A stretch of DNA of 64,000 nucleotides from Algimonas arctica (GTDB taxonomy: Bacteria; Pseudomonadota; Alphaproteobacteria; Caulobacterales; Maricaulaceae), in the NCBI RefSeq assembly GCF_014652695.1, contig NZ_BMZH01000004.1:1-64000 (forward strand), written 5' to 3'. A program made the translations under genes and the position numbers. Positions 1-64,000 of this stretch are shown piece after piece (within the stretch, counting starts at the first letter, position 1; the number at the start of each line of letters is the position of its first letter). Under the pieces are notes generated by a model that did not search any database, was not told where the DNA came from, and worked only from the letters and a program-made list of their open reading frames with translations.

Positions 1-461
1 CGTTGTTTTAGTCTGTCTCATGCTTCACTCCATAAGGATGGAGGTGAGCAAAGTCTCTCTTAGCCCAGGCTCAAATCTGTGCCATGAGCGCTGACGTCAG
101 ACAGTTGCTCGACTTGGAGATGTGGGAACTCGTCTTCGTGTAAAAGCTCCAGATATGCGGTCTTATCTAATGTCGTTTGAGACCATCATAAGTCCCGCTC
201 TTTTCGAGTAGTGTCGATTTAAGGGCAACTATACCTTGTGAGTTTCTTTGGGTCGAACGGCCCAAAATGATTATCCCATCGAAGTACTTTCAATTCTTGT
301 CGTCGTTCTACGGAGCAGTCCGGAGGTGCAACTTTGGTTACCTTCAACACGTCGATTTTCTCAACTTGCATTCCACCCCCTCTATGAGTGCAGATTCCAA
401 TCAATCTGACAGAACATTCCAGCTTGGACGGACTCCTCGCGTTGCGTAAGCTTAATAGAAT

Positions 462-505
462 GGACTCCGACTTTCGCAGCAAAAGCGAGCATCTGTCCGG
501 AGTCC
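462..505. repeat. inverted repeat upstream of the paralogue cluster
   Basis: An 8-base perfect inverted repeat (GGACTCCG at 462-469, CGGAGTCC at 498-505) encloses a 28-base loop that itself contains a short TCGC/GCGA pairing. There is no T-run after the plus-strand arm beyond TAAAA, so it is not an ordinary intrinsic terminator. It lies about 90 bases before the first paralogue and could be a regulatory hairpin or an operator; the role is unknown. Confidence 0.4.
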
Positions 506-529
506 TAAAACGCCCAGAATAAGCCTCTC
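499..529 (+). repeat. upstream element copy A (paralogue cluster)
   Basis: This segment (core GTCCTAAAA, then TAAGCCTCTC) matches positions 2028-2060 upstream of the third paralogue. The similarity continues downstream with gaps all the way to the start codon: both contain CTAGAC, GGAAAG and TATGTTC blocks and a GGATTTGGGGCGCA-like segment before the ATG. This indicates that promoter/leader and gene were duplicated together. A weaker third copy lies at 3082-3110. Confidence 0.55.
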
Positions 530-592
530 AACCATCGCTAGACACACTTAGGGAAAGGGGTATGTTCCTCGTCAGGGGATTTGGGGCGCACC

Positions 593-1318
593 ATGTTACT
601 ACGAGGTTTAACAAAACACGTGAAAGACCAGAACTGGTTTGCCGTGGCGCTCGACTTTTTTATCGTTGTTTTCGGAATTTTGATAGCCTTTCAAATCACG
701 AACTGGAGTGACGCGCGAAGTGAGCGGATTGATGCCGGGAATATTTTGGTGCGGCTGGAACAGGACTTCCAGCAAAAACTTGACCGTACTGACCGGAGTT
801 TGGCTTTATATAAATCCAATCTTGCGGCGGCGGGAAGGCTCATTCGTGGTATCAGGCAAAAACAGCTCGCGGAAGAAACCCTGCTTGATGACATCAGCAT
901 TGCGACTGAATATACGCTACCAACGGGCCCTTCAATAACCTATACGGAGCTTGTTTCGGATGGTCGCCTACAGCTCATTCAAAGCGATGAACTCAGGCGA
1001 GCCCTGTCTGAGCTCAATGACTACGTCAACTTTGCTCGCGGCCAACACGGTTTTTATACAAGCCCACTGGACAGTTCGAGAGGTACGCTCATCTCAGCTC
1101 GAAGTTTAATTGCAACTGGGGTTCCCGTAAAAAAAAATCGTAATTCATTCGCGACGAAAGAGGTCGATCACGCACGTCTGATAAATGACCCGGACATGCT
1201 TGCGGCATTACAAACCGCCTATGGAATACAGGACAACCTTCATGCGATCCTACTCGACAATCGGCAAAGCATTCTGGGTATCCTCGACCTCATCAAAGTA
1301 GAGCAGAAGAAGAGATAA
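593..1318 (+). CDS. paralogue 1 of tandem single-span membrane proteins (DUF6090-like)
   Basis: A 241-residue protein. The N terminus is a polar TKHVKDQNW segment followed by one hydrophobic span (about residues 17-36, LDFFIVVFGILIAFQ) ending in ITNW. Then comes a soluble, helix-rich domain with charged heptad-like stretches and a later YTELVSDGRLQLI motif followed by LRRAL. This architecture and the 'ILIAFQI-NW' and 'L-x-S-G-x-L-x-L-I' signatures resemble DUF6090-type proteins, whose function is unknown to me. The ATG at 593 is chosen over the in-frame TTG at 581 because it aligns with the starts of the next two paralogues. It overlaps the next gene by one base (TAATG), implying translational coupling. 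Confidence 0.75.
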   Translation: MLLRGLTKHVKDQNWFAVALDFFIVVFGILIAFQITNWSDARSERIDAGNILVRLEQDFQQKLDRTDRSLALYKSNLAAAGRLIRGIRQKQLAEETLLDDISIATEYTLPTGPSITYTELVSDGRLQLIQSDELRRALSELNDYVNFARGQHGFYTSPLDSSRGTLISARSLIATGVPVKKNRNSFATKEVDHARLINDPDMLAALQTAYGIQDNLHAILLDNRQSILGILDLIKVEQKKR

Positions 1319-2013
1319 TGCGCCTTCGCTCAGTAACAAAAAACGTGAAAGATCAAAACTGGCTTGCAGTTGCGCTCGACTTTTTTATTGTGGTGACCGG
1401 TATCCTCATCGCTTTCCAAATCACAAATTGGAGCGAGACCCGCCAGGACCGGACGCGCGAACAACAGATAGTTAGCCGTTTGCACGCGGATTTTGAAGCG
1501 CTTGGCCGACGAACCGAAGAGAAGATTGAGTATTTTGAGTCTAGCATTAACGAAATAGAAGAATTTAGACAGCTGATAATCAACTATCCAGAAAGTGCTG
1601 ATATCCAGCAAATCAAAGTTTTTTTCGAAACATCTTTCAACCTTCCTAGCCCGTCTGGCCAATCAGACACTTATGCCCAACTCGTCGCCAGTGGGGACAT
1701 GAAATTACTGTCTAATGATACGCTCCGGGATGAGCTTGTCAGTCATGCCGCGTTAACAGGTCAATTCATGAGTGGAAATCAATCTGTTCGAGAATGGTCA
1801 CGGCCATATCTCACAGCGCTCGTGAGATTAGGCGCGCTGATTGAAGAAATGGCAATGGATGAAGCGGTTGCTATGTCTGGTTCCAAGGCCGATTTAATTG
1901 TCGGAATCAATCTGTATCAGGGTGTTTTTGCAGGCCAATTATCCGTCAATAAATCTCACCAAGAGAGTTTCGCAAAACTTATTAAGATGCTTGCCGAGGA
2001 AAGCAGTAAATGA
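1318..2013 (+). CDS. paralogue 2 of tandem single-span membrane proteins (DUF6090-like)
   Basis: A 231-residue protein very similar to paralogue 1 over the first 40 residues (KDQNWLAVALDFFIVV, then GILIAFQITNW) and less so afterwards. The soluble part has a coiled-coil-like stretch (about residues 48-85) and the motif TYAQLVASGDMKLL followed by LRDEL, matching the YTELVSDGRLQLI region of paralogue 1. The N-terminal span probably anchors it in the inner membrane; which side the helical domain faces is not determinable. It is coupled to paralogue 1 through a TAATG overlap. Function unknown; a structural or sensory role is only conjecture. Confidence 0.75.
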   Translation: MRLRSVTKNVKDQNWLAVALDFFIVVTGILIAFQITNWSETRQDRTREQQIVSRLHADFEALGRRTEEKIEYFESSINEIEEFRQLIINYPESADIQQIKVFFETSFNLPSPSGQSDTYAQLVASGDMKLLSNDTLRDELVSHAALTGQFMSGNQSVREWSRPYLTALVRLGALIEEMAMDEAVAMSGSKADLIVGINLYQGVFAGQLSVNKSHQESFAKLIKMLAEESSK

Positions 2014-2027
2014 TTTTGCGCAAACTC

Positions 2028-2060
2028 GAGTGTCCTAAAATAGCCTAATCTAAGCCTCTC
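2028..2060 (+). repeat. upstream element copy B (paralogue cluster)
   Basis: A sequence with core GTGTCCTAAAATAGCCTAAT followed by TAAGCCTCTC, matching copy A (499-529) and more weakly copy C (3082-3110). Relative to copy A, an extra stretch of about 35 bases follows it before similarity resumes at CTCAACC. It lies in the 147-base gap between paralogues 2 and 3 and likely carries the promoter or leader of paralogue 3. Confidence 0.55.
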
Positions 2061-2160
2061 GCGCTCGGATGCTTAAAACGCTCAAAGAGGGCCGCTCAAC
2101 CCTCACTAGACTAAATTATGGAAAGCGCTATGTTCTGCAATAGCGGATTGGGGCCGCATC

Positions 2161-2955
2161 ATGAGACTTCGAAGTCTTACAAAACATATCCGCGAGCAGA
2201 ATTGGCTCGCGGTGACGCTCGATTTCTGCATTGTCGTCTTTGGCGTCGGGGTCGCGCTAATGGGACAGCAATGGTTGAGCAATGGGCAACAACGCGCCGA
2301 TCTGCGTGTGGCTGAGGCGGCGTTGCAGATTGATCTGTTGACCAATTACAGCAATGCCCAAGAGCGTTTGTCGACAGCCAATTGCCGTAAAGCCAAATAT
2401 CAGGCGATTGGGGCGCAATTGCTGGAGCCGGGCGAGACGTGGACCCCTGTCTCCATGCCGCCTTATCCAAATTCCGGCGGACCGGCGCTGTCTGATGTGT
2501 TTCGATCGCCGCAGCGGTTCTGGGGATCCCGCACGTGGGACGCAGGCCTCGCGCGCGGCACATTCAACCGGATGGCGGATGAACGCCGCGATGCGCTCGA
2601 CCGTCTCTTCCTGCTTACCCGATATGTCGAAGACATTCAGTTTGAAGTTTACACGCTGCAAGGGCGGATGAAGATGCTGGCGGTCGCGACGACGATCAGC
2701 CCGGACGAGCGGCCGCGCTTTTACGAAATTCTGGGGGAGCTGGATGGTAAGAGTACCGCTATCGAGGGCATATCCCGCCAGATTATTGCTTCGATTGAGA
2801 CGCTAGGCGTCAATGTTCCGGCCAATATCACGGCAGAGGTGTTGGCGGACTTACCCGCCGAAAACGCGCGCAGTGCGGCGCTTTATGGCGATTGCTTTGT
2901 GCCGATGGCGTTTCCGATACTGGATATGTCTGTCAGCGGGGGAAACGCGCCATGA
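2161..2955 (+). CDS. paralogue 3 of tandem single-span membrane proteins
   Basis: A 264-residue protein. Its N terminus (TKHIREQNWLAVTLDFCIVV) clearly belongs to the same family as paralogues 1 and 2. The rest is diverged: the span is less hydrophobic at its end (ALMGQQW instead of AFQITNW), and the C-terminal half carries a different WGSRTWDAGLARGTFNRM motif in the place of the YTELV-LQLI motif. It has its own upstream region, duplicated from that of paralogue 1. Its stop overlaps the ATG of a fourth, broken copy (ATGA at 2952-2955). Function unknown. Confidence 0.72.
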   Translation: MRLRSLTKHIREQNWLAVTLDFCIVVFGVGVALMGQQWLSNGQQRADLRVAEAALQIDLLTNYSNAQERLSTANCRKAKYQAIGAQLLEPGETWTPVSMPPYPNSGGPALSDVFRSPQRFWGSRTWDAGLARGTFNRMADERRDALDRLFLLTRYVEDIQFEVYTLQGRMKMLAVATTISPDERPRFYEILGELDGKSTAIEGISRQIIASIETLGVNVPANITAEVLADLPAENARSAALYGDCFVPMAFPILDMSVSGGNAP

Positions 2956-3035
2956 CCCTCGGTCGTCTGACAAAACACGTGAATGACCAAAACTGGTTCG
3001 CCGCGGGGCTAAAAGATCTCGACTATAGCGGTTAG
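2952..3035 (+). pseudogene. truncated fourth paralogue (N-terminal remnant)
   Basis: Starting at the ATGA overlap with paralogue 3, 27 codons are open. The first 18 or so (MTLGRLTKHVNDQNWFAAGL) match the family's conserved N terminus; then the match stops abruptly near position 3008 and a TAG follows at 3033-3035. The transmembrane span and soluble domain are absent and no family sequence is visible downstream. The break is about 290 bases from an integrase gene, so loss through integration/excision or deletion is a reasonable inference. Confidence 0.75.
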
Positions 3036-3081
3036 GGAATACGACCTACGGGTGAGCGATAGGGGTGTTTCACCATTCATT

Positions 3082-3110
3082 CGAGTGTCTCAAAATCGCC
3101 TCAAGTAAGA
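3082..3110 (+). repeat. upstream element copy C (degenerate)
   Basis: GAGTGTCTCAAAATCGCCTC followed by AAGTAAG, similar to copy B (GAGTGTCCTAAAATAGCCTA, then ATCTAAG). It lies 47 bases after the stop of the truncated fourth copy but has no paralogue behind it, so it may be the leader of a lost further copy. Evidence is by eye only. Confidence 0.4.
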
Positions 3111-3164
3111 CACTGGCTGAGGTCATCTTAAGGAGACTTTCCGAGGTCAGCCTTACCCGGAACT

Positions 3165-3175
3165 TAGAATCACGT
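3165..3175. repeat. 11-bp direct repeat, left of integrase (candidate att core)
   Basis: TAGAATCACGT occurs here and again, identical and in the same orientation, at 4835-4845, on the other side of the integrase gene. A chance 11-base match between flanks of this size is unlikely (a few percent by simple count) but not excluded. If real, the pair would bound a mobile segment of about 1.67 kb holding only the integrase. No tRNA gene is present at either copy. Confidence 0.35.
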
Positions 3176-3298
3176 CGTACTGGATTGCCCTGTCAGTTTG
3201 ACTAGAATCTGCACTTTGAGAGCCCATGACTGTCTTGCCGAGACAGTTTGACCTTCTTCGGCACGCAATCAGAGACACTCTAATCCACTGCCGCGAAA

Positions 3299-4621
3299 TC
3301 ATTCACTTCCGGAACGTGACACAGGAAGAGTTCTGGTAACCCATTTCGCCTTTCCCCTCTCAATCATGGAATCAAACATTTCTTTCTCTGCCTTACTCTG
3401 ACCTTCTTTAGTGTTTTGTGGCTTCATAACCGTGGCCTGTTCAAGCTCTGACAGCTCAACACTCGACACAAATTTTGACCAAAGGAGCATTAACTCCGCT
3501 CGCTCAATCAGGAAGTCAGTTCGGAGATATGACGCTTCTACCTTGCCATGAATTTTGTGGGCCAAAGAACGCTCTGCAATATCGCGGTTTTGTCCCGTTT
3601 CAGCAGCCCAAGTCCGAAAGGACGAACGGAAGCCATGCGGCCGATACTCAAGGCCACGCCGCTCCATCAAACGGCTCATACTAGCATCGGAGATAACCCC
3701 TTTTCCTGATTGATTTGGAAAGAGCCATCCATTCCTTTCGAACGGTTCAGCGGCTTTGATGATAGCAAGGCTCTCCGACGACAATGGTGTCCGCCAATCT
3801 CGAGTATGCCCCTTTTGTCCTTTCATCATGTCAGCCGGAACAACCCAAACGTTCTTCTCAATATCCTCCGTCCGAAGGAACCGGACTGGCTTTGACCTCG
3901 CCCCTGGATTCAGGACAAGAAACTTCAGGGCAAGTTGAACGGGCGTTTCTTCATCTAGGCTCGCAAAGAACTCTGGAACTTTGCCCCACGGCATACTTGG
4001 GATATTTTTGACTTGATGACGTTGCTTGCCAAGGAGCGCTTTGGCTTTCTCGACGGCTTGGATATCAACATCCAACCCCATAGCGACCGCATGTTTAAAG
4101 ACGATTTGAAGACGGTTGATTGCTTTCCGTGCTGTGTCAGCTTTTTCATGCCAAATAGGGCCCAAAGTATCCTTGATGTCGTTTTGAGTGATGCTGACGA
4201 TCGGTCGCTTACCAAGAGAAGGTAGGACATGAATCTTAAGCGGGCTGAACCACCGCCCCGCTTTGCCATCGGCACGAAGTTCCGCTTGCCGTGCAACGAA
4301 CGCGATGTCAGCAACATCTGCAAGCGTTACTGTTTTGACAATTTGGGCCTGTCGCGCCGCTTTACGCTCACGCACGGGATCAATGCCATCTATGACAAGT
4401 GCTTGATATTCGTCTCTTATCTGGCGAGCTTTGGATAATGACACCTTGCTCAGCCCTCCCAGCCCCATTTGCCTTTGACGACCATGTAGACGAAAGCGAT
4501 AAATCCACTGACCGTTGTTTCTGTCCGTTTTTCTGAGGAGTAGCCCACCACCGTCACCATACGCCCCTTTTGGACTAGTTTTAATCGCCTTTACAGTAAG
4601 CTTGTTTCGAGAATGTGCCAT
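3299..4621 (-). CDS. P4-type tyrosine recombinase (integrase)
   Basis: A 440-residue site-specific recombinase. The N terminus (about 5-85; KAIKTSPKGAYGDGGGLLLR, then LGLGG-like LSLSKAR) is the DUF4102-type arm-binding domain seen in prophage and island integrases. A SAM-like core-binding region follows, then the catalytic domain with R242 (GARSKPVR), K267, H329-x-x-R332 (PHGFRSSFR), H355 and nucleophile Y365 (EASYLRTD). All catalytic residues are present, so it is probably active. The usual GE after the first Arg is replaced by KP. There is no excisionase, relaxase or cargo gene next to it. The flanking direct repeat and upstream phased repeats suggest a minimal or decayed integrative element. 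Confidence 0.9.
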   Translation of the reverse strand: MAHSRNKLTVKAIKTSPKGAYGDGGGLLLRKTDRNNGQWIYRFRLHGRQRQMGLGGLSKVSLSKARQIRDEYQALVIDGIDPVRERKAARQAQIVKTVTLADVADIAFVARQAELRADGKAGRWFSPLKIHVLPSLGKRPIVSITQNDIKDTLGPIWHEKADTARKAINRLQIVFKHAVAMGLDVDIQAVEKAKALLGKQRHQVKNIPSMPWGKVPEFFASLDEETPVQLALKFLVLNPGARSKPVRFLRTEDIEKNVWVVPADMMKGQKGHTRDWRTPLSSESLAIIKAAEPFERNGWLFPNQSGKGVISDASMSRLMERRGLEYRPHGFRSSFRTWAAETGQNRDIAERSLAHKIHGKVEASYLRTDFLIERAELMLLWSKFVSSVELSELEQATVMKPQNTKEGQSKAEKEMFDSMIERGKAKWVTRTLPVSRSGSE

Positions 4622-4634
4622 TAGTCTTCCCCTT

Positions 4635-4700
4635 TATGTACAATTTTATGTACACCAAAAAGTGAGATAGAGCGACACAAGCTGACACAAAGAGATACAA
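4635..4700. repeat. phased short direct repeats upstream of the integrase
   Basis: Two copies of TATGTACA start at 4635 and 4647 (12 bases apart). They are followed by three 10-base units in exact tandem phase: AGCGACACAA (4671-4680), GCTGACACAA (4681-4690), AGAGATACAA (4691-4700). The spacing is about one helical turn, as expected for sites on one face of the DNA. They lie 14-79 bases upstream of the integrase start, so arm-type integrase sites or an autoregulatory operator are plausible; this is inference. Confidence 0.5.
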
Positions 4701-4768
4701 TATCAACCGTTAGTAATTGAATTTAAACACAATTTGAACCGCTATGATAACAAACGACACAACATCTC

Positions 4769-4795
4769 GGTGCACCCTCGCGGCACCAGTTTTTT
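4769..4795 (+). terminator. intrinsic-terminator-like hairpin with no upstream plus-strand gene
   Basis: GGTGC (4769-4773) and GCACC (4783-4787) can pair around a 9-base loop, followed by AG and a six-T run (4790-4795) on the plus strand. The only annotated transcript entering from the left on the plus strand would be the broken paralogue, about 1.7 kb away. It may end a small RNA or be a relic of the integrated element. Confidence 0.4.
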
Positions 4796-4834
4796 CTTAC
4801 ACTCAAAATTCTGAAACGTGTCTAAGTCGACGCG

Positions 4835-4845
4835 TAGAATCACGT
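4835..4845. repeat. 11-bp direct repeat, right of integrase (candidate att core)
   Basis: Second copy of TAGAATCACGT (first at 3165-3175). The similarity does not extend beyond 11 bases on either side. See the left copy for interpretation. Confidence 0.35.
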
Positions 4846-5055
4846 AAGCCATCGTATCGCGGCAAAGTATGTATGTGGCGTCCAGTCCAAGACGACCGCC
4901 CGCACTGCATTCCCCCACACTTGTCTTCCTGCACTTATTAGATCTCAAACCGACTGCACGGTTCATCAAAACTCAAACAAGACGAGAAAATCTTAACGCC
5001 GTCTTTGGATTTAGCTGTGAAAACTAGTATTCATTGGAATTGTGAGGGCATTTTA

Positions 5056-7221
5056 GTGTCGATAGGCTCAGACGACACACATACAGGCGAGAAATTAGAT
5101 CGCCGCGTATCCGTTCGTCGTAAAGAAGACTTTTTCTGGCTTAAACGATTGGCCGACTTGACGGGCGAAGCGTGTATCGTTGTCAATCGGAACCTCGGCA
5201 TCGAATATGTCGATAAAAAAATCTTCGACCTCCTCAAAATTGCGCCGATTAGTCAGGAGGAACTGACTCAACTCAGCCAACTTACGGGCGTCATGGCTGA
5301 GCAAGGCTACTTTGGTCAGGGTGACCCAAAAGTCTTCGAGGCCCTGATTTCAGATCTTTTGGTCAATCAGAGATTAAAGCAAAACACCTCAACTCAGATC
5401 ATCAACGCCGTCACGCCGTCCGGGCAGCACATCGATATCCGGGTTAGTCTCGGACGTGACGATAGCTACCTTCTCTTGATGCGGGATGTGACCCAAGAAG
5501 AGCTTAAAAAGCGGGCCTTGGATACGGCCCTTCAAGTTGGTCAAAGTGGGTATTGGCTTTACAATCCACGCACAAAAGATCTTCATGTTCGCGCGGATTC
5601 ACTCCGGCAACATTTCACGGATAAAAATTTTAAAATCATAGAAAACACTGGCTTCATGGACGTGATTCATCCTGATGATCGGGAAATGGGCGCCGAAGCC
5701 ATCAACCAAGTTATAAAAACGCGTACACCTAACATTATGACGCTTCGCATTCTTGGCGATGATAAAACGGTGCACTGGCTCAAATCTCATGTGATGCCGA
5801 ACATTGATGAAGGTGGCAAAGTCAGGTCGTTGATTTGCTTTTTTACTGACATCACCCCGCAAATGCAGATCCAACAAGATCTCCGCGATGCGCAGACGAT
5901 TACTGAAGCTGCACTTAAAGCGAAAAATGAATTTCTCGGGCGCCTCTCTCACGAAGTCCGTACACCGCTCAATGCCGTGATTGGCATGGCCGACGCCCTT
6001 GTTCACAATTGTAAAGACGACACGATACGCCCTCAGCTCCTCTTGATACAGAACTCAGCTGAAAAAGTGATGGAGATGGTCGACGGTACGCTCGAACATA
6101 CGAAACTGGCCGATGACGCAGTCGAACTTAATTTACGAGGGTGCTCGCCCAGTGAACTTGTCACAACAGTTTGCCAAAAGTGGGTGGACAAAGCCGCGTT
6201 GGAAAACACGCAGCTCTCCTTTGCGATCCACCCTGATGTCCCTAAAACAATGGTGCTTGATGATTATCGTTACGAGCAATGCCTCAGCAACCTTCTCTCA
6301 AACGCCATAAAGTTTACCCCGGGCGGTACGGTAAAAGTCATCCTCGCGCCCAAAGGAAAAGGCGACAATCAACACCTTGTCCTCGCTGTGCGTGACAATG
6401 GTATTGGGATGACGACTGAGTCCCTAGAGCATATTTTTCAACCCTTCAGGCAGGCCAATAAGTCAATTTCCAGCCGCTTCGGCGGGACGGGTTTAGGGCT
6501 TTCGATCGTCAAAGATCTTGTCGACTTAATGGGCGGGCGTATCAATGTGACCTCTGAGTTTGGCAAGGGAACATTGTTCGCGATTACATTTCCGATTGTC
6601 TCTGCTGAGGCCGCACCAGTATTAGCTGGGCCAACACCTCAAGAAACTCCAACTAGACCCGAAAAAATTGTCCTGTCAAAGCCAAACATCAAACCTATTT
6701 CTGTCCCTGCCGTGGCGATACAAGTGCAGGTTCCGTCTTCACACACGACACCCAAAAACACGCAGTCAAATTCATTATTTGACCAAATTTTGGATAAGGG
6801 CAATTCTAAAGAAAACCCATACAGCAATCTACGCGTTCTAATTGTCGATGATAATGCCACAAATCATATCGTGGTGAGCTCCCTGCTCTCCCATGTCGTC
6901 GGTGAAATCACGACAGCTTTAAACGGCCAAGAAGCGTTAGATCAGCTTAAGCTGAAAACGTTCGACCTTGTTCTCATGGATATTCATATGCCGGTTATGG
7001 ACGGCATTGAGACAACGCTGGCTATTCGGAGTGAACCCTCCCGCTATCAGAACGTCCCGATCATCGCGCTCACCGCCGACCCCCAATATCAACAGGCGCG
7101 CTTATGCCGAAATATTGGGATGAATGCATCGCTTGGTAAGCCGATCAAACTCGCGGCCCTGCTTCAAGCATTTGATGAAGTGCTGCTCGATGACGATAGG
7201 AAAGTCGCGTCGGCGGCATAA
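5056..7221 (+). CDS. hybrid sensor histidine kinase/response regulator
   Basis: A cytoplasmic hybrid kinase without membrane spans. The domain order is two PAS-like regions (about codons 45-150 and 165-290 counted from the upstream TTG at 5005), a HisKA domain with phospho-accepting His in SHEVRTPLN, a HATPase domain (N box SNAIKFT, G boxes DNGIGM and GGTGLGLS), a Pro/Thr-rich linker, and a C-terminal receiver with DD near its start, phospho-acceptor Asp in LVLMDIHMP and a conserved Lys in GKPIK. The GTG at 5056 is preferred because GAGGG sits 8 bases before it; a TTG at 5005 would add 17 residues. No separate response regulator, Hpt or output gene is adjacent, so the partner is unknown. It probably relays phosphate to a distant Hpt protein. 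Confidence 0.88.
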   Translation: MSIGSDDTHTGEKLDRRVSVRRKEDFFWLKRLADLTGEACIVVNRNLGIEYVDKKIFDLLKIAPISQEELTQLSQLTGVMAEQGYFGQGDPKVFEALISDLLVNQRLKQNTSTQIINAVTPSGQHIDIRVSLGRDDSYLLLMRDVTQEELKKRALDTALQVGQSGYWLYNPRTKDLHVRADSLRQHFTDKNFKIIENTGFMDVIHPDDREMGAEAINQVIKTRTPNIMTLRILGDDKTVHWLKSHVMPNIDEGGKVRSLICFFTDITPQMQIQQDLRDAQTITEAALKAKNEFLGRLSHEVRTPLNAVIGMADALVHNCKDDTIRPQLLLIQNSAEKVMEMVDGTLEHTKLADDAVELNLRGCSPSELVTTVCQKWVDKAALENTQLSFAIHPDVPKTMVLDDYRYEQCLSNLLSNAIKFTPGGTVKVILAPKGKGDNQHLVLAVRDNGIGMTTESLEHIFQPFRQANKSISSRFGGTGLGLSIVKDLVDLMGGRINVTSEFGKGTLFAITFPIVSAEAAPVLAGPTPQETPTRPEKIVLSKPNIKPISVPAVAIQVQVPSSHTTPKNTQSNSLFDQILDKGNSKENPYSNLRVLIVDDNATNHIVVSSLLSHVVGEITTALNGQEALDQLKLKTFDLVLMDIHMPVMDGIETTLAIRSEPSRYQNVPIIALTADPQYQQARLCRNIGMNASLGKPIKLAALLQAFDEVLLDDDRKVASAA

Positions 7222-7272
7222 TCTTTAATTTATTCCGCTGACAGTCATCCCTTCTCACGATAAGATCAGCCC

Positions 7273-8967
7273 ATGATAAGAACACTCCCCGCACTCTCAG
7301 CCCTTCTTCTTTTGTCCGCCTGTGGCCAAGCTATCGCGCCCGCAAGCCCTGAACTCGCCGCCGTTAACGGCTGGTGTTTTAGCGGCGGAACAATCTACAC
7401 CGCGGATGACGCCCAACCCACAGCAGACGCCGTTGCCGTTATCGGCAATAAAATCACCTATGTTGGTGCGGATGAAGGCGATTGGTGCCCTGAACAGGCC
7501 GTCCCGTATGATCTTAACGGATACACCCTCTATCCCGGCCTCACTGATGCTCATGCGCACCTGATCGGAATCGGAAAGCGCGAGATGGAACTTGACCTCA
7601 CATCCGCAAAATCTGTTTTAGGATTACAAGACCTCGTCCGTGCCGTGGTTATCACGACACCCGTTGGTGAAACAGTGTTTGGTGACGGATGGATAGAGAC
7701 GCATTGGCCTGAAGGTCGGTTCCCGACACGCCAGGATCTGGATGCCGTTTCGACGGACCATCCCATCATTCTGCAACGTGCTGATGGTCACGCTGCTGTT
7801 GCCAATAGCTTGGCTTTATCCATGTCTAAAATTGATGGATCCACAGAGGCGCCTTTTGGCGGGGCAATCAATCTCGATACCGAGGGCAACCCGACTGGAA
7901 TGCTGATCGATAACGCGCAGAGATTGGTTTTTGGATTAATGCCGGCGATGGACGCTGAAACTCGGTCACGCGCCTTCAAACTTGGGTCTGATGTCTATGC
8001 GTCGCGCGGTTGGACCAACATTCATTCGATGAGCGTGATGCACAGCAATGTCGATATGATCAATCAAATGGCCAATGATGGCGATATATCCATTCGCGTT
8101 TATAATTCTCTCGGACTTCCTGAAAGCGGCCCAAGCGACAAAGTTGCGGCAATGGCTGGCGGATTGTCCGGCGACGCGCCCCATGTCACAACGCGCGCCA
8201 TCAAGCTGTATGCAGACGGCGCACTCGGCTCACGCGGCGCGGCTTTGCTACTCCCTTATTCAGACGATCTCAACAATAGCGGCCTGATGACATTAGAGCG
8301 GGACCGGGCGATCCCGATCTTCGAAGCCGCTTTACGCAACGGTATCCAAGTCAACACCCACGCCATTGGTGACAAAGGCAACCAAGAAACCCTGAATTGG
8401 TATGAAGAAGCCTTCAACAACGTCCCAAAATCAGAATGGGCGGTGCAAGAACCGCGCTGGCGGATTGAACACAGCCAAATTCTCGACCCCTCTGACATTT
8501 CTCGATTCAAAAGCCTGGGTGTGATCCCCTCTATGCAACCGAGCCACGCCATCGGTGATTTGCACTTTGCCGTTGATCGCCTCAGCACGGACCGACTCGA
8601 AGGTGCTTACGCCTGGCGCGCCTTGATCGACAGCGGTGTGATTGTTGCGGGCGGTTCTGACGCCCCTGTTGAGGTCGGCGATCCCCGAATCGAACTACAT
8701 GCGGCTATTCAGCGGACTGACCTAGACGGCTACTCCAACGAAAACTGGGGTCTTGATCAACGCGTGGCACCGCAAGAAGCGCTGAAAATGTTCACGCTCT
8801 GGCCAGCCCATGCCGCTTTCCAGGAAAATGAACTCGGCTCCATCGAAGTGGGTAAACTTGCCGACTTCTCCGTCTTTGACAAAGACATGCTCGATCCCGC
8901 TGTCGAACCGATGGATGCGAACCCGGTCATGACCATGGTCGACGGTAACGTTATTTGGAGCCGTTAG
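7273..8967 (+). CDS. YtcJ-like amidohydrolase lipoprotein
   Basis: A 564-residue metal-dependent hydrolase of the amidohydrolase-3/YtcJ group. The N terminus is a lipoprotein signal (LLLLSAC, Cys17). The composite beta-sandwich region is followed by the barrel with DAHAHL (metal-binding HxH), a conserved KLYADGALGSRGA segment, THAIGD, IEHSQ, and GSDAPV with the late Asp ligand. A beta-sandwich end (GKLADFSVFDKD) is also present. Family members hydrolyse amides or related bonds in small molecules; the substrate cannot be predicted. It is probably periplasmic and membrane-anchored. It stands 51 bases downstream of the kinase on the same strand, and a perfect 10-bp inverted repeat follows its stop. 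Confidence 0.85.
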   Translation: MIRTLPALSALLLLSACGQAIAPASPELAAVNGWCFSGGTIYTADDAQPTADAVAVIGNKITYVGADEGDWCPEQAVPYDLNGYTLYPGLTDAHAHLIGIGKREMELDLTSAKSVLGLQDLVRAVVITTPVGETVFGDGWIETHWPEGRFPTRQDLDAVSTDHPIILQRADGHAAVANSLALSMSKIDGSTEAPFGGAINLDTEGNPTGMLIDNAQRLVFGLMPAMDAETRSRAFKLGSDVYASRGWTNIHSMSVMHSNVDMINQMANDGDISIRVYNSLGLPESGPSDKVAAMAGGLSGDAPHVTTRAIKLYADGALGSRGAALLLPYSDDLNNSGLMTLERDRAIPIFEAALRNGIQVNTHAIGDKGNQETLNWYEEAFNNVPKSEWAVQEPRWRIEHSQILDPSDISRFKSLGVIPSMQPSHAIGDLHFAVDRLSTDRLEGAYAWRALIDSGVIVAGGSDAPVEVGDPRIELHAAIQRTDLDGYSNENWGLDQRVAPQEALKMFTLWPAHAAFQENELGSIEVGKLADFSVFDKDMLDPAVEPMDANPVMTMVDGNVIWSR

Positions 8968-8980
8968 GGTCTAAGAGGAT

Positions 8981-9007
8981 GTGTCGTGATAAACGACATC
9001 ACGACAC
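8981..9007. repeat. perfect 10-bp inverted repeat after the amidohydrolase
   Basis: GTGTCGTGAT (8981-8990) and ATCACGACAC (8998-9007) pair perfectly around the loop AAACGAC, starting 13 bases after the stop codon. No T-run follows on either strand, so it does not look like a classical intrinsic terminator. It may be a 3'-end stabilising hairpin, a bidirectional terminator of the non-U-tract type between convergent genes, or a protein-binding palindrome. Confidence 0.5.
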
Positions 9008-9085
9008 CCCTGTCTGACGCGGCCACAGGATAGGCGAAGAGATAATTTCTCAGGTTATGACGAAAGCCCGTGACTTAGGTTTGGC

Positions 9086-9571
9086 TTAGTCGCGAAAGTT
9101 CTTGAACTGAACAGGCTGTTCCAAACCTAAGTCTTTCACAAACTGCATCGCGCTTTGTAAATCATCGCGCTTTTTACCTGTGACGCGCAATTCTTCGCCT
9201 TGAATTGAGACCTGAACTTTCATCTTCGAGCCTTTGATCTCTTTGACAATTTTGCGAGCCATGTCGCGATCAATGCCTTCTTTGACCACGATCATTTGAC
9301 GCACGCTGGCCCCAGCTGCAGGGTCGATTTTCTGATAATCCAACTGCCCCGGCCCAATGCTGCGTCTTTGTAGGTGGCCCCGAATAAGTTCATGCATTTG
9401 ATTGAGCTTCATGTCGTCGTCAGCGAAAACCTTGATCCCACCGTCAACGACTTCAACCGTGCTCTTACTGCCCTTGAAATCATACCGTGTGCCGACTTCG
9501 CGCATGACGTTTTGCACCGCGTTCTCGACTTCGGACATGTCGACTTCGGACACGATATCAAAAGATGGCAT
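9086..9571 (-). CDS. yajQ: YajQ family nucleotide-binding protein
   Basis: A 161-residue protein matching the YajQ/UPF0234 family over its full length: start MPSFDIVSEVDMSEVENA, followed by RYDFKGSK, then a second half with KEGIDRDMARKIVKEIKGSK and a C-terminal QVRVTGKKRDDLQ-like stretch (here ELRVTGKKRDDLQ). The family folds as two RNP-like halves; some members bind cyclic di-GMP or nucleotides. The ATG at 9571 is chosen over longer in-frame starts because AGGAG lies 6 bases upstream and the length then fits the family. It is monocistronic and convergent with the amidohydrolase. Confidence 0.93.
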   Translation of the reverse strand: MPSFDIVSEVDMSEVENAVQNVMREVGTRYDFKGSKSTVEVVDGGIKVFADDDMKLNQMHELIRGHLQRRSIGPGQLDYQKIDPAAGASVRQMIVVKEGIDRDMARKIVKEIKGSKMKVQVSIQGEELRVTGKKRDDLQSAMQFVKDLGLEQPVQFKNFRD

Positions 9572-9650
9572 GGGTGGCTCCTGAGATAGTCTGAATGAGA
9601 CTCTGAAATAGGGATCATTTGCGCGCCCTGCAACTCCCGGACACGCAACG

Positions 9651-9675
9651 AAAAACGCCGCCCAAAGGGGCGGCG
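9651..9675 (-). terminator. intrinsic terminator of the acyl-CoA dehydrogenase operon
   Basis: On the minus strand CGCCGCCC (9675-9668) pairs with GGGCGGCG (9663-9656) around a 4-base loop, followed directly by TTTTT (9655-9651). It stands 24 bases downstream of the dehydrogenase stop codon and separates that operon from yajQ. Confidence 0.85.
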
Positions 9676-9698
9676 CAAAATCGATGATATGAAAGTTG

Positions 9699-10967
9699 TT
9701 AGACTTTCTGGTTCGTATAGCCACGCAGCTCTTTACGCGCGACTTGCATCCGGTGAACGGCATCCGGGCCATCCGCGAAACGCAAGGTCCGCATTTGCAC
9801 GAACATATTGGCAAGAGGTGTGTCTTGGCTGATTCCGACACCACCATGCATTTGCATGGCTTCGTCGATGACTTTCAATGCAACCTGCGGAGCCGCCACC
9901 TTAATCATGGAAATATAAGGTCCGGCCGCCCGGTGATCGCCAGTATCCATCAAGGATGCCGCTTTCAGACATAATAGACGCGCTTGCTCGATGCCAATGC
10001 GGCAATCGGCAATAATATCATAATTCCCGCCCAATTTGGCAAGTGGGCGACCAAAGGCCTCACGAGATGTGGCGCGTTTGCAAAGCAATTCCAACGCCCG
10101 TTCTGCTTGACCAATCGCGCGCATACAGTGGTGAATACGGCCAGGGCCGAGGCGGCCTTGACTGACTTCAAAACCGCGACCTTCGCCAATCAATAGCGCA
10201 TCAGCCGGAATGCGAACATTATCAAATTTCATGTGCAAGTGACCGTGCGGCGCATCATCTTGACCGAAAATCGTCATCGCGCGGAGTTTTGTGATTCCTG
10301 GCAAATCAGCGGGCACGACAAACATCGAGTGCTGCTTATGGCGACGGGACATGTCGTCGCCCTTAGCTTCTGTGCGAGCCATCAAAATATAAACCTCGCA
10401 ACGCGGATCACCCGCACCCGAAGACCAATATTTCTCACCATTCAGGACCCATTCATCGCCGTCTTTGACCGCGCTGAATTCGAGATTCGTTGCATCAGAC
10501 GATGCGACATCTGGTTCTGTCATCAGGTAAGCGGACCGAACTTTCCCTTCCAGCATCGGCTTCAACCAACGCTCTTTATGCTCTTCCGTGCCGTATTTTT
10601 CGAACACTTCCATATTGCCTGTATCGGGCGCGGAACAGTTAAACACTTCCGGCGCCAGATGACACCAACCCATTTGTTCAGCCAAGTGAGCATATTCGAC
10701 CGTCGTCAGACCAAACCCTTTATCAGACGCCGTCAAACCTGTTTTCGTGAGCCAGAAATTCCATAGGTTTTTCGAACGCGCTTTTGCTTTTAAGGCTTCC
10801 AGTGTTTCCAGCTGCCACGGCGTATGCGCCCAACGATCGGCCGCGTTGGCCGTTTCATGATGCCATTTTTCTTCGATTGGCAGGACGTCGTTCTGAACGA
10901 TCTCGCGCACTTCGGCGAGAATCGGCTTCAAGCGCTCGGTTACTCCGAGGCACATATTATCACTCAT
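9699..10967 (-). CDS. acyl-CoA dehydrogenase family protein (ACAD10/11-like)
   Basis: A 422-residue flavoprotein of the acyl-CoA dehydrogenase fold. It has an N-terminal helical domain, the TEPDVASSDATN beta-domain segment, ENYKWWSSGAG-like NGEKYWSSGAGDP, the FDNVRIPADALLIGEGRGF motif and a C-terminal ACAD helix bundle (GRIHHCMRAIGQAERAL, then MQMHGGVGIS). It is the last gene of the operon, 35 bases after an APH-type kinase gene. In animals these two domains are fused in ACAD10/ACAD11. In Pseudomonas putida LvaA (kinase) and LvaC (dehydrogenase-like) dephosphorylate/dehydrate 4-hydroxyacyl-CoA. A similar role here is inference; ordinary beta-oxidation is the alternative. Confidence 0.88.
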   Translation of the reverse strand: MSDNMCLGVTERLKPILAEVREIVQNDVLPIEEKWHHETANAADRWAHTPWQLETLEALKAKARSKNLWNFWLTKTGLTASDKGFGLTTVEYAHLAEQMGWCHLAPEVFNCSAPDTGNMEVFEKYGTEEHKERWLKPMLEGKVRSAYLMTEPDVASSDATNLEFSAVKDGDEWVLNGEKYWSSGAGDPRCEVYILMARTEAKGDDMSRRHKQHSMFVVPADLPGITKLRAMTIFGQDDAPHGHLHMKFDNVRIPADALLIGEGRGFEVSQGRLGPGRIHHCMRAIGQAERALELLCKRATSREAFGRPLAKLGGNYDIIADCRIGIEQARLLCLKAASLMDTGDHRAAGPYISMIKVAAPQVALKVIDEAMQMHGGVGISQDTPLANMFVQMRTLRFADGPDAVHRMQVARKELRGYTNQKV

Positions 10968-11002
10968 CTTAGTCTCCTTGAAAAATAGGACGTAAAGGCG
11001 GC

Positions 11003-12079
11003 CTAGAGGCTGCCCGTATTAATTTTATGGCGCGCGAGAGCGCCGAGCGCTTCGACGGATTTATCCATAACCGCAAACCGTTCGTCCTGCGTTTGACCGC
11101 GGACATATCTGGCGTGGATTTGTTGAATAATCACAGCCAAACGCCAGATTCCGTAGACAAAATGGTAGTGGATATCGGACACGTCATAGCCGGTCTTCTC
11201 ACCATACCGATCGGCAAATTCGCGGCGGCTTGGCATGCCCGGTGCCGCCGACGGCTGTCGGATCATCAAATGCATCGGCGCAGGGTCTGAGGCCTCGATC
11301 CAGTAAGACAGCGTATTGCCGAGATCCATCAACGGATCGCCAATCGCACAAATTTCCCAATCTAGCAGTGCCGCAATCTTACGCGGGTCACGCGCATCCA
11401 AAATGGCGTTATCAACGCGATAATCCCCATGCAAAACACCGACATTGCCCGATTCGGCGGGCATCTCATCTTCAAGCCACTTCTGGACATCTTCAAAACG
11501 GGTAATCCCGTCTGTCCAGGCATTGTTCCAACGGCGATTCCAACCATCAATTTGGCGTTTGACATAGCCGTCGGGCTTACCAAAATCCTCAAGCCCGAGC
11601 GATTTGTAATCTAGCGTATGTAGCTTTGCGAGCGCATCGATGAAGTTCTCACCGAGCTGCCCCGTGTCATCCTCAGACCAATTCCATTCAGACGGAATTG
11701 TCTTATGAATCAGTGGTCCATCGACCCGGTCCATGACGTAAAATTCCTTGCCGATAATGCTCTCATCGTCGGTGTAGAAAACCGTATTCGGGACTTGATC
11801 AAACGCCGGCTTCAAATCGCGCATAATCCGGTATTCCCGGAACATATTATGTCCCGCTTTCGGTAATGGACCAAATGGCGGACGACGAAGCACCATCCGG
11901 CGATCCGGATAGTCGATGGCATATGTCAGGTTCGAGTTACCCGATGGATATTGCGTGACCTTTGGCGTACCGGACAAGCCTTCGACACTGGCCTTTAACG
12001 CAGCATCAACGGCCGCAACATCGAGCCCTTCGCCCTCGCGAACGTCAATCGTCGCATTCTCTCCAATTGCCGACGTCAT
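11003..12079 (-). CDS. APH-family phosphotransferase (ACAD10/11 kinase-domain type)
   Basis: A 358-residue aminoglycoside-phosphotransferase-fold kinase. Recognisable are the nucleotide-binding N lobe (QYPSGNSNLTYAI and MVLRRPPFGPLP), the catalytic Brenner-type motif VLHGDYRVDN and the metal-binding LLDWEICAIGDPLMDLG. The RRPPxGPLxxxAH-like segment (RRPPFGPLPKAGHNM) is typical of the kinase domain of ACAD10/ACAD11 and its bacterial homologues, not of antibiotic kinases, so I would not call it a resistance gene. The probable substrate is a hydroxyacyl-CoA. It is coupled to the preceding SDR gene by a TAATG overlap and followed by the dehydrogenase gene. Confidence 0.87.
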   Translation of the reverse strand: MTSAIGENATIDVREGEGLDVAAVDAALKASVEGLSGTPKVTQYPSGNSNLTYAIDYPDRRMVLRRPPFGPLPKAGHNMFREYRIMRDLKPAFDQVPNTVFYTDDESIIGKEFYVMDRVDGPLIHKTIPSEWNWSEDDTGQLGENFIDALAKLHTLDYKSLGLEDFGKPDGYVKRQIDGWNRRWNNAWTDGITRFEDVQKWLEDEMPAESGNVGVLHGDYRVDNAILDARDPRKIAALLDWEICAIGDPLMDLGNTLSYWIEASDPAPMHLMIRQPSAAPGMPSRREFADRYGEKTGYDVSDIHYHFVYGIWRLAVIIQQIHARYVRGQTQDERFAVMDKSVEALGALARHKINTGSL

Positions 12080-12864
12080 TATAGGGTCGCCCCGCCATCA
12101 ACGACAGTACATTGACCCGTGTAGAAGCTTGCTTCGTCAGAGACCATGAATATCACCGCACCGACCATTTCTTCAGGTTGCGCGAAGCGTTTAATCGCCA
12201 TGGTCATATCGAGATACTTGTCGACATCCGGCGCATTTTTGAGCGCGCTTGCCAATTTGGTATCAACCGGCCCGGGAAGCAGTGCATTGACGCGAACGCC
12301 CTCGCCATTTTTGTCGTCTGAATATTCCTTTGCCATGCCTTGTGTCATGGCAATCAAAGCCGACTTCGTCATCGCATAGATCACGCGGTTTTCCGCAGGC
12401 TGGAGCCCATCTATCGATGCCACATTGACGACAGAGCCGCCACCATCACGTTTTAATAGGGGGTAAGCTTTGCTGGTCAGGAAATAGGGTCCGCGGGTAT
12501 TAACGGCGAACGTCTTGTCATACGCGTCTTCTGTTGCACTATGCGCTGGGCCGTAATGAGGGTTCGTCGCGCCATTGTTAATCAGAATATCAAGCCGACC
12601 ATGCTCGGCCTCGATCTGCGCCAGAACTTTATCATGGTGAGACAGGTCGCCCAAATGAAGCTCAGCAAAACTGGCGCTTCCGCCCTTCGCTTTAATGTCG
12701 TCCGCAACTTTTGCGCAGGCTTCGGGCTTGCGCGATGTGCAAACCACATGCGCACCCTGCTCTGCCAAACCGTGGGCGATCGCTTCGCCAATGCCGCGCG
12801 AAGCGCCCGCGACGAGGGCCACTTTTCCGGTTAAATCAAATCTCTTTTTTTCGTCCTTAGCCAT
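12079..12864 (-). CDS. SDR family oxidoreductase
   Basis: A 261-residue classical short-chain dehydrogenase. The cofactor-binding GASRGIG motif is at about 20-26, NNGA follows, then the catalytic Ser in NVASIDG and YAMTK (Tyr-x3-Lys), and a C-terminal VVDGGATL typical of this superfamily. Arg at SRKP after beta-strand 2 suggests NADP(H). The ATG at 12864 is used although an upstream extension is open, because it overlaps the preceding stop as TAATG and the protein then has family length. It is the second gene of a four-gene operon; it probably oxidises or reduces a hydroxy/keto-acyl intermediate, but the substrate is not readable from sequence. Confidence 0.9.
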   Translation of the reverse strand: MAKDEKKRFDLTGKVALVAGASRGIGEAIAHGLAEQGAHVVCTSRKPEACAKVADDIKAKGGSASFAELHLGDLSHHDKVLAQIEAEHGRLDILINNGATNPHYGPAHSATEDAYDKTFAVNTRGPYFLTSKAYPLLKRDGGGSVVNVASIDGLQPAENRVIYAMTKSALIAMTQGMAKEYSDDKNGEGVRVNALLPGPVDTKLASALKNAPDVDKYLDMTMAIKRFAQPEEMVGAVIFMVSDEASFYTGQCTVVDGGATL

Positions 12865-13652
12865 TATTCGCTGTCCTTGAAGATGTAGCTTTTTGTTTCT
12901 TTGAGCTTTGCCAGCATTTTTCGCATGCCAGATAACCACGCATCGGGATTTGCGGCACGATACGCGTAATATTCACCCGCAACAGGATGCGGCAACACGA
13001 GGAATTTTTCGTCCTCAATGGCTTTACGGAGGGCCTCAGCCACATCTTCAGGCTCTAACAGCTTTTCGCGTTGGCCTGAGAAATCGACGCCCGCAGTCAT
13101 GTTCGTGCGGACATATTGCGGACAGATACAATGGCTGTGAACGCCCGCGTCGCCATGTTCGATCTCAATGCTTTCTGCAAAAGAGACGGCCGCATGTTTC
13201 GTGGCGCTATAGCTCGCAGAACCAACTTGATTGAGCAATCCTGCGGCCGAAGCCGTAATTACAAAACGTCCGTCACCCCGCTCCAACCAACCCGGCATCA
13301 ATCGACGCGCCGCATAAACACTGCCCATCACATTGACTTGCCAGCTTGATTCCCAGCTCGCGTTCGATCCACCCGCAACGTGCGGACCGTTCCCATCGCC
13401 GACACCCGCGTTAGAAATATATATGTCGATAGGGCCCAGATCAGCTTCCGCTTGATCAATAAACGCGATGACAGATTGTTCTGACGACACGTCGCACACA
13501 TAGGCTTTACCGCCCATCTCGTGCGCATAAGCAGTCGGCGGCGACAAGTCCGATAGAGCCACTTTGGCTCCATGCTTTGCGAACATTTCCCCGATGGCTC
13601 GACCGATACCACCTGATGCGCCGGTTACGGCGACTATTTTATTTTCAAACAT
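12864..13652 (-). CDS. SDR family oxidoreductase (first gene of operon)
   Basis: A 262-residue short-chain dehydrogenase with TGASGGIG (residues 10-17), an Asp at the end of beta-strand 2 (LSDLS, favouring NAD(H)), SNAGVGDG, catalytic Ser in ITASAAG and YSATK. The C-terminal stretch after residue 215 is charged and ends in a short amphipathic helix. It is not closely similar to the following SDR, so it is not a recent duplicate. It is first in a minus-strand operon with SDR, APH-type kinase and ACAD, all tightly overlapping. The operon's promoter must lie in the 84 bases shared with the divergent DUF3667 gene. Confidence 0.9.
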   Translation of the reverse strand: MFENKIVAVTGASGGIGRAIGEMFAKHGAKVALSDLSPPTAYAHEMGGKAYVCDVSSEQSVIAFIDQAEADLGPIDIYISNAGVGDGNGPHVAGGSNASWESSWQVNVMGSVYAARRLMPGWLERGDGRFVITASAAGLLNQVGSASYSATKHAAVSFAESIEIEHGDAGVHSHCICPQYVRTNMTAGVDFSGQREKLLEPEDVAEALRKAIEDEKFLVLPHPVAGEYYAYRAANPDAWLSGMRKMLAKLKETKSYIFKDSE

Positions 13653-13736
13653 GTTCGTGTCTTAACGCCATCAATCTGCTGTGCAACCCGAACCGCGCGG
13701 CTTCACATAGTCGATCCGTGTGTCATAAGAGACAGT

Positions 13737-15062
13737 ATGGGGAGCGAAGAACAATGCATAATGGATGAACTATCGGCGAACGACTCGGGTTTGCTTGATG
13801 CTGATAATGTTCCGAACGCGAACCAATCCCTGACCTGTTTCTCCTGCGAAGAGCCTATGACGGGCCTCTACTGCTATGCGTGCGGGAATAAGAACGACAA
13901 TTATCGCCGCTCTGTCTGGTCGCTTGGGTCTGAACTGTTCCAAAACTTAACGGCATTTGAAGGCCGTATTTGGGCCAGCTTGTCCAGTCTAGTCTTCAAA
14001 CCGGGGCAAATGGCCCGCGAATATGCGGATGGCGCACGGCAGAGGTGGACTTCTCCCATCCGTCTCTTTCTCGCGACGTCACTCGTCTTGTTTGGTTACA
14101 TCGCCCTGTCAGGCACACAAATCATCGTCCTCGGCGATATTGAGTCTGGCGACGCACGGTCCAAACAGGGCATTAATTTCGAGGTTGACGAAGAAAAATA
14201 TAATCAGCGTCTCTTATTTTTTGTCCGAGAATCAAAACTGAAAACGCCCCCATCTGACCGGGTGGCGTTGATCAGTGACGGGTTTAATCTCAACATCGGC
14301 CAAAACCGTACGCCAGAATCGCTGCGTGCCGCCATCGACGACCTCACTTTGCAAATTGAGCAGACGGACTCGGAGATTACAATGGAAGCCTTAGCCGCAA
14401 CGCGCAAAGGGCTGATGCAAACTCTGGCAAAAGCAGAGGCCCAAACAGCGACTGAAACAACGGACGCCCCTCAAACAGAGCCCCCTGTGGGCGACGAAAC
14501 GACCCCGGATGATAGTGGCCGAACCCTATCTTTCCCGGGCACAAATGGAGAGATTATCACGCTTGATGGGCAGGGCATGTCGGATCTGTACGCTCGCATC
14601 CTTCGCAACCCAGCAGTCGTCAACAATCAACTGAACACGAAGCTGAAATGGGCAATGTTTTTCATGATGCCGTTTGCGATGTTCATGGGCGCGATCTTTA
14701 TTCGCGGCCGAGAAACAGCCATGCTCTATGACCATCTCGTTCATGCGGCCTATGTGCATGCGTTCTCATTCTTGCTGCTGTTCATATTCATTCTTCTGTC
14801 GCAATACACCGCGATCTCATATCTCATCGTTTGGTACACCGTGATATTGCTCGTGTATTTACCTTGCTCCGTTAAACGGGCATTCCGCCGGGGCTGGTTT
14901 AAATCTTTACTGACGGCTTACGGCGTTGGCTGGGTTTATACATGGACCATGCTGTTCATCGCGACCGCCATCCTCGCCACAGCTTTGCAATCCGTGGCAC
15001 TCGACATTTCGGATCATAGTCCCACTCGCCCTATTCCGCAGACGGTCGTGCCGGGGGCTTAG
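13737..15062 (+). CDS. DUF3667-type zinc-ribbon membrane protein
   Basis: A 441-residue protein. Near the N terminus a CxxC...CxxC zinc ribbon (CFSCEEPMTGLYCYACG) precedes a conserved FEGRIWASLSSLVFKPGQMAREYADGARQRW segment (first part shown in family) and a membrane span (RLFLATSLVLFGYIALSG). A long soluble, acidic loop (about 140-290) follows, then three to four C-terminal spans. This is the layout of DUF3667 proteins, whose function I do not know. The start at 13737 is provisional; an in-frame ATG at 13761 is possible. Its 3' end overlaps the convergent holin-like gene by 32 bases. Confidence 0.75.
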   Translation: MGSEEQCIMDELSANDSGLLDADNVPNANQSLTCFSCEEPMTGLYCYACGNKNDNYRRSVWSLGSELFQNLTAFEGRIWASLSSLVFKPGQMAREYADGARQRWTSPIRLFLATSLVLFGYIALSGTQIIVLGDIESGDARSKQGINFEVDEEKYNQRLLFFVRESKLKTPPSDRVALISDGFNLNIGQNRTPESLRAAIDDLTLQIEQTDSEITMEALAATRKGLMQTLAKAEAQTATETTDAPQTEPPVGDETTPDDSGRTLSFPGTNGEIITLDGQGMSDLYARILRNPAVVNNQLNTKLKWAMFFMMPFAMFMGAIFIRGRETAMLYDHLVHAAYVHAFSFLLLFIFILLSQYTAISYLIVWYTVILLVYLPCSVKRAFRRGWFKSLLTAYGVGWVYTWTMLFIATAILATALQSVALDISDHSPTRPIPQTVVPGA

Positions 15063-15504
15063 GCGCGCGATCACCAAACCACCACAAGGTCGCCGCTGTC
15101 GCCGCAAAAACCGCCGCGTCGATGACGCTGCCATCGCCCGTTTGCGCAAAGATGAAAGCGGTGATCAACCATAGCAAAAGCGTGAGTACAGGGCGAACGA
15201 GCCGAAGCGTATTGACCACCCAGCGGCTTCCTTCACCAATCGCAGCCTCCGCCAGAATTGACGCTTCGAGCCCTTTCCAACTGCCAGACTGTGCAATGAG
15301 CGCCAGCTCAGCTTCAGTTTCTTGTGCATTGGCCTGCATCGTCAGCTCATGCAATTTTAGCTCATGCGACCAGCGCGCCTGTTCTTGATTGAAGGTCTGC
15401 TTACGCTCAAAAAACCCTGCAATACGTCCCAATCCTGTCCCAATAAGACCGAACAGTCCGCTCGCGGCGGCATCGAGTGAGAGAGTGGCTAATCCTGTTG
15501 CCAT
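15031..15504 (-). CDS. phage-type membrane protein, candidate holin
   Basis: A 157-residue protein. It has a weakly hydrophobic Gly-rich N terminus (DAAASGLFGLIGTGLGRIAGF), a central charged coiled-coil (about 33-75, rich in Gln/Glu/His), and two C-terminal spans (VRPVLTLLLWLITAFIFAQ and DAAVFAATAATLWWFGDR). The terminal WWFGDR is a hallmark of phage lysis-region membrane proteins and GTA-type three-span holins. Its start (ATG 15504) lies inside the preceding M15 peptidase gene, a 16-base overlap, so the two are co-translated like a lysis cassette. Assignment as holin is inference. Confidence 0.65.
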   Translation of the reverse strand: MATGLATLSLDAAASGLFGLIGTGLGRIAGFFERKQTFNQEQARWSHELKLHELTMQANAQETEAELALIAQSGSWKGLEASILAEAAIGEGSRWVVNTLRLVRPVLTLLLWLITAFIFAQTGDGSVIDAAVFAATAATLWWFGDRAPKPPARPSAE

Positions 15505-15875
15505 AGCGTCCTCGCTTTGCGTGTGCCGAACCATTGCCGCACCGGACCCATGTCAGCGTGTATGAAGGTGGTGTAGAAACCAAAACCCGTAAATCCCGCC
15601 TCACTGAGGGACATGTATAAAGCGCCCGGATCATGGTCCCGTAGGGCGATATCAACGGCAAGACGAAGATGTTGGGACCTCGACGCACCCCCGACACGGG
15701 CATTATGCAAGCTGCAACGGTGGGCGGAGAGGATGTGAAACGGTCGCCCAATCTGATCACGGGCGGCCTGCAACGCATCCATGAACGCTGGCCAATGATA
15801 GGCCTGCTCACAATGGCGACAGGACATCTCAACACGACTAAAATCAGGCCAACGCCAATTTGTTTGATTTGTCAT
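15489..15875 (-). CDS. M15-type peptidase (phage/GTA endolysin-like)
   Basis: A 128-residue single-domain zinc peptidase of the Peptidase_M15_3 type. It has FSRVEMSCRHC near the N terminus, SAHRCSLHNARVGGASRSQH in the middle, and zinc ligands H69, D75 (SQHLRLAVD) and H106 (FIHADMG). There is no signal peptide, as in endolysins that need a holin. Family members cleave peptide cross-links or D-Ala-D-Ala in peptidoglycan. It is followed by a holin-like gene with a 16-base overlap. No other phage gene is nearby, so this may be a gene-transfer-agent or domesticated lysis module. Confidence 0.82.
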   Translation of the reverse strand: MTNQTNWRWPDFSRVEMSCRHCEQAYHWPAFMDALQAARDQIGRPFHILSAHRCSLHNARVGGASRSQHLRLAVDIALRDHDPGALYMSLSEAGFTGFGFYTTFIHADMGPVRQWFGTRKARTLWQQD

Positions 15876-15924
15876 GCTATAAACATGACGGCGCTTTTCA
15901 GACCGAGGATCAGTCTTTGGCCAG

Positions 15925-15954
15925 ATATAAAAAAACCCGCCTAGGGGCGGGTTT
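15925..15954 (-). terminator. intrinsic terminator of the OmpA/DUF2853 operon
   Basis: A 9-base perfect stem, AAACCCGCC (15933-15941) with GGCGGGTTT (15946-15954), loop TAGG. On the minus strand the stem is followed by a run of T (15932-15926). It stands 36 bases after the DUF2853 gene stop and before the M15 gene. Confidence 0.9.
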
Positions 15955-15990
15955 AAGATCGTTTTTAAAAAGTGGTTTTACGCGGATAGA

Positions 15991-17013
15991 CTAATTGAAC
16001 AATTCCAGCTTCTTCACTTTTTTCGCCGCAAGGTAATAGAAGGTCACGCGCGATTTCATACGCTGCCCCTTCATTTCCTCACAAACAGATTTGACCAGAT
16101 CCATCTGACCGTCTTCAACACCGAGTTTCTTCGTCACGAAACCTTTTGCAACCGTTTGCAACTCAGTCTCATCCGAACATGCGACAAGGCTGCTATCGCG
16201 AGAGCGAAGTGAGACACCGCAATATTTGACGATGTTTTCAACGACAGTCTTGGACGCACGCGCATCATACTTTTTGACGTTCTCATAGTATTTATCAAGC
16301 TTCGCATCAGACTTTGGGGCCGCCTTCTTTTTCGCAGGAGCGGCCTTCGCCGTTGCTGCTTTTGGCTTAGCCGCGGTCTTTTTCGCTGCCGCGGTTTTCT
16401 TTGCCGCAGGCTTTTTCGCCGCGGGTTTCTTGGCGGCAGCAGGCTTCTTGGCGGCAGCAGGTTTCTTCGCCGCCTTCTTAGCGGGGGCGGCAGCCGTTAC
16501 AGCAGCAGCTGTGGCAACGGCGGCAGCCGCAGCTTTTGGCTTAGCGGTGCTTTTCTTCGCGACAGTCTTTTTGGCCGGCGCCTTCTTAGCAGTCGCCTTG
16601 GCTTTTTTGACCGGCTTGGCGTCATCCGCCCCACCCATCTCAGCCAGACGGCTATCAAGATATTTCACACGGGCTGCGAGATAGCGATTTTGCCATTCCA
16701 GCGCATAAGTGTCATCGGCCTCTGTTGTCTTAGTCGTCACATCTCCTGAGGCCGCGACCACTGGGGACGCTGCAAGCTGAGTTTTCAGATCAGAGACTTC
16801 AGAGTCACGTCCCGCGACGCGACTTTCAAGATCTTGAACTCGCGCCCGAAGACTGTCGGCTTCGGCCCTTAACGCGCCCTCACCTTCGACGCTCAGATCA
16901 CCGGCGCGCTTTGTTGAAGGCTTCAGGAGCCAACCCAATATAAAACCGATCATCCCGATGATCAGTGACGGTATGAGGTAGTAAGCCCCCAAAAATCCAA
17001 AAAAATTGTCCAT
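15991..17013 (-). CDS. membrane-anchored DUF2853 protein with histone-H1-like linker
   Basis: A 340-residue protein of composite structure. It has an N-terminal span (about 10-30, YLIPSLIIGMIGFILGWLL), a short coiled-coil (about 45-75), and a highly basic Ala/Lys/Pro low-complexity linker (about 130-230) made of AAKKPAA-like units as in histone H1 and AlgP-type proteins. The C-terminal domain (about 235-340; VVENIVKYCGVSLRSRDSSL, then KSRVTFYYLAAKK) matches DUF2853. DUF2853 usually occurs as a free protein of about 110 residues; here it is tethered. The linker could bind DNA or another polyanion. It is the second gene after an OmpA-family gene, 9 bases apart, and is followed by a strong terminator. 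Confidence 0.82.
   Translation of the reverse strand: MDNFFGFLGAYYLIPSLIIGMIGFILGWLLKPSTKRAGDLSVEGEGALRAEADSLRARVQDLESRVAGRDSEVSDLKTQLAASPVVAASGDVTTKTTEADDTYALEWQNRYLAARVKYLDSRLAEMGGADDAKPVKKAKATAKKAPAKKTVAKKSTAKPKAAAAAVATAAAVTAAAPAKKAAKKPAAAKKPAAAKKPAAKKPAAKKTAAAKKTAAKPKAATAKAAPAKKKAAPKSDAKLDKYYENVKKYDARASKTVVENIVKYCGVSLRSRDSSLVACSDETELQTVAKGFVTKKLGVEDGQMDLVKSVCEEMKGQRMKSRVTFYYLAAKKVKKLELFN
16320..16620 (-). repeat. Ala/Lys-rich coding repeat within the DUF2853 protein
   Basis: A stretch of short, imperfect tandem coding repeats (units such as GCCGCCAAGAAACC on the coding strand) giving AAKKPA and AAAKK peptides. The opposite strand is also open as an alanine-rich frame, but that is an artefact of composition. 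Such tracts often vary in length between strains. Confidence 0.7.
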
Positions 17014-17022
17014 GTGTTCTTC

Positions 17023-18117
17023 CTATTCGGCTCTGCTCAGGATGAATTCGATTCGACGGTTTTGTTCCCGTCCTTCAGGGGTCGCATTGCTGGCGATAGG
17101 ATTATCAGATCCCAAGCCACGCGCGGCAAGACGGGCCAATTCAATCCCACCTTGTTCACTTAGGTAAAACAGCACGGCATTCGCACGGTCTTCAGAAAGC
17201 TTTTGGTTCATCTCTGCTTCACCATCACTGGACGTATATCCATTAATAGCAATGCGGAAGTTAGGGCACTGATTGGCCGCGCTGGCCAGTTCAGCCAACA
17301 GATCGAAATTACGATCTCCACGGATAACCGCTTCGCTTGATGCGAAATTTATTTTCCGCCCGTTACGAAGATCGTCGAGAAGACCTTGGCAAATCGTTTG
17401 CGAACCCGACTGACCAAAGACTTGGACAGGCACTTGAGGCACAGCAACATTGCCAACAAAATTATACCCTTCCGACGTGCCGTCACCCATCAAACCATAA
17501 AGCGCTTGCTGAATATCGCGAGACGAAGATTTACCTTGGAGAGACCCTTCGAAGTCTTCGATCAAAAGCCGACCTGAATCGAGCTGAGCAAGGTTACGCA
17601 TGTAAAGGGTGATGACATCAGTCCAGCGTCCGTCGGGCGCACCGCTCGCGAGAATTAATCTATCATCGGCGACGTTATCGTTTCCGAAAATCTCGACGGC
17701 ATTGCGAAGGATCGTTCCCCGAATTTCTTCTGAAGGAACATAACCGTTCAGGATGACGGTGCCACTTTCAGTTTTGCGCGCTGAAAAGCTATAGGGAGAT
17801 TGTGTTGGCAACGCCGCCAGTTCAACGACTTTTGTTGCATCTTCAACGGTATGCCAGCGATGCTTGTCTTTGCACGCCGAGCAATATGCGTCAGTCGCAA
17901 TCTGAATCGCGTTCTGTTGTTCAGCGAGGCTTGGCGCGGTTCCGGAGACTCGTGCTTCATTGCCGCTCATTTCGACATCGGCCCAATCATAGCCCGCCGT
18001 CACAAGATCTGTTTTAATGTTGCTTTGCATATCTGCCATTCGCGTCTCGGCGGTCATAAGACCGTAGCCAAGCCCAACGAACATCAGAATGATCGCGCCC
18101 AATATCCAGCGACCCAT
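17023..18117 (-). CDS. OmpA-family protein with BON-like domains
   Basis: A 364-residue protein with a single N-terminal span (GRWILGAIILMFVGLGYGLM), periplasmic BON-like repeats (about 35-60 NEARVSGTAPSLAEQQ; about 100-150 SGTVILNGYVPSEEIR), and a C-terminal OmpA/Pal-type peptidoglycan-binding domain (about 245-364; INGYTSSDGEAEMNQKLSEDRA, then RAARGLGSDNPIA-like and NRRIEF). The anchor suggests an inner-membrane protein that grips the cell wall. The ATG at 18117 is chosen because GGGAG lies 7 bases upstream; longer starts would put it too close. It is co-transcribed with the tethered DUF2853 protein, suggesting the two act together at the envelope. Confidence 0.85.
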   Translation of the reverse strand: MGRWILGAIILMFVGLGYGLMTAETRMADMQSNIKTDLVTAGYDWADVEMSGNEARVSGTAPSLAEQQNAIQIATDAYCSACKDKHRWHTVEDATKVVELAALPTQSPYSFSARKTESGTVILNGYVPSEEIRGTILRNAVEIFGNDNVADDRLILASGAPDGRWTDVITLYMRNLAQLDSGRLLIEDFEGSLQGKSSSRDIQQALYGLMGDGTSEGYNFVGNVAVPQVPVQVFGQSGSQTICQGLLDDLRNGRKINFASSEAVIRGDRNFDLLAELASAANQCPNFRIAINGYTSSDGEAEMNQKLSEDRANAVLFYLSEQGGIELARLAARGLGSDNPIASNATPEGREQNRRIEFILSRAE

Positions 18118-18235
18118 TATCATTCTCCCAGTTCCCCACACGAAGTCCGTATAGGACTAACGTACCAATGGTAAACGATAGATGCCGCCACCGTAAACCC
18201 TTAATGAATTGATAACTGATTAAGCGTGGGATGGA

Positions 18236-19201
18236 TTAGGCGTGGGAGGAAAGTCGCGCCAAAGCAGATTTGAATTCGGTTTCCAGCGTGTTCACGACGT
18301 CGGCGACCGACGTGGAGCTGTCGATCGTTCCAACGCCCTGCCCCGCGCCCCAGATATCTTTCCAAGCTTTCTTGTCCGTATTACCACCGGATCCAAAATT
18401 CATGGACGTCTTGTCAGCCGTTGGCAGATTGTCTGGATCCATACCCGCTTTTACAATCGAGCCGCGCAAGTAGTTTCCGTGTACACCGGTAAAAAGTGGA
18501 GAATAGACGATGTCCGCGCCAGAGCTATCAACAATTTCTTGTTTATAGGCGGCTTCGGCATTGGCCTCATCCGTCGCAATAAAGCGCGTGCCCATATAGG
18601 CCATATCCGCACCAATCCCGATTGCGCCCGCGATAGACCCGCCTGTACTCATGGATCCGCTACATAAGATCGGACCATCGAAGAATTTGCGGATTTCAGG
18701 AATGAGCGCAAAAGGCGACAAAGTACCCGCGTGACCGCCCGCGCCGGCACAGACGGCAATGATACCGTCTGCACCCATGCTCAGCGCTTTTTTGGTGTGA
18801 CGGATGTTCGTGACGTCATGCAGAATGATCCCGCCATAAGAATGAGCAGCGTCATAGACTTTCTGATTGGCTTGAAGCGACGTGATGATGATCGGCACTT
18901 CGTGCTTCACGCAAACTTCCATATCATGCGCCAGTCGATTGTTCGACGGATGACAAATCTGATTAACCGCAAACGGTGCGACAATGGCGTCAGGATTATC
19001 GCGCTGATAGGCTTCGAGCTCCAGCTTGATCCGGACGATCCATTTTTCCAGCATATCAGCCGGCCGGGCATTCAACGCAGGGAAGCTGCCAATAATACCG
19101 GCTTTGCATTGCGCAATCACGAGGTCCGGACCGGACACGATAAACAAAGGTGCCGCGATAACGGGAATTCGCGTCTGTTTAAGAATATCGGGAAGAGCCA
19201 T
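18236..19201 (-). CDS. nitronate monooxygenase / NPD-family FMN oxidoreductase
   Basis: A 321-residue FMN enzyme of the 2-nitropropane dioxygenase family. Features are the N-terminal TRIPVIAAPLFIVSGPDL segment, the phosphate-binding AVCAGAGGHAGTLSPFALIPEI region and a GSMSTGGSIAGAIGIGADMAYMGTRFIAT C-terminal barrel part (first two thirds are typical of the family). Members oxidise alkyl nitronates or act as enone reductases. It starts 3 bases after the stop of the M28 peptidase gene, so the two are one operon. The functional link to peptide breakdown is unclear. Confidence 0.85.
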   Translation of the reverse strand: MALPDILKQTRIPVIAAPLFIVSGPDLVIAQCKAGIIGSFPALNARPADMLEKWIVRIKLELEAYQRDNPDAIVAPFAVNQICHPSNNRLAHDMEVCVKHEVPIIITSLQANQKVYDAAHSYGGIILHDVTNIRHTKKALSMGADGIIAVCAGAGGHAGTLSPFALIPEIRKFFDGPILCSGSMSTGGSIAGAIGIGADMAYMGTRFIATDEANAEAAYKQEIVDSSGADIVYSPLFTGVHGNYLRGSIVKAGMDPDNLPTADKTSMNFGSGGNTDKKAWKDIWGAGQGVGTIDSSTSVADVVNTLETEFKSALARLSSHA

Positions 19202-19204
19202 AGT

Positions 19205-20605
19205 CTAGTTACCTGTATCTGAACGGAAGTCTGTTTCGGCATTGGCAGCAAGCCACGCCATAAGAGCGAAAGCGGCGACATTTTCGGCCATGTCGTCAGG
19301 ATCAATTTTATCAAGTGTATCGTCGGGTGTGTGATGCAGATCGAAATAATCTGTTCCATCTTGCTGGAACCGCATTGTCGGCACGCCAAGCGCGGCAATG
19401 GGGCCAATGTCCGGTCCACCATTTGTCCCGCGTTCACCCATCGGCAGGCCCAAAGCGTCAGCCGCGGCTTTAATGACCTCTTGCCCTTCAGTGACGCCGA
19501 GAAGAACTTCATATGCTGGCGTTGACCCGAAATCAGATTCGGTCGCGAGGACGTGATTAATCAGGTCTTCCTTGTGAAGGTCGCGATACGCAAACCCGCC
19601 CAGCAACCCGACTTCTTCAGCGCCATAAGCCACAACGCGAATTGTCCGTTTGGGTTTCAGTCCAGCTTCGATCAGCACTTGCGCGGCCCCGGCACTAATT
19701 CCGATTCCAGCGCCATCATCAATCGCGCCCGTTCCAAGATCCCAACTATCCAAATGTCCACTGATGAGGACAATTTCGTCCGGCCGTTCAGTTCCGACAA
19801 TCTCACCGATCACATTGCCAGACGGCATATCCCCTGACGCGCGCGGTTGAATATTCAGGGCCATCGTGACGCTGTGTTCGCGTTCAAACATACGTTCGAG
19901 CTGATTGGCGTCAGGTGCAGACAGCGCAGCAATTGGAATTTTCGGAAGGTCTGGCGCGTATCGCATCTGACCCGTGTGGGGAAAGCGATGCGAATCGGTC
20001 CCAACCGAGCGGATCACAACAGCGGCTGCGCCGCGCTTCGCAGCTTCCGACGCACCCGACCTTCGTTTTTGATTAGCCGGACCATAGCCTGCGCCGTCAG
20101 GCGCCTTGTCCATCAAGCCTGAAATGAAGACGATTTTACCGTCCAATCCCCCTGCCGGTGCGCTTACAAGGTCTTCAAAGGTTGGAAAATAAGCAATTTC
20201 TGCTGTTACGCCACCAAAGGGAGTCGCTACCGAACCGCCTAATGCCGTCACCACCATCTGTTGGGGATAGGGACTGACGATTGTGGCCGTCTCTACACCG
20301 CGTTCCCAGCCTGGAATTGTGAATGGTTCGACCCGAACATTTTGCAATCCGATCTCTTTAAACTTTTCCACAGTCCAATCACGGGCACGCGCCTCGGCTT
20401 CTGTCCCAGCCAAACGTTGGCCGACTTCTGTCGTCAACCCTTCGACGATGAGGTAACCTTGCGACCCGGATCGCGCTGCATCTAATATTTGTTGTTCAAC
20501 GGTCTCGCTGACGTTCGATTGCATTGCTGGCGTGGCACACGCTGTCACGCCAATCATAATGGCAAGCATAGCGCTTCCCTGTTTCGCCCATTGACCAATC
20601 GACAT
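19205..20605 (-). CDS. M28 family zinc exopeptidase (lipoprotein, PA-domain type)
   Basis: A 466-residue peptidase resembling carboxypeptidase Q/aminopeptidase members of M28. It has a lipoprotein signal (IMIGVTAC, Cys23), a protease-associated insert (about 130-250), and the di-zinc site GHLDSWDLGTGAIDDGAG (His and bridging Asp), followed by YGAEEVGLLGG (catalytic Glu pair) and the late HHTPDDT ligand. It is likely periplasmic, releasing amino acids or dipeptides. It is divergent from a second M28 gene with 84 bases between them, which may share regulation, and is followed at once by a nitronate monooxygenase gene. Confidence 0.9.
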   Translation of the reverse strand: MSIGQWAKQGSAMLAIMIGVTACATPAMQSNVSETVEQQILDAARSGSQGYLIVEGLTTEVGQRLAGTEAEARARDWTVEKFKEIGLQNVRVEPFTIPGWERGVETATIVSPYPQQMVVTALGGSVATPFGGVTAEIAYFPTFEDLVSAPAGGLDGKIVFISGLMDKAPDGAGYGPANQKRRSGASEAAKRGAAAVVIRSVGTDSHRFPHTGQMRYAPDLPKIPIAALSAPDANQLERMFEREHSVTMALNIQPRASGDMPSGNVIGEIVGTERPDEIVLISGHLDSWDLGTGAIDDGAGIGISAGAAQVLIEAGLKPKRTIRVVAYGAEEVGLLGGFAYRDLHKEDLINHVLATESDFGSTPAYEVLLGVTEGQEVIKAAADALGLPMGERGTNGGPDIGPIAALGVPTMRFQQDGTDYFDLHHTPDDTLDKIDPDDMAENVAAFALMAWLAANAETDFRSDTGN

Positions 20606-20689
20606 ATTGAACCTCGTCTCTGAATTTGCAGGCTTGATAAACGGTCCAGCCGCGTTAGCAACTGCGTGAAACTGAATGGGAGTTCTACA

Positions 20690-22372
20690 ATGACGAAAAC
20701 TGTTCTTCTGGCGAGCGCCTGCGCCGCCTTTGTCCTTACTGGCTGTGCTGATTCCGACGTCGCAGCGTCCAAACCTGTTTTTAACCCGGGCACAATGATT
20801 TCAGCGACCGACTTAGGCCGCCGCATTGAAACACTGTCCTCCGACGACTTTATGGGTCGCGCACCGGGAACAGAGGGCGGACAGAAGACGCTTGATTATA
20901 TTGCTGCCGAAATGAAGGCGGCTGGTCTTGCCCCAATGGGCGACAATGGCACCTATTTCCAAACTGTTGAACTCGCCGAAGCCACGCTCAATGCTGATAG
21001 CATGATGCAGATCACCCATGATGACGATGTCATCGTTGCTGCGAACGCGTCACAAACAAACGAAGCGATATTCTGGAGCAAGAAAACCGACGCCGCTTTG
21101 ACTTTGGCAGACAGTGAGCTCGTTTTTGTTGGCTACGGCGTCGTTGCCCCAGAATTTGGCTGGAATGATTACGAAGGCCTCGACGTTGAAGGTAAAACCG
21201 TTGTCATGCTCGTCAATGATCCGGGCTACGCGACCAAGGACGCGGCACTCTTTAATGGTGACGCGATGACCTATTATGGTCGCTGGACATATAAATATGA
21301 AGAAGCGGGCCGTCAGGGGGCTGCGGGCGCTATCGTGATCCACCAAACCGCTCCGGCCTCTTATCCGTGGGAAGTCGTCTCAGGAAGTTGGACAGGAGCT
21401 CAGCTAGATGTTGTGCGCGCCGACGGCGGGGCAGACCGCGCGATCTTGGAGGGCTGGGTCACAGAAGACATCGCCAAGTCCTTGTTCGCCTCTGCCGGGC
21501 TAGACTTTAACACCCTCTCCGTCAGCGCCGCATCCACGGGTTTTGAAGCGGTTGATATGGCGGAGCTCCAACTCAACGCGACCATCAATCAATCCGTAAA
21601 AACGGTTGAAAGCGCCAATGTTGTCGGCGGCATACGCGGCACTGTCCATCCTGACGAATATGTCCTTTATATGGGCCACTGGGACCATCTCGGGAACAAT
21701 GGTGTCGGTGAAGACCATATTTATAACGGCGCCGTCGATAATGCGACTGGTACGGCCGCTATCATTGAAATTGGTGAAGCCTTTGTCGAAGCGGGCGCGC
21801 CAGAGCGATCTGCCCTCTTCGTCGCCGTTACGGCGGAAGAAAGCGGCTTGCTCGGCTCCGCTTATTACGCCGCAAACCCAATCGTTCCGTTGAAACAGAC
21901 CGTTGGCGGCATCAACATTGATGCGATCCAACCGATCGGCGAAACAAAAGATGTTATCGTCGTGGGTTATGGTAGCTCAGAGTTGGAAGACCGCTTGAAC
22001 GACATTCTCACCCCGCGCGGCATGCGGATCGAACCGGACAAGAACCCATCGGCCGGTTATTTTTATCGCTCAGATCACATTAGCCTCGCCAAGCGCGGTG
22101 TGCCGATGCTCTATGCGGATGGCGGTGTTGATCATGTCACTAAGGGTAGCGCTTACGGCGAAGCCTTTGGCAAAGAGTATACGGAGATCCGTTACCACAA
22201 GCCTGCTGATGAATATGACAATAGCTGGGATCTGTCCGGGATCAAACAAGTCTCAGAAATCCTGTTTGAGCTCGGCTATAATTTGGCTGATAGTACAGAC
22301 TGGCCAAATTGGTATGATGGCAATGAATTCCGGGCGCTCCGTGATGAGCAACGCGCGGAAATGGACGATTAA
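20690..22372 (+). CDS. M28 family zinc exopeptidase (lipoprotein)
   Basis: A 560-residue M28 peptidase. It has a lipoprotein signal with LTGC (Cys19), an N-terminal part with RIETLSSDDFMGRAPGTEGG typical of this group, a PA-like insert (about 150-240), and zinc-site motifs MGHWDHLG, NGAVDNATGTA and VTAEESGLLGS. Late ligand-region YFYRSDHISLAKRGVP and HKPADEYDN are also present. The ATG at 20690 is chosen because GGGAG lies 7 bases before it. It is similar in plan but not a close duplicate of the divergent M28 gene. A glycosyltransferase gene starts 8 bases after its stop, implying one transcript. Confidence 0.9.
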   Translation: MTKTVLLASACAAFVLTGCADSDVAASKPVFNPGTMISATDLGRRIETLSSDDFMGRAPGTEGGQKTLDYIAAEMKAAGLAPMGDNGTYFQTVELAEATLNADSMMQITHDDDVIVAANASQTNEAIFWSKKTDAALTLADSELVFVGYGVVAPEFGWNDYEGLDVEGKTVVMLVNDPGYATKDAALFNGDAMTYYGRWTYKYEEAGRQGAAGAIVIHQTAPASYPWEVVSGSWTGAQLDVVRADGGADRAILEGWVTEDIAKSLFASAGLDFNTLSVSAASTGFEAVDMAELQLNATINQSVKTVESANVVGGIRGTVHPDEYVLYMGHWDHLGNNGVGEDHIYNGAVDNATGTAAIIEIGEAFVEAGAPERSALFVAVTAEESGLLGSAYYAANPIVPLKQTVGGINIDAIQPIGETKDVIVVGYGSSELEDRLNDILTPRGMRIEPDKNPSAGYFYRSDHISLAKRGVPMLYADGGVDHVTKGSAYGEAFGKEYTEIRYHKPADEYDNSWDLSGIKQVSEILFELGYNLADSTDWPNWYDGNEFRALRDEQRAEMDD

Positions 22373-22380
22373 TCACGATT

Positions 22381-23109
22381 ATGCAGACCGTCATCTGCAT
22401 GAAATGGGGCACACGTTATGGCCCCGAATTCGTCAATCGCATGTGGGCCGCTGTGCAAAGAAACACAGCGCGCCCGACGCGACTTGTCTGCCTGACCGAT
22501 GATGTCACGGGGATTGATGCGGCTGTTCACTGCCACCCGATTCCCGACATCAATCTTCCCCTAGACTTGATTAATACGCCGTGGCGGAAACTGACCTTGT
22601 GGCAAGCGCCGCTCGCCGACCTCTCCGGTGACGTGTTATTTCTTGATCTTGACCTCGTTATCACGGGCTCTTTGGACGAAATGTTCGACTTTGAACCCGG
22701 ACGATATTGCGTCATTGAGAACTGGACGCAGATGGGTCAAGGCAATGGAAATACGTCGGCATTTCGTTTCCCAGTCGGAAAATATACGCATATTTTCAAT
22801 GACTTACAAGACAATCCTAACGACATTTTATCCCGTTACCGGATAGAGCAACTCTACATTTCGCGCGAAATCGACGACATGGTGTTCTGGCCAACCCTAT
22901 GGTGCGCATCCTTCAAACATACGCTGCTACCACGCTGGCCGATGAACTTTGTCAAAGCCCCTGACCTCCCTGCCGAGACACGGATCGTCGCGTTTACGGG
23001 TAAACCCGACCAAGACGAAGCCTTGCGCGGCGAATGGCCCGTGAAAGCCGCGTGGAAGAAACTCTATAAGCATGTCCGGCCAACGCCTTGGATTGCGGAG
23101 CACTGGTGA
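22381..23109 (+). CDS. putative glycosyltransferase
   Basis: A 242-residue cytoplasmic protein. An N-terminal nucleotide-sugar-type fold is suggested by MKWGTRYGPEFVNRMW and RLVCLTDD, and a DxD-type motif (VLFLDLDLVITGSLDE) is followed by an acceptor-like region (FRFPVGKYTHIF). This pattern is seen in small GT-A glycosyltransferases related to the GT8 group. Donor and acceptor are unknown. It overlaps the next gene, a GT10-type transferase, by GTGA, so the pair probably modifies the same surface glycan. Confidence 0.68.
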   Translation: MQTVICMKWGTRYGPEFVNRMWAAVQRNTARPTRLVCLTDDVTGIDAAVHCHPIPDINLPLDLINTPWRKLTLWQAPLADLSGDVLFLDLDLVITGSLDEMFDFEPGRYCVIENWTQMGQGNGNTSAFRFPVGKYTHIFNDLQDNPNDILSRYRIEQLYISREIDDMVFWPTLWCASFKHTLLPRWPMNFVKAPDLPAETRIVAFTGKPDQDEALRGEWPVKAAWKKLYKHVRPTPWIAEHW

Positions 23110-24170
23110 GCGCGCCATCCGATCATAAAATGATCCGCATCAAATTTGTCTCCAAAACCCAACCGGACGTCATCGACGCGCTGTGGCGACCGCTCCTCCC
23201 GACGGGATCTAATAGGATTGGCAATTGCATTTTTACCTTTGATATTGACACGTCCGATTATGACGTTTTAGTCGCCTATGAGGATTTGTCCCCCTTGCTG
23301 GGTGAAAAAAAGATTGACCGCAAAGAACGTCTCGCATGCGCGCCGATCAACACGTTTTTGCTGACAACGGAACCCGCGTCCATTCGCATTGATGGTCCAC
23401 ATTACTTACGCCAGTTCGGCCATGTCTGGACCGCCAAACACCCCAGCCTCGTCCGGCACCCGAGCCAGATTCGCGAAACCCCTCCGCTACGGTTTTTCTA
23501 TGGGCGGAATATGGTCGGCGGCACACATTTAGATGTTCCGAAACAGCCTCCCGAAAAAGTGATGTCCCTCTCCGCCATGTCTTCAACCAAGGCGATGGCG
23601 CACACGGTTCATGCGCAGCGTCTTTCCTTCATGCTCGCGCTGAAGGAAGGACTTGGGGATGATCTTCACCTCTTTGGTCGTGGCATTCAGCCCGTGGACG
23701 ACAAGGCCGAAGCGATGGCCCCCTATCGCTATCACGTCGCGGTCGAGAACCATGTCGAACCGGGTCACTTTACAGAAAAATTGACAGACTGTTTTGTTGC
23801 AGGGTGTTTACCGTTTTACTTTGGAGACCCGACATACGCCGCTGTATTTCCAAGAGAATCTGTTATTCAAATCGATATTTTCGATCTCGAACGCACAATA
23901 ACGATCATACGCGAAGCCATTGCGTCGGACCAATTTCGCAAGCGAAAAGCCGTGTTAGCCGACGCCCGCCGGATTACGTTAGACCGTTTCAACACATTGC
24001 AAGCCGTCGCCGCTAAAGTTGAAACCCTCTACGATCCGAATGCCGTGCGCGGAGGGACTATTTTGGGACGGCACGCATTTCGAAAAGCCCATCCGCTCAA
24101 AGCGGTTTCAGACGCTATTTTCAGGGCACATTCGCGCAAAAGTCCACAGGCAGCTTCTATTCAGATGTAG
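23106..24170 (+). CDS. GT10 family (alpha-1,3-fucosyltransferase-like) glycosyltransferase
   Basis: A 354-residue protein with the C-terminal GT10 signature YRYHVAVENHVEPGHFTEKL followed by DCFVAGCLPFYFGDP. In this family that region binds GDP-fucose. The N-terminal half (PFYGRNMVGG-like FFYGRNMVGG, then SAMSSTKAMAHTVHAQR) fits the acceptor domain. The GTG at 23106 gives a GTGA overlap with the preceding glycosyltransferase; an ATG at 23130 is an alternative. It likely decorates LPS or capsule with fucose or a related sugar. The sugar identity is inference. Confidence 0.82.
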   Translation: MSAPSDHKMIRIKFVSKTQPDVIDALWRPLLPTGSNRIGNCIFTFDIDTSDYDVLVAYEDLSPLLGEKKIDRKERLACAPINTFLLTTEPASIRIDGPHYLRQFGHVWTAKHPSLVRHPSQIRETPPLRFFYGRNMVGGTHLDVPKQPPEKVMSLSAMSSTKAMAHTVHAQRLSFMLALKEGLGDDLHLFGRGIQPVDDKAEAMAPYRYHVAVENHVEPGHFTEKLTDCFVAGCLPFYFGDPTYAAVFPRESVIQIDIFDLERTITIIREAIASDQFRKRKAVLADARRITLDRFNTLQAVAAKVETLYDPNAVRGGTILGRHAFRKAHPLKAVSDAIFRAHSRKSPQAASIQM

Positions 24171-24271
24171 AATGCAGTTTAGAGCCTTCCCCCGATACGC
24201 GAACCCGCTATGAAACATAGGAAATGAAACCTTAATGCGTCGACATGAGAATGTTCGGCCCGGAGTCTTTA

Positions 24272-26926
24272 ATGTCCCATTTGACCTACGCCTTCAAGCT
24301 TGCAACCTTGACGGCGGGCGCTCTCGTTTTGACTTTGGGTGTCACATCTGACGTATTCGCCAATGAAGGGCCTGGACGCGGTGTCGCCGGCAGCGCGACA
24401 GACGGCGTTGCGAAATTCCGGCAAATGGGAACTGAATTCCGTTCCCCAAACATCTACCGATCAGCCTCAGGCGCACCCGGTCCCGGCTATTGGCAACAAC
24501 GTGCGAATGTCGACATTGATGCCACGCTTGACGAAAGCCGACAGCACATCACGGCTGAGATGGACGTAGAATATGTCAATAACTCCCCTGACACGCTGAA
24601 CTATATCTGGCTCGCGCTCGACCAAAACCGTTTTAAAGATGGCAGCTTAGCGCGCGAAAGTGCGACTGCGTCCGCATCGGGCTCATCCCGTGGACAAGGC
24701 GGCGGCGGATCTGACAGCTATAGCTTTGGCCAGCTCCGTTACGAACATGCGATGGAAGACCGTAAATACGGGTTTGATTTCAGCCAAATCGCAGACATGT
24801 CAGGCGGTGAACTTTCTTATTTCATCAATGACTCTATGTTGCGAATTGACCTACCGACACCGCTCGCACCGGGTGCGACGTTCAACTTTCAAATCGATTG
24901 GGAGCATAATATCATCGACGAAGTCGCCGTTGGCGGACGCGGCGGGTTCGAATATTTCGAAGACGAAGACAATTACATTTTCGCGTTGGCACAGTGGTTC
25001 CCTCGCCTCGCAGCTTACACCGACTATACTGGTTGGCAGAACAAACAGTTCTTAGGGCGCGGCGAGTTTACGCTCGAATTTGGAGACTACACGGTCGATC
25101 TAACTGTTCCCGCAGATCACATTGTGTCCGCCACAGGCGTCTTACAAAACCCACGTCAGGTTCTCACCGCCGCGCAGCGCCGTCGTCTGGCAAATGCTGG
25201 CACTGATAAGCCCACCTATATCGTGACACCAGAAGAAGCAGCCAAGAATGAGAGCGCGAACGCCACGGGTACAAAAACGTGGAAATTCCAAGCCGAGAAT
25301 GTCCGCGACTTTGCGTGGTCCAGTTCGCCTAAGTATATTTGGGACGCGATGATTTTCGAACAGGATGATGCGGATCATCCTCAAGTCCTCGCGATGAGCT
25401 TCTTCCCTAAAGAAGCCGATCCAATTTGGTCACAATTCTCGACCCAAGCCGTCGTTCACACGATGGATGTCTATAACCGTTTTTCATTCAACTACCCCTA
25501 CCCGACCGCACAAAGCGTGAATGCGTGGGAACGTGGCGGGATGGAATATCCGATGATTACGTTTAACGGATACCGCCCCTACAAAGACAAAAAATCAGAA
25601 GAGATCGTCTATTCTCGCAATGTGAAATACGGTCTGGTGGGTGTGATCATCCATGAAGTCGGCCACATTTATTTCCCCATGACCGTCAACTCTGACGAGC
25701 GCAGGTGGACGTGGATGGATGAAGGCATCAATACATTCTTGGAATATATGGCGGAATATGAGTGGGAAGAAAATTTCCCAATCCGCCGCAATATGCAAAA
25801 CCCGTTGGATGAAATCACCCGCTACATGACCAGTTCCACTCAGGTGCCGATCATGACGCAATCTGATTCCGTGCTGCAATTTGGTCCAAATGCCTATGCC
25901 AAACCAGCGGCAGCCTTGATCGTGTTACGTGAAACCGTGATGGGACGTGAAGCCTTCGACTTTGCCTTCCGCGAATATGCAAACCGCTGGAAATTCAAAC
26001 GCCCGACACCGGAAGATTTCTTCCGTACCATGGAAGATGCATCCGCTGTTGACCTCGACTGGTTCTGGCGTGGATGGTTCTTCGGCACTGACTATGTCGA
26101 TATGGCGATCACCGATGTCCGCGAATATCAAATTGGCACGAATGATCCGGATATCGAAAAAGATATCGCTCGCGATGAAGATCTCACGCGATATCCAGAG
26201 AACATCGTTCAGCGACGTAACCGCGATGAAGGTCGCACAACGCGTGTCGATCGGTTCAAGGATCTGAATGATTTTTATAATAAAAATGACAGCTTCACCG
26301 TCACAAATGCCGACCGCAATACGTTCACATCTTTCCGAAACGGTTTGAAAGACTGGGAACGCAAAGCCTATGATCGCGCGATGGAAGATGGGAAATATCT
26401 CTATTTCGTCGATTTCGAAAACATTGGGGGTCTGATTTCACCGTTACCTCTGACGCTAAAATTCGCGGACGGTAGTAGCGAAGACCTGATGGTTCCGGCT
26501 GAGATTTGGCGCCGTGATAGCCAACATGTCAGCAAGCTCATTGTCCGTGACAAACGCATTGAGAGCATTCAACTCGATCCATCTCACCAGACAGCCGATG
26601 CGGATTATGGCAATAATGGCTATCCACAATCCATGGTGTCCGATCGCCTGACGCTCGCGAAGTCAAACTCGACGAATAGAAGCCTGATGGCCGATATGCT
26701 GCGCGAATTGAAGACTGAGGAGACAGATGAAGGCGCGCCGTCTGACGAGAGTTCGATTCCGCTGCAACGCTCCGAAGGGTCCGAAACAGACACGACGACC
26801 GAGGCTCCCGCCGAATCAACTCCTGCGGAAAATTCAGAAGAGACCGCACCAACAGACAATGATGATGAGGCCAAACGCACGAGCCTGCGCGAAACGCTTC
26901 GTAAGATGCTGGGCCGTGAAGACTGA
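24272..26926 (+). CDS. M1 family metallopeptidase
   Basis: An 884-residue secreted zinc peptidase. Signal peptide residues about 1-29 end in VFA. The zinc site is H461-E-V-G-H465 with third ligand E484 (MDEGINTFLE), the M1 spacing of 18 residues. A catalytic-domain Tyr region and the gluzincin substrate motif GGMEYP (exopeptidase GxMEN variant) are visible. The C-terminal 100 residues are Ser/Thr/Glu-rich and probably disordered. The ATG at 24272 is supported by GGAG 7 bases upstream. It overlaps a DUF6702 gene by 11 bases. It probably acts in the periplasm or at the outer surface on peptides. Confidence 0.9.
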   Translation: MSHLTYAFKLATLTAGALVLTLGVTSDVFANEGPGRGVAGSATDGVAKFRQMGTEFRSPNIYRSASGAPGPGYWQQRANVDIDATLDESRQHITAEMDVEYVNNSPDTLNYIWLALDQNRFKDGSLARESATASASGSSRGQGGGGSDSYSFGQLRYEHAMEDRKYGFDFSQIADMSGGELSYFINDSMLRIDLPTPLAPGATFNFQIDWEHNIIDEVAVGGRGGFEYFEDEDNYIFALAQWFPRLAAYTDYTGWQNKQFLGRGEFTLEFGDYTVDLTVPADHIVSATGVLQNPRQVLTAAQRRRLANAGTDKPTYIVTPEEAAKNESANATGTKTWKFQAENVRDFAWSSSPKYIWDAMIFEQDDADHPQVLAMSFFPKEADPIWSQFSTQAVVHTMDVYNRFSFNYPYPTAQSVNAWERGGMEYPMITFNGYRPYKDKKSEEIVYSRNVKYGLVGVIIHEVGHIYFPMTVNSDERRWTWMDEGINTFLEYMAEYEWEENFPIRRNMQNPLDEITRYMTSSTQVPIMTQSDSVLQFGPNAYAKPAAALIVLRETVMGREAFDFAFREYANRWKFKRPTPEDFFRTMEDASAVDLDWFWRGWFFGTDYVDMAITDVREYQIGTNDPDIEKDIARDEDLTRYPENIVQRRNRDEGRTTRVDRFKDLNDFYNKNDSFTVTNADRNTFTSFRNGLKDWERKAYDRAMEDGKYLYFVDFENIGGLISPLPLTLKFADGSSEDLMVPAEIWRRDSQHVSKLIVRDKRIESIQLDPSHQTADADYGNNGYPQSMVSDRLTLAKSNSTNRSLMADMLRELKTEETDEGAPSDESSIPLQRSEGSETDTTTEAPAESTPAENSEETAPTDNDDEAKRTSLRETLRKMLGRED

Positions 26927-27410
26927 TTTACCGACACGCCGGATCATCATTGGCGGGATCGCAGCCCTCACGGTTGCGACCCCGGCTGTGGCGCATCGTC
27001 TCGCGCGGACTGAAACAGACGTCCGGATCACCCCCGATGGTGCAATAAGCGTCATCCACGTGTACCATTTACAGGATGCGCAATCAGCCTTGTTCCAAGC
27101 AAAAATGATCGATCAACCCGACCTGAGTTCACTGCGAGCCCGGGCGAAGCTCGCGCTTTATACGCAAGAGTGGTTCACGATTGCCGCGAGTGGTGTCCCC
27201 GCCACACTCGAAATCATTGGCGCCGAAATTGAAGGGGATAGTGTTTACATCTATCAGGATGGCCACATTGGCGATGGGTCGCTCTCAATTGATGCGCGTA
27301 TGCTGCGCGATTTGATCAAAAATCAGAGTAATAGTGTCAACATAGTTCGCGATAACGAAACAATCACGCTCGAATTCTCCGGGGATGATGGTCCGAAACA
27401 GGTTGCGTGA
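26916..27410 (+). CDS. DUF6702-type secreted protein
   Basis: A 164-residue protein with a predicted signal peptide (IIIGGIAALTVATPAVAHR). The mature part begins RLARTETDV and has alternating beta-like segments (ISVIHVYHLQDAQ, then DGDSVYIYQ-like EGDSVYIYQDG), fitting DUF6702, a family repeatedly found beside M1-type peptidases. Function unknown. The GTG at 26916 lies inside the end of the M1 gene (11-base overlap); no better start is available before the signal peptide. The genetic coupling suggests joint export and action with the peptidase. Confidence 0.7.
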   Translation: MKTDLPTRRIIIGGIAALTVATPAVAHRLARTETDVRITPDGAISVIHVYHLQDAQSALFQAKMIDQPDLSSLRARAKLALYTQEWFTIAASGVPATLEIIGAEIEGDSVYIYQDGHIGDGSLSIDARMLRDLIKNQSNSVNIVRDNETITLEFSGDDGPKQVA

Positions 27411-27437
27411 TTCACATCCCCTGCCTAGTCCGGTGTT

Positions 27438-28082
27438 ATGCTTACTATACACCACCTCAACAATTCTCGATCTCAACGCATCCTCTGGCTCTTAGAAGAG
27501 CTCGGAATAGAGTATGATATTCACGCCTACGCGCGCGATGCGGAAACTAGTCGGGCGCCGGCTGAATTGAAAGCCGTACACCCGCTCGGCAAAAGCCCCG
27601 TCATTGAACATGATGGCTTGATTGTCGCTGAAACGGGCGCAATCATCGTTTATCTCCTCAATGTGTTTGGTACCGATGCTGAGGGCAATCGACGTTTCCG
27701 CCCTGAACTGGGCACGCAAGAATATGTCGATTACGTCCACTTCCTTCATTTCGCAGAAGGATCAGCCATGCTGCCGTTATTGCTCGCTCTCTATACGGGT
27801 TTTCTTGGCGACGCCGCACAACCGATCCAGCCCATGATCACCGACGAAATCAAAAAGGTCTTGGATTACTGCGAGTATTCACTCGTGCGTAATAAATGGT
27901 TCGCGGGCGATGAATTGACAGGCGCGGATTTCAACATGATCTTCCCGTTAGAGGCTGCGCGGGCGCGCGGACGCTTGAAGGGCTACGAAGCCTGCAACGA
28001 ATTTGTTGATCGCGTTTGGAAACGTCCCGCCTATCTCCGCGCGTTAGAGCGCGGCGGGAATTACGATTACGGGCCAAAGTAA
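27438..28082 (+). CDS. glutathione S-transferase family protein
   Basis: A 214-residue GST. The N-terminal thioredoxin-fold domain has HHLNNSRSQRILWLLEELG, VHPLGKSPV (cis-Pro) and the ETGAI glutathione-binding motif (Ser/Thr after Glu); the C-terminal helical domain has LTGADFNM, the N-capping motif. Members conjugate or reduce electrophiles with glutathione. Substrate unknown. It is followed 16 bases later by a VOC-family gene, another small-molecule enzyme. Confidence 0.9.
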   Translation: MLTIHHLNNSRSQRILWLLEELGIEYDIHAYARDAETSRAPAELKAVHPLGKSPVIEHDGLIVAETGAIIVYLLNVFGTDAEGNRRFRPELGTQEYVDYVHFLHFAEGSAMLPLLLALYTGFLGDAAQPIQPMITDEIKKVLDYCEYSLVRNKWFAGDELTGADFNMIFPLEAARARGRLKGYEACNEFVDRVWKRPAYLRALERGGNYDYGPK

Positions 28083-28098
28083 TTTACGGACAAGAATC

Positions 28099-28512
28099 AT
28101 GAGTATCCCATTCCACCTTGCCGCCCCTATTCGGGACAAAGAAGAAACACGGACCTTCTATACATCTATGCTCGGCTGCTCTGTCGGCCGTGAAGCCGAT
28201 CATTGGATCGACTTTGACTTCTTCGGCCATCAGGTCAGTTTTCATGTTTGCACTGAGGCGGAAAACCTCGCGACGAATGAGGTTGATGGAAAATCTGTTC
28301 CCGTCCGTCATTTCGGTGCGGTTCTGCCGTGGTCCAATTGGCACATGCTTCGGGACCGACTGGTGGCTTCAGGCACAGAATTCGTGATCGATCCCTATAT
28401 TCGGTTCAAAGGCGAGACCGGAGAACAAGCGACGATGTTTTTCTATGACCCCAGCGGAAATGCGCTGGAATTCAAGAGCTTCAAAGATCCAAGTCAGCTT
28501 TACGCCGCTTAG
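28099..28512 (+). CDS. VOC superfamily (glyoxalase/dioxygenase-like) protein
   Basis: A 137-residue protein with two beta-alpha-beta-beta-beta modules: FHLAAPIRDKEETRTFYTSMLGC and the later GEQATMFFYDPSGNALEFKS (final Glu as metal ligand). An early metal-ligand His is in PFHLA. The substrate class cannot be told from sequence. It is likely co-transcribed with the upstream GST. Its stop codon overlaps the convergent neighbour's stop by three bases (TTAG). Confidence 0.85.
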   Translation: MSIPFHLAAPIRDKEETRTFYTSMLGCSVGREADHWIDFDFFGHQVSFHVCTEAENLATNEVDGKSVPVRHFGAVLPWSNWHMLRDRLVASGTEFVIDPYIRFKGETGEQATMFFYDPSGNALEFKSFKDPSQLYAA

Positions 28513-29246
28513 AAGTTTTTCCCAATGAAAAGACGAATTTGATCGTCACGCGCACTGTTGGTCACACCGTGCAATGTCCCAATCATAACGGGGACATCCT
28601 TGGTGAGATTGAACTCAATAAAGGGCCCGGCAACCGTTGAACTACGTTTCAGAAAGAGAAGCTCGCTCGAATCGCCAAAGTTGCTAAAACCATGAACGCC
28701 CAGCCGAACGCCATTCTCTAACTTACGGCTGACCTGTGCTGCCCCACCAAAAGCAATGTCGTCCGACGTCTTGTCCGAAAATTGAATCGTTCCTGACAAC
28801 GCACCTCGCGCACGCCATCCATCGTTAAAAGTCATCTGATGAGCCCAATTCAGACCAATCGTATCAGAACGATTATTCGCGCGTGTCCGAAGATCGAGAC
28901 GCAAACCCGTTTGATAGGGCTGCGATTTCGGAGTGATTTGCCAAGTTACTTCTAGCTTCGCATAATCAAAATCAAAATCTGAACTCGCTGTTCGCAGGGT
29001 TTGAATCGACCCACGAATATTGAAGCGGTCATTGATCGCCTGACGATATAACACACGCTGAGCGATTGCCGCTTCGCCCGTCGAGTCATCGTCGACATCG
29101 ACAGCGATTCGATATTGCAGAAACTTCTCACCCTCTTTGACCGTGGCCCCAGGGACACCGCTGGCTATTTGAGCGTAAACAGGGGCGGCTAAGCCAGACA
29201 GAGCCGTGATAGTTGTGAATGCCAAGATGAAAGATGAGAGACGCAT
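28509..29246 (-). CDS. hypothetical secreted protein, probable outer-membrane beta-barrel
   Basis: A 245-residue protein with a clear signal peptide (FILAFTTITALSGLAAPVYAQ). The mature sequence is rich in alternating polar/hydrophobic 8-12-residue strands with Gly, Arg and Asn turns (for example FLQYRIAVDVDDDS, YAKLEVTWQITPKS, TGLRLDLRTRANNRS) and ends in phenylalanine (IGKNF), the usual BamA-recognised C-terminal residue. I recognise no named family. The ATG at 29246 gives the correct signal peptide; longer frames do not. Confidence 0.65.
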   Translation of the reverse strand: MRLSSFILAFTTITALSGLAAPVYAQIASGVPGATVKEGEKFLQYRIAVDVDDDSTGEAAIAQRVLYRQAINDRFNIRGSIQTLRTASSDFDFDYAKLEVTWQITPKSQPYQTGLRLDLRTRANNRSDTIGLNWAHQMTFNDGWRARGALSGTIQFSDKTSDDIAFGGAAQVSRKLENGVRLGVHGFSNFGDSSELLFLKRSSTVAGPFIEFNLTKDVPVMIGTLHGVTNSARDDQIRLFIGKNF

Positions 29247-29586
29247 TGTTTTAGCCCTATGGGGGCCGTCACCCCAATGCCGGAGCATTGTGATCGTGCT
29301 CCACGCAACTTGAGTATGTCGAATTTGCTACAAATATGTGTCATCCTATATGACTGGAGTCAATATTCCTGACTGTAACCTCACACTTAAATCACGGGGA
29401 ATGTCTCCCTTCGTTGGAACAGAGAAATGAGAGAGGAAGTTCATTTAGACCCGCCAGAAACGGCCCGATCATAAGTCTCGACCAAGGTTTGAGAGACCAA
29501 AAACAAGCTTTGTCTATCTGGGCCTTTTGAACACCACGACTACGGGCGTCACACCCACCGGATCAAAATCGTTGGAAAAGCCCGCC
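29247..29586. other. 340-bp intergenic region
   Basis: No gene, RNA or clear hairpin seen. It lies between the downstream end of pirin and the start of the barrel-like protein, both on the minus strand, so it should hold the promoter of the latter. I could not pick out convincing -35/-10 boxes. Confidence 0.5.
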
Positions 29587-30477
29587 TTAAAAAACCAATT
29601 TCTCAGGCAAAGGAATGAACTCGTCCACATCGTCAAAAACGACTGGGAATTCACCCATTCGCCAATCGTCTGCGGCTTGTGTGATCCGCTCCGGCCGGGA
29701 TGAGACGAAGTTCCACTTCATATGCCGTTCGCCAAGTGGCGCGCCGCCCACGACCACGAACCGCGTACGACCTCGAGCCGTCACAAGATGGGGGCCATGA
29801 TTCAAAATCGAGAACACAAAACGGTCTGATTTATGCCCCTCAATGTCTGCTTGGCCTTCAACAACATATATTGCGCATTCTGGCGCCTCAGGAAGCGTCA
29901 CAGTCGCACCGTCCGGTATTTCAACCTCGTAGTAGAGAGTCTCTGAGAACACCTCGACTGGCGAGGTCAGGCCAAACGCCCGCCCCATCATCACACGGAC
30001 TTTGGCGCCTGTTTCCAGCGTCATCTCTGGAATCGTGCCAGCAGGATGATGATGAAAGCTTGGCTCTCTTTCTTCTTCGGTGTCGGGCAAGGCGTGCCAT
30101 AACTGTAAGCCGTGCAGCCGAAATCCGGTCTCGCGTAATTCATCGCGCGTACGTTCGCTGTGAGCGATGCCCTTGCCCGCAACCATCAAATTAATGGCGC
30201 CGGGAAGAATTGGCGCGGAATTCCCCAAACTATCGCGATGCCAAATTTCACCTTCGAATAGATAGGTGACGGTCGCGATCCCGATATGGGGGTGCGGACG
30301 CACATTCATGCCGTCGCCCGAGGAAAATTCAACAGGACCGAAATGATCAAAGAAAACCCATGGCCCAACAGACCGATGTGCGGGAAACGGTAAAGCCCGT
30401 CGAACCGTAAAGCCGCCGAGATCTTTAACCTTCGTGTTCAACGAAGCCTTGATTGGGAGAGCGTGGGGCGTCAACAT
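29587..30477 (-). CDS. pirin family protein
   Basis: A 296-residue bicupin. The N-terminal cupin carries the metal site of pirins: RPHPHIGIATVTYLFEGE (two His) with later H in EIWHRDS and Glu in TRDELRE context, plus the conserved VGPWVFFDHFGP segment and GKGIAHSER. Bacterial pirins bind iron and can show quercetinase activity; regulatory roles are reported in some. The ATG at 30477 is preferred to a TTG at 30486. It is divergent from a GST gene with only 27 bases between starts. Confidence 0.9.
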   Translation of the reverse strand: MLTPHALPIKASLNTKVKDLGGFTVRRALPFPAHRSVGPWVFFDHFGPVEFSSGDGMNVRPHPHIGIATVTYLFEGEIWHRDSLGNSAPILPGAINLMVAGKGIAHSERTRDELRETGFRLHGLQLWHALPDTEEEREPSFHHHPAGTIPEMTLETGAKVRVMMGRAFGLTSPVEVFSETLYYEVEIPDGATVTLPEAPECAIYVVEGQADIEGHKSDRFVFSILNHGPHLVTARGRTRFVVVGGAPLGERHMKWNFVSSRPERITQAADDWRMGEFPVVFDDVDEFIPLPEKLVF

Positions 30478-30504
30478 AGCGGTCAATTTAAGGAAAATCC
30501 GCCA

Positions 30505-31137
30505 ATGCTCAAGCTTTACGATTGCTCAACAGCCCCATCCCCACGCCGCGCCCGCATGTTTTTGGCCGAAAAAGGGATAGAGTGGGAGACAATTGAAGTT
30601 GATCTGCGTGTCGGCGCACAAATGTCGCCAGATTTTCTTGCGGTCAATGCGCGCGCCACCGTCCCGGCCCTTGTCACGGATGAGGGCGACGTGATTGGCG
30701 AAAATATTGGCATCGCCGCCTATGTTGAAGCTTTGCACCCAAACCCGCCCTTGCTGGGGACGACACCTTTAGAAAAAGCCCGCGTCCTCGAATGGGACTT
30801 TCGTTGTACAATGGACGGACTTGCCGCAATCGCTGAAGTTCTTCGGAATAGCTCACCGCACATGAAGGGCCGCGCCCTGCCCGGTCCTCGCAATCTGGAC
30901 CAGATACCCGCGTTACCAGAACGCGGACTAAAACGCTTGGCCTGGTTTTTCGAAGACATAGAAGCCCATCTCGCGACATCTGAGTTCATTGCCGGCGATC
31001 ATTACTCCATGGCCGACATTACAATGACCGTCGTTTTTGACTTTTCGAAGTGGATAAAAGCCCAACCCGGCCCGGATCACACTGCCCTACACGCCTATAT
31101 GGCGAGCATGCGCGCACGACCGTCATACAATCTTTGA
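30505..31137 (+). CDS. glutathione S-transferase family protein
   Basis: A 210-residue GST. The N-terminal domain has LYDCSTAPSPRRARMFLAEKG, ARATVPAL (cis-Pro) and a GENIGIAAYVE glutathione-binding segment; the C-terminal domain has YSMADITMTV. It is different from the GST at 27.4 kb. The ATG at 30505 has AAGGA 10 bases upstream and is where homology to GSTs begins. It is divergent from pirin and upstream of a coq4 gene. Confidence 0.9.
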   Translation: MLKLYDCSTAPSPRRARMFLAEKGIEWETIEVDLRVGAQMSPDFLAVNARATVPALVTDEGDVIGENIGIAAYVEALHPNPPLLGTTPLEKARVLEWDFRCTMDGLAAIAEVLRNSSPHMKGRALPGPRNLDQIPALPERGLKRLAWFFEDIEAHLATSEFIAGDHYSMADITMTVVFDFSKWIKAQPGPDHTALHAYMASMRARPSYNL

Positions 31138-31175
31138 GGGTTGAGAAGGGATTTCATGCGTATATAGATGATATT

Positions 31176-31985
31176 ATGACCCATGCTATAACGCCCGATG
31201 CCATTGAAATCCCGCGGATGCGACGCCGTTGGATTAAAGCCATGCAACATTTTCGCAAATTGATCGCGGATAAGGAAGACACAACACATGTCTTTCACAT
31301 CACCAATGCGCTCAATGGAAATGATCTCTATAAGCAGTTCAACCGCTTCATCTCGCACCCAGAAGGTCGCAAGCGGTTTGAAGAACGCACGTACCTGCCA
31401 CCCATTCTTGATGACCGCAAAACATTGCGCGCCATGCCCAAGGGCTCACTGGCGGAGGCTTATTGCAATTTCATGGATCGTGAAGGTTTAACGGCTCAGG
31501 GCTTGGTTGATGAATTTGACCGTTTTGCCAAAGATATAGACGACACGCGGTCGCCCGAATTCCAATGGTATAACAACCGATCTCGCGACACGCATGATAT
31601 GTTACATGTACTGACGGGTTATGGCCGGGATGCACTGGGTGAGACCTCCGTGCTCTCATACACTTATCAACAAACGTCCGGGCTTGGCATTCAATTCATC
31701 GCCTATCTGGGCGCTCTCGAAGTTAAACGCTGGGCTCCAAAAGGGTCGCCGACAGTTGGCGCGATTCGCGAAGCCGCACGGCGCGGTAAAGCCGCCAAAA
31801 ACATCATGCTTTATGATCTACAGGATTTGCTTCCGCGGCCCCTCGAAGAGGTCCGGGCCATGCTCAATGTTACGCCGATGGAAGTGTACCCAAAAGTTCA
31901 CAAGATGATGCGGGATGCCGGACTTGATCCTTACGCCGCAGTGGGCGGACCAATGGTCGACTCAGGTCAGAAGCTCGCCGCATAA
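31176..31985 (+). CDS. Coq4 family ubiquinone biosynthesis protein
   Basis: A 269-residue protein with the Coq4 metal motif HDxxH-x11-E (THDMLHVLTGYGRDALGE). The surrounding SPEFQWYNNRSRD and C-terminal helices also fit the family. In eukaryotes Coq4 belongs to the CoQ synthesis complex and acts on the benzoquinone ring; bacterial homologues are assumed to be related. The start is uncertain: ATG 31176 lacks a clear ribosome binding site, and a TTG at 31134 would overlap the GST stop (TTGA). The surrounding genes are not other ubi genes. Confidence 0.8.
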   Translation: MTHAITPDAIEIPRMRRRWIKAMQHFRKLIADKEDTTHVFHITNALNGNDLYKQFNRFISHPEGRKRFEERTYLPPILDDRKTLRAMPKGSLAEAYCNFMDREGLTAQGLVDEFDRFAKDIDDTRSPEFQWYNNRSRDTHDMLHVLTGYGRDALGETSVLSYTYQQTSGLGIQFIAYLGALEVKRWAPKGSPTVGAIREAARRGKAAKNIMLYDLQDLLPRPLEEVRAMLNVTPMEVYPKVHKMMRDAGLDPYAAVGGPMVDSGQKLAA

Positions 31986-32453
31986 TTAGGTTAAACGCGC
32001 GATCACGTTCCTCGCGTTTGGCCATGTTTGCAAAAGCATATTGGGATCGGCTAACTCGAATCCCGAAAACTCGAAGCCTGGACTGACTGTACATCCAACC
32101 AAGCAATAGCTGTTACGTTCGACCAGCTCGGCACCAAACCACACGCCCGCAGCGACGACGATCTGCGGGTTATCGGGGCTCAGCACATCAATACACGCTG
32201 TCCCGTCCGGTAATAGCGAGTGGATGGCGAGCGCAGCGCCCTCATGGAAATGCCAGATCTCATCTGCATCAATCTTATGCAACCGCGAGACGTCATCCCC
32301 GTTGAGCAAGTAAAGAATGGCTGTTCCGGCTGATCGTGGACCAACCGCCGTCTCAACTTGAATATCTGAGCGAAACGTCTCCCGATAGAAACCGCCTTCG
32401 GGATGCGGCAACAAACCATGTTTTTCAATCAGGGTTATCGCTGCGTCGACCAT
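31986..32453 (-). CDS. DUF985 cupin family protein
   Basis: A 155-residue single-domain cupin. It begins AAITLIEKHGLLPHPEGGFY, typical of the family, followed by AILYLLNGDDVSRLHKIDADEIWHFHEG (His/Glu-rich metal-like site), and ends in a GFEFSGFELAD segment. Function of the family is not established. The ATG at 32453 is selected because GGAG lies 6 bases before it. It is convergent with coq4, with the stops practically touching, and lies downstream of the rpsU terminator. Confidence 0.85.
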   Translation of the reverse strand: MVDAAITLIEKHGLLPHPEGGFYRETFRSDIQVETAVGPRSAGTAILYLLNGDDVSRLHKIDADEIWHFHEGAALAIHSLLPDGTACIDVLSPDNPQIVVAAGVWFGAELVERNSYCLVGCTVSPGFEFSGFELADPNMLLQTWPNARNVIARLT

Positions 32454-32465
32454 CCGATTCTCCAA

Positions 32466-32491
32466 AGAAAAAGCCGCCCAAAGGGACGGCT
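32466..32491 (-). terminator. intrinsic terminator of rpsU
   Basis: On the minus strand AGCCGTCCC, loop TTT, GGGCGGCT (one bulged T) forms a stem followed by TTTTTC. It is located 27 bases after the rpsU stop and just before the cupin gene, so it ends the S21 transcript. Confidence 0.8.
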
Positions 32492-32517
32492 GTTTCAGTA
32501 ACAAATATCGAAGCGGC

Positions 32518-32751
32518 CTAGTAGCGCTTCTTCTTCTTGCTCGGGATCAGACCTTCGATCTGTGCCCGTTTACGCGCAAGTTTACGGGCGCGACGAACGG
32601 CTTCAGCCTGTTCGCGAACACGCTTCTCAGATGGCTTTTCGTAATGCTTACGCGCCTTCATTTCGCGCAGGATGCCTTCATTCTGCAGCTTTTTCTTTAG
32701 CGCGCGAAGGGCCTGATCAACATTATTTTGGCGGACGTAAATTTCGACCAT
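32518..32751 (-). CDS. rpsU: 30S ribosomal protein S21 (bS21)
   Basis: A 77-residue basic protein matching bS21: [20 protein letters not shown], then a [18 protein letters not shown] core and a Lys/Arg-rich C-terminal helix ending KKKKRY. It belongs to the small subunit platform near the anti-Shine-Dalgarno region and helps start translation. The ATG at 32751 matches the family start; an in-frame TTG 12 bases upstream is ignored. It is preceded by a terminator-like hairpin in its own leader (32784-32810) and followed by a proper terminator. Confidence 0.95.
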
Positions 32752-32783
32752 GTGTCGGTTCAACTCTCATTTTATAAAATAGC

Positions 32784-32810
32784 AAAAGGCCTCGGGTTGC
32801 CCGCGAGGCC
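32784..32810 (-). terminator. terminator-like hairpin in the rpsU leader (possible attenuator)
   Basis: On the minus strand GGCCTCG pairs with CGAGGCC (32804-32810 with 32788-32794), with further pairing inside the loop, followed by TTTTGCTATTTT. It lies about 33 bases upstream of rpsU on the same strand, and no minus-strand gene precedes it before the divergent hydrolase. So it either attenuates rpsU or ends a short RNA started in the 90 bases beyond. Inference only. Confidence 0.5.
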
Positions 32811-32899
32811 ATCGTTCCAGCTGGACTTAGTGGCGATTCATACGTTTCGCAAGATATTTTTACGGTTGGCAGACGGTCTAAAAATGTCATTGTCCGCGA

Positions 32900-33856
32900 A
32901 TGAACTACAATAATCCGACCTTTGTTACCGCCGATGGGTACCAAATCGCAACTTACCCGCATGGACCGGATGATGGCACCCCCATCATACTCATACATGG
33001 GTGGCCGGAGTTGGCCTATAGCTGGGCTACAACCGTTCCTGCGCTCGCTGACGCCGGTTATCGGGCGATTCCCTACGATTTGCTCGGTTTCGGGAAATCT
33101 GACGCGCCGCGCGGTCTTGATCACTATCGAATCGAAAATGTTGTCGGCCACCTCGAAGCGGTTCTGAATCACTACGATATCAAGAAAGCGGTTATCCTTG
33201 GCCACGACTGGGGGGGAATCATTCTGTGGCACGCGGTGCGCATGCTCAAACATCGCACTACAGCAGCCATCAGTATCAGCACGCCCCATGTCGGCCGCGC
33301 CCCTATTGATCCGATGAGCATCTTCGAAACACGCTTTGGCAAAAACCATTATTTCGTCGAATTTCGAGATCGGACAGACACCGTCGAAGCCTTGTATAAT
33401 TCCGATCCGGACGCATTTTTCCGGATGATGTTCCGGACCTCCCCGGCAGGTCTGAAACTCACACCAGAGTTAACCCATTTGCCGAAGCGATTCGAAGCCT
33501 ATTTGAAAGCGGGCGCACCAGACGATGGGACGATGGTCGTAACGCCGGAGCAACGGGGCGTTTATTCCGACGCTTACGCTCGAACCGGATTTTTATCCGG
33601 CATGAACTATTACCGCAACACAACAGCAAATTGGCAACTCGCTGACGGCCTTTCGACAACGATTGAAGTTCCGTCCCTGATGATTAGCCCAGAAGACGAT
33701 TTCTTCCTGCCGCCCAGCATGACGGACAGCATGGTCGAAACCGTACCAGACTTGACCCGTGTCACGATCCCAAATTGCGGTCACTGGGCCATGTGGGACC
33801 AACCTGACGCTGTGAACACTGAGATATTAAAGTGGTTGGAGGCGCGGGGCTTTTAA
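32900..33856 (+). CDS. alpha/beta hydrolase (epoxide hydrolase/haloalkane dehalogenase-like)
   Basis: A 318-residue alpha/beta-fold hydrolase. The oxyanion motif is HGWPE, the nucleophile is Asp in LGHDWGG, the acid is likely Glu/Asp in LMISPEDDFF, and the catalytic His is in IPNCGHWAMWDQP. An Asp nucleophile points to epoxide hydrolases or haloalkane dehalogenases rather than esterases. The HGxP form with a following cap domain favours the epoxide hydrolase group. No neighbour clarifies the substrate. It is read divergently from rpsU. Confidence 0.87.
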   Translation: MNYNNPTFVTADGYQIATYPHGPDDGTPIILIHGWPELAYSWATTVPALADAGYRAIPYDLLGFGKSDAPRGLDHYRIENVVGHLEAVLNHYDIKKAVILGHDWGGIILWHAVRMLKHRTTAAISISTPHVGRAPIDPMSIFETRFGKNHYFVEFRDRTDTVEALYNSDPDAFFRMMFRTSPAGLKLTPELTHLPKRFEAYLKAGAPDDGTMVVTPEQRGVYSDAYARTGFLSGMNYYRNTTANWQLADGLSTTIEVPSLMISPEDDFFLPPSMTDSMVETVPDLTRVTIPNCGHWAMWDQPDAVNTEILKWLEARGF

Positions 33857-33870
33857 ACCCCGCACGCTCC

Positions 33871-36800
33871 CTATTCCCACCAGTAAGGTAGACGCTTCGA
33901 CGTACCCGTCTCAACTTCGTTCATCGTCGCGCTCTCATAGAGACGCCCACCAATCATGACGTGAGTGAGGCTCTCAGCATGGGCGATGTCGGCGAGCGGG
34001 TCTTCGTCCATTATAACCAAGTCAGCGAGCTTACCCGGCTCAATACTCCCTAAATCCTTGGCTAGGCCGAGGTGACGCGCAGGTTCAGTTGTCGCCGTCA
34101 TCAAGGCCTGCAAGGGACTCATGCCGCCGCGCTGAAAACTCTGCATTTCCCAATGGGCAGCAAGACCTTCGCGTTGACCATGTGCGCCAATACTGACCGG
34201 AACGCCCGCTTCCATCAGGCGTTTAGCTGACAACGCAGACGCCGCGTCCGAGTAATCCTCAATCGGAGCCATCTGGCGACGGACCGAGCGGGGTTGCAGC
34301 GTTGATGGCGGGACGTGCTTTGACAAGATCGGGTGCTTCCACACATCCGTCGTCTGATAGTAATAATCCTCACCGCGTACGCCGCCATATGTCACGACGA
34401 GGGTCGGCGTGTAGGCAACGTTCGTTTGCGAATACATTTGAATGACATCGTCATAAATCGCGAGCGTCGGCAGATTGTGTTCAACCGATGTATTCCCATC
34501 CTGCACCAGTGCCATATCCATGTGATATTGCGAGCCTCCTTCTGCGACGACGAGGATATCGGCTTTGCGGGCCGCTTCCACGACTTGCTGTCGTTGATCG
34601 CGGCGGGGCTGGTTGTAGTTTTTCACGGCCAGCGCCCCTTGCGCTGCCAAGCGGTCCACATGTTCCGCCGCATCGTCAAAGCTCTCGATAGAGGCATAGA
34701 AGCCCGGTGCTTTTGCCCCGTAAATCACTTCACCTGTTGAGTAGATACGCGGCGCAAGGAGCTTCCCTGCCCGCTGCATTTCTGCGGCGGGGAAAATAAG
34801 TTCCGCGCTAGAACTCGGATCGAACACCGTAGTCACACCCAGAGCAAGCGTGGCGATCGTCTCCCAGTTTTGCTGTGGCACCAAGCCCGCGACACCTTGA
34901 GGGCCATGGGCGTGGGCATCGATAAAGCCGGGCGTAATCGTCTTACCGGCCAAATCGACGACTTTCGCACCGCTTGGAATCCGGACATTCGCGCCGACTT
35001 TTTCGATTCTATCCCCCTTAATCAGGATGGTGCCATTTTCAATGACGCCGCCATCTTTGCCCTTCATGGTCACGATACGCACATTGGTTAGTGCGACGCG
35101 CCCTGTTGGCTTGTCGGCTTTTGCCATCGTCGAAATATCAGTTCCCGTCGTGACAGGTTCAAAGTCATCGGCCTTCATCTCGTCCATTGTAACGGAAAAT
35201 AGCTGAGACCCGAGAGTCCAGTAGAGTTCACCCGAAGCCGTCCAGCTTGGATAGGACGCGCCGCTTTCGCTTACTTTCGTGACGGGCAGTGCTTTGCTTG
35301 CGCGTCCAGCCGCGACTTTCTGTGGCCCCGGCAGAAGCGGCATGACGTAAAGATTATAGTTTTCGCGGAAGGCGACATGGCGGCCGTCCGGGCTGACAAT
35401 ATAGGTTTGCGCCATTTTGTTGGTGGCGTGAACGCGCTCTTTATTGCCGGACAGATCAACGCTGACCAGCTGGCTCGCTCCGTCGTTGGAACGGGTGTAG
35501 AATAAGCGATCATTCTTGCCGTTAAAATGCGCGCTGCCGCCCGACTTCGCGATCCGAACGGCTTCTCCGCCAAAGACAGGTTTGACGTAGAGACCCGTAT
35601 CGGCCGACCATTCCGGTGCGACCAAATTTCCGCCGCTTCGTTTTTGATAAACAATATGACGCCCATCCGGTGACAGACGCGGATTGCGGTAATGGCCAGG
35701 CTGCGTGGTCACTGTTGCAACACCGCGGCTGACCAGATTGATCGTGTGAACCGCGCCGAGTTTTTGGTCATCCCAGCTAATAAAGGCAATGGACTGCCCG
35801 TCGCCGGACCAACTTGGCTGCAGTTCGCGCACAGTCTCAGGAAATCCCGTCAGGCGCGTGATGGCGCCAGAGGCTATGTTTCGCGTGTAAAGTTTGCCGA
35901 GGCTTTCGTAGACGAGTGTTGAGCCGTCCGGCGAAATTTCCGCGAAGCGAGGCATTTTCAACTTGAAATTATCCGGCGACACGGCTGTGTCTGAACGCGG
36001 TGCATCAAGCACGTCGCGTGTATCTTTCACACTAAATTCGATGTGCTCAACATTGTCTGCGTCGACATCGTAGCGGTGAATTTTGCCCTTTGCCCAGAAA
36101 TAGATACTTTCACTATCGGGGCTCCAATCCATGTTTGGGTAGACACCCGTTATGGCCCACGTCTCCTGCATGTCCTTGTCCAGATGATCAAAAATCATCC
36201 GTTCTTCGCCGCTCTCAATATCTTTTAGGAACAACATGGTTTCTGCGCGCACGCGCTTCACATAGGCGAGATATTTTCCGTCGGGTGAAGGCGTTGGCCG
36301 CACCGCGCCGCCGGGCCCGCCGGCCGCGACATCGGTTTCACCTGTTTCCATGTCGTAGCGTTTGATCTGGAACAGCTCAGTATTGCTATCCTGCGCATAT
36401 TCGAAAATCGGGCCGGAAGTGATGTTTTGGCTATAGTAAAGTCCTGTGCCGTCTGGTGTGAACATAGGCTCGCCCAGTTCTTTCTGGTGCGCTTCGGACG
36501 GGCGCTTGACCAACTGCACGCCGGAGCCGCCTTCTGTCGAATAAAGCCAAATTTCGCCAACACCCGCAGAGCGTGACGTCGTAAAATGCTTGCGGGCCGC
36601 AATGAAGTCACCGGACGCATGCCATGTTGGGTTATTCAACAAGCGGAACGACTCATTTGTCACTTGCTCCATGTCTGAGCCATCAACATTCATCGTCCAG
36701 ATATTGTCGCCGCCCCCACGATCCGACGTAAATGCCAGTCGCGACCCATCGGGCGAAAATCGCGGCTGGAATTCCCATGCGAAACCAGAGGCAATATTCC

Positions 36801-37047
36801 TGGCCGTGCCCCCTGTGGCCGGCATCGTGTAAATGTCACCCAGCATATCGAAGGCAATCGTCTGACCATCCGGAGAGACGTCGAGGCTCATCCAAGTCCC
36901 TTCCGTCACATCAATTTTGATAGACCGTTTTTTGCCCGGAGGGTTCGTGACATCCCATTTTGCATCGTCGGCCCCTTCCTTGTCTTGTGCGAATGCTCCG
37001 GTCGCAAGCGATAGAGCGGCAGTGCAAAGCAGGATTTGTCGAAACAT
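33871..37047 (-). CDS. secreted amidohydrolase with N-terminal TolB-like beta-propeller
   Basis: A 1058-residue protein with a signal peptide (LLCTAALSLATGAFAQ). Residues about 40-620 contain PD40/TolB-type WD-like repeats (FSPDGSRLAFTSDRGG, SPDGKYLAYVKR, LSPDGRHIVYQKRSGG). From about 660 an amidohydrolase domain follows: VALTNVRIVTMKG, GFIDAHAHGPQG (HxH metal site), a KNYNQP Lys, and a terminal GSIEPGKLADLVIMDEDPL. Such fusions are common in marine alphaproteobacteria and probably process peptides or cyclic amides in the periplasm. It lies downstream of a TonB-dependent receptor on the same strand, but a terminator separates them. Confidence 0.88.
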   Translation of the reverse strand: MFRQILLCTAALSLATGAFAQDKEGADDAKWDVTNPPGKKRSIKIDVTEGTWMSLDVSPDGQTIAFDMLGDIYTMPATGGTARNIASGFAWEFQPRFSPDGSRLAFTSDRGGGDNIWTMNVDGSDMEQVTNESFRLLNNPTWHASGDFIAARKHFTTSRSAGVGEIWLYSTEGGSGVQLVKRPSEAHQKELGEPMFTPDGTGLYYSQNITSGPIFEYAQDSNTELFQIKRYDMETGETDVAAGGPGGAVRPTPSPDGKYLAYVKRVRAETMLFLKDIESGEERMIFDHLDKDMQETWAITGVYPNMDWSPDSESIYFWAKGKIHRYDVDADNVEHIEFSVKDTRDVLDAPRSDTAVSPDNFKLKMPRFAEISPDGSTLVYESLGKLYTRNIASGAITRLTGFPETVRELQPSWSGDGQSIAFISWDDQKLGAVHTINLVSRGVATVTTQPGHYRNPRLSPDGRHIVYQKRSGGNLVAPEWSADTGLYVKPVFGGEAVRIAKSGGSAHFNGKNDRLFYTRSNDGASQLVSVDLSGNKERVHATNKMAQTYIVSPDGRHVAFRENYNLYVMPLLPGPQKVAAGRASKALPVTKVSESGASYPSWTASGELYWTLGSQLFSVTMDEMKADDFEPVTTGTDISTMAKADKPTGRVALTNVRIVTMKGKDGGVIENGTILIKGDRIEKVGANVRIPSGAKVVDLAGKTITPGFIDAHAHGPQGVAGLVPQQNWETIATLALGVTTVFDPSSSAELIFPAAEMQRAGKLLAPRIYSTGEVIYGAKAPGFYASIESFDDAAEHVDRLAAQGALAVKNYNQPRRDQRQQVVEAARKADILVVAEGGSQYHMDMALVQDGNTSVEHNLPTLAIYDDVIQMYSQTNVAYTPTLVVTYGGVRGEDYYYQTTDVWKHPILSKHVPPSTLQPRSVRRQMAPIEDYSDAASALSAKRLMEAGVPVSIGAHGQREGLAAHWEMQSFQRGGMSPLQALMTATTEPARHLGLAKDLGSIEPGKLADLVIMDEDPLADIAHAESLTHVMIGGRLYESATMNEVETGTSKRLPYWWE

Positions 37048-37144
37048 GTGAGTCCTCAGGATATGGCGATTATTTGTTGCTAACAGCCCTCCTGAGGCAA
37101 ATCATCCCCTATCGTATGAATGGACCATCACAGTTTTGATATGT

Positions 37145-37174
37145 CATAAGAAAAGCCCGCGCCATCGCGCGAGC
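37145..37174 (-). terminator. intrinsic terminator of the TonB receptor gene
   Basis: On the minus strand GCTCGCGC, loop GATG, GCGCGGGC (8 pairs with one T-G wobble) is followed by TTTTCTTAT. It stands 25 bases past the receptor stop codon and before the amidohydrolase start. Confidence 0.75.
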
Positions 37175-37198
37175 TTACTATCAATTTGTGACGGTGAG

Positions 37199-39415
37199 TT
37201 AGAACCGTTTCGTTACTTCAACACCATAGAGGGACGGCTCATTGATGAAGCCCGTGAAGTTATTGAAATCAACGGCTCCTTCCAATTCCGTTACACCGAA
37301 GGCGTTGCGAATATAGGCGGCGATTTCCAAATCATCATCATGGACATAGCCAACCCGAAGGCCAACTTCGGTTAGACCATCGCTACGGAATTCCGCACTG
37401 TCATAGAGGAAAAAGTTGACTGCACTTCGGTGCGCCACATCGCCATAGAAGAAAATTTCTCCAGTGTCAGAAATCGGAACCCCGAAACGCGCCGAGGCAT
37501 TTGCGATATATTTCGGCGCTTGGGGTAAGGCATTCCCGTCAATTTGCGCGTTACCCGTGACCGGGTTTACGGGATCGAGAATCGTACAAGGCGCACCACA
37601 AACTCCAACTTCAAGCGTACCGTCGTATATCTCTGTATCATTGATGCTAAAGCCTGCTGTCAGCTCGATAAAATCCGTCGGTGCCAGACTTGCATCAATC
37701 TCAATCCCTTTGCCGCCAACCGCCTCAGCATTAATGAGTTGGTTAAAGTTCCCTGCCCCGCCAACAGCTGTCAGCTGTTGATTCCGTGTTTCAAAGATAA
37801 AGGCCGTCGCGTTGAATGTGCCTCGACCATCAAGGAAACGCGATTTAAAGCCCATATCAATTGAGTCGATAGTTTCTGTATCTGCGACGGTGATGACGTC
37901 ACCAAAGACGAGCCTTCCTTGTACATTTGGCGCTCGGAAGCCGCGTGAATAACGCGCAAATAGGTTCACGACCTCATTCAATTCATAATTGAGCGAAAGG
38001 TCGCCCGTCAGCACCGTATCGTCGAGATTGGCGTCGAGCGGACCTAAAGTTCCAGAGCCGAAGGGGCCGATTGTCCGGGATGCAACAAAATCTTTGCTTT
38101 CGAATGAAAGACGCACACCACCAGTCGCCGTGAGGCGGTTCGTGGCTTGCCAAGCAAGTGATGTGAACAACGCAAACGCTTCTGTATCTTGATCTTGGAT
38201 CGCACGCCCATTCACGCCACCGCCAAACAAAGTATCAAAGGACAGGCTTTCGATTTCGAGGTTTTCGATGAAAGCAAACCCACCGAGAGTGACATTTACA
38301 GTATCCGAAGCATCGAAATTGTAACGTAGCTCCTGCGTCCATTGGCTATGGCCCGTGATGTTATCTTGGCTTTCCGCGGCGAATGGAATGAAGCCCGGAC
38401 CGGACGGCGGCGCGAAGACGGCCCCAACCCCGCCGTCAACATCACCGCGTGCATCAATGCGGACGCTTTCAAACGCCGTGATAGAAGTCAATGTCCCGGC
38501 CCCGACCTCACTTTCAATAGTCAGGGAGGAGCCGAAGTTCTCAACATCGAGAAGCTGCGTCGCATCTTGTGCGGCCGTAAAGCGCTCAAAACCCGCGACC
38601 AGTCTCCCCGTACCAGGCTGAATGGAATTCGCGCGGAAGGTCCGGGATCCGCCGTCAAGTTTGCGCCCATGTACGTTCAGCAGGAACGTCGTATCGGCTG
38701 CAGGTTCAAACAAGACTTGAATTCGTCCGGAATATTCGTTGAAATCCTCGAACGCCTCTTCCGAAGGATTGGGCGCTATATTTTCGACATAATCATCACG
38801 GCTTTGGTATAAGGCGGACACCCGCGCCGACACCGTGTCTGATAAAGGTCCGCTCACAGCTCCTTCCAGATCAATCGTATCAAACCGACCATATGCGCCG
38901 CGAACATAACCTTCGACATCACGGGTTGGACGGGCACTTTCAAATTTGATCACACCCGCCGGCGTGTTGCGGCCAAACAGCGTGCCTTGTGGGCCGCGAA
39001 GCACCTCAATCCGGTCCAGATCGAAAACAGGGAAACCTTTCAGAACGGGATTTTCCAAGACGACGCCATCATATACAAGGCTGACAGGCTGGTTCGCATT
39101 GAGATCAAAATCTGTGTTGCCGAGACCGCGAATGTAAAACCGTGGGAATGTCCGGCCAAAGGACCCTTCAGCATAGAGGCTGGGCACACGCGCGGATAAA
39201 AAGAGGATGTCCTCACCGCCCGCTCTAGCCACATCAAGTTCTTGGCCACGAACCACATCCAATGATAACGGAACATCTTGCAAGCTCTGTACACGCTTCT
39301 GTGCGGTGACAATAATTTCGTCGCTGACTGATGATTGCGCGTACGCACTGGTCAGGCTTGTTCCAGCAAGAAGCGTCGCCGCAAGTGCGACGCGTGAAAA
39401 TGTTCGAAGAGTCAT
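37199..39415 (-). CDS. TonB-dependent outer-membrane receptor
   Basis: A 738-residue receptor. A signal peptide (VALAATLLAGTSLTSAYAQ) is followed by a TonB-box-like DEIIVTAQKR and a plug domain (about 45-165, LQDVPLSLDVV, YIRGLGNTDFDLNANQPVSL, RIEVLRGPQGTLFGRNTPAG). The rest is a 22-strand-type barrel with the sequence ending VEVTKRF, with C-terminal Phe. The IRGLG and DGVVLENP features are typical of the large Caulobacterales/Sphingomonadales receptor families, substrate unknown. Its neighbour is a propeller-amidohydrolase, so uptake of peptides or amide compounds is a reasonable guess. Confidence 0.93.
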   Translation of the reverse strand: MTLRTFSRVALAATLLAGTSLTSAYAQSSVSDEIIVTAQKRVQSLQDVPLSLDVVRGQELDVARAGGEDILFLSARVPSLYAEGSFGRTFPRFYIRGLGNTDFDLNANQPVSLVYDGVVLENPVLKGFPVFDLDRIEVLRGPQGTLFGRNTPAGVIKFESARPTRDVEGYVRGAYGRFDTIDLEGAVSGPLSDTVSARVSALYQSRDDYVENIAPNPSEEAFEDFNEYSGRIQVLFEPAADTTFLLNVHGRKLDGGSRTFRANSIQPGTGRLVAGFERFTAAQDATQLLDVENFGSSLTIESEVGAGTLTSITAFESVRIDARGDVDGGVGAVFAPPSGPGFIPFAAESQDNITGHSQWTQELRYNFDASDTVNVTLGGFAFIENLEIESLSFDTLFGGGVNGRAIQDQDTEAFALFTSLAWQATNRLTATGGVRLSFESKDFVASRTIGPFGSGTLGPLDANLDDTVLTGDLSLNYELNEVVNLFARYSRGFRAPNVQGRLVFGDVITVADTETIDSIDMGFKSRFLDGRGTFNATAFIFETRNQQLTAVGGAGNFNQLINAEAVGGKGIEIDASLAPTDFIELTAGFSINDTEIYDGTLEVGVCGAPCTILDPVNPVTGNAQIDGNALPQAPKYIANASARFGVPISDTGEIFFYGDVAHRSAVNFFLYDSAEFRSDGLTEVGLRVGYVHDDDLEIAAYIRNAFGVTELEGAVDFNNFTGFINEPSLYGVEVTKRF

Positions 39416-39550
39416 TAGGGGTCCTGATTAGACGTTTTGTCAGCCTCTTAAGATGGCTTCAGACCCGCCCCGTCAACGCAGTTTATGACAACTTCGTAAC
39501 AACTTCCCGTGAGATAATGCGTGATCGACCGTAATGGTCGCGCAAGCCAG

Positions 39551-41251
<1,701 letters not shown>

Positions 41252-41620
41252 TTATTCGTCTGTGTCGGTGGGATCCGCTGGTATTGCAGGAGTCTCTTCC
41301 AACGGGAGTATCTCATCGGACGACTCGGCGGGTGACGTCAAGCCATCCACTTCATTGTCCACATTATCCAACGCACCTGTATTTTGATTTTCGAGGGCAA
41401 AAACAACTGACAGCAATAAAGACAGCACAAGGAAGATAGTTCCGAGGATCGCCGTCATACGAGCCACAGATGTCGTGGCTGCACGGCCAGACATGAAACC
41501 ATTGCCACCCCCACCGCCGCCGCCAATTCCAAGCGCACCGCCTTCGGAACGCTGAATCAGAATCAGTCCCGTCATGATGACAGAGATGATAAGAAGAATA
41601 ACAAGAAGTACGGTGGACAT
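41252..41620 (-). CDS. secG: preprotein translocase subunit SecG
   Basis: A 122-residue inner-membrane subunit of SecYEG. It has two spans (STVLLVILLIISVIMTGLILIQ and MTAILGTIFLVLSLLLSVVFAL) separated by a Gly-rich cytoplasmic loop (RSEGGALGIGGGGGGGNGFM), which is typical. The C-terminal tail is acidic and Pro/Ser-rich, as often in alphaproteobacteria. It is upstream of pyrG as in related genomes. Confidence 0.93.
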   Translation of the reverse strand: MSTVLLVILLIISVIMTGLILIQRSEGGALGIGGGGGGGNGFMSGRAATTSVARMTAILGTIFLVLSLLLSVVFALENQNTGALDNVDNEVDGLTSPAESSDEILPLEETPAIPADPTDTDE

Positions 41621-41712
41621 AATTGGTCGCAGTCAACGAAAGGGCGTCAAACGGAAGGCGCGCCTTTAGACCGGACGAGCGCTAACTTCCACCATGAATG
41701 TCTGCGGAAAAT

Positions 41713-42198
41713 TTATGAGGGGCGGCAAGCCATCTGTTTTGACATGCCCTTTAAATATGCGCGCCTAACCAGGCCACGTTCATAAGCTTGACGTGCATCT
41801 CGCTCATTACTTGCGGCCCCGGATATGACCCTGACAACGCCTCGGAACGGAATTAGGACGCTCCCAATTGTACTAGATGTTGCGTTGAGCGCATTTTGCT
41901 CGCGCCGCCTTGCAATTTCTTCAGGCACATCGACGTCATCGCCGAGTATCGCGTCTAGTTTAGCCAGTTCAGTTGAAATCGAATCACAACTCTCTGGCGC
42001 ATTGTAGTAAGGGTTTGTCATAGATGTCAGATAGCCTGGAATTTCAATATCATCCAAGCCGATGTCATTGGCGGGCGACATAACAGCCGATTCGACGTTT
42101 CGCGTATCCGTGCCTCTAAATGTGCCCTTGCCTGACGACGTCGAACACGCGGAAAGAAACATGGCGGCCGAAAAAGCCGCAAGAATATTACGTTGCAT
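41713..42198 (-). CDS. hypothetical lipoprotein
   Basis: A 161-residue protein with a lipoprotein signal (AAMFLSAC, Cys18). The mature part has a Ser/Gly/Thr linker, a PGYLTSMTNPYYNAPESCDSI segment, an acidic stretch and a C-terminal half with STIGSVLIPFRGVVRVISGA followed by basic helices with a final Cys. I recognise no named family. The IPFRGVVR segment, followed by a YERGLVRRAYLKG-type end, is often seen in small lipoproteins of related bacteria. It could be an outer-membrane lipoprotein. It lies 92 bases upstream of secG. Confidence 0.65.
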   Translation of the reverse strand: MQRNILAAFSAAMFLSACSTSSGKGTFRGTDTRNVESAVMSPANDIGLDDIEIPGYLTSMTNPYYNAPESCDSISTELAKLDAILGDDVDVPEEIARRREQNALNATSSTIGSVLIPFRGVVRVISGAASNERDARQAYERGLVRRAYLKGMSKQMACRPS

Positions 42199-42239
42199 GA
42201 TGACGTTACGCGCCTGACAGAAAAAGGTTTCAAGCCGCC

Positions 42240-43022
42240 CTAAATAAGGCCCGCTAAGGGAGAACTTGGATCCGCGTACATTTTCTTGGGCATCCTACCC
42301 GCGAGATAGGCTTCGCGCCCAGCAATGACCGCATGTTTCATCGCGCGCGCCATGCGAACAGGGTCCTTCGCCGCCGCAATAGCTGAATTCGCCAAGACCG
42401 CATCACAGCCCAGTTCCATCGCGATGACGGCATCGCTCGGTGTTCCGACACCCGCATCAACCACGACTGGGACTTTTGTCTGCTCGACGATCAGACGGAT
42501 ATTAACGGGGTTCAAAATACCAAGGCCGGAACCAATCGGGGCGGCCAGCGGCATGATCGCGTCCGCACCTTGATCCTCTAATTTACGCGCGAAAACAGGG
42601 TCGTCCGTACAATACACCATGACATCAAAGCCATCTGATTTCAGGAGTGCGAGCGCGCGCATCGTTTCTTCCATATCCGGATATAGATGTTTTGGATCTG
42701 ACAGCACTTCCAGTTTAACGAGGTTCCACCCCCCCGCTTCACGCGCCAATCGGAGTGTTCGCACAGCGTCTTCGCCCGTGAAACATCCCGCCGTATTGGG
42801 CAAATAAGTCGTTGATGCCGGGTCTATGAAGTCTGCTAACATCGGAGCAGACGGGTCAGACAGATTAACACGGCGAACAGCCACGGTGACGATTTCCGCA
42901 CCACTGGCGGTCAAAGCATCCGCGTTTTGCTGATAGTCAGCAAACTTACCTGTGCCGATAATCAGGCGGGACTGAAATGTCCGCCCCGCGACAATAAGGG
43001 GGTCCTGCGTATTAGCCAACAC
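42240..43022 (-). CDS. thiG: thiazole synthase ThiG
   Basis: A 260-residue TIM-barrel enzyme that makes the thiazole phosphate of thiamine from deoxyxylulose phosphate, dehydroglycine and ThiS thiocarboxylate. It has [15 protein letters not shown], a Schiff-base Lys in VKLEVLSD, and phosphate-binding [12 protein letters not shown] followed by [12 protein letters not shown]. The start is GTG immediately after the thiS stop (0-base gap), so translation is coupled. No thiC, thiE, thiO or thiF lies next to it. Confidence 0.95.
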
Positions 43023-43232
43023 TTAGCCGCCTCCGATAAAATGAATAATTTCGAGCGCATCGTGATTGATAAGAACAACCGTGTCGAACGTGCTTTTTGG
43101 GATAACCTCCAAGTTTCGTTCAACGGCGATTTTGCGCTCTGGTAAGCCGAGATGCGTGATAAGTCCCGCCACAGTTAAGTGATCGGGTAGGTCGTCATGA
43201 TCTTCGCCATTTATAATGAGATGCATCGCCAT
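43023..43232 (-). CDS. thiS: sulfur carrier protein ThiS
   Basis: A 69-residue ubiquitin-like protein ending in GGG, with the Gly-Gly C terminus that is adenylated and thiocarboxylated. It has LIINGEDHDDLPDHLTVAGL and GLPERKIAVERNLEVIPKS, typical of ThiS. Start ATG 43232 or 43226; the first is used, with neither having a strong ribosome binding site. Divergent from aroQ; only about 80 bases separate them and no TPP riboswitch fits. Confidence 0.88.
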   Translation of the reverse strand: MAMHLIINGEDHDDLPDHLTVAGLITHLGLPERKIAVERNLEVIPKSTFDTVVLINHDALEIIHFIGGG

Positions 43233-43313
43233 ACCATTGTTTAGTCCTGACTGACCGCTTGTTGAACGGCGCAACGAGCGTTATCATGCCTGCTTTACCG
43301 CGCAAAGGTACCA

Positions 43314-43754
43314 ATGCCGCAAGCCATACATATCATCAATGGGCCGAACCTCAATCTACTGGGGTCGCGCGAACCTGAAATCTACGGATCGCAGACATTG
43401 GCCGACATCGAAACGATATGCCGCGACGCGGCGGGCGACATCGACATTGTCTTCAAACAGTCTAACATTGAGGGCGAACTTGTCGACTTTATCCAAATGG
43501 CAGGCAGAGATGCGCAGGCGATTGTCCTCAACCCTGCGGCCTATACACATACGTCCATCGCCCTTTACGATGCGATCAAAGCGGTTGGTATTCCGACGAT
43601 TGAAATCCATCTTTCCCAGCCCGCAGCCCGGGAAAGCTTTCGACGACGGTCGTTTGTTTCAGAAGCCGCCACAGGCACGATTAGCGGCTTCGGTGCAGAT
43701 TCTTACCTTTTAGGGCTGCAAGCTGCGATCAAACTCGTTAAAGCGAGCCCATAA
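43314..43754 (+). CDS. aroQ: type II 3-dehydroquinate dehydratase
   Basis: A 146-residue shikimate-pathway enzyme. It has INGPNLNLLGSREPEIYGS (active Arg and Tyr), NPAAYTHTSIAL (His region) and EIHLSQPAARESFRRRS. Length is that of the type II family. It is followed 20 bases later by accB, the usual alphaproteobacterial aroQ-accB-accC order. Confidence 0.96.
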   Translation: MPQAIHIINGPNLNLLGSREPEIYGSQTLADIETICRDAAGDIDIVFKQSNIEGELVDFIQMAGRDAQAIVLNPAAYTHTSIALYDAIKAVGIPTIEIHLSQPAARESFRRRSFVSEAATGTISGFGADSYLLGLQAAIKLVKASP

Positions 43755-43774
43755 TTTAGGCACGGAGACCCCCC

Positions 43775-44251
43775 ATGGCTGCTTCCAAGGGTAATGACGA
43801 CCTCGCGCTCATCAAGGAACTTGCAAAAGTCCTTGAAGGTAGCGACCTCACCGAAATCGAAATGAAGAAGGGCGACCTGAAAATTCGGGTTTCCAAAAAT
43901 GGGGTTGCGTCTGCGCAAACCATGATGGCGGCGCCGATGAGCGCGGCCCCCTCCGCGCCTGCTGCTGCCCCCGCAGCCGGTATGCCAATGCCAACCGTTG
44001 CGGCCAAAGACGAACATCCGGACGCAGTGACGTCTCCGATGGTCGGGACGTGTTATCTTCGCCCTTCGCCCGATGCAGACTTGTTCGCAGAGATCGGCGC
44101 ACAGGTGAAAGAAGGCGAAACCATTATGTTGGTTGAAGCCATGAAGACGTTTAATCCGATCATCGCGCCGAAGTCCGGCACGCTGTCCGCCGTATTCATT
44201 GAAGATGTCTCGCCCGTCGAATTTGGCGACTCACTCTTCCTCATCGACTAG
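43775..44251 (+). CDS. accB: biotin carboxyl carrier protein of acetyl-CoA carboxylase
   Basis: A 158-residue BCCP. The N-terminal helix region (LALIKELAKVLEGSDLTEIE, then KGDLKIRVSK) is followed by a Pro/Ala linker (about 48-75) and the biotinyl domain with biotin-accepting Lys in VEAMKTFNPI. The canonical MKM is MKT here, common in alphaproteobacteria. It sits 20 bases after aroQ and 9 before accC. Confidence 0.96.
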   Translation: MAASKGNDDLALIKELAKVLEGSDLTEIEMKKGDLKIRVSKNGVASAQTMMAAPMSAAPSAPAAAPAAGMPMPTVAAKDEHPDAVTSPMVGTCYLRPSPDADLFAEIGAQVKEGETIMLVEAMKTFNPIIAPKSGTLSAVFIEDVSPVEFGDSLFLID

Positions 44252-44260
44252 GCCGGCACA

Positions 44261-45634
44261 ATGGTCAGCAAGGTTCTCATAGCCAACCGCGGGGAAATTG
44301 CCCTGCGAATCCATCGGGCATGCAAGGAAATGGGGCTGTCATCAGTCGCAATCCACTCAACGGCGGATAAAGACGCCATGCATGTGCGCCTCGCTGACGA
44401 GTCTGTCTGCGTCGGTCCCGCGTCCAGCACGGATAGCTACCTCAACATTCCGGCGATTATAGCGGCCTGTGAAATCACGGGCGCGGACGCCGTTCACCCC
44501 GGCTATGGCTTCTTGTCAGAAAACGCCCGGTTTGCCGAGATTGTCGAAGCTCACGGCCTGACATTTATTGGCCCTACGGCGGAACATATCCGCATTATGG
44601 GCGACAAAATTACGGCCAAAGCCACTGTCGCGAAAGCCGGAATCCCCGTTGTTCCGGGCAGTCCTGGCGAAGTGCATGATTTTGAAGAAGCCAAAATCAT
44701 CGCCAAAGACATTGGCTTTCCCGTTCTGATCAAAGCCGCCGCTGGCGGGGGTGGTCGCGGTATGCGTCTGGCCGAGACCGAAGCGGATTTGGACGAAGCG
44801 CTGAGGTCTGCTCAGACTGAGGCTAAGGCCGCGTTTGGCAATGGAGCGGTCTATCTGGAGCGTTACCTTAAGGGTCCGCGCCATATTGAAATTCAAGTTC
44901 TCGCCGATACGCACGGCAATGTCGTGCATTTGGGCGAACGCGACTGTTCGTTGCAACGTCGCAACCAGAAAGTCCTCGAAGAAGCGCCCTCTCCGGCTTT
45001 AACCGCGAAAGAACGCGCCGAAATTGGCGCTGTCACAGCCAAAGCCGTCAAAGCTATTGGCTATCGCGGCGCCGGAACTGTTGAATATCTTTATGAGAAC
45101 GGCGAGTTCTTCTTCATCGAAATGAATACACGCTTGCAAGTGGAACATCCGGTCACAGAAGAAATTACCGGGATCGACTTAGTCCGCGAACAGATCCGCA
45201 TCGCCGCAGGCCTACCGCTCAACTATACTCAAAAAGACGTAAAATTCTCTGGCCATGCCATTGAATGCCGCATCAATGCGGAACATCCGTTCACCTTCGC
45301 GCCTAGTCCCGGCAAAGTCGTAGAGTTTCACGCGCCCGGTGGGATGAACACCCGTCTCGATAGTGCGCTTTATACGGGCTATCATGTGCCGCCTCATTAC
45401 GACAGTTTGATTGGAAAACTCATCGTCTGGGGCAATACACGCGAAGGCGCGATCTTGCGCCTACGGCGTGCTCTCGGCGAAATGGTAATTTCTGGAATCA
45501 CGACCAATAAAGCGCTCCATGAAGCGCTGATCGAAGATCCAGAATTTCAGGCCGGAGACTATAATATTCACTGGTTAGAAAACTGGCTTAAAGAACGGGT
45601 CGAAAAAGACTCTTCGAAGGATTCTGGCGGCTAA
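44261..45634 (+). CDS. accC: acetyl-CoA carboxylase biotin carboxylase subunit
   Basis: A 457-residue ATP-grasp enzyme: [17 protein letters not shown], the glycine loop [38 protein letters not shown] (shorter core HIEIQ) and the active [13 protein letters not shown] segment. It forms the carboxylase with AccB and, elsewhere, AccA/AccD. Its stop overlaps the trpG start (TAATG), joining fatty-acid and tryptophan genes in one transcript. Confidence 0.97.
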
Positions 45635-46209
45635 TGCTGCTTGTTATCGACAATTACGACAGCTTTACATTCAACCTCGTCCACTACGCGCAGGAGTTGG
45701 GTGCGGAAACGAAAGTCGTGCGCAACGATGAGGTTTCTGTTGATCAAGCGCTGAATTGCGGCGCGCAAGCGATCCTCCTGTCGCCCGGCCCTCGGACGCC
45801 TGATGACGCCGGAATCTGTCTTGAATTGATCAAACAAGCACCCGACGATTTACCGATGCTTGGCATATGCCTTGGGCAACAGGCAATGGGACAAGCGTTT
45901 GGCGGTCGCGTGATTCAAGCAAAAGACATTATGCACGGAAAGACCTCGCCTGTATTTCATGACAAAACCGGACTTTTCAAAGGCTTGGAGAGTCCCTTTA
46001 ATGCAACTCGCTACCATAGCCTCGCGGTTGAACGCGAAACGCTCCCCGGCGAACTGCTCGTCAATGGCTGGACCGAAGACGGTGAAATCATGGGGTTACG
46101 TCATGCAACGCGCCCGCTCCACGGCCTTCAATTTCATCCCGAAAGCATCGCGTCCGAGAACGGCCATGCCCTCATCGCAAACTTTCTAACCCTCGCAGGA
46201 TTGCGGTGA
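45634..46209 (+). CDS. trpG: anthranilate/aminodeoxychorismate synthase glutaminase subunit
   Basis: A 191-residue class I glutamine amidotransferase: IDNYDSFTFNLVHY, LSPGPRTPDDAG, nucleophile Cys in GICLGQQAMG, and His/Glu in FHPESIAS. It feeds ammonia to TrpE (and perhaps PabB); no trpE is in the window, so the large subunit is encoded elsewhere. It is coupled to accC upstream and overlaps trpD by GTGA. Confidence 0.95.
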   Translation: MLLVIDNYDSFTFNLVHYAQELGAETKVVRNDEVSVDQALNCGAQAILLSPGPRTPDDAGICLELIKQAPDDLPMLGICLGQQAMGQAFGGRVIQAKDIMHGKTSPVFHDKTGLFKGLESPFNATRYHSLAVERETLPGELLVNGWTEDGEIMGLRHATRPLHGLQFHPESIASENGHALIANFLTLAGLR

Positions 46210-47219
46210 GTTTCGACACGGCCATCCTTCAGACGTTATCGCAGTCTGTTCGTCCAAGTGAAGAGCAATTGCGGGATGCGCTGACCGCGATTCTCAAGGG
46301 CGACGCACAATCAGAACAGATTAGCGCTCTGTTGCTTGGCCTTGAAATGATCGGACTGACGGCGCGGGAAATCCGAGTCGGCACCGAGGTAATGCGGGCC
46401 AATATGATCCCGGTGAATGTAACAGACGACGTTATCGACATTGTCGGAACGGGCGGAACAGGCCTGCATACACTGTCCATTTCCACAGCCTCAGCCATCG
46501 TTTGCGCGGCGGCGGGGGCCAAAGTTGCAAAGCACGGTAATCGCGCCGCGTCGTCTTTGACGGGGACAGCAGACACATTATCTGAATTGGGTGTAAATCT
46601 GAATATCACCCCAGAAAAGACGGCTGCGATGATCCACGATGTTGGGCTGGGCTTCTTGTTCGCGCCTAATCATCACCCCGCGATGCGACATGTTGGGCCG
46701 GCGCGTCGGGCCTTAGGCATTCGCACGCTCTTCAATTTGCTGGGCCCCATGAGCAATCCCGCTGGCGCTCGGCGAATGCTGCTCGGCGTGAGTGACGATC
46801 AGTGGCGACGCCCTATGGCCGAAGCCCTGCGCGATATTGGCGTAGATCATGTTTGGGTCGTGCATGGTCATGATGGTCTGGACGAAATCACCACTACCGG
46901 ACCAACCTCTGTCACCCAAGTCAAAGGGACTGACATTCGTGATTTTACTTTGTCACCACAAACTTATGGATTTGAACTGGCCACTCTGGACAGTCTCCGC
47001 GGGGGTAAACCTGTCGAAAACGCGCAGGCGCTCTCAGAGTTGCTCGACGGACAAGCGAGCGATTATCGCGACATTGTTTTGCTCAATGCCGGAGCCGCGC
47101 TAATGATCTCTGGGGTCGCAAACGATATTCCCACAGGCATTGATCTCGCCACGTCCGCAATTGACAGTTTCGCGGCCCGAACGACGCTAGCGAATTTAGT
47201 CGCGGCAACAAACACATGA
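46206..47219 (+). CDS. trpD: anthranilate phosphoribosyltransferase
   Basis: A 337-residue enzyme of tryptophan synthesis. It has the PRPP-binding [17 protein letters not shown] and [15 protein letters not shown], then [20 protein letters not shown] and [15 protein letters not shown]. The start is GTG 46206 (GTGA overlap with trpG). It also overlaps trpC by ATGA. Confidence 0.96.
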
Positions 47220-47998
47220 GAGATATCCCAGACATCCTCGCCAAGATCGCCGCCTACAAAGTCGATGAAGTCGCAAACATTAACGCGACATGGATCAAGA
47301 CAGCGCTTCGCACCGCCCCGGCTCCGCGTGGGTTTTTAAAAGCGCTGCAAAACGGATCGCAACCGGCTCTTATTTGTGAAGTGAAAAAGGCGTCGCCAAG
47401 TAAAGGTATTATCCGCGAAAACTTTGACCCTATTGCCATTGCGAAGGCTTATGCCGCCGGGGGCGCAGCCTGCCTTTCAGTCCTGACGGATGGTCCGGGC
47501 TTTCAGGGCAGTAAAGAGATATTCTCTGCCGTACGAGACGCGACGGATCTGCCACTCCTGCGCAAAGACTTTATGATTGATCCGCTACAAGTACGGGAAG
47601 CCCGGGCCATGGGGGCTGACGCCATTCTTATCATTCTCGCTATGACGGATGATTCGATCTCCCGAAATTTGATCGCGGAGGCCGAAGCGCTTGGCATGGA
47701 TGTCTTGGTCGAAACGCATGATGCGGACGAATTACAACGCGCGATTGATCTTGGCGCGGCTCTCATTGGGATCAACAATCGTAATTTGAGAACGTTTGAG
47801 ACCAGTCTGGACACATTCGATTCGCTTGCTCCTTCCGTTCCGGCCGAGGCATTGCTCGTCGCTGAGAGTGGGATTTTTACGCGGCAAGACATTGAACGGC
47901 TAAAACGCTCCGGCGCTCAAGCCTATCTCATTGGGGAAAGCCTGATGCGACAAGCGGACGTCGAAGCGGCGACCCGTGCGCTACGCGGCGCATTGTAA
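47216..47998 (+). CDS. trpC: indole-3-glycerol phosphate synthase
   Basis: A 260-residue TIM barrel. It has [14 protein letters not shown] (catalytic Lys), [33 protein letters not shown] and [15 protein letters not shown], matching TrpC without a fused PRAI domain. It is the last gene of the accB-accC-trpGDC run; lexA follows after 72 bases with its own SOS box. Confidence 0.96.
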
Positions 47999-48006
47999 AC
48001 TCTTCC

Positions 48007-48033
48007 TTGACAAAACTAGAACATTTATAGAAC
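48007..48033 (+). promoter_or_regulatory. lexA promoter with SOS box (GAAC-N7-GAAC)
   Basis: GAAC at 48019-48022 and again at 48030-48033, with the 7-base spacer ATTTATA, form the direct-repeat LexA box of alphaproteobacteria. A consensus -35 (TTGACA, 48007-48012) precedes it, so the box covers the -10 region. Autorepression of lexA follows from the position. Confidence 0.85.
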
Positions 48034-48070
48034 ACCTATAGATGTTGCCGCTTTGTTCGAGGACCCAGAC

Positions 48071-48712
48071 ATGCTGACTAAAAAGCAAAAAGACCTATTA
48101 CTACTGATCGACAACCGTATTCGCGCGGTCGGCGTTCCGCCCTCTTATGATGAAATGAAAGATGAGCTGGGTCTCGCCTCCAAATCTGGCATCCACAGAT
48201 TAATCACTGCGCTTGAAGAACGTGGCTTCGTGCGCCGCTTGCCGAACAAGGCCCGCGCGCTCGAAGTGATCAAAATGCCGGAAGGCTTACAAAAAGAATC
48301 CCCGCTCGCGCCCGTCCCAGCCAATGACAGCTACGAAATCCCCTTCGTCGGCAAAATTGCGGCGGGCCTACCGATCGCGGCGATTGAGGATTCTTATAAT
48401 TTGATGGCCGTTCCACCGTCATTGCTCGGTAATGGTGACCATTATGCGCTCGAAATTGAAGGCGAATCGATGACAGGCGCAGGCATTATGGACGGTGACT
48501 TTGTTGTTGTGCGAAAGTCGAATACAGCCAGAAATTATGACATTGTGGTCGCATTGGTTGATCAGGACGAAGCGACGCTCAAACGCATTTATAAACATGA
48601 TGGGAAAATCGACCTCATCGCCGAAAACCCCGACTTCCCAACCAAAACCTACGGTCCTGACCGTGTTGAAGTCCAAGGCGTGCTCGTGGGCTTGGTTCGA
48701 AACTATAATTAG
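48071..48712 (+). CDS. lexA: SOS repressor LexA
   Basis: A 213-residue repressor-protease. The N-terminal winged helix-turn-helix runs about 1-70 (LTKKQKDLLLLIDNRI, SKSGIHRLITALEERG). It has the self-cleavage site Ala-Gly in GKIAAGLPIA and the Ser/Lys dyad: Ser in EGESMTGAG and Lys in DEATLKRIYK. The frame opens six codons earlier, but the ATG at 48071 fits the family. It is preceded by its own SOS box, following trpC as in related genomes. Confidence 0.96.
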   Translation: MLTKKQKDLLLLIDNRIRAVGVPPSYDEMKDELGLASKSGIHRLITALEERGFVRRLPNKARALEVIKMPEGLQKESPLAPVPANDSYEIPFVGKIAAGLPIAAIEDSYNLMAVPPSLLGNGDHYALEIEGESMTGAGIMDGDFVVVRKSNTARNYDIVVALVDQDEATLKRIYKHDGKIDLIAENPDFPTKTYGPDRVEVQGVLVGLVRNYN

Positions 48713-48739
48713 GGTCGCAGCTCCTATCGCGACCGATAA

Positions 48740-50815
48740 TTATTGCCCCCATAGACGCCGCCTTCGATTCTCGCTCAGGATCGGAACCATCTTCATCGGG
48801 TCAGACGTTTTAACATGATAGCCGCCGCTTGCTATCAATGCGCGGTGATCGAGGAGTGTCGCTTGGCATGCTCGCCGCGCCACAGGGCCGGCTGAACGAC
48901 TGGCGAGTACAACTATATCGCTATCTAAACACGCCAGCGGGACTTCCGAGGGCTCCTCAATAACTGAGACTGTCACCGCATTGACGATGAACCGACACGC
49001 CAGAACATCGCAGTGGGCAAAGTTATCTCGATAATTGGTCCATTCAACACGCGGCGTCCCGCTCGCTCTTGAAAATTGATCCCGACCATACCGATCAGCT
49101 CGCAGCGACGTCGTGACAGCCTGATCTTTCGATATTAAGCTCACTCGGCCTTGGTCTGTAATCCGCAAATCGTAAATCGGCGAAATCGTCCAAAATAGGG
49201 TCGCGACAACCATTCCGGACAGACCGGCTAGAACCGCCTTCCGTCGAGAGAGGCAGACTAAGGCAAAACCCAACCCATAAAGACCAATCACCCACGGTTG
49301 GCTGGCTTTGACAGTTGCGACAGCCCCCGGCAGTCCACTGACCCATTCCGCAACAGACAGCATAAATTCGATCAACCAACTCATCGCCAGTAAAGGCGCT
49401 GATTCTAATCCGACGGGCATCAACAGGAGCGCAATAATCCCGAAGGCCATGACCGCTGGAAACACGGTCATCGCGGCCATATTGGCGATCAACCCATAAT
49501 TGGCGAGTCGTCCAAAATGGAGCAATGCAAACACGCCCGTCGCGAATCCCGCCACTAAACTGGTACCAAAAAGAGATCCATAAAAGGCACGGACCCGGTC
49601 CCTGAATCCTTGTGATTTTTGGCGCGGCCATCGGTCTTGCCACGCGCGAAATATGACGACCATCGCAGAGACAGCCGCAAATGACATTTGAAAACCAACG
49701 CTCAACAAGGCTTCAGGCCGGATCAACAGGGTCAAGAGAGCGGCCACCGCGACAGACCGCAGGCTGATCACACGACGATCTAAAAGCACCGCAAGAAAAG
49801 CAATACAGACCATGATAAACGCGCGCTGTGTCGCCACCGATGCGCCGGATAAACCGAGATAGGCGGTTGCCGCAAAAATACCGATGACGGCTGCAATCTT
49901 TCTCACGTCTCGCGCCCGTGCAAGCCGGTATATTGCGGCGAGTAAGACCGACGCTACAACATAGACCCCAAAGGCCACCATCCCCATGTGCAAGCCTGAG
50001 ATAGCCAGAATATGAGCCAGCCCAGAGGCCCGCAGGCTTTCGGTTTGCCGTTCAGGGATGTAATCGCGAATACCCGTTAATAAGGCCGCTTGAAGCCCTG
50101 CGGTCTTATCCGGGGCTGCGCGCATGACGCGTTTCGCAATTTCACGTCGCGCTGACTCAATACGAGCAGACAGTGCCGCGCGAAGCGACAGATCAACGTC
50201 AATCTTTTGCCCGTCTGAAATAGCGAACCCAGTTCCAGCCAGTCCATCAAAGAAGGCGCGGCGGCCCGGATCATAACCATTCGGTATGGCCGGACCAGGC
50301 ATCGGGCCAATGACCGTATCAAAGATTATCCCGTCACTAATCTGGAAGTCAGGGAAGTTACGACCAACGCGGATACGTACATGCTTAGGCAAACCCGTCC
50401 GCGGCAAAGGGTCGCTACTCGTAACATTGATCTGTAACCGCCGCATCGATCCGCCTTGATCGATCGCTGAGACCCAGCCTTTAATTTCCAACCTTTGCTC
50501 AATATTCACTGGATTTGGCGAGACGATGCGCGTGTGCAGGGCCGACCATGAAAACCCGGCCAGCATAATCGCTATTGTCATGAACACGCCCGACCAGAGT
50601 GATGGCATTCGCCAGAGCAGCAGCAAGACCGTGATGGTGAGCGCCAATCCAATAAGCGGGTTAGGTTCTGTCGGCCAAGCAAAGTAAGTGGCGATGCCCA
50701 CAGCGAAAGCAATGATGCCCGCTTCAAACGTCAAAACATAGGGATCAACCCCCAGACGACGCCCGCCGCGTCTGAGCACAGTTCTTCTTTCGTTTTGGCT
50801 TTCAAAGCCGACCAT
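48740..50815 (-). CDS. comEC: ComEC/Rec2 family DNA-uptake channel protein
   Basis: A 691-residue polytopic membrane protein. An N-terminal part with several spans and an OB-like DUF4131 domain (about 85-180) precedes the Competence domain, whose HILAISGLHMGMVAF and YLGLSGASVATQRAFIM signatures are clear. The C-terminal part (about 560-690) is where a metallo-beta-lactamase-like domain would sit; no HxHxDH motif is visible, so nuclease activity is unlikely, as in many alphaproteobacterial homologues. It is convergent with lexA and divergent from gltX. Start 50815 is preferred because the longer frame would overlap the gltX leader. Confidence 0.9.
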   Translation of the reverse strand: MVGFESQNERRTVLRRGGRRLGVDPYVLTFEAGIIAFAVGIATYFAWPTEPNPLIGLALTITVLLLLWRMPSLWSGVFMTIAIMLAGFSWSALHTRIVSPNPVNIEQRLEIKGWVSAIDQGGSMRRLQINVTSSDPLPRTGLPKHVRIRVGRNFPDFQISDGIIFDTVIGPMPGPAIPNGYDPGRRAFFDGLAGTGFAISDGQKIDVDLSLRAALSARIESARREIAKRVMRAAPDKTAGLQAALLTGIRDYIPERQTESLRASGLAHILAISGLHMGMVAFGVYVVASVLLAAIYRLARARDVRKIAAVIGIFAATAYLGLSGASVATQRAFIMVCIAFLAVLLDRRVISLRSVAVAALLTLLIRPEALLSVGFQMSFAAVSAMVVIFRAWQDRWPRQKSQGFRDRVRAFYGSLFGTSLVAGFATGVFALLHFGRLANYGLIANMAAMTVFPAVMAFGIIALLLMPVGLESAPLLAMSWLIEFMLSVAEWVSGLPGAVATVKASQPWVIGLYGLGFALVCLSRRKAVLAGLSGMVVATLFWTISPIYDLRITDQGRVSLISKDQAVTTSLRADRYGRDQFSRASGTPRVEWTNYRDNFAHCDVLACRFIVNAVTVSVIEEPSEVPLACLDSDIVVLASRSAGPVARRACQATLLDHRALIASGGYHVKTSDPMKMVPILSENRRRRLWGQ

Positions 50816-50874
50816 GATCTTGCATAGAGCGTGCCCCGATGAATGTCGCAAGCGACTTCCGTGAGATCCAACAC

Positions 50875-52284
50875 ATGACCCGTCCTGTCCGTACCCGTTT
50901 CGCGCCTTCGCCGACTGGGTTTCTTCATATTGGTGGAGCGCGAACCGCCCTGTTCAATCGCTATTTTGCTGACAATATGGGGGGGGAAATGTGTCTTCGA
51001 ATCGAAGATACGGACATCAAACGATCCACACCTGAAGCTACCCAAGCCATTATGGATGGCTTAGCTTGGTTAGGCGTCGCGCACGACGGCGACATTGTCC
51101 TCCAAAGTCAGAACCAAGCCGCTCACACGGCCGCCGCCCACGCCCTTCTGGAACGCGGTGCAGCGTTCAAATGCTATCTAACACCGGAAGAAATAGAGGC
51201 CGAGCGAGAAAAATTGCGGTCCGCAGGGACGGCTTTCCGCTCGCCTTTCCGGGACGGCGGGAATGATGGCGATGGTCCTTATGTCGTGCGCTTCCGTGTT
51301 CCTGACGGACAAACACGGATCAGTGATGCAGTCCAAGGGGACGTCGTCTGGGAAAACGAAAATTTCGACGATCTTGTTTTGCTCCGCACGGATGGAACCC
51401 CGACCTATATGCTCGCCGTGGTCGTCGATGACCATGATATGGGCATCACCCATGTCATCCGCGGCGATGACCATTTGATCAACGCGGGACGACAACAACA
51501 ACTTTATCAATCCCTAAAATGGGATGTTCCGAATTGGGCTCATGTTCCGCTCATTCATGGTCCAGACGGGAAAAAGCTCTCTAAACGCCACGGCGCGCTC
51601 GGGGCTGAGGCTTACCGTGATATGGGGTATTTGCCGTCAGGGTTACGAAACTACCTCGTTAAACTCGGTTGGGCGCATGGCGACCAAGAAATCTTCCTCG
51701 ATGACTCTGATATCGCGGCTGTCTTTTCTCTAGACGGTATAAACAGCGCCCCGGCGCGGCTCGATTTCGACAAAATGGATCACATCAACGCGCAACATAT
51801 CGCTAATATTGAAGCCGATCGTCTACTGATTTACGCCAAACCCTTTCTTGAAATTGAAGCCGGCGCCCCCCTCTCCGATAAAATTTCAACGCGAATAAGG
51901 GCGGCCCTTCCGACACTGAGACCGCGGTCCAAAACCTTGGTCGAACTTGCAACCAATGCGGCATATCTATTTGATGCGCGTCCGCTCGACATTTCTGGGA
52001 AAACGGCAAAGTCGCTCCGGCGCGAGGGCACAGCTTCTCTCGTCCGTGCTTTGACATCTCGTCTGGAATCTTTAGAAGACGCGAAATGGACGGCGGACAC
52101 TTTACAGACGGTTCTTTCTGACTTCGTCGCTGATCAAGAGATAGGCTTCGGCAAAATTGGCGCCCCAGTTCGGGCTGCCCTTACTGCCGGCGCCCCATCA
52201 CCCGATCTGCACGATGTACTGGCCCTATTGGGTCGGTCCGAGGTGCTCGCACGCTTAGATGATGCAATCCCCCTAATGGGCTGA
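50875..52284 (+). CDS. gltX: glutamate--tRNA ligase
   Basis: A 469-residue class I synthetase: [20 protein letters not shown] (HIGH-like HIGG), a [16 protein letters not shown] segment and the KMSKS-type KKLSKRHGA. The C-terminal anticodon-binding helices are complete. An in-frame ATG at 50839 would add 12 residues; the ATG at 50875 matches the family start. It is followed by gltA after 14 bases, probably in one transcript. Confidence 0.95.
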
Positions 52285-52298
52285 AAACGAAGAGAGTT

Positions 52299-53603
52299 AT
52301 GGAAAACAAAGTCAAACAGATCGGCACCTCGAAGATTTCAATCGACGGAGGTGACGCCGTAGAATTTCCTGTCCTCACAGGAACAATGGGGCAACCCGCC
52401 ATCGACGTGCGAGCCTTGTCAAAGCACACGGGTCACTTCACTTTCGACCCGGGTTTTACATCGACCTGTTCGACGGAATCCCAAATCACCTTTATTGATG
52501 GTGAAAAAGGGCAGCTCCTTTATCGCGGCTACCCCATTGAGCAACTGGCCGAACAATCAACCTTCCTTGAAGTTGCCTATCTTCTCGTAAATGGTGAACT
52601 TCCAGACGATAAACAATATTCGAAGTTCCAAAACACAATCACCCATCACACGATGTTGCATGATCAAATCGAGAGCTTCTTCCAAGGCTTCCGTCGCGAT
52701 TCGCACCCGATGGCCATGTTAACGGGGACCGTTGGCGCTCTGTCTGGGTTCTATCATGATGATCAACACACGACAGAAGACGAAGCCCGCGACATTGCAA
52801 TTCACCGCATTATAGCAAAAATTCCTACTCTCGCCGCCCGTTGCTACAAATACCGCGTCGGTCAGCCGCACGTGTATCCAGACAATAGTCTGTCTTACGC
52901 GGGCAACTTCTTGCGTATGTGTTTTGCCGTTCCAGCCGAGCCCTATGTAGTGAATCCGGTGATCGAAAAAGCGATGGATAAGATTTTCATCCTTCACGCG
53001 GATCACGAACAAAACGCCTCGACTTCAACCGTACGCTTAGCCGGGTCATCGGGCGCAAACCCATACGCCTGTATGGCCGCAGGCATTGCCTGTCTCTGGG
53101 GTCCAAGTCACGGCGGTGCCAATGAAGCCGCTTTGAATATGCTGCGTGAAATCGGGACGGTTGACCGTATTCCTGAATTCATCGCCCGCGCCAAAGATAA
53201 GAATGACCCGTTCCGCCTCATGGGCTTTGGACACAGAGTTTATAAATCCATGGATCCCCGCGCGACTGTCATGCGTAAAACAACGCATGAAGTTCTCGGC
53301 GAGTTGGGAATCACCAACCCTGTTCTCGAAGTTGCGATGGAACTCGAGAAGATTGCCATGAACGAAGAATATTTCGTGTCACGCGGTCTTTATCCAAATG
53401 TCGATTTCTATTCTGGGATCGTCTTGTCTGCTTTGGGTTTCCCAACTGATATGTTCACCGTGTTGTTCTCGCTTGCGCGCACAACCGGATGGATCAGCCA
53501 GTGGAACGAAATGTTGGAAGATCCGAGCCAACGCATCGGCCGTCCGCGGCAGCTTTATACTGGGGCCACAGAACGCGATTACGTCCCAATCGGCAAACGA
53601 TAA
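52299..53603 (+). CDS. gltA: citrate synthase
   Basis: A 434-residue type II citrate synthase. It has [20 protein letters not shown] near the N terminus, the active His of [14 protein letters not shown], and [15 protein letters not shown] (second His), with Asp in VDFYSG. It commits acetyl-CoA to the TCA cycle. Its transcript appears to end at a strong hairpin located within the convergent lpxB gene. Confidence 0.97.
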
Positions 53604-53613
53604 GCGCGACGCG

Positions 53614-54798
53614 CTAGTTTACCATCGACAAGATCGCGGCTGCGGCTCGATCCGACGCATTATCAGACCCGGCGCCCATGCGCCGGGTTTCTTGTATTAA
53701 TAGAGCGCGAAGACGCGCGGCGGTGTTAGGCTCATCCAATAATTGCATCAGCCTATCCACAGGCCCATCCGTCATGATTTCTTCTTGAATGAACTCCGGC
53801 ATAAGCGGCTCATCTAACGCCTTATTGTTCACATCGGCGGATATATTGACCAGTGAGATATAACGCGGTTTAAACATCCGGATCGCAAACCAATATGTCA
53901 GCGACGACAATCGATAGATCACCACAGTCGGCACACCTGCGGTGGCCAATTGGGTCGTTACCGTTCCCGAACAAGCCAGCGCGCCGTTCATCGCCGCAAT
54001 CGCGTCCAAAAACTCTGATTGATTAACGCGGGTAATGTTTCGGTCCATCAGCATAGAATCGACTAGTGGGCGGACGGGATCGGCGATCACACAGACCGGC
54101 TGGCAATTGGGATGCGTGACATCCAGTCGGTCCAAAGCGTGCAAAATGGCGGGACCGACACGGTCAATCTCGGAAGGACGGCTGCCGAAGAAAAATCCAA
54201 TGACAGGGCGATGAGGATCAAGCCCGTGACGGTGTCGGAAATCTTGCGCATTCCCTGCCCCGTAATCCTGGTCGAGAACGGGATTCCCAACGAAGGTTTG
54301 CGCAAGGCCCGCGGCCTGAAAATAGGGCTCGTCCATGGGCTGCGTTGACAACAGATGATCAATATATCGCGCAAGTATTTTTGCACGCCCAGAGCGCATC
54401 GCCCAAACTTGTGGGGCAACAAACTTAATGACTTTACCCTCATAGCCCGCCGCTTTCAGTGCCTTAGCGACACGGACCATGAAGCCCCAGCTATCGATCA
54501 GAACGACAGATTTTGGGTTAGCTTCTAAGATGATATCGGTCGCTTCGCGCACTTTCTGCAGTACAAACCGATAGGCCTTCAGCCCTTCGACGAACCCCAA
54601 AATCGCGAGTCCATCAATGTCCATCTGGCTCTGCAAACCTACCCCACCCAAAGCCGGACCACCTATGGCAAGGAGGTGTATTGAAGGGGCTTGTTTTTTC
54701 AGAGCACGCGCAAGGTCGGCCCCTAGATGGTCTCCGGACGGTTCCGCAGCAACGATGAAGACATCGGCGCGTGCATCGACCTTTGGAGGGTTACCCAC
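53614..54798 (-). CDS. lpxB: lipid-A-disaccharide synthase
   Basis: A 394-residue GT19 enzyme joining UDP-diacylglucosamine and lipid X. It has VAAEPSGDHLGADLARAL at the N terminus, FVAPQVWAMRSGRAK, HPFE-like glycosyltransferase core with FFGSRPSEIDR, and the C-terminal SGTVTTQLATAGVPTVVIY donor region. It is the last gene of the envelope operon, overlapping lpxI by 8 bases. Its 3' end hosts the gltA terminator on the other strand. Confidence 0.95.
   Translation of the reverse strand: MGNPPKVDARADVFIVAAEPSGDHLGADLARALKKQAPSIHLLAIGGPALGGVGLQSQMDIDGLAILGFVEGLKAYRFVLQKVREATDIILEANPKSVVLIDSWGFMVRVAKALKAAGYEGKVIKFVAPQVWAMRSGRAKILARYIDHLLSTQPMDEPYFQAAGLAQTFVGNPVLDQDYGAGNAQDFRHRHGLDPHRPVIGFFFGSRPSEIDRVGPAILHALDRLDVTHPNCQPVCVIADPVRPLVDSMLMDRNITRVNQSEFLDAIAAMNGALACSGTVTTQLATAGVPTVVIYRLSSLTYWFAIRMFKPRYISLVNISADVNNKALDEPLMPEFIQEEIMTDGPVDRLMQLLDEPNTAARLRALLIQETRRMGAGSDNASDRAAAAILSMVN
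53667..53695 (+). terminator. gltA terminator embedded in the lpxB coding end
   Basis: ACCCGGCGC (53667-53675), loop CCAT, GCGCCGGGT (53680-53688), then TTTCTTGT: a 9-bp perfect stem with a U-rich tail on the plus strand, 64 bases after the gltA stop. It lies inside the last 30 codons of lpxB on the opposite strand. The minus-strand side has no U tract, so it works for gltA only. Confidence 0.85.
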
Positions 54799-55633
54799 CT
54801 TTGGGGAGCCCTACCAAAAATAGGCCATGCTCATCCGCCAAGCGGACAGTCTCTGCGCGCTCAATCACAAAGGCCTCGCCCGCGTCCGCGATGATTCCGG
54901 CCAACCCGGCTGCTGCAGCCAGCTCGACCGTCTTCGGACCAATCGTCGGTAGATCAACACGGCGATCCTGTCCTGACTTCAGCCGTTTTGCCAAGACACC
55001 GGCGCGGGATACAGCGTCGCCTCTGAGCGCCGAAGGTAACTGTGCGACCCGCTCTAGCATCGCGTCAGTCCCTTCTTGGGCTTCAACCGCGAGAACAACG
55101 CCGTTCACAACCACGGCGCCTTGGCCAATGTCTTTCTCGCCAATCAACTGCGCGACTTCCATAGCGCGTTGCGCGTCTGCGCGTTGGTCAGCGGATATCG
55201 AATGCAGGCCTGCAGGTCCGGCGGCTAAAAGCAGAGATTGGCAGAGTGTTTGGGCAGAAACAATTTCAAACCCACGCGTCTCAAAAATGCCCATCACGTG
55301 ACGCATCAACGCATCATCACCCTCTTTCGCCGCCTTCAATGTGCCCGGCAAATAGCGCATGGCACTCAGGTCAGGTTTGAAATTAGAGAAATCCGGACGT
55401 CCCACGTGCCCGGCCAAACAGACGTGGGTCACGCCTGCTTTCTCCATTGTTTTCAGAACCTTACCAAATTTAGCTAAAGGGAATCGCATCGCCCCTTCAA
55501 ATTGACCCGCTGGGCAATCCGGATCAATTTCAATCACGGTCAAACGGTCGCCCGATTCTATGACAGACTTGGCAACGTTTACGGGTAAATCTAGGCCGCC
55601 AGCGATCAAGCCAATGTGGCGCGGAATGCCCAC
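54791..55633 (-). CDS. lpxI: UDP-2,3-diacylglucosamine pyrophosphatase LpxI
   Basis: A 280-residue LpxI (DUF1009) protein: GLIAGGLDLPVNVAKSV at the N terminus, a CLAGHVGRPDFSNF segment and a C-terminal domain with RRVDLPTIGPKTVELAAAAGLAGI. It forms lipid X, replacing LpxH, as is usual in alphaproteobacteria. It lies 2 bases after lpxA and overlaps lpxB. Confidence 0.93.
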   Translation of the reverse strand: MGIPRHIGLIAGGLDLPVNVAKSVIESGDRLTVIEIDPDCPAGQFEGAMRFPLAKFGKVLKTMEKAGVTHVCLAGHVGRPDFSNFKPDLSAMRYLPGTLKAAKEGDDALMRHVMGIFETRGFEIVSAQTLCQSLLLAAGPAGLHSISADQRADAQRAMEVAQLIGEKDIGQGAVVVNGVVLAVEAQEGTDAMLERVAQLPSALRGDAVSRAGVLAKRLKSGQDRRVDLPTIGPKTVELAAAAGLAGIIADAGEAFVIERAETVRLADEHGLFLVGLPKGG

Positions 55634-55635
55634 GG

Positions 55636-56439
55636 TTAGCGCCGCATGTCCGGCAATGTCAGATTCCGACCATTACTTCTCGACTGAATAAAGTCGATGA
55701 TTTCCATGACTAAAACTTCTTCGGCGTACAGCCGGGTAGCATCCTCGATCCGTTCTGCGAGCGTCCCTTCATAGGCGAAGAGCTGTCTATAAGCCGCACG
55801 AAGCCTGTGTATTTGCACACGATCAAATCCGCGCCGTTTTAACCCAACAACATTGAGCCCCTGTAAGTGAGCGGCATTGCCCATAACGAGGCCATAAGGA
55901 ATGACATCATTCGTCACTAAAGCCATCCCGGCAATAAACGCATAATCACCAATGCGCGTATGTTGATGGACAGCGCTTACACCGCCCAAGGTCACATAAT
56001 TACCGATTGAGACATTCCCGCCAACTTGCGCATAGTTTGATAGCGTCACATGGTGTCCGACTTGGCATTCATGCGCGATATGAGAGCCGACCATCAGATA
56101 ACAATCAGTACCGAGGCGGGTAATCGGTTTACCAACATCCGTTCCGGGGTGGATGTTGACCATTTCGCGAAAGACGCAACGATCACCAATTTCGATTCCG
56201 ACGTTGTCTCCACCTTTATGTTTAAAGTCTTGTGGCGGGAAACCCATCGAAACTTGCGGGAAAAGCTGGCAATCCGCTCCGATTTTCGTGTTCCCATCCA
56301 ATGTCACGTGGCTAACAAGCCGGGTTCGTGCCCCCAAGGAAACATGCGGGCCCACGATGCAGAACGGGCCAATCTCGACCCCGTCCCCGAGTTGGGCAGC
56401 GGGATCCACAATGGCGGTCGGATGGACTGTGATGCTCAT
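55636..56439 (-). CDS. lpxA: UDP-N-acetylglucosamine acyltransferase
   Basis: A 267-residue left-handed beta-helix acyltransferase with hexapeptide repeats (IVDPAAQLGDGVEIGPFCIVG onward, first 20 shown partly as VDPAAQLGDGVEIGPF), the catalytic-loop His in SHIAHECQVG and the C-terminal helical domain from LKRRGFD. It performs the first step of lipid A. It follows fabZ by 3 bases. Confidence 0.95.
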   Translation of the reverse strand: MSITVHPTAIVDPAAQLGDGVEIGPFCIVGPHVSLGARTRLVSHVTLDGNTKIGADCQLFPQVSMGFPPQDFKHKGGDNVGIEIGDRCVFREMVNIHPGTDVGKPITRLGTDCYLMVGSHIAHECQVGHHVTLSNYAQVGGNVSIGNYVTLGGVSAVHQHTRIGDYAFIAGMALVTNDVIPYGLVMGNAAHLQGLNVVGLKRRGFDRVQIHRLRAAYRQLFAYEGTLAERIEDATRLYAEEVLVMEIIDFIQSRSNGRNLTLPDMRR

Positions 56440-56442
56440 GAA

Positions 56443-56892
56443 CTAGCTGTCAAATGTCAGAGGGCTGGCCAGAAACTCGACGGTTAAGGCTCGCGCCCCG
56501 TTACAAACTGCCATGCCTTTGAACCGGTAAATATTACGACGCACGTCAAGCAATTCGGCGTGAAGATCAAGTGTGTCGCCAGGAACAATTGGTAAGCGAA
56601 AGCGGGCCTTGTCGATACCCGTGAAAGCGAGAAAGTCACCTTTGGTGACCATTTCCCCCAATACACCGATCAATGCGCCCGTTTGAGCCACCATTTCGAT
56701 CATCAGAACACCCGGTAGAATAGGACGATCCGGGAAATGTCCTCGAAAAACATCCCATTCCGGCGATACGTCAACCTGCGCATGTGTCGATTTACCGTCA
56801 AAAGAGAGAACCCGGTCCACCAGTAAAGCGGGCGGCGCGTGTGGCAGCAAAGCTGAAACCGCGTCACGCCCAAGAGGAAATTTATAGTTCAT
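56443..56892 (-). CDS. fabZ: 3-hydroxyacyl-ACP dehydratase FabZ
   Basis: A 149-residue hotdog-fold dehydratase: [20 protein letters not shown], active His in [13 protein letters not shown] and Glu in [10 protein letters not shown]. The ATG at 56892 overlaps the lpxD stop (ATGA); the longer frame is inside lpxD. It stands in the canonical lpxD-fabZ-lpxA order, supplying and competing for hydroxyacyl-ACP. Confidence 0.95.
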
Positions 56893-57821
56893 TTCTTTAT
56901 GGCCCGTTTTGCTTGGGCAACAATACGCATATGATCGCGAATAGGCATAGCAGGAATTCCCGACCATGTTTCCCCGGCAGGGACATCGTGCATAACGCCT
57001 GCAAAAGCCGCCAAGCGCGCACCCGCGCCGACAGTGATATGATCGGCTAGACCCGCACTACCACCCATCATAACGCCTTCGCCAATGTGACAGGATCCGG
57101 ACAGCCCAACTCGTCCCGCTAAAATACATCCGCGTTCTAAAACGCAATTATGCGCAATTTGAACGAGGTTATCGATCTGGCAATCATTAGAAATTTTCGT
57201 GTCCCCGAGCTGACCACGGTCAACACAAACATTGGATCCAATTCGGACACGTTCGCCAATAATGACGCGGCCTACGTGCGGAACAGGAAGAACTGAACCT
57301 GCGGGACCTATGGCAACACCAAAACCACTCCCACCGATAACCGTACATGCCCCAATCGTCGTATCTTTCCCAATGATAGCGTTCATGATGACCGAATTAG
57401 GTCCGATTTTTACACCGTCCGCAATTGAAACGCCGGGGCCAATATGAACACTCGAGTGAATATCCGCCGTGGGCGCAATATCTGTCTGCGTCACAGACGG
57501 TTGCACAAGGAGGTCCGTCGCGCGCGCAAGCTGGTATTTAGGCGCCTTACACAAGATGGGAATAATATGTCGTGCCGAGACCTGTTCAGCCAAATTTGGA
57601 GGCACAAAACAGGCTGAGGCGTTAGCAGTTTCCAATGCCGCAACGTGACGTTTGCTCTCAAGAAAGCACACATCCCCGGGCTGGGACCCTGCCAATGGGG
57701 CGGGTTGGCAAATAAGTGTGTCAGCGAAACTGCCCTCTGGCGCAGCCAGATCGAGACGCGCACAGAGCTCCGCCACAGAGAGTCCGCCGTCACGCAGAGT
57801 ATAGAAGCGTGGGTCAATCAT
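56889..57821 (-). CDS. lpxD: UDP-3-O-acylglucosamine N-acyltransferase
   Basis: A 310-residue acyltransferase with an N-terminal uridine-binding domain ([18 protein letters not shown]), hexapeptide repeats ([30 protein letters not shown]) and the catalytic His in [10 protein letters not shown]. It is somewhat shorter than the E. coli protein but complete. The ATG at 57821 is used; the frame upstream lacks homology. Confidence 0.94.
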
Positions 57822-57894
57822 AACAATTAGATAAGGGGCGGTCCCCCGCCCCTCCAAAACACGTCCCGTGTCATCAAGTAACGTAAGCTAGCAA

Positions 57895-58485
57895 TTAGCC
57901 CGGCTGACGCGGAAGCTTTTCACGTGTGACGGGCACAGTTTTCATCTCAGCGTTAAGCCGTGTCAGAACATCTGTCGTAATATCCGCAGGAGCGCCAAAA
58001 ATAACATTGGCACGATCAAGCACGATGTCGGCGTTGCGTTCTTCAACCATTTTCTTGATAATTGAGGACACTTTCGCATCAACGAGTTGAACCGCTTTCA
58101 ACTTAGCAATTTGCAGCTCACGCTGTGCAATCGCGGCGTCCTGCTGTAGTTTTTGTTCGTCTTTTTGTTGCAATTGCAGCTGGGAGACAAGCGTAGCATC
58201 GCCCGCGATTTGCTCGCGTGTTTTGCCATCCATCAGGGTCATAAGGCTTTTACCGCGAGTTTGCAGCGGAGCACCTTGCGCTTCAAGCTGTGATTTAGTC
58301 GTTGTCGCCAAGGATGCGATCTGGCGTTCAATATGCTGACCGACTTGGCTTTCTGTATAAACTCTGGCCGTATCAACGACCAGGACGGTGCTTTGAGCAA
58401 AAGCTCCGGCGCTTGCGATGAGGGCTAAAGCCCCGCCTGCAGCAGCTTTGAGCGCCGAGCGGCGTAAAGTTTTAAAAGTAGACAT
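57895..58485 (-). CDS. OmpH/Skp family periplasmic chaperone
   Basis: A 196-residue protein with a signal peptide (AAAGGALALIASAGAFAQ), then VLVVDTARVYTESQVG and a long Gln/Lys-rich helical region (about 55-140), the coiled tentacles of Skp. It carries unfolded outer-membrane proteins to BamA, its upstream neighbour. GAGG lies 7 bases before the ATG at 58485. The spacing to bamA is minimal: the bamA stop touches this ribosome binding site. Confidence 0.87.
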   Translation of the reverse strand: MSTFKTLRRSALKAAAGGALALIASAGAFAQSTVLVVDTARVYTESQVGQHIERQIASLATTTKSQLEAQGAPLQTRGKSLMTLMDGKTREQIAGDATLVSQLQLQQKDEQKLQQDAAIAQRELQIAKLKAVQLVDAKVSSIIKKMVEERNADIVLDRANVIFGAPADITTDVLTRLNAEMKTVPVTREKLPRQPG

Positions 58486-58486
58486 T

Positions 58487-61039
58487 CTAGAACCTCGTAC
58501 GAGTAGTAAACTGGAACGACTGTCTGTCGTCAAAAGATTGTTTCACAAGCGGCTTCGCAAAATCGAAGCGGATCGGTCCGAAAGGACTTTCCCAAAATAT
58601 ACTGGCCCCGGCCGTGACGCGCGGTGAAAGCGAATCAACTGTCCTCTGACAAATCACACCCGACGCAGTAACCCCGTCACAACTGGCACCTGATTGAAGA
58701 CCGGACGTGCCCGGATCGACAATAATATTATACTGGAAATCTTCATCCAGCAGGCCAACTGTCCCAGCTTCAACGAAGAGTGACCCAAGAAGCTGTGGGA
58801 GGCCAACAGGGAAACTCACCTCAGCCGCAGCGAGCGCAAACAAATTGCCCCCGAGCGCTTGTTGACGACCATCAACGCCGCCGCTCGCTGTCGGTATCAA
58901 TGTTGATCCCGTTTCGGCGACAAAGTTCACAACGCGCGGACCAATACCGGCATTATCAAACCCGCGAAAATCTTGGTTGCCTTTAAAGTAGCGATCATTG
59001 ACCTGAACCGGATCACCGCTCCAGCCGCGAATATAACCACCAGACAGGCCAGCCGTCGCGATAACGCCTGGGAACAAGCCCTTATAGTAATTGCCCCGAA
59101 CGTCTGTGCGCAGATAACGAACGTCGCCACCAACACCGGCGACATCTTGGCTAAACCGAAAATCAAATCCACCTGTCGGTGTGATCGGATCATTTCGGCG
59201 GTCCCACCCAAACGTGTATCCGACAATGGAGGATAAGCGACCACCGACCTGCTGACAAAGCGATAGGAGTTGGGTATTTTGCGCAGACAAACTGTTATTT
59301 AGCGAGCTTGCGAGAACAGCATCACATTCGTTCTCTTGCGGAAACTCAATCGATTCAGATCGTAAAGAGTACCGCGTCGAGAGGCTCGTGTTTTGTGTCA
59401 GTGGGAACGCAAGTCCGATTTGTCCACCCGTACGGGTCGATCGGAAACCCGCTTCCTCAAGGAAGTCGATCACGACATCGAACAGCTCGACACTGCCGGC
59501 GAGATTTCGACCCAAGAAACGCGGCTCTGTAAATCGTGCGTCAATTTCTCGTCGGTTAGACGAGGCTCGGATCACGAAGCGCAGTAACTGGCCACGTCCC
59601 CGTAAATTTCGCTGCGTAATCGACAGATCGACAAGGAAGGCATCCGCAGACGAGAAACCTGCAGAGAAGGAGAGCTCCCCTGTCGGTTGCTCTTTAACGC
59701 GGACTTCGACAACGGCCCGATCGGGAGACGACCCTTGCGTTTCGACAATTTCGACATCTTCGAAAAAGCGGAGCGCTCTGACCCGATTGCGCGAACGGTC
59801 TAACAAAATTCGGTTGAACGCATCGCCTTCGACGAGTTCTAACTCCCGGCGAATAACATAATCGAGTGTCGTCGTATTCCCAACGATATCAATCTTCTCG
59901 ATATAAACGCGGGGGCCCTCAACGACATTGAAAACGAGGTCAACGGTCTTAGTTTCCCGATCCAATCGAAGGTCTTGTTGGATATCGACGAATGCATAGC
60001 CACTGGTACCAGCCGCAAAATTCAAATTATCGATGGCGGTTTCAATTTGTGAGGAATTAAAGACCTCACCTTCTTGAATATTGACCAGTCGCTTGAGGAA
60101 ATTCTTATTGAGGGCTTCCAACTCTGTTTCGACCGAAATGTCGCCCCAGCGGTATTCGCCGCCTTCATCAAGCGTAAAGGTGACATAAAAGTTTTCTTGA
60201 TCTGGTGTCAGTTCAGCCACAGCGGAGACAACACGGAAATCGGCAAAACCGCGATTTGTGTAGAATGTACGCAACTGTTCACGGTCAAACTCAAGGCGAC
60301 CCGGATCGTAGTTGTCGTTCGAACTGAAGAATTTCCACCAGATTGATTCTGTCGTTGCAATCTCTTTGCGTAATTTACGATCTGAATACTCGGCATTCCC
60401 AATGAAATTGATGCGTTTGATGCCCGTGACAGGACCTTCTGAGATTTCAAAAATCAGATCGACGCGGTTTTGCGGCTGTTCAACGACTTTCGGTTCAACT
60501 GTCGCCCCAAAACGACCCGACTGGCGGTAAAGCTCGATAATACGCTGAACGTCTTCTTGTACTTGTGCGCGGGTGAAGAGAGAGCGTGGCTCCGCGCTAA
60601 TTTCATCATTGATCTTATCGGTTTTGAGCGACTTATTGCCCTCAAAGATAACCCGGTTGATGATCGGGTTTTCAATCACTTGGATCAGGACGTTGCCGTC
60701 ACGCGGGTCAATAACAACATCAGCGAATAAGCCCGTCGCATAAAGTGTCTTCAGCGATAGATCGATCCGATCCTCTGAATAAGGATCACCCGGCGCGAAC
60801 AGCAAATAAGACGCGACTGTATTGGCTTCGACGCGCTGATTACCAACAACTTGGATCGTGCGAATGCGTGAGGGCGTCTGAAAAGCCGCCGCTGCAGCGG
60901 CACTGTCAGGGATCGGTGTTTGTTGTGCAAGAGTTGTCGCTGGTAACAGCAAGCATAACAACGTCATCGCCAATGAGAGGCAAATTACAGCCTGCGCATT
61001 CGACAGACGCTGTTCTATCCATGTGTGGAGAGATCGCAT
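58487..61039 (-). CDS. bamA: outer membrane protein assembly factor BamA
   Basis: An 850-residue protein with a signal peptide (AMTLLCLLLPATTLAQ), five POTRA domains (about 40-440; IRTIQVVGNQRVEANTV starts the first) and a C-terminal 16-strand barrel, including the conserved VRGF-type loop FRGFDNAGIGPR and C-terminal FTTRTRF. It inserts beta-barrel proteins in the outer membrane. It is located between rseP and ompH, the usual place. Confidence 0.96.
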   Translation of the reverse strand: MRSLHTWIEQRLSNAQAVICLSLAMTLLCLLLPATTLAQQTPIPDSAAAAAAFQTPSRIRTIQVVGNQRVEANTVASYLLFAPGDPYSEDRIDLSLKTLYATGLFADVVIDPRDGNVLIQVIENPIINRVIFEGNKSLKTDKINDEISAEPRSLFTRAQVQEDVQRIIELYRQSGRFGATVEPKVVEQPQNRVDLIFEISEGPVTGIKRINFIGNAEYSDRKLRKEIATTESIWWKFFSSNDNYDPGRLEFDREQLRTFYTNRGFADFRVVSAVAELTPDQENFYVTFTLDEGGEYRWGDISVETELEALNKNFLKRLVNIQEGEVFNSSQIETAIDNLNFAAGTSGYAFVDIQQDLRLDRETKTVDLVFNVVEGPRVYIEKIDIVGNTTTLDYVIRRELELVEGDAFNRILLDRSRNRVRALRFFEDVEIVETQGSSPDRAVVEVRVKEQPTGELSFSAGFSSADAFLVDLSITQRNLRGRGQLLRFVIRASSNRREIDARFTEPRFLGRNLAGSVELFDVVIDFLEEAGFRSTRTGGQIGLAFPLTQNTSLSTRYSLRSESIEFPQENECDAVLASSLNNSLSAQNTQLLSLCQQVGGRLSSIVGYTFGWDRRNDPITPTGGFDFRFSQDVAGVGGDVRYLRTDVRGNYYKGLFPGVIATAGLSGGYIRGWSGDPVQVNDRYFKGNQDFRGFDNAGIGPRVVNFVAETGSTLIPTASGGVDGRQQALGGNLFALAAAEVSFPVGLPQLLGSLFVEAGTVGLLDEDFQYNIIVDPGTSGLQSGASCDGVTASGVICQRTVDSLSPRVTAGASIFWESPFGPIRFDFAKPLVKQSFDDRQSFQFTTRTRF

Positions 61040-61053
61040 TCTTGGCCATCCAG

Positions 61054-62232
61054 TTATGAGATTAGGCTTCCGATGTAGCCAATGTCGTTTATTGTCAGGA
61101 CGACGAATAACCCCAGAAGAATGGCCATTCCGAACCTGAACCCGATTTCCTGCTTCTTCTGGCTCAACGGTTTTCCCGCGACTGCTTCATAAACGTAGAA
61201 GACCAGATGTCCACCGTCGAGCATGGGGATCGGCAGTAAATTAGCGAATCCTAATGCGACGGAAATGCCAGCGCCTAAATTAAGCAGCATAAAAACGAGG
61301 TTTCGTAGCCTTTCGCGGGCTGAACGGTCAGTTTTGACGATATCAACCGTCACTTTACCAGTCATAGCCCCGATGCGTAAAATGGAGCCCAGCTGTTTTC
61401 CGTCTTCTTTGCCGGTGAAAATCCGCCCAATATAGCCACCCGTTGCTGACAGCGTAGTGCCAACCTGTTTCGTGCCAAACATCAGTGCTGTCGCCGGATT
61501 GTAACGACGGGTCTCGAACGCAGCGTCAGGCGATGGGCCGACACCAAGACGTCCGTGAGTCATGCGACCCCCGATAAAATCTTTAGCTTCGACCATACGC
61601 GGCGTCACCGTAAGCTCAACGAGTGTTCCGTTGCGGTCGATCACTGTATCAATCGGGGTGTCACCTCTGAGTTGAATGTGCTGAGCCATTTCGAGCCAAT
61701 CCCTGATCTCTCGACCATCCATCCCAACAACCTTATCATCCACCTGTATGCCGGCCATGGCCGCAGAGCTTCCCGCCTCGACACTACCGATCAAAGCTTC
61801 AGGATGACGCGTCCCTACCCAGAGTACGGCAATGCCAAAGAGGATGGCAGCAAGAATAAAGTTAGCAACAGGGCCAGCCAGCACCACGAGGGCACGCTGC
61901 CAAATTGGACGGAAGTGAAAAATGCCCGAGACATCACCTTGTTCAGAGCGGATCTTGTCCAAGGCTTCGGCATCTGGATTAGACGCGGCCCCTGCATCGC
62001 CTGCAAATTTGACGTATCCGCCCAGCGGAATTTTTGAGATCGCCCAAGTTGTCCCCGACTTGGCGGTGCGCTTCCAAATAGGACGACCAAAGCCAATCGA
62101 AAATCGATCAACCTTTATACCGAACATTCTGGCAACGCTGTAGTGACCTAATTCGTGGAAGAAGATCAGCCCAGAAATAACGGTGAAGAAAACAATGACC
62201 GCAAGAAGGATATAGAGAATGTCTAGAAGCAC
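61054..62232 (-). CDS. rseP: site-2 intramembrane metalloprotease RseP
   Basis: A 392-residue membrane protease. The zinc motif H26-E-L-G-H30 is in the first span, a PDZ domain lies near residues 140-210 (GSSAAMAGIQVDDKVVGMDG), and the second active motif is NLLPIPMLDGGH in a late span. It cleaves anti-sigma factors and signal-peptide remnants. The start is GTG 62232 with AGG 5 bases upstream. Confidence 0.94.
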   Translation of the reverse strand: MLLDILYILLAVIVFFTVISGLIFFHELGHYSVARMFGIKVDRFSIGFGRPIWKRTAKSGTTWAISKIPLGGYVKFAGDAGAASNPDAEALDKIRSEQGDVSGIFHFRPIWQRALVVLAGPVANFILAAILFGIAVLWVGTRHPEALIGSVEAGSSAAMAGIQVDDKVVGMDGREIRDWLEMAQHIQLRGDTPIDTVIDRNGTLVELTVTPRMVEAKDFIGGRMTHGRLGVGPSPDAAFETRRYNPATALMFGTKQVGTTLSATGGYIGRIFTGKEDGKQLGSILRIGAMTGKVTVDIVKTDRSARERLRNLVFMLLNLGAGISVALGFANLLPIPMLDGGHLVFYVYEAVAGKPLSQKKQEIGFRFGMAILLGLFVVLTINDIGYIGSLIS

Positions 62233-62295
62233 TAGGACCTACATGTAACGGCCCGATTCCAGACCTAAGAAGCGATTGCCTGTATTGGTGGGAGC

Positions 62296-63468
62296 TTACA
62301 AGTTTACAATATGGCCATGAGCAGTGTCACGGGCGCGTCGATCCGTGTGAATAACGGCCTGCATATCTTCTGGGGCAGCCCCAAAATCACTCTGGCTTGC
62401 AAATGTATCCATCGCGCGTTCGCACGTATGTGCAATATCGAGAAACCCGATTCGACCCTGCAAGAAAGCCTCAACCGCGACTTCATTAGCCGCGTTCAAG
62501 ACACATGCCGCCTGTCCGCCCGCCTCCAATGCGTCACGCGCCAACCGTAAAGCCGGAAACCGGTCTAAGTCTGGATCAAAGAAAGTCATTTGTCCGACTT
62601 TAGCGAAGTTTAGCTGTTCAACGGGCGTTTCCATCCGCTCTGGCCACGCCAAAGCATAGCCGATTGGGGTGCGCATATCCGGAGAGCCCATCTGCGCGAG
62701 CACCGACCCGTCGAGATATTCCACCATGGAATGAATGATTGATTGTGGGTGAACAACAATATCAATTTCAGACGACGGACGACCGAATAGCCAAGCAGCT
62801 TCAATAAGTTCCAACCCTTTGTTCATCAGTGTCGCAGAATCGATACTGATCTTCGCGCCCATGCTCCAAACCGGATGGGCCAAGGCGTCTTCACGAGACA
62901 CAGTTTTCAAGACAGACAAGGGGGTTTCCCGGAATGGGCCGCCTGACGCAGTTAAAATGAGGCGCCGAACGCCCTCGGGTCGATCTTTATCGAGCACCTG
63001 AAAGATGGCGTTATGCTCTGAGTCCACGGGCAAAAGAGTCGTTCCATGCCTGGAAACTGCGTCCATGAAGGTTTCCCCAGCACAGACGAGGCATTCTTTA
63101 TTCGCGAGAGCAACTGTGTTCCCCTGCCCGACCGCTGCGAGTGTTGGCTCTAATCCGGCTGCGCCGACGATGGCGGCCATCGTGATGTCGGCTGTATGCC
63201 GAGCCAATTCAACGAGCCCTTCGGATCCCGATAAGACTTGGACCGAATGAGAGGCGAGTTTTTCACGAAGGTCTGCTTCGCAAGCCGGATCTGCAATCGC
63301 GACGACTTCAGCTTTAAATTCGATGGCCTGTTGTGCCAACAAATCCACATTTCGGTTGGCGGACAAACCCACAACCTTAAACGCGCCCACAGCCGCACGC
63401 CCGAGCAGGTCAAGCGTGTTGACCCCGATCGAACCCGTCGAACCCAAAATCGTAATAGACCGCGTCAT
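62296..63468 (-). CDS. dxr: 1-deoxy-D-xylulose 5-phosphate reductoisomerase
   Basis: A 390-residue MEP-pathway enzyme: NADPH site ITILGSTGSIGVNTLDL, LPVDSEHNAIFQVL, ASGGPFRETP and MGAKISIDSATLMNKGLELI with the metal ligands Asp/Glu. The ATG at 63468 overlaps the cdsA stop (ATGA), and a GTG four codons earlier is the alternative. Confidence 0.95.
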   Translation of the reverse strand: MTRSITILGSTGSIGVNTLDLLGRAAVGAFKVVGLSANRNVDLLAQQAIEFKAEVVAIADPACEADLREKLASHSVQVLSGSEGLVELARHTADITMAAIVGAAGLEPTLAAVGQGNTVALANKECLVCAGETFMDAVSRHGTTLLPVDSEHNAIFQVLDKDRPEGVRRLILTASGGPFRETPLSVLKTVSREDALAHPVWSMGAKISIDSATLMNKGLELIEAAWLFGRPSSEIDIVVHPQSIIHSMVEYLDGSVLAQMGSPDMRTPIGYALAWPERMETPVEQLNFAKVGQMTFFDPDLDRFPALRLARDALEAGGQAACVLNAANEVAVEAFLQGRIGFLDIAHTCERAMDTFASQSDFGAAPEDMQAVIHTDRRARDTAHGHIVNL

Positions 63469-64000
63469 CCGATCGGCCACCGATCCCCGATAAGCATAAA
63501 GAGAATTGCGCCGCCAACGACAGCCGCCAACAAACTATCCAGTCTGTCGAGAAGACCGCCATGCCCCGGCAGCAAGGTTCCGGTGTCTTTCACACCCAAA
63601 CGCCGCTTGAACATGCTTTCAAGCAAATCCCCAAGAACGGAGAGGACAACTAAGGGCAAAGCCAGAAGAACTGAACCCCAAGCCGGCAATCCGATAAACA
63701 AACCGGCAATAACAGCAATGATACTCGCAAGAATAAGACCTGAAATTGCTCCTGACCATGTTTTGTTCGGCGACAGCTTGGGAGCGAGCTTTGGCCCGCC
63801 AATCGTCGATCCGCCAAAATAGGCACCAACATCAGCGGCAATCACGACCAAAATGATGAAACTAAGTTGAGTGAAACCCCGTGTTGCAAACCCGACCTCA
63901 GCCCCTCGCAATAAGATCATCACGACCGCAGGAAAGATGATGTAAGGCAAGCCAAAGGCCGTCCAGACGGCCCCACCGCGTGATTGACGCTCCGCAACGG
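63465..64000 (-). CDS. cdsA: phosphatidate cytidylyltransferase (C-terminal part, cut by window end)
   Basis: The frame stays open to the right edge of the window, so at least 178 residues of the C-terminal part are present and the N terminus is outside. It has several spans (IIFPAVVMILLRG, ISGLILASIIAVIAGLFIG) and the signature DVGAYFGGSTIGGPKLAPKL followed by SPNKTWSGAISG. It makes CDP-diacylglycerol. It is the first gene visible of the envelope operon and overlaps dxr by ATGA. Confidence 0.93.
   Translation of the reverse strand, partial: VAERQSRGGAVWTAFGLPYIIFPAVVMILLRGAEVGFATRGFTQLSFIILVVIAADVGAYFGGSTIGGPKLAPKLSPNKTWSGAISGLILASIIAVIAGLFIGLPAWGSVLLALPLVVLSVLGDLLESMFKRRLGVKDTGTLLPGHGGLLDRLDSLLAAVVGGAILFMLIGDRWPIG

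Follow-up and report, generated by a model that had tools for sequence, protein, structure and literature searches.

A pair of overlapping genes in Algimonas arctica, encoding a cell wall peptidase and a holin-like membrane protein, is most probably the lysis module through which the alphaproteobacterial gene transfer agent (GTA) is released in this organism's family, and is encoded outside the head-tail cluster. Gene transfer agents are phage-like DNA carriers and, to our knowledge, their exit from producer cells is understood in very few species. The pair lies in the 64-kb stretch of A. arctica DNA analysed here (the window) and has the hallmarks of a GTA release module, namely a wall hydrolase adjacent to a holin-like protein and an RcGTA-type cluster in the genome and lineage. 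A release module apart from the head-tail cluster was the first idea of the initial annotation, and it gains from the existence of the GTA cluster, the conservation of the pair, the lack of a surrounding prophage and the shared promoter described below. The pair also offers a concrete release module candidate for relatives of the same order in Hyphomonas, Henriciella, Litorimonas, Hellea and Robiginitomaculum.

From the genes and their promoter we infer a course of events in which GafY/GafZ-type activators would fire and the pair would be transcribed along with the GTA main cluster. The holin-like protein would build up in the inner membrane and open it, the signal-less M15 endopeptidase would then reach the wall and presumably cut peptide bonds of the peptidoglycan, and the cell would burst and let the particles escape. 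Activators of the GafY (Bac_DnaA_C) and GafZ (DUF6456) types are encoded beside the GTA cluster, and Caulobacter likewise has GTA activators of these types (PMC11150451).

A metallopeptidase overlapping a holin-like gene

The first gene of the pair (15489-15875, minus strand) encodes a 128-amino-acid endolysin-type M15 peptidase without a signal peptide. It scores 66.6 bits against the Peptidase_M15_3 profile (cut-off 23.2), and its zinc ligands H69, D75 and H106, read as intact in the initial annotation, are invariant in 20 relatives, so that both the zinc site (H, D, H) and the profile match place it in peptidase family M15. Most of the same 20 relatives carry a CRHC motif near the N-terminus. 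An AlphaFold model of the protein (pLDDT 82.7) has the Zn DD-peptidase 1lbu as its best PDB fold match and is also similar to phage M15 proteins.

The second gene, on the same strand, encodes a holin-like membrane protein of the phrog_6637 family whose C-terminus is WWFGDR. Both open reading frames are where the initial annotation had placed them, with one probable refinement: the listed frame of the membrane protein (15031-15534) overlaps M15 by 46 bp, and the start common to relatives lies 10 codons downstream at 15504, which shortens the overlap to 16 bp and yields a protein of 157 amino acids (15031-15504). The conserved start is the more likely one. The protein has two clear hydrophobic helices toward the C-terminus, a weak third at the N-terminus and a long helical middle, and is thus like holins in being small, having one to three transmembrane helices and being encoded beside an endolysin; its structural model has a low pTM (0.35). 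Pfam and NCBIfam family scans returned nothing useful for it, and none of 20 members matched GTA_holin_3TM (PF11351) at E<=1 in a Pfam model search. All 20 relatives matched phrog_6637, a family listed as of unknown function, and one matched the holin family phrog_4237. Topology, neighbourhood and these weak family matches suggest a holin function, and phrog_6637 is probably a holin family hidden among unannotated phage proteins.

A promoter type shared with the GTA main cluster

Immediately upstream of the pair lies a GTA-type promoter (15882-15910, minus strand) made up of ATCCTC (15910-15905), a 17-bp spacer, CATGTT (15887-15882) and 6 bp leading to the ATG. Its geometry, ATCCnC-N17-YAnnnT-N6-ATG, suggests that it is leaderless. 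M15 upstream regions across the genus have (A/G)TCCnC, 17 bp, a TATnTT-like box and a start codon 6-7 bp further on, with the 17-bp spacing in 15 of 21 and every other spacing in 0-1. Those of Hyphomonas-type genomes have ATCCnn-N17-CAnnCT-N6/7-ATG in 16 of 24 and other spacings in 0-2, and the two sets of counts mark the 17-bp spacing as specific.

A weight matrix built from M15 upstream regions alone recovered the GTA promoters: the gafY promoter ranked 1st-6th of ~15,000-34,000 positions in 11 of 13 GTA loci, and in 7 GTA loci the best site was the promoter of the first main-cluster gene. We also searched with a strict pattern, ATCCNCG-N16-YAWNNT-N5-7-ATG. It has four matches in the A. arctica genome, at M15 (window 15873-15910), at the first GTA gene (C9:120649) and before two frames of 15 and 7 amino acids, and in genome G003 it matches at the first GTA gene and M15 only. 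Since the genus genomes tested contain 1-4 matches genome-wide, the pattern does not mark a general regulon. It occurs once in the window and in none of 100 shuffles, and within GTA loci a real open reading frame with this architecture before it is almost always the first main-cluster gene. In the Hyphomonas-type genome G052 we found no GTA main promoter of this strict type, so outside the window's family the architecture is seen for M15 only.

This strongly shared promoter sequence suggests joint regulation of the pair and the GTA main cluster. The pattern could serve to find more genes of the GTA regulon. The initial annotation had proposed a check for co-regulation through GafA/CtrA-type sites; the promoter common to M15 and the GTA main cluster would fit co-regulation, but the site is not of the CtrA type. 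We rejected CtrA-type control of the pair, as a full TTAA-N7-TTAA site is absent upstream.

Upstream of gafYZ in the genus (L172-L197) we observed a strongly conserved near-palindrome, ATAGGAATATAATCCTC, possibly an operator or a site of autoregulation, that is absent before M15. Separately, genome G034 has two further matches to the promoter pattern (L217, L227) before related open reading frames with a shared CTRGLxATI start, possibly extra members of the regulon.

Conservation of the pair and its relatives in phages

The neighbours of the pair in the window are DUF2853, OmpA/BON and DUF3667 genes, and there is no phage structural gene beside it, as the initial annotation had said. A terminator-like hairpin with a T-run (15930-15960, minus strand), conserved in the genus, follows the upstream DUF2853 gene and makes the pair a separate transcription unit. 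M15 was found in 16 of the 17 same-genus genomes, and its distribution in the wider family is patchy; the pair is also conserved in Hyphomonas/Henriciella-type families, and an alignment search with the holin named relatives in Litorimonas, Algimonas, Hellea, Robiginitomaculum, Henriciella, Hyphomonas and Ponticaulis. The M15 gene of these relatives is nearly always overlapped by a holin gene, an arrangement whose repetition in almost all of them takes it beyond chance. Within the genus the pair is single copy and has one fixed place between the DUF2853/OmpA genes and the DUF3667 gene, with intact frames at 55-74% identity. In other genera it sits elsewhere among different neighbours and stays together, which identifies the pair itself as the unit. 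The initial annotation had proposed a check of conservation across Hyphomonadales; the pair is conserved and does not lie in a prophage. One close species (G014) has a separate HK97-type prophage ~25 kb from the pair (L190, G014:C1:1997000-2015000); the pair is in the same place in most relatives.

Adjacent M15 and holin genes also occur in phage contigs, both podovirus-like and Mu-like. Judged from sequence and position, such a pair precedes Mu-like terminase and portal-type genes in one contig (L316) and follows tail-type genes in another (L317). RcTitan and Jorvik are among the phages that have M15 relatives. A tblastn search of the holin against isolated phages gave no match at E 0.01, and matches in viral contigs were obtained with an alignment query. 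The phage phrog_6637 proteins beside M15 endolysins have the same adjacent arrangement as the A. arctica genes, whereas the pair described here stands alone in the chromosome under a GTA-type promoter.

These homologous phage pairs, together with the M15 relatives in RcTitan and Jorvik, are what one would cite for the pair being a leftover lysis cassette of an unrelated prophage, retained by chance. Such an origin seems most improbable to us given the genus-wide synteny, the intact and single-copy frames, the absence of other phage genes nearby and the GTA-type promoter; moreover, in the three closest species the pair does not have an elevated rate when compared with flanking genes. Genome G031 encodes two longer M15 proteins (L046, L047) that have a membrane helix at the C-terminus and whose genes each follow a large gene; these loci are duplicated phage-like regions, and their cassette is not the same as the M15-holin pair.

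Linkage to GTA genes

In one genome (G296) gp15, M15 and holin follow each other in this order on one strand, so that the GTA cluster ends, on its 3' side, with the pair. Two GTA_TIM loci (L162/L203) are present in G296, and one of them carries DUF2793, gp15, M15 and holin on one contig. The holin gene lies directly after a DUF2793-type gene in G024, G056, G169 and G180 (Pfam-checked in G024 and G056), and in G296 the DUF2793-type gene is inside the GTA cluster. Several other genomes have the pair and a GTA_TIM gene on one contig, 32-43 kb apart, which is suggestive only as a link to the GTA.

Decay of the peptidase in genomes without a GTA

Among order members, GTA_TIM is found in 286-287 of 397-398 and the holin in about 111. 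Holin presence has no overall association with the GTA (a GTA is present in 80 of 110 genomes with the holin and in 286 of all 397), because other families have GTAs without the holin. GTA_TIM is missing from 30 of the genomes with a holin, most of which have no HK97 capsid either.

A relationship emerges within the Hyphomonas family (f2), where M15 has decayed in 9 of 23 GTA-minus and 1 of 39 GTA-plus genomes (Fisher p=3e-4), counting as decay an M15 that is absent, truncated, frameshifted or stopped or has lost a zinc ligand, such as H to R in G218 and H to N in G317. At least 18 changes of GTA status and 9 of decay on the holin tree indicate that the lesions are mostly independent. A phylogeny-aware independent-pairs test went in the expected direction (2.4 vs 0.1) with too little power for significance, and the terminal branches of the holin tree are longer for GTA-minus than for GTA-plus genomes (medians 0.13 vs 0.074, p=0.003, kinship ignored). 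The many losses of the GTA, some accompanied by decay of the pair and others not, provide a natural experiment on what GTA-driven lysis costs.

The intact pair is kept in 14 of the 23 GTA-minus f2 genomes, and also in A. arctica, G014 and G017. Retention in several GTA-minus genomes would suit a domesticated holin and endopeptidase export unit, akin to type 10 secretion, that lets a large protein cross the envelope while the cell stays whole, in the way that ChiW/ChiX serve the chitinases of Serratia. The Serratia ChiWXYZ operon encodes a holin and an M15-type L-Ala-D-Glu endopeptidase (PMC5778951), hence the same pairing as here with ChiX as the peptidase, and the ChiX structure 5opz is a weak match in the M15 fold search. 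Neighbourhood annotation and synteny, however, revealed no spanin-like partner and neither a chitinase nor another conserved cargo gene near the A. arctica pair; with a promoter of the GTA cluster type and an M15 that decays after GTA loss, we regard an export role as very unlikely.

A broken GTA cluster in A. arctica and its closest relatives

The initial annotation had proposed a search for a GTA structural cluster. One is present in the genome, as in about 287 of 398 order members, but in A. arctica it is broken. Contig C9 carries intact GafY (Bac_DnaA_C), GafZ (DUF6456), first GTA gene and terminase; the portal ends after about 35 codons, where an IS-type element begins. The terminal inverted repeat of this element (39 of 42 bases matching) recurs at the start of contig C12, beside gp15. 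IS-type terminal inverted repeats thus flank an assembly gap inside the GTA cluster that extends from portal codon ~35 to gp15 (L196 at the C9 end, L032 at the C12 start). Capsid and gp12 were not found in the assembly, which is 99.98% complete, and gp15 has an in-frame TAA. Because the cluster is broken, the pair in A. arctica is an intact orphan that serves no complete GTA.

The three closest species have three different breaks in the GTA cluster, and the pair is intact in each. G014 has lost the tape measure through most of gp15, and in G017 a deletion joins the N-terminal part of the capsid in frame to the C-terminal domain of gp15 (Rcc01698_C) (L197 10705-11955). An intact pair beside a broken GTA could possibly reflect recent loss or a second use. 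One form of such use, which we consider rather unlikely, is that the lysis arm outlives the particle: gafYZ, the promoter type and the pair are intact despite the breaks, and controlled lysis would be valuable in itself, for example by releasing DNA or nutrients to kin.

The same persistence of pair, promoter and gafYZ alongside broken particle genes could be read as a wall-remodelling or programmed-lysis unit, for DNA or vesicle release for instance, that has no tie to GTA particles and merely shares their promoter type. That reading is very improbable in light of the rarity of the promoter pattern (1-4 matches per genus genome tested), the position of the pair at the end of the G296 GTA cluster and the association of M15 decay with GTA loss.

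Comparison with known release systems

The GTA release reading has a precedent in Rhodobacter capsulatus, whose RcGTA relies on a lysozyme/endolysin (rcc00555) and a holin (rcc00556) that are encoded away from the head-tail cluster and co-induced, and disruption of rcc00555 blocks release (PMC3423380, PMC6209664, PMC9638019). The A. arctica pair is likewise an endolysin-holin pair outside the head-tail cluster, with a co-induction that its promoter would predict. It differs in having an M15 metallopeptidase in place of a lysozyme, a holin without a match to the holin-of-3TMs family PF11351, and a shared promoter of the ATCC-N17 leaderless type where RcGTA has CtrA half-sites.

Release of the Caulobacter crescentus GTA uses LypABC, which is CARD-NLR-like, and that genome is reported to contain no canonical holin-endolysin genes (PMC13236601). 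LypABC likewise provides lysis in a member of the same order whose GTA has GafYZ activators, whereas the candidate here is an M15 and holin-like pair. Among the papers searched here, none dealt with GTA release in Hyphomonadaceae-type bacteria. On its gene content and promoter, the M15-type, GTA-promoter-driven candidate module is best called a variant of the known endolysin-holin mode of GTA release.
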